Source: Anaerolineaceae bacterium (GTDB taxonomy: Bacteria; Bacillota; Clostridia; Lachnospirales; Lachnospiraceae). Taken from it: a stretch of 34,351 nt of DNA. Within the stretch, counting starts at the first letter, position 1. The number at the start of each line of letters is the position of its first letter. Location: the NCBI GenBank assembly GCA_004294845.1, contig SHOH01000014.1:1-34351 (forward strand). Direction: 5' to 3'. The translations under genes and the position numbers were made by a program. The notes below the pieces were generated by a model. The model ran no database searches, was not told the DNA's origin, and saw only the letters and a list, made by a program, of their open reading frames with translations. This document shows, one piece after another, positions 1 to 34,351 of the stretch.

Positions 1-1808
1 GTCACTGTATCATGATTACCTAGGAAACGTAATTTGACTAGTCCCTTTACTGAGGTTTTTCGTTCTGCTTCCAGCCAATGCTGTAGTGTCTGTACATATT
101 CGGTCTCGCTTATCCTAGCATGATGCAAATTATGCATAGTCCGGTAAAGAGGCATATCATAGAATATATCTGTATATTTAGCAAATGCTGGATTTGGATG
201 GAAGTTTTCGGGTAATAGGATAGGATCTACTCCACCTTTTAGGAAGCCTTCTCTTACAGCTTTTGTTATGTTGATTCCGGCTGCGAGACCTGAACTACTG
301 GGACGATAACCTTCTACAGGCTGCCAGTTGGATAGTCCACCCATGGAGCAATCAATTCTGGCACCATCCAGGCCAAAATCCTTAGCATAGTTAGCTAAAA
401 GATTAACCGTATAATCGTAGTATTCCGGATTGTTATAATCAAATGAAACACATTCCCATTCGATTTGATTCGATCCGTCCTTTCGCTTAGAAATCCAATG
501 ATCATGTTCCTTGGCAAAGGGATAGATCGGTCTTGGACCATGAGGAACTAAGTCAAATAAAACTCTTAAGCCATGATTATGAGCTTTTTCAATAAATATC
601 TTAGCACCTTCTTCACCGCCGTAGCGATTATCAATCACACCTTGATCAATAGGTTCATACACATTATCTCCGGTATGATGGAAGATTGGAAGTAGCCATA
701 CGTTCTTAAATCCCATGGCGGCTATTCTATCCAGCTGATCGGCATATTCCTGAAGCGTTAGTTTGTTAAAATAATTTGTGTCCATGGTTCCATAAGGATG
801 TGCTGAATAAACCGGACCGTCGTTTACACCGTCTGTAGGAACGTGATATCCAAGTGCAGCCCAAAAATCTTGTACTGCAAGATAAGGATCATCTTTACTA
901 TCAAGCAGTTGAATATACATATTTCCGATGACTATTTCCTCACCGGATTTCAGATAACCTTCGACTGCCGCAAGGAATATGGAAGAAGGGTTATCATTTT
1001 CGTCGCTATAGAAGCTAGCTGTCCATTTTTCCTCTTCATCTACGAAAAGAACATTGACATTCAGACTATTCTGGTTGAACTGAATCAGGGGACCGGAGTA
1101 ATGGGTTGATACCACCGAATACTTTGGATACTTGGACAGTGCTATACGGCCCTCCGGTGTACTTCCCGGAAATTCAGCTGTAGCTTTGGATTTATCAAAG
1201 CCCTTAAAGCCCTTTACAATAAATCCTACTCCATTAACCAGCTGATCGGTATCTTCTGTGGTACTTATAACTCCATAGACCTGTATGGCATTATCCAGCA
1301 TTATATAATGATATTCAACAGTTAAGGTATCTATAGTCAAGGTACTTATAAAGCCATCCTCAGTTTCTTTTATTCCTTTAAAATCATATTCAGGTAATGG
1401 TTTCATCCTTGGCCATACTACAGGTAATTCCCATGTAGCACGATCTTCTAAGGAGCTGTATCCTAGTTGATCAAAGGAATATGCATCCTTAAAACCTATA
1501 TCGATTACTATACCATCCATGTCTATTGTTTGATTTTCGGATTTTACCTGAGTTACCAGACCTGTTGCGGAATTAACAGAGCAAGTAATACCATTTCTGG
1601 TAATTTCAATCGGACTTCCTTCTTTAGCAATACTCCAATCAGCCGAGGGCTTTGATGGTGTAGCAGTAGGAGCAGCGGTAGGAGCTGCCACGGTCGGTGT
1701 TAAATCCCCAGAATCCTGAGGATTTTCACGACCGGAACAGGAGGAGAGTAAAACTGAAACACTAAATATTAATGCCCCAGTAATTATCCGCAACTTTAAA
1801 AAGTTCAT
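1..1808 (-). CDS. GH13 (alpha-amylase superfamily) lipoprotein, C-terminus truncated by window start
   Basis: Reverse-strand translation from ATG at 1808: MNFLKLRIITGALIFSVSVLLSSCSGRENPQ (lipobox LSSC) then a Pro/Thr/Ala linker, an N-terminal beta domain and GH13 motifs (FDLVPHGP, GARIDCSMGGLSNW, ILLPENFHP, LRFLGNHDTV). SD-like GAAAGGAA upstream. Open at the window edge, so missing from the ORF track. Confidence 0.9.
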   Translation of the reverse strand, partial: MNFLKLRIITGALIFSVSVLLSSCSGRENPQDSGDLTPTVAAPTAAPTATPSKPSADWSIAKEGSPIEITRNGITCSVNSATGLVTQVKSENQTIDMDGIVIDIGFKDAYSFDQLGYSSLEDRATWELPVVWPRMKPLPEYDFKGIKETEDGFISTLTIDTLTVEYHYIMLDNAIQVYGVISTTEDTDQLVNGVGFIVKGFKGFDKSKATAEFPGSTPEGRIALSKYPKYSVVSTHYSGPLIQFNQNSLNVNVLFVDEEEKWTASFYSDENDNPSSIFLAAVEGYLKSGEEIVIGNMYIQLLDSKDDPYLAVQDFWAALGYHVPTDGVNDGPVYSAHPYGTMDTNYFNKLTLQEYADQLDRIAAMGFKNVWLLPIFHHTGDNVYEPIDQGVIDNRYGGEEGAKIFIEKAHNHGLRVLFDLVPHGPRPIYPFAKEHDHWISKRKDGSNQIEWECVSFDYNNPEYYDYTVNLLANYAKDFGLDGARIDCSMGGLSNWQPVEGYRPSSSGLAAGINITKAVREGFLKGGVDPILLPENFHPNPAFAKYTDIFYDMPLYRTMHNLHHARISETEYVQTLQHWLEAERKTSVKGLVKLRFLGNHDTV

Positions 1809-1846
1809 TAATTAATCATTCCTTTCAATATACAGCCTTTTGCCCC

Positions 1847-3856
1847 TTAAACTCTAAAAATTTGGTAGTCATAAGGGCGAAGTATATCAGAAGACTTTCC
1901 TTCAAGCAAAGGTTTTGCCAAAGGATAGGAGCTTAAATCAAGCACCTGCTCTTCTCCGGAAAGATTAACCGTAACCAGGACTTGATTCCCTTCTGTACCA
2001 CGTAAGAAAGCCATAACAGGAGTTCCTGTCTTAAGATATGTGGTTACATTACTTCCTGTAGGTATATATTTTTTTCGATTAGCAAACAGTTCAGTAAAGA
2101 AATCAATTAACTTTGGTCCTTCAGCCTGATATATAGAAGGATCCTCATCTCCCTGATAAATCATCGGCATGCCATCAATTAAGGATATAACAGCCCAGAG
2201 TGCTTTTGCACCGTCTACAGTGTAACAATCTGTAGCACGGCGTGACTGGAATACCCAGGAAACCGTATCATGATTGCCCAGATAGCGAAGTTTATGATAA
2301 TTCTCAGGAGCTACTAGAGCTTGTCTTTCCAAGAAATCGGTAAGCAGACGAGTATATTCAGTTGGATTATCCATAAATAACTTTTCAATCTCATCTAATA
2401 CACGGTATAGTGTCATATCGTAGAACAGATCTGTTACATGGTAATAATTTGGAATTGGGTTAAAGTTCTCAGGTAATATAAAAGATTGTTTTCCGCCACG
2501 TAAAAAACCTTCTCTAATTGAATTGGTAATATTGACACCGGCTTTTACGCTATTACCACTTGGTCTATTATCTTTATATGGACGCCAATTGGATAGGCCA
2601 CCCATAGCACAGTCAATTCTGGCCCCATCTACTCCAAAACGCTTTACATGATCATGAACAAGCTCTGCGGTATATTCCTGATATCCGGGATGATTATAAT
2701 CCATGGATACACAATCCCATTCATCCTGAAGGGAGCCGTCACGGCGTTTGGAAGGCCATTCGGGATTATCACGAGCAACAGGAAATTCCGGTGCGGGACC
2801 ATGGGGCACATAGTCAAATAAAACAGTCATACCTAATTCATGTGCCTTATCACAGAAATATTTGCAGCCTTCTTCACCGCCATATCGTTCATCTATAATA
2901 GATTGGTCATTCGAATGATAGACCCCGTCCTCATTATGTTCAAATACAGGAAGTAGCCATACATGATCAATACCCATATTTTTTAAAGTAGGAAGATATT
3001 CAGCGTATTTGAATAAATCGTCCTTAAGTGGAAAGCCTGCATCCATTGTACCTGAAGGATGGCAAGAATACATTACACCTTCTGTAATGCCGCCTTCACA
3101 GGGCTTGTAGCCTAAGGAACTTACGAAATCCCTAACCTGCAAATAAGGATTACTACTATCACAAAGCTGAAGATATAGAGTTCCAACAGACAACTTAGCA
3201 CCGGGCTCAAGGTCCGCCTCTAAACCTGCACTATAGACATAATTTACACAACTTCCATCATGATAGACTCCGGTAGACCATTTTTCAATGGAATCAATAA
3301 ACATAAGATTAAAATCACCTTTTGAAGTGCTTGTATGTGTCACAAAGCTTATTAGACCTGTTTCAATAACCTGATAAGGTTCAAGCTTTGTTGCTTCAAA
3401 ATGCTGCATAGGGACATTCCCAGGAAAATCGAAAATAACATTCTCTAACTCTTTCAGTTTAAGAATAAAACTAAAGGTATTAAGATATAGTGTATCAGAA
3501 GATTGATTTTCTAATTCTATATCAATACTTAAGATACTATCTGCTAAATGATATATAACTCGTACTAAGCATTGATTAACGAGATAGGACGCCACCGCGG
3601 TATCTTTATTTACCTCAAAAGATATCGGATTAGGAATATTTCCTTTCTTAGTTGGTTTAATTGCCGGAAGATTCCAAGTCCTAAAATTAAGCATAGAATC
3701 ATATTCAAGGATGCCGGTTTGATTAACCTCATTACATCCGAAATCAAAAGCGAAGCCATCCAAATTTAGCTGGAAATCTCCACGTTTTACTGAAGTTAAA
3801 CCATTATTTTCATTACTGAAAGAACAATTTAATAAATTATTATCTAGTGTTTGCAT
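1847..3856 (-). CDS. GH13 (alpha-amylase superfamily) protein without signal peptide, paralogue of the neighbouring lipoprotein
   Basis: 669 aa; FDYVPHGPAPEFP, GARIDCAMGGLSNW, ILPENFNP, LRYLGNHDTVSW; no N-terminal hydrophobic segment; SD-like GGGAGG upstream. Confidence 0.9.
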   Translation of the reverse strand: MQTLDNNLLNCSFSNENNGLTSVKRGDFQLNLDGFAFDFGCNEVNQTGILEYDSMLNFRTWNLPAIKPTKKGNIPNPISFEVNKDTAVASYLVNQCLVRVIYHLADSILSIDIELENQSSDTLYLNTFSFILKLKELENVIFDFPGNVPMQHFEATKLEPYQVIETGLISFVTHTSTSKGDFNLMFIDSIEKWSTGVYHDGSCVNYVYSAGLEADLEPGAKLSVGTLYLQLCDSSNPYLQVRDFVSSLGYKPCEGGITEGVMYSCHPSGTMDAGFPLKDDLFKYAEYLPTLKNMGIDHVWLLPVFEHNEDGVYHSNDQSIIDERYGGEEGCKYFCDKAHELGMTVLFDYVPHGPAPEFPVARDNPEWPSKRRDGSLQDEWDCVSMDYNHPGYQEYTAELVHDHVKRFGVDGARIDCAMGGLSNWRPYKDNRPSGNSVKAGVNITNSIREGFLRGGKQSFILPENFNPIPNYYHVTDLFYDMTLYRVLDEIEKLFMDNPTEYTRLLTDFLERQALVAPENYHKLRYLGNHDTVSWVFQSRRATDCYTVDGAKALWAVISLIDGMPMIYQGDEDPSIYQAEGPKLIDFFTELFANRKKYIPTGSNVTTYLKTGTPVMAFLRGTEGNQVLVTVNLSGEEQVLDLSSYPLAKPLLEGKSSDILRPYDYQIFRV

Positions 3857-3883
3857 AGGTGAATATCCTCCCTTTCATAATAT

Positions 3884-3899
3884 GGGTAAACGATTACGC
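3884..3899 (-). promoter_or_regulatory. LacI/GalR-family-like (or cre-like) operator
   Basis: GGGTAAACGATTACGC; GTAA...TTAC palindromic arms just downstream of the leftward -10; shared with the sites at 4084 and 25799. Confidence 0.65.
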
Positions 3900-3909
3900 T
3901 TATGCTATA

Positions 3910-3938
3910 ATTTTACTACATATTCAAAGTTAAGTCAA
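3910..3938 (-). promoter_or_regulatory. Predicted sigma-A-type promoter of leftward GH13 operon
   Basis: Reverse strand TTGACT (3938-3933), 17 bp spacer, TAAAAT (3915-3910). Confidence 0.65.
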
Positions 3939-4045
3939 CCACCAATCTGCTTATTATGTTAGTATTAGATTTTATGAGTAAAAATTATATAATAAGGTAA
4001 GAACAAATAAAGCCTGTAAAAGATAATAAAAATTCTATTTTGTAC

Positions 4046-4074
4046 TTGACATTATTGTTTAAATTGACTAAAAT
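4046..4074 (+). promoter_or_regulatory. Predicted sigma-A-type promoter of rightward transporter operon
   Basis: TTGACA (4046-4051), 17 bp spacer, TAAAAT (4069-4074). Confidence 0.65.
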
Positions 4075-4083
4075 AATTTTGAC

Positions 4084-4097
4084 GGAAACGTTTACCC
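4084..4097 (+). promoter_or_regulatory. LacI/GalR-family-like (or cre-like) operator
   Basis: GGAAACGTTTACCC (reverse complement GGGTAAACGTTTCC), positioned around inferred +1. Confidence 0.65.
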
Positions 4098-4165
4098 AAA
4101 ATTCTAGTAGATCATAATAATAATGACTGAGGATTTAGAATTTAATTAGAAAGGCATGGGCTATT

Positions 4166-7126
4166 ATGAAGAAATTCAAACATCTGGTTTCAATACTTGT
4201 TGCATCCGTTATGCTAACGAATATCTTAGTTCCAGCAAATATATTTGCTGTATCTGACCTGGGAGGACAATCAGAGACTCCACAGGAGATTATTCTTTAC
4301 GAAAATACATATGATTATTCTGATGTCATTTCATATTATGACTATCTAACAAAATATAATGGTGCAAATCACCCAAATCAAGTTATTGAGATGAAGGCTA
4401 ATCAGTATATAGCTCAGGATCATGCCGATGCGATAATCACCTCTTATAACGGAAGAGATGATATTCTATACTGGACTTCCCAAGAAGGTATGGTTACCTG
4501 GGAGTTTCAGGTGAGTGAAGAAGGCTTTTATAATCTATTTATAGATTATTGTCCTGTAGAATTTAAAAGTGGTGATATACAGTTAGGTATCCGGTTAGAC
4601 GGTGATTTTCCTTTTGCCAACGCGAAAACGATTACCCTACCAAGGCTGTTTCTGGATGAAACCTATAAGGGGTATAAGGACTGGGAGTTCGAAAAGGATA
4701 TCAAGGGTAATGAATTAAGACCCAAGGTTAATGAGATATTTGAGTGGCAGTCTTTTGGGATTATAGATAAGGATGGTCAGTACAATGGCGAGCTTGAGTT
4801 TTATCTGTCTGAGGGAACTCATACCCTGTCACTCGAACTGCAGATGGAAGCATTAGCCATTGATAACATAAGGTTTTCTCAAACAGAGAAATCCGGGGAC
4901 TACAATTCGGTGAAGAATCAGTGGGATCAGCAGGGAGTTCAGAATACAAGCGGTTTTTTGGAAATGTTTCAAGCAGAGAAAAGCAAGGTAAAATCCAGTA
5001 ATACTCTTTTTCCTACTTTTGATAATAGTAGTGTAAGTATACTTCCATCTGATCCATATACTCTTTTGTATAATACTATAGGTGAGAATACATGGGATGC
5101 GGCAGGGGAGTATATTACCTGGGAATTTAGTGTTCCTGAGGATGGATATTATTACTTTTCATTTAAAGCAAAGCAGAATATGAAACGGGGAATGTACAGT
5201 ACCCGTGAAATGATGATAGACGGAAAAGTGCTTTTTGAAGAAATGAGAAATTTGAAATTCGAGAATAAAAACTCATGGTATATTAAGACACTTACCGATT
5301 CTGAAGATAAACCTTATAAAATTTATCTTCCGGCAGGCAACCACACCCTAAAGCTTGCGGTTACAGTGGGAGATATGGCAGATTTACTCAGGCGAGTGGA
5401 TGAGGATGTTGCCAAACTTAACAGATGGTATCGTGAGATTGTTAAAATCACAGGTATTAATGCAGATAGTTATAGAATATCCATTGATACAAACCGAGAC
5501 TTTCTTCTGGACGAAAAAATTCCGGGGCTAATTGAAGGCTTTAAAGAAGTTAAGGCTGATATGGAAGGAATATTGAAGGAAATGGAAGAAATGGATGGAA
5601 TGGATATATCGAGCGCATCCATCCTTCAGGAATCAGTTGCATTATTGGGACAGTTTATTAAAAAGCCCGGTAAGATCGCGAATAGAATTGAATCATACCG
5701 AAATAATGTAAGCAGTCTTGCTTCTTGGACTATAGACATGCGTTTGCAACCATTGGAAATGGATTACTTTGTAGTATATTCACCAGATGTTAATGAGCCG
5801 GAGATAAATTCAGGGTTCTTTAAGCAGATATTGTACCGTATACGTATGTTCTTATATTCATTCTTTAATGATTACAACTTCATAGCAGGAACAGAAGAAG
5901 TAGATGAAGAGCAGGAGGCACTTGAGGTATGGGTCAGCACATCTGATTTACAGGCGACGGGGGTATCTGCCGGCCGTGATCAGGCTATGCTTTTAAAGAG
6001 AATGGTTGATGATATGTTTGTCCCTTATAATAACATACCGGTTAAGGTCAGTCTGGTTAACAGCTCTGCAACTCTAACACAGGCTGTACTTGCAGGAAAG
6101 GGACCGGATGTAGCCTTGTTTGTATCTAAGGAAACTCCGGTGAATCTAGCCATGAGAGGGGCACTATATGACTTATCCTCCTTTGAGGATTTTGATGATG
6201 TCACTTCGCAATTTATGCCGTCGGCTTTGATTCCTTACAAGTATAGGGATAAATACTACGCTCTACCTGAGACACAGAGCTTTGATATGCTATTTTATAG
6301 AACTGATACCTTTGCGGAACTGAATTTAACTCCGCCTGAGACCTGGGACGAATTTTATGCCCTTATTCCTATCCTTATGGATGAGAATTATCTGGTGGGT
6401 ATTCCGGAATCACAAAGAACCTTTGAGATGTTCCTATATCAGAACGACGGACAATTTTATAATGACAGTCTGACTAAGACAGCATTTGACGATCCAGAGG
6501 CACTTATTGCTTTCCAAGATTGGACAGGATTATATTCAAAATATAGTCTGCCTTTGGTATTCGACTTCTTTAACCGTTTCCGTAACGGAGAGATGCCCAT
6601 GGGCATTATGCCTTATACAAATGTGAATTATCTGTCTGTTGCGGCTCCTGAGCTTAAAAACTTATGGGATATAGCTCCCATACCCGGAACACTCAAGGAT
6701 GACAATACTATTGACCGCTCAGAAACCGCCAACGGTACTGCCGCAATAATTTTAGCGGATACTAAGAATCCGGACGCTGCCTATGAATTCTTAAAATGGT
6801 GGGTAAGCTCTGAGGCACAAAGCCGTTTTGGAGTTGAGCTCGAGCAGAATATGGGTCCCGGTGCCAGATATCCCACCGCCAATGTTGAAGCATTTCAAAG
6901 GTTGCCTTGGACAAAGAAGCAATCAGAAAGCTTAATGGAACAGTGGGAATATGTAACGGATGTTCCTCAGATACCGGGAAGCTACTATATATCACGTAAT
7001 GTATCCTTTGCATTTAAATCAGTTGTTTATGATAAAGAGAATGAACGTGAGACCTTATATAAATATAACATTGAGATTAACAAAGAAATTGACCGAAAGC
7101 TGAAGGAATTTGAGTTGAGTGATTGA
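4166..7126 (+). CDS. Large secreted fusion: N-terminal carbohydrate-binding-like beta domains, helical region, C-terminal family 1 extracellular solute-binding domain
   Basis: 986 aa; signal peptide MKKFKHLVSILVASVMLTNILVPANIFA with no lipobox; beta-rich segments around 'VTWEFQVSEEGFYNLFIDY' and 'ITWEFSVPEDGYYYFSFKAK'; SBP-like C-terminus (GPDVALFVS, KYYALPETQSFDMLFYRTD, PDAAYEFLKWWVSSEAQ). Confidence 0.85.
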   Translation: MKKFKHLVSILVASVMLTNILVPANIFAVSDLGGQSETPQEIILYENTYDYSDVISYYDYLTKYNGANHPNQVIEMKANQYIAQDHADAIITSYNGRDDILYWTSQEGMVTWEFQVSEEGFYNLFIDYCPVEFKSGDIQLGIRLDGDFPFANAKTITLPRLFLDETYKGYKDWEFEKDIKGNELRPKVNEIFEWQSFGIIDKDGQYNGELEFYLSEGTHTLSLELQMEALAIDNIRFSQTEKSGDYNSVKNQWDQQGVQNTSGFLEMFQAEKSKVKSSNTLFPTFDNSSVSILPSDPYTLLYNTIGENTWDAAGEYITWEFSVPEDGYYYFSFKAKQNMKRGMYSTREMMIDGKVLFEEMRNLKFENKNSWYIKTLTDSEDKPYKIYLPAGNHTLKLAVTVGDMADLLRRVDEDVAKLNRWYREIVKITGINADSYRISIDTNRDFLLDEKIPGLIEGFKEVKADMEGILKEMEEMDGMDISSASILQESVALLGQFIKKPGKIANRIESYRNNVSSLASWTIDMRLQPLEMDYFVVYSPDVNEPEINSGFFKQILYRIRMFLYSFFNDYNFIAGTEEVDEEQEALEVWVSTSDLQATGVSAGRDQAMLLKRMVDDMFVPYNNIPVKVSLVNSSATLTQAVLAGKGPDVALFVSKETPVNLAMRGALYDLSSFEDFDDVTSQFMPSALIPYKYRDKYYALPETQSFDMLFYRTDTFAELNLTPPETWDEFYALIPILMDENYLVGIPESQRTFEMFLYQNDGQFYNDSLTKTAFDDPEALIAFQDWTGLYSKYSLPLVFDFFNRFRNGEMPMGIMPYTNVNYLSVAAPELKNLWDIAPIPGTLKDDNTIDRSETANGTAAIILADTKNPDAAYEFLKWWVSSEAQSRFGVELEQNMGPGARYPTANVEAFQRLPWTKKQSESLMEQWEYVTDVPQIPGSYYISRNVSFAFKSVVYDKENERETLYKYNIEINKEIDRKLKEFELSD

Positions 7127-7139
7127 GAGGAGAAGACCG

Positions 7140-8072
7140 ATGAAAAAGCAATTGGCAGAAAATGAATATAGCCACAAGCAAGCATATAAACGTAAAAATA
7201 TTTGGTCTAGAAATATTAGCACGCTGGTATTTATGGCTCCCTTTACGATTTTATTCGTATTATTTACAATCCTACCCATCCTATCAGCTATTGGACTAAG
7301 CTTTACCTATTTTAATATGGTGGAAGCTCCCAGCTTTATTGGTCTGGACAATTATATAAGAATGTTTTTTGATGATGATGTATTTCTGATAAGTCTACGA
7401 AACACAGCAATATTTGCCATTATAACAGGTCCTATCAGTTATATTATTAGCTTTATGACAGCTTGGTTAATTAATGAATTTAGAAGAAGCGTAAGAACAG
7501 TATTGACTTTAATCTTTTATCTGCCCTCACTTGCAGGAAATGTATATTTTGTATGGACCTATATTTTCAGTGGTGATTCTTATGGCTTTCTAAACAGTGT
7601 ATTGATACGAACAGGTATTATATCGGATCCAATATTATGGCTTACAGATACGAAATATATGATGGGTGTTGTTATTACAGTAATCTTATGGCTCAGTATG
7701 GGAACAGGCTTTTTATCCTTTGTTGCAGGTCTGCAATCAATGGATCGTTCCCTATATGAAGCCGCGGCAGTTGATGGCATTAAGAACCGTTTTGCTGAGC
7801 TATGGTATGTTACCCTCCCTCAGATGGTTCCTCAGCTTCTTTTTGGTGCTGTAATCACAATATCCACATCCTTTGCAATAGGATATGAAAGCATGAATCT
7901 AACAGGCTTCCCAAGTACAGATTACGCTGCTCATACCTTAGTACTGCACATCCTCGACATTGGTGGAGTACGTTTTGAGATGGGTTATGCCTCAGCAGTG
8001 GCTGTCTTTCTCTTCGCTTTAATGCTTTTGCTTTGGAATGTAATCAACAAGACACTGTCAAAATGGCTATAG
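7140..8072 (+). CDS. Sugar ABC transporter permease (MalF/UgpA-like)
   Basis: Multiple TM segments; EAAAVDG...F..VTLPQM EAA-loop motif; start at ATG 7140 preferred over 7119 because of upstream GAGAGGAGAAG. Confidence 0.9.
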   Translation: MKKQLAENEYSHKQAYKRKNIWSRNISTLVFMAPFTILFVLFTILPILSAIGLSFTYFNMVEAPSFIGLDNYIRMFFDDDVFLISLRNTAIFAIITGPISYIISFMTAWLINEFRRSVRTVLTLIFYLPSLAGNVYFVWTYIFSGDSYGFLNSVLIRTGIISDPILWLTDTKYMMGVVITVILWLSMGTGFLSFVAGLQSMDRSLYEAAAVDGIKNRFAELWYVTLPQMVPQLLFGAVITISTSFAIGYESMNLTGFPSTDYAAHTLVLHILDIGGVRFEMGYASAVAVFLFALMLLLWNVINKTLSKWL

Positions 8073-8087
8073 AGGGGAGATCTAGTA

Positions 8088-8978
8088 ATGAATACAGCTA
8101 ATATCGATGTAGTTAAATTAAAAGGCTATAAAAAGAAAAAGGTATTAAATCGTTCCATAGGTGGAACCATATTCATCTTCTTAATATTAATTACACTTGG
8201 TGCATTTATGCTGCTTCCGATAGTTTATGCTATTGTAACAGCCTTTAAACCGGTGAATGAGATATTTATTTACCCCCCTAAATTCTGGGTACAGAATCCA
8301 ACCATAGCCAATTTTATCGCAATGATTGAGATTACTCAGGAAACTTGGGTCCCCTTTGAAAGATCATTATTTAACAGTGTATTTGTATCAGTAGCAGGAA
8401 CCGCATTATATATAATTATAGCCTCCATGGCGGCCTTTCCACTGGCAAAGAAAAAGAATAAATTTATAGCTATATATTATCAGGTAGTAGTTCTGGCAAT
8501 ACTATTTAGACCTGAGGTTACCCGTACACCTTTATATATAATTATGAGTGGGATGGGCCTTCTGAATAGTTATTTATCTATTATATTGCCGATATTGGCA
8601 GGCAGCTTCGGAGTTTTCCTAATGCGCCAATTTATGTTAACTATACCGGATGAAATCCTTGAGGCAGCCAAGGTAGACGGAGCCAATGATTATATGGTAT
8701 TCTTTAGGCTTGTCATGCCTTTAGTAAAGCCTGCTTGGATGACATTGACGATATTCACCTTTAATTCTCTTTGGAATACGGGTGATACCCAATATATTTA
8801 TAATGAGGAAATGAAGACCCTGACAGCAGTACTGCAATCCATATCTTCTGCCGGTATTGCAAGAGCAGGAGCAGGTGCGGCAGTAGCCTTGATATTAATG
8901 ATACCCCCGATAGTAGTATTTATTATCTCTCAGTCATCAGTTATGGAAACCATGTCACACACAGGTATAAAAGGATAA
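8088..8978 (+). CDS. Carbohydrate ABC transporter permease (MalG-like)
   Basis: TM-rich; EAAKVDGANDYMVFFRLVMPLVKPAW EAA motif; SD-like GAGGGGAGAT. Confidence 0.9.
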   Translation: MNTANIDVVKLKGYKKKKVLNRSIGGTIFIFLILITLGAFMLLPIVYAIVTAFKPVNEIFIYPPKFWVQNPTIANFIAMIEITQETWVPFERSLFNSVFVSVAGTALYIIIASMAAFPLAKKKNKFIAIYYQVVVLAILFRPEVTRTPLYIIMSGMGLLNSYLSIILPILAGSFGVFLMRQFMLTIPDEILEAAKVDGANDYMVFFRLVMPLVKPAWMTLTIFTFNSLWNTGDTQYIYNEEMKTLTAVLQSISSAGIARAGAGAAVALILMIPPIVVFIISQSSVMETMSHTGIKG

Positions 8979-9017
8979 TAGAATCTGGGAAGTCAGAAAA
9001 GAAAGGGACAAAACATT

Positions 9018-10463
9018 ATGGTTTGGAAAAAAGCATTGGTCATGATATTAATAATTGGAATGGGCTGTATTACACCAGTAGCCAGTGTATCAGCTGCTAA
9101 GGGCTCAGGCCATGAAGTTCCTTATCAGACTTATACATACGATAAATGGGGTAATGCTACACCCGCACCCAATGGCTACCTACCGGAAAAAACAATTCGC
9201 GGAACCACAATGAATATTGGTGATTTTGTAGATCCTCAGGATATGTTTTATTCTGATGTAAGACATGAGATATATATTGTTGATACAGGCAACTCGAGGA
9301 TTGTAGTTGTTGATGAGGATTTTACATTAATCAAAATTATAGAAGAATTGGAGTGGCAGGGTAAGCCTTATGCAATGCAAAAGCCTACAGGTATCTTTGT
9401 CACTGATGAAGGTACACTCTACATCGCTGACCAAGGTAATGCTGAGGTACTGATGTGTAGCAATGATGGTAAGATATTAAACAAATATGGTAAGCCTGAG
9501 TCTAATCTGATTGACGCGACTGCAGAATATAAACCAAGTAAAATCGTTGTAGACGAGAATGGTAAGATGTATATACAAGGGCTGGGCGTTTATCAGGGTT
9601 TAATCTACTTAAAGCCGGACGGCAGCTTCGTTAAATATTTTGGTGCAAATAAAGTCGAGATGACTATGAGAAGAGTCATAATGAAGCTTTGGAAAACCAT
9701 TCTGAGTGATAAGGCAAGCTCTAATATGCAGACATTTAACCCAATCGAATACGGTAATATCTTTCTAGCGGATAATGGCTTTATTTATGCTACAGCAGCG
9801 GCTTCGGAGGATAACAGTAAACTTATCGTTGAATTAAATCCTCTTGGTGTGGATATCAACAGAATGAAACGGCCTGTGTGGTATGTAAATGCTACTTTTG
9901 CCGATATTAACGTCGATGAGGAAGGTATCATAACTGTAATAGACGGAAAAACCGGTAGAATCTATCAAAGTGATAAAAACGGTCAGTTGATGTTCGCATT
10001 TGGAGGAATCGGAGAACAGCTGGGTTTATTCAAAATTCCAAGCTCAATCATTGAAGTAGAAGATAAGATTTATGTTCTTGACTCTGAAAAAGCCAGTATA
10101 ACCGGCTTTACCCTAACAAGCTTCGGAGAAAAGGTCAGAAAAGCAATATCCTTATATAACAATGGACATTATGAAGCAAGTATAGAGCCTTGGGAAGATG
10201 TGATTAAACAGAATGCCAATTACCTATTGGCTTATACCGGAGTAGGAAAGGCTTATTATCAGTTAGAAAAGTATGAACTGGCTATGGAAAGTTATAAGCT
10301 TGCTAATGACCGTAGCAACTATTCTACCGCCTTTAGGGGTTATTCTCTGCAGGCTATGAGAAGTAACTTCGGATTAATACTGGTGGCAATCATACTAATT
10401 TCTGCTGCATATAAAACCATAAGATATTATATTGATAAACGTAGAAAAGGGAAAGGAGTATAA
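9018..10463 (+). CDS. Exported NHL-repeat beta-propeller protein with TPR region and C-terminal TM anchor
   Basis: Signal peptide (MVWKKALVMILIIGMGCITPVASVSAA); NHL-type repeats (IYIVDTGNSRIVVVD, LYIADQGNAEVLM); TPR-like 'AISLYNNGHYEASIEPWEDVIKQNANYLLAYTGVGKAYYQLEKYELAMESYKLA'; C-terminal TM then KRRKGKG. Confidence 0.8.
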   Translation: MVWKKALVMILIIGMGCITPVASVSAAKGSGHEVPYQTYTYDKWGNATPAPNGYLPEKTIRGTTMNIGDFVDPQDMFYSDVRHEIYIVDTGNSRIVVVDEDFTLIKIIEELEWQGKPYAMQKPTGIFVTDEGTLYIADQGNAEVLMCSNDGKILNKYGKPESNLIDATAEYKPSKIVVDENGKMYIQGLGVYQGLIYLKPDGSFVKYFGANKVEMTMRRVIMKLWKTILSDKASSNMQTFNPIEYGNIFLADNGFIYATAAASEDNSKLIVELNPLGVDINRMKRPVWYVNATFADINVDEEGIITVIDGKTGRIYQSDKNGQLMFAFGGIGEQLGLFKIPSSIIEVEDKIYVLDSEKASITGFTLTSFGEKVRKAISLYNNGHYEASIEPWEDVIKQNANYLLAYTGVGKAYYQLEKYELAMESYKLANDRSNYSTAFRGYSLQAMRSNFGLILVAIILISAAYKTIRYYIDKRRKGKGV

Positions 10464-10465
10464 GC

Positions 10466-11092
10466 ATGAACCGATTATCCAAGGGCTTTAGACAAAGCTA
10501 CTATACCATGTTTCACCCGGTCAATGGATTCGACGCGGTAAAATGGGAGAATGCAGGATCTATTCGCACCTGTTTTTTCATCATGTTCCTTTTCTTTTTA
10601 GTAAATGTATTTGATGCTGTGTTGACTGGATTCATCTATAATACCCGTAATCCGGATAGAATATCCATTATTTCTATCTTTGCGGTTAGTATTGGTGGAA
10701 TAATATTATGGTTTATCTCTAATTGGGCAGTAAGCTCTTTAATGTTCACGGAAGGAAAGACAAAACACATTCTGATTTTGACTTGCTACTCCCTGCTTCC
10801 TTATATAATATGGGAATTCATTTACATTGTAGCCAGCAATTTTGTGCCTGTAGAGATGGCTCCATTCTTATCCATGCTCCGATTTATCGGATTATCTTGG
10901 AGCTTTCTGCTTCTGGTGTTTGGATCTTATCAGATACACCAGATATCGGTAGGCAAGGTCTTTGTCAATATTTTGCTTACGGTTTTAGGAGTATTCATAA
11001 TGCTGTTTTTAATGTTGCTGGGTTACAGTTTGATACAGCAGATGTATATATTTGCTTACACAATATTCAGTGAAGTTGTATTCCGGTTATAG
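10466..11092 (+). CDS. Polytopic membrane protein, YIP1-family-like
   Basis: 208 aa, several hydrophobic helices; size and position resemble YIP1-family proteins in similar clusters (recalled). Confidence 0.6.
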   Translation: MNRLSKGFRQSYYTMFHPVNGFDAVKWENAGSIRTCFFIMFLFFLVNVFDAVLTGFIYNTRNPDRISIISIFAVSIGGIILWFISNWAVSSLMFTEGKTKHILILTCYSLLPYIIWEFIYIVASNFVPVEMAPFLSMLRFIGLSWSFLLLVFGSYQIHQISVGKVFVNILLTVLGVFIMLFLMLLGYSLIQQMYIFAYTIFSEVVFRL

Positions 11093-11107
11093 AAGGGATG
11101 ATAGACC

Positions 11108-13399
11108 ATGAAGAAAAAAATTATTTTATTAGGTATAGCAGCGATTGTGCTAATCTTAATAGCACTTACGTTCATAAATACGAATGATGAGATCCTAGAC
11201 ATTTCCACGGTTAATAATAACCAGGAAAATCAACCGGACCTATCCACTGGATTTGTTATCGGTAAAGAGGATAAATTTCAAACCGTTTTAGAAAACGATA
11301 ATCTTAAGCTATCAGCTAATTTAAAGAACGGTGAGATTTCTGTTTTGGACAAAAGAAGCTCTAAGACTTGGTATTCCAACCCTCTTGATAAGGAGAACGA
11401 TAGACTGGCCAACGGGTTCCATAAAATATCTCTTTTCTCACAGTTATTACTATCATATACCACAGATACAGGAGTGGTAATGAATGTAGGAAGTTTTATG
11501 GGCTCAGTTTCAAGATCGGGACTCTCATACCGAGTTGATGATGAGGGCATTATCTTTATATATAATTTCACTAAAGAAGAGTTAATTGTTCCTGTTCGTT
11601 ACTCACTTACAGACACGGATTTTGTGGCTGAAATTCTGACAGCCGGTATACAGGAGCTTGGCACGAATAAATTAACCAACATCGAACTTCTTCCCTTCTT
11701 TGGAGCGGGATCACAGGAGGATGATGGTTACCTATTGGTACCGGACGGAAGTGGAGCTCTGATATATTTTAATAACGGTAAAGGCAAGGCAAAAGAATTT
11801 TCTATGAGCCTATATGGCTTTGATAACGGTGTTAATGACAGGTTACTTGACAGTGCAACGGCTATCGGTACCTCATTTACCCTAACAGAAAATGTATACT
11901 TACCTGTATTTGGTGAGAAATGTAATGATGACGGTTTCCTAGCCATTATGACTGATGGTGCAGCCAGAGCTTCGGTAAAAGCCAGATCATCCGGTATCTA
12001 CACCAGCTATAACAATATCTGGTCTACTTACAATTACAGGACTGTTGGAACTGTAAGACTTATGCAGAAGGAAATGAGTGAAAAGACAGTTTCTATTCCT
12101 GAAAAGCAACCAGACATCAGTGTAAATTATAAAATACTATATAGGTTCCTGGAAAGCGGTCAGAGTGAGTATAGTGATATGGCTAAAGTTTATCAGGAAT
12201 ATTTGGTGGAAAACACCGGACTAACTACAAGAACCAAAGAAGGCGACATTCCTTTTTACTTGGATATCTATGGACATATACGTAAGACTAAATCCTTCTT
12301 AGGAATACCTAAGGATACTTTAATCACTACGACAACCGTTAAGGACGCAGAGAATATTGTTAATGAATTGAACAGCCAGGGATTAGGCAATATTGTATTA
12401 AAGTATAACTACTGGATGAAGAACGGATATTATCAGACCATTCAGACTAATGCAAAGCTTGAGAAGAAGCTAGGAAACACTAAGGATATGAAGCGTCTGG
12501 AAGAGAAATTAAATCAGGGCGAGGGTTCTTTATATCTAGCAGCCGAGCTGGTGAATGTCTATAAGACAGGTAAAGGCGTATCCAAATACAATGATGTCTT
12601 AAGCTCTGTAGCCAATACCCCTCAGGTACAGTATGAATTTGTACTGGACTCTGCAAGCAGAGATCCCAGATATGAACCTTGGTATTTGATTAAGCCAAAA
12701 AAGCTTGCAAGCTATTATAATAAGTTTTTAAATAATTTTAATAAGATCGGTTTTTCTAATGTTGCATTTGAATCCATTGGAAGTATGGCTTATTCGGAGC
12801 TTTCCACCAATGGAACCAGTCGCAACCTGGTACCGGGGCTCGTAAATGATATTTTACAGGATGCATCTGACAGAGTTGATAATATCATGTTATCCGGTGC
12901 AAATGAATATGCAGCTGTTAATGCCACCCATTTAATTAACACCCCGATAAAAAGCAGTACATTTGATATAGAGGATGCGAGTATTCCCTTTTTCCAGATG
13001 GTATTCCATGGATATAATTACTACTCACTGGGAGCAACTAACCTTTCCAGTAACCCCGAAGTTATGGTGTTGAAGTGCTTAGAATATGGTGCTGCACCGA
13101 TGTATTCCTGGGTATCTCGTAATACAGAGGAGCTCATTGGATCGAGAACAGACGACTTATTCAGTGCTGATTATCGAAAGTGGATCGATTTTGCTGTAGA
13201 AGAATATGAGGAAATTAACAGTGTGCTTAAGGACACTGTAACATTACCCATAACTTCACACAGGATTTTGGAGGACGGAGTAAGAGAGACGGTTTACGGT
13301 AATATGATCAAGGTTATTGTAAATTATAACAGCTCATCTGTCACTGTAGGCGATAATCAAATCGATGGAAATGGGTACCAGGTATTTGAGGTTGATTAA
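11108..13399 (+). CDS. DUF5696-like membrane-anchored extracellular protein
   Basis: 763 aa; N-terminal anchor MKKKIILLGIAAIVLILIALTFI; characteristic 'VLDKRSSKTWYSNP' and 'YLLVPDGSGALIYFNNGK' segments. Confidence 0.7.
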   Translation: MKKKIILLGIAAIVLILIALTFINTNDEILDISTVNNNQENQPDLSTGFVIGKEDKFQTVLENDNLKLSANLKNGEISVLDKRSSKTWYSNPLDKENDRLANGFHKISLFSQLLLSYTTDTGVVMNVGSFMGSVSRSGLSYRVDDEGIIFIYNFTKEELIVPVRYSLTDTDFVAEILTAGIQELGTNKLTNIELLPFFGAGSQEDDGYLLVPDGSGALIYFNNGKGKAKEFSMSLYGFDNGVNDRLLDSATAIGTSFTLTENVYLPVFGEKCNDDGFLAIMTDGAARASVKARSSGIYTSYNNIWSTYNYRTVGTVRLMQKEMSEKTVSIPEKQPDISVNYKILYRFLESGQSEYSDMAKVYQEYLVENTGLTTRTKEGDIPFYLDIYGHIRKTKSFLGIPKDTLITTTTVKDAENIVNELNSQGLGNIVLKYNYWMKNGYYQTIQTNAKLEKKLGNTKDMKRLEEKLNQGEGSLYLAAELVNVYKTGKGVSKYNDVLSSVANTPQVQYEFVLDSASRDPRYEPWYLIKPKKLASYYNKFLNNFNKIGFSNVAFESIGSMAYSELSTNGTSRNLVPGLVNDILQDASDRVDNIMLSGANEYAAVNATHLINTPIKSSTFDIEDASIPFFQMVFHGYNYYSLGATNLSSNPEVMVLKCLEYGAAPMYSWVSRNTEELIGSRTDDLFSADYRKWIDFAVEEYEEINSVLKDTVTLPITSHRILEDGVRETVYGNMIKVIVNYNSSSVTVGDNQIDGNGYQVFEVD

Positions 13400-13413
13400 T
13401 AGGAGGTTTTTTT

Positions 13414-14349
13414 ATGGAGACAAAAGCTATTACTAATAAAAGAAAAAGGAGATCCTCCCTTAGTAAAAAACAAGGAAGGGCAGGTTATCTGTTCGTATTT
13501 CCATGGATTATAGGCTTTTTGTTTTTCTTTTTAAAACCTTTCGTGGAGTCCTTTTGGTTTACATTTAATGATGTTACTATGCAAGCACAGGGTCTTACAC
13601 CTAAATTTATAGGCTTAAATAATTATAAATATTTATTTGTCGAACATACCACCTATATACCAATGCTTACAGCTGCTATACAAAACATGCTATCAGAGGT
13701 AGTAATAATTACTATGTTAAGCTTGTTTATCGCAACATTATTGAATCAGAAGTTCGGAGGACGGACTATATATCGGGCAATATTCTTCCTGCCTATTATA
13801 CTAACCAGTGGTGTAGTATTTACAATGATGTCTAGTGTAGTAGGTAATAGTGGACTTGGCTCTACAGATAACGCATATTTATTCCAAAGTACAGGACTGA
13901 TAGACTTACTTCTTCAAGGGGGCCTAAGTCCCGCTACCGTTTCAAGAATATCGGGAGTAGTTGATAGTATATTCTCTATGGCAACAAAATCAGGGGTGCA
14001 AATTCTGCTGTTTTTAAGCGGATTACAGAAGATACCTGCAGACGCTTATGAAGCGGCACAGATAGAAGGAGCCAGCAGATGGGATATATTCTGGAAAATA
14101 ACCATTCCTAGAATTTCACCAATAATATTCTTAAATATTGTATATACCATCATTGATTCCTTCACTTCCTATGGTACATCATCCGGTGGAAATCAGATGA
14201 TGATGGCAATCCAAAGCATGGGCTTTGGAAAGACCATGAAATTTGGTGTCAGTGCGGCAATGGCATGGGTTTACTTTCTAGTAATTGTAATCATACTATT
14301 GTTTGCATACTTGATCATTGGCAGAAAAGTATCAAAGATTGAATCTTGA
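13414..14349 (+). CDS. Sugar ABC transporter permease (second set, MalF/LplB-like)
   Basis: TM-rich; EAAQIEGASRWDIFWKITIPRISPI EAA motif; strong SD (TAGGAGGTT). Confidence 0.9.
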   Translation: METKAITNKRKRRSSLSKKQGRAGYLFVFPWIIGFLFFFLKPFVESFWFTFNDVTMQAQGLTPKFIGLNNYKYLFVEHTTYIPMLTAAIQNMLSEVVIITMLSLFIATLLNQKFGGRTIYRAIFFLPIILTSGVVFTMMSSVVGNSGLGSTDNAYLFQSTGLIDLLLQGGLSPATVSRISGVVDSIFSMATKSGVQILLFLSGLQKIPADAYEAAQIEGASRWDIFWKITIPRISPIIFLNIVYTIIDSFTSYGTSSGGNQMMMAIQSMGFGKTMKFGVSAAMAWVYFLVIVIILLFAYLIIGRKVSKIES

Positions 14350-14364
14350 TAGAGAGGTGGGAGA

Positions 14365-15381
14365 ATGAAAAAAATAAAAAATCATCTTGAACATATGGAT
14401 AAGGTGAAATTAAGAGAAGATTTAGTCCATTATGTTAGGGTCAAAAAGCCCACTAAAAAGCTGTGGTCCTTAGTAAGACATATTCTATTGATTGGTATTA
14501 GTTTTATAATTCTTTATCCAATCATGTTTATGTTAAGCAATGCCTTTAAGCCGGTTGAGCAGTACTATGACCCATCAGTCATTTGGATACCAAAAGCATT
14601 TACCTTTGCCAATTTTGCCGTTGTACTTATGGTAATTGATTTTGCCAAGGTATTGTGGAATACGGTAGTCATCGCTATACTTCCTGCATTAATACAGACA
14701 GCTGTAAGCATGTATGTGGCTTATGGTTTAGCAAGGTTTAATTTTAAAGGCAGAAAGCTAATAGTTGCTTTGGTTATTTTAACGGTTATTGTTCCTCAAC
14801 AGACCATTTCTACATCTCTTTATGCCTCTTATAGGAATATGGACATATTCGGGCTTATTGGTTGGCTCAGTCAGGTAACCGGAGGTGCCATAAAGGTTCC
14901 AAATCTTATCGGAACACCTTGGGTAACAATACTTCCTTCTTTACTGTCCGTAGGCTTTAAGGGAGGTTTATACATCTTCATATATCTACAGTTCTTTAGT
15001 GGAATTCCAAAGGAGCTGCAGGAGGCTGCATCTATTGACGGATGCGGACCGATAAAAACCTTCTTAAAAATTATTGTGCCTACGACTAAGAATATTACTT
15101 TGTCTGTAATCCTTCTTTCAGTCGTTTGGAACTGGAATGATTATTATACACCGGCTATGTTTATAAGAACAAAGGATACAATTTCAACAGCTATGGCAGG
15201 CTTCCAGACACAACTTGAGAATCTGCATAATTTGGGAATAGGAGCAGAGAATATTCAGACAGCTAATACACAGATTCAAGCAGCTGCTCTGATGTCTATT
15301 ATTCCTTTGGTAATCCTTTATGTTATACTTCAAAAATATTTTGCTGAGGGTATAGAAAATTCAGGATTAACCGGATTTTAA
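14365..15381 (+). CDS. Carbohydrate ABC transporter permease (second set, MalG-like)
   Basis: TM-rich; EAASIDGCGPIKTFLKIIVPTTKN EAA motif. Confidence 0.9.
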   Translation: MKKIKNHLEHMDKVKLREDLVHYVRVKKPTKKLWSLVRHILLIGISFIILYPIMFMLSNAFKPVEQYYDPSVIWIPKAFTFANFAVVLMVIDFAKVLWNTVVIAILPALIQTAVSMYVAYGLARFNFKGRKLIVALVILTVIVPQQTISTSLYASYRNMDIFGLIGWLSQVTGGAIKVPNLIGTPWVTILPSLLSVGFKGGLYIFIYLQFFSGIPKELQEAASIDGCGPIKTFLKIIVPTTKNITLSVILLSVVWNWNDYYTPAMFIRTKDTISTAMAGFQTQLENLHNLGIGAENIQTANTQIQAAALMSIIPLVILYVILQKYFAEGIENSGLTGF

Positions 15382-15455
15382 TTGTTTTGTTAGATATTTC
15401 TTATCCGGTATCGTATCGGATAGAGATTCTATATAAAAAAGAGAGGAGAATATGT

Positions 15456-16793
15456 ATGAAAAGCAAAAAAATAATAGCACTTTTTCTTGCTATGACGCTT
15501 ATGATACTTAATCTTGCCGCATGTGCCGGCAATAGTCCAAGTAATGATAACAATAATGACAATGGTAACAAGACACCGGCAACAGATGATCAGGGAGGAG
15601 AAGTAGTAGATGCTGGAGATGAGCTTCCCGAGACTCTGGACAATCCCGATATATCAATAGTTTATTGGTATAATCCGGATCAATATGCTTATGACACTAA
15701 GAAAAATGAAAATGTTTATGATCCGATTCTTGAAGCTATTCCTGATTTCGAGGAAAAATACGGTGGAACAGTTAATGTAATTTATGCTGCATGGGACAGC
15801 ATGCTTGAGACAGTAATTGCACTCCAAAACTCCGGCGATGCTCCCGATTTATTTGAAGTATATGATCGTAATATGTATAATGTTGTACTTTCAAATATTG
15901 CACAGCCTATCGATGAATTTGTAACCGATAAGGATTTTAGCTACTGGGATGTTGAACGTGACCTCTTCTCTTGGAAGGGCCAAACCTATGCGATACCTAT
16001 TAAGCCTTATACCTATTATATTATGTTTAACCGTGATCTTTTTGCATTAGAGGGACTGACTCCTCCGGATGAATTATTCCAGCAGGGGTTGTGGAATTTT
16101 GATGAATTTGAAAAAGCTATTAAGGCATTAACGCATACAGTAGATGGTGAAGTAAGCCAATTAGGCTATGGTTCATATGACGATACAATTACTTACTTTA
16201 TGTTAGTAAACGGTGGAGCATTATTGGATATTGATACTTCAAGCGGTTCAGTAAAACCCATGTTATCTGACCCGAAGGTAATAAATACAATGAACTATAT
16301 GACCAGATGGATGGATTATATGGTATTTGGCTATGACATGTTCGGATGGTGGGACAATGGTGCTCTAGGCATGATTCGCGGTAAGGAGTTTCCTGTTGAT
16401 CATCCTTTCGAGGTTGGAATGGTTCCTTATCCTACAGGCCCTGATCTAGAAGGTAGGAATTTGGTAGTATATCCCCAGGGCTTTGCGGTACCACAGGGAG
16501 CTAAGAATCCCCAAGGTGCAGCAACCTTCTTAAGAATGGTTAATGATAAGCAGCTAGAAGTTGGAGATCAGAAGGAAGCTAATCGTATAGGTCAGGAAAA
16601 CTATGATATGATCTATACTGATGATGTAAAGCTTGTTTATGAATATGATAAGAACTTGGATGATGTTGATCATATCGTTGGTTCTATCATCAACTATATG
16701 CGTGATGATGTACCTGCATCAACAATTGCAGCTAATATGGAGCCTGAGATTAGAGCATCCATAGAATTGATTTTTGGACCTCAAACAGAGTAA
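15456..16793 (+). CDS. Lipoprotein extracellular solute-binding protein, family 1
   Basis: MKSKKIIALFLAMTLMILNLAACAGN (lipobox LAAC); SBP-like (YVIYWYNPDQ-type start, 'SGDAPDLFEVYDRN', 'QTYAIPIKPYTYYIMFNRDLFALEGLTPP'). ATG 15456 with GAGAGGAG SD preferred over ORF-track start 15387. Confidence 0.9.
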   Translation: MKSKKIIALFLAMTLMILNLAACAGNSPSNDNNNDNGNKTPATDDQGGEVVDAGDELPETLDNPDISIVYWYNPDQYAYDTKKNENVYDPILEAIPDFEEKYGGTVNVIYAAWDSMLETVIALQNSGDAPDLFEVYDRNMYNVVLSNIAQPIDEFVTDKDFSYWDVERDLFSWKGQTYAIPIKPYTYYIMFNRDLFALEGLTPPDELFQQGLWNFDEFEKAIKALTHTVDGEVSQLGYGSYDDTITYFMLVNGGALLDIDTSSGSVKPMLSDPKVINTMNYMTRWMDYMVFGYDMFGWWDNGALGMIRGKEFPVDHPFEVGMVPYPTGPDLEGRNLVVYPQGFAVPQGAKNPQGAATFLRMVNDKQLEVGDQKEANRIGQENYDMIYTDDVKLVYEYDKNLDDVDHIVGSIINYMRDDVPASTIAANMEPEIRASIELIFGPQTE

Positions 16794-16890
16794 AATATCA
16801 TCGGCGTATTACAGGCTTTATCATAGCAGGTATTACTTTCGATGATGTAAATAAAAAAATGCTGCCTTAGCAGTAATATAGGAGTAGTGT

Positions 16891-19047
16891 ATGGAAAGAG
16901 GAATTTATTTTGACGGATGGTATAAGAACAATCATTGCTATCACCCTAGCTTGCCCTTCCGCAGCATGCAGATGATTGAAGATATCGAAAGATATAAAGG
17001 AACAATTTTAGTTTGGTCAGCTTTAGGAGGAGGATCAATATCCCTTCCTTATCTTGAGAATGAGGCATTTGGGGAACTGGATCCAAGACTTCGTTTTTAT
17101 GGATTTATGAATGATTCAGAGTTTATTGCCGAGTGTAATAAAAGAGGAATCAAGGTTATGGGTATTGTCTTTGAGGTACAAGGCTGGGAGTTCCCGGTTG
17201 TAGTCTCCGAAGACGGCAAGCATATGAAGCAGTTTAATGTTATGCGAGATGATACACCACATGATTATTATGGTTTGAATGAGTTTGCATCAGGAAAGCA
17301 TAAGGATCTATTTCGTACATCTTTAGAAGATTATTATCCCGATGGTATTATAAACAGTGACGGTGAAAAGGTTGTTGATCTTTGGGAGGAAGTGGCTGCA
17401 AGAACCTATAAGGGAGATGCGGTACATGCCCAATGGGTTGAGGTGGTTAATCACTCCAAAACCTGCTATCAGACCTGCCGCAATAATCCTGTATGGAGAG
17501 ATTATCTCAAGAAAATCATGAAAATTATGATTGATGCGGGAGTCGCAGGTATTCAGCTGGATGAGGCTGAGCTGCCTATAACATCACTTCGTGCCGGAGG
17601 ATGCTTCTGTAAGGATTGTAAAAAGCAGTTTAGAGAATTTCTTAAGGAGCTTCGAGCAAATGGTCAGTTAGACAGTCAGTATGATGATATTGACGTGGAG
17701 AATTTTGATTATCAGAAGTTCCTAAATGACGGTAATTATACATTTCCTGACGGGGCACCTTTGTTTAGAGAATATTATGAATTCCAGCTTCGCGCAGTAA
17801 AGAAGCATTTTATTGAGTTGGTTGATTACGCAAGAGATTATGCAAGAGAGACGCAAAATAGGGAAATTCTTGTATCAGGTAACTTCTTTAATTGTATGCC
17901 AGTATACTTCCCATTTGAACATTCGGTAGATGTGATTATAACCGAGATGGAGAAGACTTTATTCAATCAGCCTTATTGGTATCGATATATTGCAGGCTTT
18001 AGTGGTGATAAGCCAGTTATAGTGGCTGAGAATCCTTACGGCGGTATGATACCGGAATTACTGGAAATGCTGGATCATGGTAAAGGCTATGATCTGTATA
18101 GGATTTTCCTTTTGGAAGCATCTGCCTATGGCTGCAATATGAGCGTGCCATATGGTGGCTGGATGGGCAATACCATCAAGGATGCATTCTATCCTCCGAG
18201 AGACGTAACGGTAGAGGTACAGGAATTCCTAGCTGATCATGAGGATTTCTTCAGTAGAGAAAGCGGTGCGAAAATTATGGTAGCCTATTCCTTCCCAAGC
18301 TATTACTGGAAGGAAGTAACAAAGGCTTATAACGGAAATGTCATGACTGAGGAGAATAGTATTCTATTCTACAGCCCGACAGACATAACCGATGAAAGTA
18401 CCTCAAGGCTTCCTTTCTGGGAGGTTATCAAGGAGCTAAGTGATCAGCAGGTGGTATATGATGTGAAGATGCTGGGAGATGATGATGTCTGCATACGTCC
18501 ACTTGATATAAGAGAGCTTTCAGACTATGAGCTAATCATCCTACCTGCATGTGATGTACTTACCAAAGACCAAACCGAAGTATTAACTGAGTATGTAAAC
18601 CAAGGTGGACGTCTGCTTTTATTTGGAGATACAGCACAGAATCTTCCTCAGTGGCAACAAGAGATGATAGACAATGACAATGTAGTATTTTGCGAAAATG
18701 CAGAAAGCAAGAAAGCTGCTTTATCAGAATTCAGAAGTAGCTTTGCTAAAGTTAATGAAGATATAAATCAAATCAAAGTAGATAATTCCAATATCGGGGT
18801 TCATCTACATAAGAACGATAATACACATACAATTCATCTTCTGAATTATAATTATGATTCAGAATTGGATAAAGTATTACCTATCCCAACCCTTAATGTT
18901 AAAGTGAAAAGGCCTGCTCAGGTTACAGGAGTAGAGTTGTATACTTTAGATAATTCCAAGGTGGAATATTCGTTCGAAGTTGAAGATGATACAATAAATA
19001 TCGTGATTCAAAATATGCCCCTTTATCTTATCGCACACCTAAAGTAA
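16891..19047 (+). CDS. Putative cytoplasmic glycoside hydrolase, GHL6/GH42-like (beta-galactosidase-trimerisation-like C-terminal region)
   Basis: 718 aa, no signal peptide; 'TILVWSALGGGSISLPYLENEAFGELDPRLRFYGF', 'GIVFEVQGWEFPVV', 'YELIILPACDVLTKDQTEVLTEYVNQGGRLLLFGDTA'. Confidence 0.65.
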   Translation: MERGIYFDGWYKNNHCYHPSLPFRSMQMIEDIERYKGTILVWSALGGGSISLPYLENEAFGELDPRLRFYGFMNDSEFIAECNKRGIKVMGIVFEVQGWEFPVVVSEDGKHMKQFNVMRDDTPHDYYGLNEFASGKHKDLFRTSLEDYYPDGIINSDGEKVVDLWEEVAARTYKGDAVHAQWVEVVNHSKTCYQTCRNNPVWRDYLKKIMKIMIDAGVAGIQLDEAELPITSLRAGGCFCKDCKKQFREFLKELRANGQLDSQYDDIDVENFDYQKFLNDGNYTFPDGAPLFREYYEFQLRAVKKHFIELVDYARDYARETQNREILVSGNFFNCMPVYFPFEHSVDVIITEMEKTLFNQPYWYRYIAGFSGDKPVIVAENPYGGMIPELLEMLDHGKGYDLYRIFLLEASAYGCNMSVPYGGWMGNTIKDAFYPPRDVTVEVQEFLADHEDFFSRESGAKIMVAYSFPSYYWKEVTKAYNGNVMTEENSILFYSPTDITDESTSRLPFWEVIKELSDQQVVYDVKMLGDDDVCIRPLDIRELSDYELIILPACDVLTKDQTEVLTEYVNQGGRLLLFGDTAQNLPQWQQEMIDNDNVVFCENAESKKAALSEFRSSFAKVNEDINQIKVDNSNIGVHLHKNDNTHTIHLLNYNYDSELDKVLPIPTLNVKVKRPAQVTGVELYTLDNSKVEYSFEVEDDTINIVIQNMPLYLIAHLK

Positions 19048-19064
19048 ATTAGGGAGGAAAAAGT

Positions 19065-22000
19065 ATGGATTATAATAAGTTAGTACATGGAGAAGCTCTT
19101 TCAAAAGCTAAATTCAAGCATCCTTCCAGAGAGTTTGGTATTATGCCCTTCTGGTTCTGGAATGGGGAGATGAGTTACGACGAAATGGAGTATCAACTAA
19201 AGGAATACTATGACAAGGGAATACCGGGTCTGTATATTCATGCCAGATTCGGAATCAACGATCATGTTCCTTATCTTGGCGAAGATTGGTTCGATAGAGT
19301 TAAATTTACCATTGAAAAGGCTCAGGAGATTGGTCTGCAGGTCTGGGTATATGATGAATATAACTGGCCCAGCGGTACAGCCGGTAAGGAAGTTATGGAG
19401 AAAAACCCTGAACTTACCAATGTATATCTTGAACTGGTTGAGGGTGATCTTCCCGGACAATTCTTTACCTTCATGGAAGGCACCGATTCCAGATATAATG
19501 ATCTGGAAGAATCAGAACCTGTATATGCATGTGCTATGAAGCTTGATGATATGGCAAATGGCAATTTTGAATATGTTGATCTGATGCCCTCATTATCCTT
19601 TGATAAGGTTATTACCTGGGAAGCTCCCAAGGGCCCCTGGAAATTATTTTACTTTATAGAAAGAAAGGCAAATTGGTATTCTGACGTATTAAATCCTGAG
19701 ACAACAAAGAAGTTCTTGGAGTATACTCACGAAAGGTATAAGGCATCCATTGGCCAGAGTTTTTCAGAGGACATTAAAGGCTTTTATACCGATGAGCCTG
19801 CTATGCACTATTTTGAAGTTGGTAGGGATAATTTCATAATACCCTGGTCCAAAAAGATGTTTAAGATATTTAAAGAGCATAATGGATACGATTTAAAGAA
19901 GCATTTACCAAAGCTTTTCTACGATATAGGTGGAGATACAGAACAGGTCAGGTATGATTTCTGGTCTTGTCTGACTAAGCAATATGAGGAAACCTACTAT
20001 AAAACAATCGCTGATTGGTGTGAAGAAAATGATGTAGTATTTACCGGTCATCTGTTATATGAGGAATCCCTTCGTATGCATGCCAGAACCGGAGGAAACC
20101 TTTTCCACCATTTGCGGCATCTGGATATGACAGGTGTGGATCATCTATACCCTCGTATCGGAACCAGAGATATGCCCAATGAACATGTAGCACTTAAAAT
20201 TGCCTCTAGCGCGGCTCATCAGAACGGAAGCGTTAGACTTTTGTGTGAGTCTATGGGTGGTGCATATTGGGATTGTACCATGGAACGTATGAAATGGATC
20301 GCTGATTGGGAATATGTGCTTGGTGTAAACCTCTTTAATCCTCATGGTTACCATTATACCATTGAGGGAGAACGCAAGCGTGACTGGCCACCATCACAAT
20401 TCTATCATCATACATGGTGGAAGCAGTATAAGCTTTTCAATGACTATATGACCCGTCTTGGATATACCTTAAGCGGCGGTGACCATGTAGCAAAGGTGGC
20501 CATACTGTATCCGATGAATAGTATCTGGGCAACCTATACTCCTCAGGCACACAATAAAATCGGTGATACAATAGAAAATGATTTTAATTATATGACAGAC
20601 AGATTACTACGTCTACATATAGATTTTGACTATATTGATGAAGATATACTAAGGGATTGCGAGATAAAAGACGGTAAGCTATGTATTCAAGGTGAGAAGT
20701 ATGAAATGCTGATGCTGCCTCCTTGCACACATATTAAATCTACAACCCTAGATATCATGGAGAAATTCGTCGCTGCAGGCGGAAAGCTGGGCGGAGATGC
20801 TTTACTTCCTTACCACTGTGTAGAAGGACAATGCGATGACATGGAGGGTAGGCTTGAAAAGCTCTTTGGTAAGAATCCTTTAGCTCTTAAGCAAGAATTT
20901 TTACAATCAGATGATAAAGAACTATCCTTAACAGTAAATAACCATGGAAGTGGTAAAGTAGTGTTCGTATCCGGTCAGGGCTTTGCTAAATGTGACGGCA
21001 TGGAGACTCTAAAGGAACAGATGCTGGCTTGTATTGAGCCTGAGATTGAAATTGACAGCGAGGAAGTATTCTATCTTCACAGAGTAAAGGATGGAAGAGA
21101 TCTCTTCTTCCTAATAAATCCTGTTGAACAGGGAGCTGACATTCAGGTTACATTTACAGGTGAATATCAACCTGAAATCTGGGATTTGGAGTCCGGTGAG
21201 ATTCATAAGGTCCTAGTATACAATGTTGCAGACGGAAAAACCACTCTATCCTTAACTATGCAGCCTTATGGCTCCTATATGCTAAGCATACATGATGCTC
21301 CGGCTCATATCCATGGTATTAGCTCTGATATTCAGATAACAGATATCGAGGATGTCATGCCATCCAAGGCAAGCATCTCATCATATTCAGATAAAGTGGA
21401 TGGCAGGGTTGAAGGAATTGGCCGTCTGTCGGAGGATGGAAAGCTTGTTCTGGCAGTCGGTGATAAGGAGAAAGAACTAACAATTCCAGCACAGAAGAGC
21501 TTGGAAGTTATTAAATTTAAAGATGAATTTGATTTTACAGTAAATGCTCCTAATGCATTATTAACAGATGAGTGGAAGATGATGTATGATGACGGTACTG
21601 TGGATGTAAGCAAGATTTCGCAGCCTGACTATGATTTTTCCGCTTGGTATGACATGAGAATGGGAGCATGGGAGATGCAGTTACCTGAAGAGCGGGATGA
21701 TAATACCTATCCTGTGGACCTATGGTATGTGACAAGCTTTAATGCACAGTATATCCCTGATGATTTAAAGCTGATGATTGACGGCTTTAAGGGAAGTGGC
21801 TATGAGCTTTATATCAACGGACGCAGAATGACAAAGGAACCTGTAAGAAGCTTCTTGGATGCTCAGATTAAGGAAGTACCTATTACAGACTATGTGGTAT
21901 TAGGTGAGAATACGGTTGCGATTAAATTAACTGTTACTAAAAAGAGTGACGGTATGGTGGATCTATTAAAGATCATCGGTGATTTTGGTATCAAAGAGGT

Positions 22001-22382
22001 GGATGGTAGAGAAGTTATCTCTGACCCTGTAAGAAGCGTTCGCTTTGGTGACTGGGTACAGCAAGGACTACCTCACTTCTCCGGAACCGGAAGTTACACT
22101 CAGACCATTACTCTTGATGAGGAAACCTGTAAGAAAGCATTGTTTCTTAAAGCAGAGCTAGGGACTGATGTGCTTGAGGTCTATGTAAACGGATCTCTTG
22201 TAAAGACCTGCTTATGGAAGCCTTATGAAGCAGACATCAGCGATTATGTTAAGCCTGGTGAAAATGAAATCTGCCTAAAGGTTGTTAACACCCTCATTAA
22301 CCTTTTAGAAGGTACCAGAAACGCTTCCGGATTATTTGACGCAACAATTGTACCCTTTGATCGGTATGAGATTTATTTTTAA
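19065..22382 (+). CDS. GH106-like (alpha-L-rhamnosidase superfamily) glycoside hydrolase, cytoplasmic
   Basis: 1105 aa, no signal peptide; 'FGIMPFWFWNGEMSYDEMEYQLKEYYDKGIPGLYIHAR', 'LQVWVYDEYNWPSGTAG'; C-terminal beta domain ending 'WKPYEADISDYVKPGENEICLKVVNTL'. Confidence 0.7.
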   Translation: MDYNKLVHGEALSKAKFKHPSREFGIMPFWFWNGEMSYDEMEYQLKEYYDKGIPGLYIHARFGINDHVPYLGEDWFDRVKFTIEKAQEIGLQVWVYDEYNWPSGTAGKEVMEKNPELTNVYLELVEGDLPGQFFTFMEGTDSRYNDLEESEPVYACAMKLDDMANGNFEYVDLMPSLSFDKVITWEAPKGPWKLFYFIERKANWYSDVLNPETTKKFLEYTHERYKASIGQSFSEDIKGFYTDEPAMHYFEVGRDNFIIPWSKKMFKIFKEHNGYDLKKHLPKLFYDIGGDTEQVRYDFWSCLTKQYEETYYKTIADWCEENDVVFTGHLLYEESLRMHARTGGNLFHHLRHLDMTGVDHLYPRIGTRDMPNEHVALKIASSAAHQNGSVRLLCESMGGAYWDCTMERMKWIADWEYVLGVNLFNPHGYHYTIEGERKRDWPPSQFYHHTWWKQYKLFNDYMTRLGYTLSGGDHVAKVAILYPMNSIWATYTPQAHNKIGDTIENDFNYMTDRLLRLHIDFDYIDEDILRDCEIKDGKLCIQGEKYEMLMLPPCTHIKSTTLDIMEKFVAAGGKLGGDALLPYHCVEGQCDDMEGRLEKLFGKNPLALKQEFLQSDDKELSLTVNNHGSGKVVFVSGQGFAKCDGMETLKEQMLACIEPEIEIDSEEVFYLHRVKDGRDLFFLINPVEQGADIQVTFTGEYQPEIWDLESGEIHKVLVYNVADGKTTLSLTMQPYGSYMLSIHDAPAHIHGISSDIQITDIEDVMPSKASISSYSDKVDGRVEGIGRLSEDGKLVLAVGDKEKELTIPAQKSLEVIKFKDEFDFTVNAPNALLTDEWKMMYDDGTVDVSKISQPDYDFSAWYDMRMGAWEMQLPEERDDNTYPVDLWYVTSFNAQYIPDDLKLMIDGFKGSGYELYINGRRMTKEPVRSFLDAQIKEVPITDYVVLGENTVAIKLTVTKKSDGMVDLLKIIGDFGIKEVDGREVISDPVRSVRFGDWVQQGLPHFSGTGSYTQTITLDEETCKKALFLKAELGTDVLEVYVNGSLVKTCLWKPYEADISDYVKPGENEICLKVVNTLINLLEGTRNASGLFDATIVPFDRYEIYF

Positions 22383-22391
22383 TAATATGTG

Positions 22392-22446
22392 GGAGGATAA
22401 ATCCTCCGTTATATTCTATGAAAAATTAATATCCATTATGGAGGAT
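22392..22446 (+). promoter_or_regulatory. Possible alternating hairpin that could sequester the Shine-Dalgarno of the IunH-like gene
   Basis: GGAGGAT (22392-22398) AA ATCCTCC (22401-22407) ... GGAGGAT (22440-22446), the last being the SD before ATG 22450; ATCCTCC is complementary to both GGAGGAT copies. Confidence 0.35.
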
Positions 22447-22449
22447 TAC

Positions 22450-23325
22450 ATGACCAAAAAACCTATTAATATATTAATTGATACCGATATAGGCGGAGAT
22501 GTGGATGATGCACTTGCACTTGCACTGGCGCTGAATTCACCGGAATTAAATATCGTTGGGATTACGACAGTTTATCTGGCTAATGAATGGCGTGCCAATG
22601 TAACCAGAAATATGCTTAAGGTATTTGGACGGGAGGATATTCCCGTAAGCACCGGTGCAGAGAAGCCTTTGATCGGCTGGTGGGATGAAAGCCGTATCCC
22701 GAATAGCAGCAAGGATTTTGGAATTCTAGATGGTAAGCCTCTTCCATGCGCATGTGACTATATCATACAAACGGTAGAAAAGTATGAAACTTTAACTATT
22801 GCAGCCATCGGTCCTCTTACCAATCTGGCTCTGGCAATTGCGAAGGCACCATACATTGTACCAAAGATTAAAATAATCATGATGGGTGGGCAGATTACAA
22901 AAGCCCATCCGGAGTGGAATATTGTATGTGATCCCGAAGCGGCAAGAATTGTCTTCGAATCGGGAGCAGAAATTGTAATGACAGGTCTCGACGTTACCAA
23001 TCGTTGTACATTTACAAGAGATGATATTGAATATGTTAAAAACATCGGTAATGAGCGAACAAATCTCCTAGGAGAGATGCTTGATACCTTCTGTGAAAAA
23101 TTTGGTTTCCTTCCTGTCTTACATGACCCTTTAGCATTATCATACCTGCTTTGGGATGATATAATGACCTTTGCAGATAAAAAGATATTAGTAGAGACTG
23201 CCGGAGATTACTCCAGAGGCCTGACCATAGACTGTGACTGGGGCGATGGATATCCGGTGAAGGCAGCAATTGACGTTAAGCCTGAAGAATTTAAGAAAAG
23301 ACTTTTAGATCGTATTATACAATAA
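22450..23325 (+). CDS. IunH-family (inosine/uridine nucleoside hydrolase-like) protein
   Basis: MTKKPINILIDTDIGGDVDDALALALAL, 'IAAIGPLTNLALAI', 'MMGGQI', 'VLHDPLALSYLL'; start 22450 preferred because of GGAGG 5 nt upstream. Confidence 0.85.
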   Translation: MTKKPINILIDTDIGGDVDDALALALALNSPELNIVGITTVYLANEWRANVTRNMLKVFGREDIPVSTGAEKPLIGWWDESRIPNSSKDFGILDGKPLPCACDYIIQTVEKYETLTIAAIGPLTNLALAIAKAPYIVPKIKIIMMGGQITKAHPEWNIVCDPEAARIVFESGAEIVMTGLDVTNRCTFTRDDIEYVKNIGNERTNLLGEMLDTFCEKFGFLPVLHDPLALSYLLWDDIMTFADKKILVETAGDYSRGLTIDCDWGDGYPVKAAIDVKPEEFKKRLLDRIIQ

Positions 23326-23383
23326 AGTTGCTGTTCATAAAATCTTTGGCGAGACATTAAGTAGCGCAGAAATGAGGAAAAGC

Positions 23384-24793
23384 ATGAAGAAACTTGTGTT
23401 AATCGGAGGCGGTAGTGTCAGAACATACTATTTCGTTGAATCTCTGATTAAGTTCCATGAGAGGCTGGGAATAGACCGGCTTTATATAATGGATATAGAT
23501 GCAGAACGATTGTCTTATTTCGGAGGAATGGCACTTCACTTAATAAAGAGGTCTAAAAGTAAGCTGAAAGTTGTTTTAACTGATCAGATAGTAGAGGCTG
23601 TAGAAGGTGCCGATTATGTGGTTACGACCATAAGAGTCGGAATGGACGAAGCCAGGTGTAGGGATGAGAGAATAGCTCTTGATTTAAATCTTATTGGTCA
23701 GGAAACTACCGGTGCCGGTGGATTTTCATATGCAATACGTACTATTCCTCTTATACTTGATTATATGCGGATTATAAAGCAGCATGCTAAGCCGAATGTT
23801 ACCGTATTTAATTTTACCAATCCATCCGGCTTAGTTACACAGGCAATATACGATGCCGGCTTTGACGGAGTGGTGGGAATCTGCGATAATGCGACAGGTA
23901 TTAAAATCGATATATCCGATGCTCTAAAAATCGATGCTTCAGATATAGTTGTTAAGGTGTATGGATTAAACCATTTGTCTTGGGCAAACAGTGTAGAAAT
24001 AGGCGGAGTTAATATTCTCCCAAGGCTGTTGGAAAATGAAGGCTTTGTTCAGAACTTCCGCCAATTCCATTACTTTGACAGAGATTTAGTCCGGAGTCTC
24101 GGTGAAATTCCTAACGGATATCTCTATTATTACTATCACAGAGATAAAGCCTTATCCAACCTTCTGGCATCACCCTTATCCAGAGGAGAATCCATTCGCG
24201 ATATTAATTATGCGATGATGGAGGAGCTAAGGAAGCATTCCATCGAGACAGAGGCGGAGCAATGCATTAGCATCTATAGAGATTATATGCACCGCAGAGA
24301 AGGCTCATATATGAGCATCGAGATGGGTGGAGAGTCAAAATCCTATGACCCAATTGATGTAGAAAGCCTTGGAATTACTGAATTAATCGGCAGGAATTCA
24401 AGCCATGAGGTGTACGAAGGCTATGCAGGTGTAGTATTTAATTATATTGACAGTGTTAATAATAAAAAGAACATCGACCTGGCAATCAGTGTACCTAATG
24501 GTAGAGCAATTCCCGAGATGGCTCCGACCGATGTGGTGGAAGTCACCTGTAATATCGGTGTAAATGGTTTTACACCTATGAATTTTGAAAATATTAATCC
24601 CACTAATCTTATACTAATGCAAACTATAAAACGCTATGAGAAACTTACAGTAGAGGCGGTCAGAGAGAAAAACATTGAAAAAGCCATAGAAGCCTTAACA
24701 ATACATCCACTAATAAGCGATTATAGTCTTGCTAAAAGATTAGTAAAGGAATATGTAAAGCTAAATGAGCCATATATTGGTGTATGGAAATAA
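23384..24793 (+). CDS. GH4 glycosidase (6-phospho-beta-glucosidase-like), NAD-dependent
   Basis: MKKLVLIGGGSVRTYYF (Rossmann), 'GQETTGAGGFSYAIRTIP', 'FNFTNPSG', 'GICDN', 'GLNHLSW'; start 23384 preferred to 23372 because of GAGGAAAAGC. Confidence 0.88.
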   Translation: MKKLVLIGGGSVRTYYFVESLIKFHERLGIDRLYIMDIDAERLSYFGGMALHLIKRSKSKLKVVLTDQIVEAVEGADYVVTTIRVGMDEARCRDERIALDLNLIGQETTGAGGFSYAIRTIPLILDYMRIIKQHAKPNVTVFNFTNPSGLVTQAIYDAGFDGVVGICDNATGIKIDISDALKIDASDIVVKVYGLNHLSWANSVEIGGVNILPRLLENEGFVQNFRQFHYFDRDLVRSLGEIPNGYLYYYYHRDKALSNLLASPLSRGESIRDINYAMMEELRKHSIETEAEQCISIYRDYMHRREGSYMSIEMGGESKSYDPIDVESLGITELIGRNSSHEVYEGYAGVVFNYIDSVNNKKNIDLAISVPNGRAIPEMAPTDVVEVTCNIGVNGFTPMNFENINPTNLILMQTIKRYEKLTVEAVREKNIEKAIEALTIHPLISDYSLAKRLVKEYVKLNEPYIGVWK

Positions 24794-24820
24794 GCCAAAT
24801 CAATCAGAGTAAAGAAAGTC

Positions 24821-25735
24821 ATGGTTTACAATATGAAAAAAATATTATGTATAGCTGAAACCTGCTGTGATATCATATTTGGAAAACTTGATAAGATACC
24901 TACTTTAGGTGAAGAAGAATACTGCAAGCATTTTTATATAAAAGCAGGTGGAGGAGCAAATACTCCTATGGGACTTTCAAGGCTTAAGGTAGCTACAAGG
25001 TTTTTGACAAGATTGGGTAATGATCCAATGGGACGAATTGTTCTTGATGAATTAACAGCTAGCGGTCTTGATAAAGATGGATTCTGTTTGGAAGAAGGAA
25101 TATCTACACCGGTATCTGCAGTAATGAGTACACTAGAGGATAGGTGCTTTGCCAGTTACGGCGGTGATGGTGGTGCATTTGTTACAAAAGAGCAGCTGGA
25201 ATATCAGATATCACTCACAGATCATGTTCATACCTATATTGGCTATTGTCTTACTTATCCTATATTAGACCTTTGTAAAAAGTATAATAAGACCCTGAGT
25301 GTTGATACCTCTTGGATAGAGCAACCAAAGCTTAGTGAATTAGAACCTATACTATCTTATGCAAGTTTCTTTACACCAAATGAAAAAGAAGCCTTATTGA
25401 TTTCAGGCACTAAGAATACTAAGGATGCCTTATCAGTACTTTCAACGCTGACACCAGGGGTCGTTATTACTCTGGGAGATCAAGGAAGTATGGCAAGAAT
25501 TAACGGATCAGACTATAGGCAAAGCAGTGTATACTATGGTCAGCCGGTTGACACAACCGGAGCAGGAGATCTATATTGCAGCGGTTTACTCTATGGCTTT
25601 AGCCATGGATATGATTTGAAGAAATCGATGGAATTTGCCAGCCATACATCCGGTCTTTGCGTCACATATTACGGTGGTATTGATGAGATATTTTCATTAA
25701 AAAATCTAAAATTTGGCAATAGTAATATTGAATAA
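24821..25735 (+). CDS. PfkB-family carbohydrate kinase (start may be ATG 24833)
   Basis: 'AGGGANTPMGLSRL', 'FFTPNEKEALLISG', 'DTTGAGDLYCSGLLYG' PfkB signature. Confidence 0.88.
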   Translation: MVYNMKKILCIAETCCDIIFGKLDKIPTLGEEEYCKHFYIKAGGGANTPMGLSRLKVATRFLTRLGNDPMGRIVLDELTASGLDKDGFCLEEGISTPVSAVMSTLEDRCFASYGGDGGAFVTKEQLEYQISLTDHVHTYIGYCLTYPILDLCKKYNKTLSVDTSWIEQPKLSELEPILSYASFFTPNEKEALLISGTKNTKDALSVLSTLTPGVVITLGDQGSMARINGSDYRQSSVYYGQPVDTTGAGDLYCSGLLYGFSHGYDLKKSMEFASHTSGLCVTYYGGIDEIFSLKNLKFGNSNIE

Positions 25736-25763
25736 AACATTCTAGTTTTTGTGTAAGGTTTTA

Positions 25764-25792
25764 TTGCTTTTATACAAAGTATGTGGTATTAT
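25764..25792 (+). promoter_or_regulatory. Predicted sigma-A-type promoter of the duplicated-domain lipoprotein
   Basis: TTGCTT (25764-25769), 17 bp, TATTAT (25787-25792). Confidence 0.6.
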
Positions 25793-25798
25793 TAGTTT

Positions 25799-25837
25799 GG
25801 GTAAAGGATTACTCAATATTCGAGAAATCGATTACCC
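25799..25837 (+). promoter_or_regulatory. Double LacI/GalR-like operator: GGGTAAAGGATTACTC ... GAAATCGATTACCC
   Basis: Two related sites facing each other just downstream of the -10; each resembles the sites at 3884 and 4084. Confidence 0.6.
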
Positions 25838-25857
25838 TTATACATACGTTTTCTTTA

Positions 25858-25893
25858 ATCAAGAGGGAGTCAGAGATTGACTGACCCCTTGAT
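25858..25893 (+). promoter_or_regulatory. 5' leader hairpin of lipoprotein mRNA
   Basis: ATCAAGAGGGAGTCAG-AGATTGA-CTGACCCCTTGAT; arms pair with small bulges; between inferred TSS and SD (AAGGAGG). Confidence 0.55.
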
Positions 25894-25924
25894 ATAAAAT
25901 TAAAAGTTTAATAAGGAGGTAAAT

Positions 25925-27187
25925 ATGAAAAAGATTTTAACACTCGTATTAGCATTACTGTTGTTAACGGTTGTATTCACCGGATGTAAGAAAAAAGAAG
26001 ATCCGGTTGATGATACCAAAGTAGAAGATACCGACAAGGAACCCACAAAGGAGCCTACAAAAGCACCAGAGCCTGAACCTACTAAGGAACCTGTGGAAGT
26101 GCCTGCATTAGCAGCTGATACAAGATTTAACGCTTTCGAGCAATTTGATACAGAAAGCGCAACAGGTGAGAACGGACCTTGGCTTTATAGCTTTACAGCT
26201 GATAAGGGAGAAACCTTTGAGCCATGTACAATTTTAGAAGCAACTGGTGGTTTACAGCCTTGGCATCCTTGGGGTGGTAACTGGATAGGTGTCGGTATAA
26301 ATGCTGATGTACCTAATTTGGTTGAGCTAAACACGGATATGCTGGATGGCATGAATGGAGCTCTTGGCTTTAAGGCTCCTGCAGACGGAAGATATGTGAT
26401 TACAGGTTATGTTATAAATCCCTGGGATCAGACAGCTGACTTGTTATATGCAAGACTTAACGGAACAGATTTATTCACTGTACAGCCCGGTATGGCTGCA
26501 GATCCTGCAGTTGCCTTCCCTGTAACTGAAGTAGAATTAAAAGCAGATGATGTTATTTATTTCTTCTGCCCTTCAACCTCAGCTGACGGATGGGTTAGTG
26601 CTTATGTAGACTTAAATGTATATTATGAGCCTACTTCAGTACCCGAAGTGGTATTACCTGAAGCTCCTGAACAGGCAGTTTATGATGCATTTAACGACTT
26701 TGACACCGAAAGTGCAACTGGAGAAAATGGTCCTTGGCTTTACTATGTTACTACTGATGAAGGTGCAAGCTTTACACCTTGTACAGTACTTGAGGCTATG
26801 GATGGATTAACACCTTGGCATCCCGTAGCTGGTAATTGGACCGGCGTTGGACTAAATGCTGATGTTCCTGATTTCGTTGAATTGAATGCTGACACTAAAG
26901 GCGGAAGCTATGGTGCTTTAAGCTTTAAAGCCCCTGAAGATGGAGCATATACAATCAAAGGTTTGGTTAAGAACCCTTGGGAGCAAGATGCTGAAGAACT
27001 GCATATAAGACTTAATGGTACAGACATATTTACTATTGAACCAAGCCGTGGTGAAGCGGAAGCTGCTTCCTTTGAAATCAACGGTGTTACACTCACAGCC
27101 GGTGAAGAAGTATTCTTCTATTGCCCTTCAACAACAGAAGGCGGTTGGGTAAGTGCATATGTTTCAGTAACAGTTGTAAAAGATTAA
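25925..27187 (+). CDS. Lipoprotein with two tandem copies of an unassigned ~170-aa, probably beta-sandwich domain
   Basis: MKKILTLVLALLLLTVVFTGCKKK (lipobox); Pro/Glu/Lys/Thr linker; internal repeat around FDTESATGENGPWLY, PWHPxxGNWxGVGxNADVP, LNGTDxFT, FCPST/YCPST...GWVSAYV. Confidence 0.85.
   Translation: MKKILTLVLALLLLTVVFTGCKKKEDPVDDTKVEDTDKEPTKEPTKAPEPEPTKEPVEVPALAADTRFNAFEQFDTESATGENGPWLYSFTADKGETFEPCTILEATGGLQPWHPWGGNWIGVGINADVPNLVELNTDMLDGMNGALGFKAPADGRYVITGYVINPWDQTADLLYARLNGTDLFTVQPGMAADPAVAFPVTEVELKADDVIYFFCPSTSADGWVSAYVDLNVYYEPTSVPEVVLPEAPEQAVYDAFNDFDTESATGENGPWLYYVTTDEGASFTPCTVLEAMDGLTPWHPVAGNWTGVGLNADVPDFVELNADTKGGSYGALSFKAPEDGAYTIKGLVKNPWEQDAEELHIRLNGTDIFTIEPSRGEAEAASFEINGVTLTAGEEVFFYCPSTTEGGWVSAYVSVTVVKD
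26126..27184 (+). repeat. Tandem intragenic protein-domain duplication (repeat 1 ~26126-26629, repeat 2 ~26681-27184)
   Basis: FNAFEQFDTESATGENGPWLYSFT... vs YDAFNDFDTESATGENGPWLYYVT..., alignable throughout; offset 555 nt. Confidence 0.9.
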
Positions 27188-27242
27188 TTAAAACATAAAG
27201 TAAACATTCATTGCTATAAGAGTGGATGTTCCATAATAAGTT

Positions 27243-27313
27243 ATGAGGGTGTTGTAATATAGCTTCCCATACCTGCTTTACAGCAGCGAAAGAGAACTTT
27301 ATAATACCCTCAT
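27243..27313. other. Long imperfect inverted repeat / structured intergenic element
   Basis: ATGAGGGTGTTGTAA (27243-27257) pairs with TTATAATACCCTCAT (27299-27313), 15 bp with two G-U wobbles on the + RNA; encloses CTGC-TTTACA-GCAG. Confidence 0.5.
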
Positions 27314-27431
27314 TACTTAATAAATACAGTATTATTTAAATGAAGAAATCTATATATTAAATGAGTAAACACTATTTAATATTATAAGTAAAAACACTAT
27401 ATTTAAAGGATGTATAGAGTTGGAGGCTGCT

Positions 27432-28340
27432 ATGAGAATATTGAATTTTGGATCACTGAATATTGATTTTGTATACGATGTTAATCATTTTGTAAGAGGG
27501 GGAGAGACCCTTTCATCAATGAAACTTGAGAAATTCTGTGGTGGCAAAGGACTGAATCAATCCTTAGCATTGGCAAGAGCCGGTGCGAATGTTTATCATG
27601 CGGGCTGTGTGGGTGCGGATGGTGAAATGTTAATCGACACTCTGAAAAATGGCGGTGTGAATTGTAACTTAATTGAAACAATAAATGAGGTTTCCGGGCA
27701 TGCCATCATTCAGGTGGATAAAAACGGTGAGAACTGTATCCTTCTTTATGGTGGTGCTAACAATAGTATCACTGTAGAGCAGATTGATAAGGTCTTAGGC
27801 AATTTTGGAAAAGGTGATTATATTCTACTGCAAAACGAGATAAATAATTTGGATATTATAATCGATAGAGCTTCACAGCTTGGCTTAAAAATTGTATTAA
27901 ATCCATCTCCTATTTCTGATAACCTCAAAAAATTACCTTTGAATAAAATCTCTTACTTTTTATTAAATGAAATAGAAGGTAAAGAGTTAACCGATAAAGA
28001 AGATCCGGATGAGATACTTAAAGAACTAAGAAGCAAATATCCGGAAAGTATTATTGTGCTAACCCTAGGCAGTAAAGGTGCTATCTATGATGACGGATCA
28101 AAGCGTTGCTCTCATGGAATATATGATGTGGATGTTGTGGATACCACAGCGGCAGGAGATACCTTTACTGGATATTTTATACATGAAATAACATCAGGAA
28201 CAAAACCAGAGGATGCGCTTGAAATGGCTGCAAAAGCGGCTGCACTGGCTGTATCAAGAATGGGCGCTTCCCCGTCCATACCTATGCGTAAGGAAGTTTT
28301 AGAAGCGCAGCTTAGACTAAAGAACAATGGAAAGGGCTAG
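27432..28340 (+). CDS. Ribokinase-like PfkB-family sugar kinase
   Basis: MRILNFGSLNIDFVYDVNHFVRGGETLSS...GGKGLNQSLALARAGA; 'DTTAAGDTFTGYF'; ATG 27432 preceded by TTGGAGG, so the TTG at 27420 is unlikely. Confidence 0.85.
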   Translation: MRILNFGSLNIDFVYDVNHFVRGGETLSSMKLEKFCGGKGLNQSLALARAGANVYHAGCVGADGEMLIDTLKNGGVNCNLIETINEVSGHAIIQVDKNGENCILLYGGANNSITVEQIDKVLGNFGKGDYILLQNEINNLDIIIDRASQLGLKIVLNPSPISDNLKKLPLNKISYFLLNEIEGKELTDKEDPDEILKELRSKYPESIIVLTLGSKGAIYDDGSKRCSHGIYDVDVVDTTAAGDTFTGYFIHEITSGTKPEDALEMAAKAAALAVSRMGASPSIPMRKEVLEAQLRLKNNGKG

Positions 28341-28343
28341 TAA

Positions 28344-31300
28344 ATGGAAGAGTTTAGAAAGAACGAAGCGGATTTTACAAAAATTCGAGAAAAGCTAGAG
28401 CAAGGTGTATATCATACTGTAGCAGAGCTTTCCATGGAGGCTTACCGTACAAAGGAACCGGTATCCTTTAATGAAAAAAAAAGTGGTCAATATTTCATTC
28501 CCAAGGTAGGAGAAACCTGGGGTGAGTTGTTTGATTGTGCTTGGTTTCATTTTACAGGAAGGGTGCCAGGGGCTGCAGAAGGAGAAAAAACCGTACTTCT
28601 CATTGATTTTTCCGGAGAAGGATTAGTATATGATGCAGACGGTAAGATTCTACAGGGATTAACCAGTTCTACGTCTCGCAATGAATTTCCTCTTGGATTA
28701 TGGGGAAAACGTACTGTTGAGGTATCAGACAGTGCCACAGGACAAGAAGAAATAGATATTTGGGTGGATGCAGGCTGTAATGATATAGAAGGTCAGTACC
28801 GCAATGACGGTAAAGTTAAAGAAGCTGTTATCGCAACCGTAGATACTCTATGTAGAGATTTATTCTATGACTGGGTAGTATGCCAAAGTCTCTATGTGGG
28901 ATTATGTGAAAATAATGACTCTTATGGGGATGAGATATTACCAATATTAAAAGAAGCAGAAGAGATACTTGGTGAACTTACATCTGATTCGATGAAAAAG
29001 GCTAGAGAAATCTTACAAAGAATACTGTCAGTTACTAATGATAATTTTGACATGACTTATTCGTCCATAGGTCATTCACATTTGGATTTATTATTCCTAT
29101 GGCCTCAGAGGGAGACGATTCGTAAGGCTGCCAGAACCTGCTCAACCGTGCTAAAGATGATGAAGCTATATCCTGAGTACAAATTTGGTTGCAGTCAGGC
29201 TCCATTATATATATGGTTAAAGCAGTATTATCCCGAGCTGTATGATCAAATACTTGAGAGAATAAAGGAAGGTCGATGGGAAGTTCAAGGTGCCTTCTGG
29301 GTGGAGTGTGACACGAATATACCCTCCGGTGAGTCATTAGTCAGACAGCTTCTGTATGGCAAGGAATTTTTTAATAAGGAATTTGGACTTGATATGAAGG
29401 TAGGTTTTCTACCTGATGTCTTTGGATATTCGGCAGCTTTACCACAGCTTCTCTGTAAGACTGAAACACCTTATTTTATGACTCAAAAAATGTCATACAA
29501 TGATACAAATAAGTTCCCCAGAACTACATTTTTCTGGCAGGGTATGGACGGAAGTGAGGTCTTGACTCATATGCTTCCTGAGGATAGCTATAATAGTGCT
29601 GCAGTTCCTCAGATGGCAATTTACGGTCAGTATCACAATAAGGATCTGGATCGCTGTAAGGAAGCCTTGATGCTCTATGGACTTGGTGATGGAGGCGGAG
29701 GTCCCGGATATGAACATTTTGAGCGAAAAAGACGTATGAAGAATCTAAAAGGCTGTCCTCCTCACAAAGATGAATTTATAATAGACTTTTTTAATAGGAT
29801 TGAGGCTGATAAGGATAATTACCGAAAATGGGTAGGGGAATTCTATCTTGAGAGGCATCAAGGGACCTACACATCAATTGCTAAAGTTAAGCTTAATAAC
29901 AGACGAGTTGAGCAGAAGCTTCATACCTTTGAATGGCTGTCGGTTCAGGCAGAAATCAAATGTGGACTGCCTTATCCAAAGGAGTGGTTAGAGGACATTT
30001 GGAAAGAAATACTTCTCTATCAATTCCATGATTGTCTTCCAGGCTCATCAATTGCCAGAGTATATCAGGAGGTTAACGAACGATATGATAAGATAACCTT
30101 GGAACTGGATCAAGGTATTGATGACTTATTAGATATACTTTATACATCTATGTCAGACAGCTCTCTTAAAGAGCCTTTGCTTTTATGTAATCCAACCGAC
30201 TTTGACCGTAATGAGCTTATTACTATCGGAAACAAACAGCTAACAGTCTGTATACCTGCCTATGGAATTAGTGCATATGATATGGCTAAGGCGGAGACCT
30301 TCCATGAGATAGAAGGTTCATCTCTTATATTAGAGAATGATAAGATACATGTCGAGTTTACAGACAGAGGAACCATATCTGCTCTTACACATAAAGAAAC
30401 CGGATTTTCCTTGATAAAGGAAGGAAGCGAGGGTAATAGATTATGCCTTTATCCGGATGAGCTTACTCACTGGGATATTAATAAGGACTATCTGGATGCT
30501 CAGCCTGAGCTGGCTAATGCGGTAGCTTTTAATAGTTTTGTTCAAGGAGATATAAAAGGAATTCGTTTTGAATATACCATTGGTGTATCAAGGATAACCC
30601 AGATAATAACATTGCAGAAGAATTCTGCAAGATTGGATTTTGAAACAGAAGTGGATTGGAAAGAAGAGTATCAGATGCTTCGTGTTGATTTTCCGACATC
30701 CATTATAGGTGACAATGCGCAGTGCGAGATACAGTTTGGACATGTAACACGTCCAACCCATACCAATACCAGTTGGGATCAAGCTAAATTTGAGGTATGT
30801 GCCCATAAATGGGTAGATATTTCCGACGGAGGCACCGGTTTGGCTCTTCTAAATGATAGTAAATACGGCTACAGATTATGGAATAACACCTTAGATTTAT
30901 GCCTCCTCAGAAGCCAGAATATTCCGTGTGAGCATGGAGACCTAGGAATCCACAAGTTTACCTATTCTATTTATCCTCATGCTAAGGATGTAGTTAAAGG
31001 ACATGTAGTAAAGGAAGGTTTTATGCTAAATTATCCTTTAATCATAAAACCGATGACAGCTGATAAACAGATTTCAGAAGAAGGATTAACGGAGCAAAGT
31101 CCAGAGCAAATTATATGCTCACAGATAAAATCAAATTGTCCCAATATCATATTAGATACTTGGAAGAAAGCCCAATCAGGTGACGGTTATATTATAAGAT
31201 TGTATGAAGCAGGGGGACAAAGGACAAAAACCAAGATAAGCTTAGGTGAATTTGAGGCAGTAAGTCTATGCAATTTATTGGAAAAGCCCTACATGGATTG

Positions 31301-31379
31301 TAGCGGATCTTCCGTAGAGCTTGAGTTTTGCAGATTTGAAGTGCATACCCTTCTAATCCGTCCAAAACAGAAAGGATAA
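28344..31379 (+). CDS. GH38 alpha-mannosidase
   Basis: 1011 aa, no signal peptide; 'SSIGHSHLDLLFLWPQRETIRKAART', 'GRWEVQGAFWVECDTNIPSGESLVRQLLYGKEFF', 'GFLPDVFGYSAALPQLL'. Confidence 0.9.
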   Translation: MEEFRKNEADFTKIREKLEQGVYHTVAELSMEAYRTKEPVSFNEKKSGQYFIPKVGETWGELFDCAWFHFTGRVPGAAEGEKTVLLIDFSGEGLVYDADGKILQGLTSSTSRNEFPLGLWGKRTVEVSDSATGQEEIDIWVDAGCNDIEGQYRNDGKVKEAVIATVDTLCRDLFYDWVVCQSLYVGLCENNDSYGDEILPILKEAEEILGELTSDSMKKAREILQRILSVTNDNFDMTYSSIGHSHLDLLFLWPQRETIRKAARTCSTVLKMMKLYPEYKFGCSQAPLYIWLKQYYPELYDQILERIKEGRWEVQGAFWVECDTNIPSGESLVRQLLYGKEFFNKEFGLDMKVGFLPDVFGYSAALPQLLCKTETPYFMTQKMSYNDTNKFPRTTFFWQGMDGSEVLTHMLPEDSYNSAAVPQMAIYGQYHNKDLDRCKEALMLYGLGDGGGGPGYEHFERKRRMKNLKGCPPHKDEFIIDFFNRIEADKDNYRKWVGEFYLERHQGTYTSIAKVKLNNRRVEQKLHTFEWLSVQAEIKCGLPYPKEWLEDIWKEILLYQFHDCLPGSSIARVYQEVNERYDKITLELDQGIDDLLDILYTSMSDSSLKEPLLLCNPTDFDRNELITIGNKQLTVCIPAYGISAYDMAKAETFHEIEGSSLILENDKIHVEFTDRGTISALTHKETGFSLIKEGSEGNRLCLYPDELTHWDINKDYLDAQPELANAVAFNSFVQGDIKGIRFEYTIGVSRITQIITLQKNSARLDFETEVDWKEEYQMLRVDFPTSIIGDNAQCEIQFGHVTRPTHTNTSWDQAKFEVCAHKWVDISDGGTGLALLNDSKYGYRLWNNTLDLCLLRSQNIPCEHGDLGIHKFTYSIYPHAKDVVKGHVVKEGFMLNYPLIIKPMTADKQISEEGLTEQSPEQIICSQIKSNCPNIILDTWKKAQSGDGYIIRLYEAGGQRTKTKISLGEFEAVSLCNLLEKPYMDCSGSSVELEFCRFEVHTLLIRPKQKG

Positions 31380-31383
31380 AAAT

Positions 31384-31824
31384 ATGAATATAGCAATAGG
31401 TAATGATCATGTAGCATACGATATGAAATTAAGTATCAAGGAATATTTAGAAAACCTAGGACACACAGTAAGAGATTATGGAACTCATGATACGAATAGA
31501 ACCGATTACCCTATCTATGGTGAAGCAGTGGCGATGGCAGTTGCTGCTAAAGAGGTAGATTGCGGAATCCTAATCTGCGGAACAGGTGTAGGAATTTCAT
31601 TGGCAGCCAACAAGGTGAAGGGTATTCGTGCTGTTGTATGTAGTGAGCCCTATACAGCCAAACTATCCAAGGAACATAACAATACAAATATATTAGCATT
31701 CGGTGCCAGAGTCGTTGGTCTGGATTTAGCAAAAATGATAGTAGAACAGTGGCTTTCAGCTGAGTTTGAAGGTGAAAGACACGCAAAACGTGTAGACATG
31801 ATAATGGATATTGAAAATAAATAA
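31384..31824 (+). CDS. rpiB: RpiB/LacAB-family sugar-phosphate isomerase (ribose-5-phosphate isomerase B-like)
   Basis: MNIAIGNDHVAYDMKLSIKEYL, 'CGILICGTGVGISLAANKVKGIRA', 'KEHNNTNILAFGARVVG'. Confidence 0.88.
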   Translation: MNIAIGNDHVAYDMKLSIKEYLENLGHTVRDYGTHDTNRTDYPIYGEAVAMAVAAKEVDCGILICGTGVGISLAANKVKGIRAVVCSEPYTAKLSKEHNNTNILAFGARVVGLDLAKMIVEQWLSAEFEGERHAKRVDMIMDIENK

Positions 31825-31859
31825 TTGAGTTAAGAAACATGCGATGAAGGAGGAAGATT

Positions 31860-32507
31860 ATGAAACTAAATACTGTATTTGACAGTGCATTTAAAAGATA
31901 TGGTAGGGTTCTTAAGGGTGTTGACTTAACAGAGCTTCTGGATGCACTAAAGAAGACTCCTTGTCCTGAAGAGGTGGAATATGTGGCTTCTGTAAGCGCG
32001 CTTGAAGAAACCTCTACAGCCAAGGAAATCAGAAAGCATTATTTTGGTGGCATGCCGATAGATATTGGCTATTGCAATGGTCATAACTGGACTTTAAATG
32101 GACTCGAATATCATAAGGATTCTGAATTAAATATTGCTGCAACTGATGCAGTCCTTCTCTTAGGAGACCTCAGGGATATTAGTGATGACTTAATCTATGA
32201 TACATCTTTAGTTGAAGCCTTTCATCTGCCTGCAGGTACGGCAGTAGAGCTATATGCTACAACATTGCACTATGCTCCTTGTAGCTATGGAACCAAAGGC
32301 TTTCAGGTGGGAATCGTATTACCTGAGGGAACAAACAGCGATTTAGCTGAGAAGCCTGAGGCAGTTGGAACAAGCAAGTTGCTTTTTGCAACAAACAAAT
32401 GGCTCTTAGCTCACGAGGATGCTCATATTGAAGGAGCCTACATTGGGCTTAAGGGAGATAATATTAAGTTGCCCAAGGAAGGAGATTTCTATAATGAAAC
32501 GTTCTAG
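31860..32507 (+). CDS. DUF4867-like protein
   Basis: 215 aa; 'HYFGGMPIDIGYCNGHNWTLNGLEYHKDSELNIAATDAVLLLG'; directly upstream of and overlapping the lyxose isomerase gene; SD-like AGGAGGAAG. Confidence 0.65.
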   Translation: MKLNTVFDSAFKRYGRVLKGVDLTELLDALKKTPCPEEVEYVASVSALEETSTAKEIRKHYFGGMPIDIGYCNGHNWTLNGLEYHKDSELNIAATDAVLLLGDLRDISDDLIYDTSLVEAFHLPAGTAVELYATTLHYAPCSYGTKGFQVGIVLPEGTNSDLAEKPEAVGTSKLLFATNKWLLAHEDAHIEGAYIGLKGDNIKLPKEGDFYNETF

Positions 32508-33174
32508 AGTCAATCAGATAATCAGAGAAAGCGAAGCTTTCATTAAAGAACAGGGATTTTTACTTCCGCCCTTTGCGGCTTGGACTGTAGAGGATTGGCA
32601 GGAAAAAGGTCATGAATGTGATGAGATCAGAGATAACATGCTGGGATGGGATATTACAGATTTCGGACATGGTGATTTTGATAATATAGGACTTACATTG
32701 ATAACTATTCGTAACGGTAATCAATTAAACCCCAAGTATGATAAAACCTATGCAGAGAAAATACTAATCAGCCGTGAAGGTCAGGTTACTCCCATGCATT
32801 TTCATTGGAATAAGATGGAGGATATTATAAATCGCGGTGGAGGTATTTTGATGATGCAGCTTTATAATTCAACCGAGGATGAGAGACTGGCTGATACGGA
32901 TGTTCACATTGTCAGTGACGGAGTAGCTTTAACTCTAAAGGCCGGTTCGATATTGGAACTTCAACCGGGTTCTAGTATTACCCTTACCAAGGGTATGTAC
33001 CATTCCTTCTGGGCTAAGGAAGGACATGGGTCTGTTATGGTAGGCGAGGTTAGTCAGTGTAATGATGACAACTCAGATAATCGTTTTCTGGATAACGGTG
33101 GTCGTTTCCCTAGGATTGAAGAGGATGAGGAGCCTTACCGTCTCCTATGTAATGAATACCCTGCAGCCAAATAA
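32494..33174 (+). CDS. D-lyxose ketol-isomerase family protein
   Basis: 'MLGWDITDFGHGDFDNIGLTLITIRNG', 'TPMHFHWNKMEDIINRGGGILMMQLYN'; start 32494 (SD AAGGAGAT) preferred over 32419; overlaps the preceding stop by 14 nt. Confidence 0.87.
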   Translation: MKRSRVNQIIRESEAFIKEQGFLLPPFAAWTVEDWQEKGHECDEIRDNMLGWDITDFGHGDFDNIGLTLITIRNGNQLNPKYDKTYAEKILISREGQVTPMHFHWNKMEDIINRGGGILMMQLYNSTEDERLADTDVHIVSDGVALTLKAGSILELQPGSSITLTKGMYHSFWAKEGHGSVMVGEVSQCNDDNSDNRFLDNGGRFPRIEEDEEPYRLLCNEYPAAK

Positions 33175-33224
33175 ATATATTTTTAAAATAAAGATTAAAT
33201 GTAATAGTGAGAGGTGAAGTGTCT

Positions 33225-34346
33225 ATGGAGAGCAAGCTTACAGCTAACAAGAATGAATCTAATCAGGATATATTTTTTAGGGATATATTATATCCCGATA
33301 CCATTGACAGTCATGTTCACCTGTTTCACTGCTCATTAGAGGGTGTTTGGGACCTCATTGATTTTGAGAAGAAGCTCGGTTATAAAGCATTTAATTACTT
33401 AAGCTGTGAATGTATGGATGACCTCGCTCAGAATGCACTGGGTATTTACCTTAAGCTAATAGCACCGGATAATTATGCATATGGAGGTTTACATTACCGT
33501 TACAGCTATGACTTTGCTAAGGAAGCACAGATGCTAATGGAACTTGGTTTTGACGGGATGAAGATGGTAGAGAATAAGCCTACATTAAGAAAGCATCTGA
33601 ATATGGCAACAAATGATCCCAGATATGATGAATTTTATGCATATATGGAGCAAACCAAAGCTCCTATGATTATTCATGTGGCTGATCCGGAGGAATTCTG
33701 GGATGAAAATGTGATACCCGAGTGGGCATTAAGTGCCGGGTATTACTACGGAGACGGATCCTTTGTAAGTAAGGAACAGATATATGAAGAAACCTTATCT
33801 GTACTTGAGAGGTATCCGAAGCTTAGCATAACATTTGCACATTTTTTCTTCTTGTCAGGTGACAGAGACAGGCTTAGTAAGATTTTAGACCGCTATCCAA
33901 GTGTCGGACTTGATATAGTCTCGGGAACAGAGATGTATTTTAATTTTACAAAGGATCCTCTAGGTTGGCGTGATTTCTTCTTAAAATATCAGGACCGAAT
34001 TATATTTGGGACTGATAATATGAATTTGTACGATCCTATGGATATTGATAATGCATTAATCGTAAATCGCTTCGAACATGAATTTATCCGAACAGATAAT
34101 CAAATTCCCGCATGGGATAAGACGATACAGGGAATTGGACTTCCTAATGAGGTTCAAAGAAAGATATTTAAGACGAATTTTCAAAAGCTTGCCGGTGATA
34201 AACCAAAACCTATTAGGTTGGATGCAGCAATGGATTATTTAGATGGTCGTTTGAAAGACGAAAAACTGAATTTAACAAATAGAGAAGTTTATATTATTCA
34301 AAGTGTCTATAATCTATGCAAAGAACACAAAGCAGCAAATATATAG
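33225..34346 (+). CDS. Amidohydrolase-superfamily metal-dependent hydrolase
   Basis: 'TIDSHVHLFH', 'APMIIHVADP', 'SITFAHFFF', 'IIFGTDN' metal-ligand-like motifs; ATG 33225 with GAGGTG SD preferred over GTG 33207. Confidence 0.8.
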   Translation: MESKLTANKNESNQDIFFRDILYPDTIDSHVHLFHCSLEGVWDLIDFEKKLGYKAFNYLSCECMDDLAQNALGIYLKLIAPDNYAYGGLHYRYSYDFAKEAQMLMELGFDGMKMVENKPTLRKHLNMATNDPRYDEFYAYMEQTKAPMIIHVADPEEFWDENVIPEWALSAGYYYGDGSFVSKEQIYEETLSVLERYPKLSITFAHFFFLSGDRDRLSKILDRYPSVGLDIVSGTEMYFNFTKDPLGWRDFFLKYQDRIIFGTDNMNLYDPMDIDNALIVNRFEHEFIRTDNQIPAWDKTIQGIGLPNEVQRKIFKTNFQKLAGDKPKPIRLDAAMDYLDGRLKDEKLNLTNREVYIIQSVYNLCKEHKAANI

Positions 34347-34351
34347 AAACA

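Follow-up and report, generated by a model that had tools for sequence, protein, structure and literature searches.

Bacillota of the gut, rumen and soil import glycans through ABC importers, which are usually pictured as two permeases working with one solute-binding protein (SBP) and a shared ATPase. The window analysed here, a stretch of 34,351 nucleotides from a genome deposited as Anaerolineaceae bacterium and placed in the Lachnospiraceae by GTDB (contig SHOH01000014.1), carries two such SBP/permease sets with genes for three further envelope proteins between them. This arrangement raises the question of whether the products form one assembly or belong to two unrelated importers.

Results

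A cluster of nine genes with two permease pairs

The nine genes lie between positions 4166 and 16793 as collinear, closely spaced open reading frames on the + strand (Table 1). The open reading frames and Pfam domains agree with what the sequence-only reading had listed, namely an SBP fusion, permeases, an NHL/TPR protein, a YIP1-like protein and a DUF5696 protein. All four permeases have a BPD_transp_1 domain. The Yip1 domain (PF04893) scored 41.9 bits against a cut-off of 28.6 (E=1.3e-10), and the match to DUF5696 (PF18952) was near full length, covering positions 4–612 of 612 (584.8 bits, E=2.8e-175). Pattern matching on the + strand inside the operon found no terminator-like site whose G+C-rich stem exceeded 5 pairs.

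Table 1. Features of the nine-gene cluster and the site upstream of it, in window coordinates.
Feature	Coordinates	Strand	Evidence and remarks
Promoter-like site, TTGACA-17-TAAAAT	4046..4074	+	Consensus scan, 11/12, pattern match only; precedes the operon
SBP1	4166..7126	+	Pfam SBP_bac_1, PDB profile, internal hhalign, lipobox pattern scan
PermA, MalF-type permease, EAA motif	7119..8072	+	PF00528; motif
PermB, MalG-type permease, EAA motif	8088..8978	+	PF00528; motif
NHL beta-propeller and TPR ectodomain, N-terminal signal, C-terminal TM helix	9018..10463	+	Pfam, hydropathy
YIP1-family multi-TM protein, ∼5 hydrophobic segments	10466..11092	+	PF04893, hydropathy
DUF5696, GH129-superfamily ectodomain and one N-terminal TM helix	11108..13399	+	PF18952, PDB profile, alignments
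PermC, MalF-type permease, EAA motif	13414..14349	+	PF00528; motif
PermD, MalG-type permease, EAA motif	14365..15381	+	PF00528; motif
SBP2, lipoprotein solute-binding protein	15456..16793	+	PF13416, lipobox; ORF opens at TTG 15387

SBP1 is 986 aa long, with the SBP_bac_1 domain occupying its C-terminal part; a signal peptide, two CBM35/CBM6-like jelly rolls and a helical stalk precede that domain. The two jelly-roll modules of the N-terminal half resemble each other (hhalign probability 99.6), and the second is similar to residues 431–520 of the cycloisomaltooligosaccharide glucanotransferase 5x7g (PDB profile, E=5.6e-9). The lipobox pattern was missing from 73 of 75 SBP1 homologues, and SBP1 of the window has no lipobox; the earlier description of a giant SBP fusion that is not a lipoprotein holds.

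SBP2 has an SBP_bac_8 domain, and 47 of 60 SBP2 homologues match the lipobox pattern. Translation in the window probably starts at ATG 15456 rather than at TTG 15387; with this start, the signal peptide is normal and contains the lipobox (LAAC). SBP2 is the least conserved member of the cluster, with a mean pairwise identity across loci of 0.19, compared with 0.45–0.47 for PermA and PermB and 0.25–0.35 for the other members. Because SBP2 varies most and the neighboring enzymes also change from locus to locus (GH106, GH9, GH31, GH3 and GH5), we conclude that SBP2 most likely sets the substrate.

The proteins have the hallmarks of CUT1-type ABC importers: BPD_transp_1 permease pairs with an EAA coupling motif, extracellular SBPs (SBP_bac_1 and SBP_bac_8) whose cognate pairing is taken from gene order, and a MalK/UgpC-type ATPase, probably shared and encoded outside the cluster. 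The coupling motif is kept by all four permeases in nearly all loci; an apparent lack of it in PermC was rejected as an artefact of a narrow pattern, the motif being found with a better one. Pfam searches found no ATPase gene among the nine, and the genome of the window, which is incomplete, gave a single OB_MalK-type match. In Paenibacillus cellulosilyticus, ugpC lies directly upstream of SBP1. One ATPase, MsmX, is established as serving several sugar importers of B. subtilis (PMC5730181), and an ATPase of MsmK/UgpC type is probably common to both permease pairs here.

Conservation of the cluster across Bacillota

The sequence-only reading had named a lack of conserved co-occurrence of the NHL, YIP1 and DUF5696 proteins with permeases in other genomes as one finding that would refute it. 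We searched for DUF5696 by Pfam profile, blind to its neighbors, in the genome of the window and at the levels of family, class and phylum, and took loci around most of the strong matches. The resulting survey of Bacillota contained 113 full-length DUF5696 genes. In this pooled sample, which is non-random because the last set of loci was picked to view the splitting described below, NHL and/or YIP1 was immediately upstream of DUF5696 in 111 loci (median gap 8 nt), PermC was immediately downstream in 108 (median gap −1 nt), and 81 had the unbroken eight-gene order SBP1-PermA-PermB-NHL(-YIP1)-DUF5696-PermC-PermD. Some of the remaining loci were half-modules or were truncated by contig ends. Some genomes contain several copies of the cluster. 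This arrangement is far beyond chance.

Reciprocal profile searches gave the same picture. At class level, a profile of the fused NHL-YIP1 protein matched 54 of 244 genomes, the genome of the window apart, and DUF5696 was found in all 54 (Fisher p=2.4e-52, uncorrected for relatedness). The SBP1 profile matched 54 genomes at this level, 53 of them shared with the NHL-YIP1 set (53/54). In the phylum draw, the NHL and SBP1 profiles coincided in 25 genomes, with three exceptions: G404 and G454, whose SBP1 loci are on contigs of 3.8 and 4.3 kb, and G540, which is a fragment. Not counted in this draw were five f80-family genomes with an SBP-domain match only, in shorter proteins, and G380, with a partial match only. 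The co-occurrence was found by both the survey and the reciprocal searches, so the sequence-only reading decisively passes this test of its own.

Distance-matrix correlations were high between NHL and DUF5696 (0.93) and between DUF5696 and PermC (0.91), values that may come from linkage alone. Gene fusion is standard evidence of two proteins acting together, and 41 of 79 NHL proteins in the first sample contained NHL and YIP1 in a single polypeptide; hydropathy fits an outside NHL ectodomain, one TM helix and then the YIP1 bundle. A single-protein search of genome contigs returned two loci, and scans of viral contigs found no relatives.

The sequence-only reading also pointed to similar gene orders in Paenibacillus and Clostridia. 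Two public plasmid records, pNP243 of Butyrivibrio fibrisolvens D1 and a plasmid of Paenibacillus cellulosilyticus KACC 14175, carry the cluster in the same order, and their annotations are generic (NHL repeat-containing protein, YIP1 family protein, DUF5696 domain-containing protein). Downstream of the P. cellulosilyticus cluster lie LLM-class flavin oxidoreductases and more SBPs, not glycoside hydrolases, so some clusters may import something other than a glycan.

Natural splitting of the cluster into two halves

In two families (f112 and f127) the cluster is divided. One part is a half-module of five genes, NHL-YIP1, DUF5696, PermC, PermD and usually SBP2, which is present up to ∼10 times per genome and occurs without SBP1 at L112, L117, L129–L131, L135, L136, L138, L140, L142 and L145. 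The other part, SBP1-PermA-PermB, forms a stand-alone operon at L128, L137, L141 and L143, in the same genomes as the half-modules. One genome (G363) has ∼10 NHL loci versus 4 SBP1 loci; another (G537) has one match per half, unlinked and on separate contigs (L141 and L142). The two stand-alone operons with scanned neighbors, L128 and L137, lie among housekeeping genes (anaerobic ribonucleotide reductase, YqeH-type GTPase or sigma factor), and no glycoside hydrolases were found in these scanned neighborhoods.

Since the NHL, YIP1 and DUF5696 genes go with PermC-PermD(-SBP2) when the halves part, we conclude that they belong with the second importer, the one whose substrate varies; SBP1-PermA-PermB looks like a partner that these specific halves could share. 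The proposal of a single assembly therefore needs to be modified. The three proteins and two permease pairs do constitute one conserved evolutionary unit, as judged from the survey and the reciprocal searches, but the three do not sit symmetrically between two importers.

DUF5696 is related to GH129 and mostly lacks the catalytic pair

A profile of 40 anchored DUF5696 proteins matched the solved structures of DagB (5opq, E=2e-16) and NagBb (5wzn, E=1.7e-10), with similarity over the N-terminal region plus some of the barrel, and profile-profile comparison with soluble GH129-like proteins gave E=7.9e-57. Soluble, unanchored DUF5696-like proteins (∼560–670 aa, profile of 18) match NagBb over nearly the whole length (E=4e-131). 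In NagBb, Glu478 serves as one catalytic residue. The other is Asp435, the equivalent of DagB Asp486 (PMC5698469).

Both residues, in the columns of NagBb D435 and E478 as counted by hand on the printed profile alignment, are present in 21 of 21 soluble relatives and occur together in 2 of 80 anchored, transporter-linked copies. The DUF5696 protein of the window has Ser556 at the nucleophile Asp column and Ser596 at the acid/base Glu column, in independent MAFFT and hhalign alignments. DUF5696 has the sequence relationship expected of a GH129 member but lacks the catalytic Asp/Glu pair in nearly all anchored copies. The processing of a large glycan, one of the roles suggested for the envelope proteins along with docking and sensing, is not borne out for this GH129-superfamily protein without both catalytic residues; from its sequence, DUF5696 would instead be non-catalytic and glycan-holding. 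An AlphaFold2 model of DUF5696 built from three sequences had a pLDDT of 36.

Discussion

We consider it reasonably probable that the cluster encodes a composite glycan importer with two functional halves, a scaffold of pseudo-glycosidase and propeller, and one shared ATPase. The specific half (NHL-TPR, YIP1, DUF5696, PermC, PermD and SBP2) would catch and import an oligosaccharide recognized by the variable lipoprotein SBP2. DUF5696 would be a membrane-anchored, catalytically dead barrel of GH129 type. Together with the NHL-TPR ectodomain, which the YIP1 membrane bundle would tether, it would form an extracellular holding or docking platform on PermC-PermD. The general half, SBP1-PermA-PermB, would provide another translocator, intact and better conserved, whose giant SBP1 bears the two CBM-like modules, both permease pairs probably being driven by the common MsmK/UgpC-type ATPase; a genome could share one general half among many specific halves. 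From these observations we infer a physical complex of the cluster proteins, glycan binding by DUF5696 and SBP1, a need of one half for its partner, and the direction and substrate of transport. Judging from co-occurrence, the specific half may need SBP1-PermA-PermB. We offer more tentatively, and with some doubt, the stronger form of this idea, a new architecture for ABC importers in which a general translocator serves many substrate-specific translocator modules, each of which requires it, all held in one supercomplex scaffolded by the pseudo-glycosidase and NHL-YIP1 on the Gram-positive surface.

An explanation that we regard as rather unlikely is that the cluster comprises two separate, co-selected importers, SBP1-PermA-PermB taking up a common breakdown product and SBP2-PermC-PermD another, with the three envelope proteins serving the second only. 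The split genomes are consistent with this idea, both because the three proteins stay only with PermC-PermD once SBP1-PermA-PermB stands alone and because half-modules and stand-alone SBP1 operons would also fit two importers of a common lifestyle; moreover, since every permease has an EAA motif, either pair could form a full translocator. However, genomes with the specific half nearly always had the SBP1 half as well, even where the two are unlinked, and SBP1 is conserved despite the differing neighbor enzymes, unlike what would be expected of a dedicated substrate importer.

Two other possibilities concern the envelope proteins. It is improbable, in our view, that DUF5696 is a new type of active surface glycosidase that trims the glycan before import by means of residues other than the GH129 pair. 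Its similarity to the GH129 superfamily would fit such an activity, as would the aromatic side chain that most copies have at the position of Trp436 in the barrel, the Asp in the nucleophile column of about one third of the 80 anchored copies, and the report that DagB-type relatives and NagBb differ in one catalytic residue (PMC5698469). Against it are the near-universal loss of the intact pair in anchored copies, set beside its retention in every soluble relative, the two serines of the window protein, and the finding that Glu659 alone among acidic residues reaches a conservation of 90% or more (alignment A1). We give even less credence to a sensor role for NHL-YIP1-DUF5696, in which the three would signal that glycan has been captured, or control assembly locally, and take no part in transport. 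In its favor are the frequent occurrence of beta-propeller and TPR folds as docking modules and the polytopic membrane nature of the YIP1 family, but the three genes are closely spaced with, and sandwiched between, the permease genes, and the gene-order table shows no further constant gene in the cluster, hence no constant kinase or regulator partner.

The composite importer that we favor resembles known CUT1-type systems (MalEFGK2 and the MsmX-dependent AraNPQ and YtcQP-YteP of B. subtilis) in its SBPs, its MalF/MalG-type pairs with EAA motifs and its ATPase, encoded elsewhere and shared. Unlike them, it unites two SBPs and two permease pairs in a single conserved unit, one of the SBPs being giant and non-lipidated, and it includes three more envelope proteins. 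In Group II ECF vitamin transporters, one general module can serve many substrate-specific ones whose genes lie elsewhere in the genome. The comparison with these is one of analogy and not of homology; both modules here are complete permease pairs. DUF5696 has sequence-detectable similarity to the GH129 enzyme NagBb and the GH129-like DagB, but unlike them it is membrane-anchored, transporter-linked and, in nearly all copies, without the catalytic Asp/Glu pair. The literature searched contained no description of the cluster and no paper mentioning DUF5696; a targeted search for Yip1 and NHL together with carbohydrate ABC transporters likewise found no paper, nor did a search for 8RZG.

A conserved unit of eight to nine genes thus departs from the usual picture of a single SBP with its permease pair and shared ATPase. 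The split genomes and the fused subunits offer a concrete test of cooperation between two ABC translocators, and the cluster gives a testable role to DUF5696 and to the transporter-linked NHL and YIP1 proteins of bacteria.

Genes surrounding the cluster

The gene for SBP2, the lipoprotein solute-binding protein that ends the cluster, is directly followed by the gene for a protein of 718 aa that weakly resembles ABC_transp_aux and GH42 domains, and then by one for a GH106-like protein. In the gene-order table, SBP2 is likewise trailed by ORFs of similar sizes at three loci (L006, L007 and L046). LLM-class flavin oxidoreductases and more SBPs, and no glycoside hydrolases, follow the cluster at the Paenibacillus cellulosilyticus locus L148. 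Within the window, one half of a 420-aa putative lipoprotein (25925-27187) appears to be a near-repeat of the other, and a Pfam search with this protein gave no match at a confident level.

Positions of genes flanking the cluster
Feature	Length	Location
718-aa and GH106-like proteins		window 16891-22382
Putative lipoprotein	420 aa	window 25925-27187
P. cellulosilyticus genes after cluster		L148 14267-22020

Variants and relatives of cluster genes

Reverse-strand ORFs that look like insertions break the genes for DUF5696 at locus L032 (263 and 498 aa) and the permease PermB at locus L121 (442 aa).

Soluble GH129-like proteins of ∼560-670 aa (L088-L107 and L087) are present in many genomes with the DUF5696 cluster; all 21 of 21 keep both GH129 catalytic residues.
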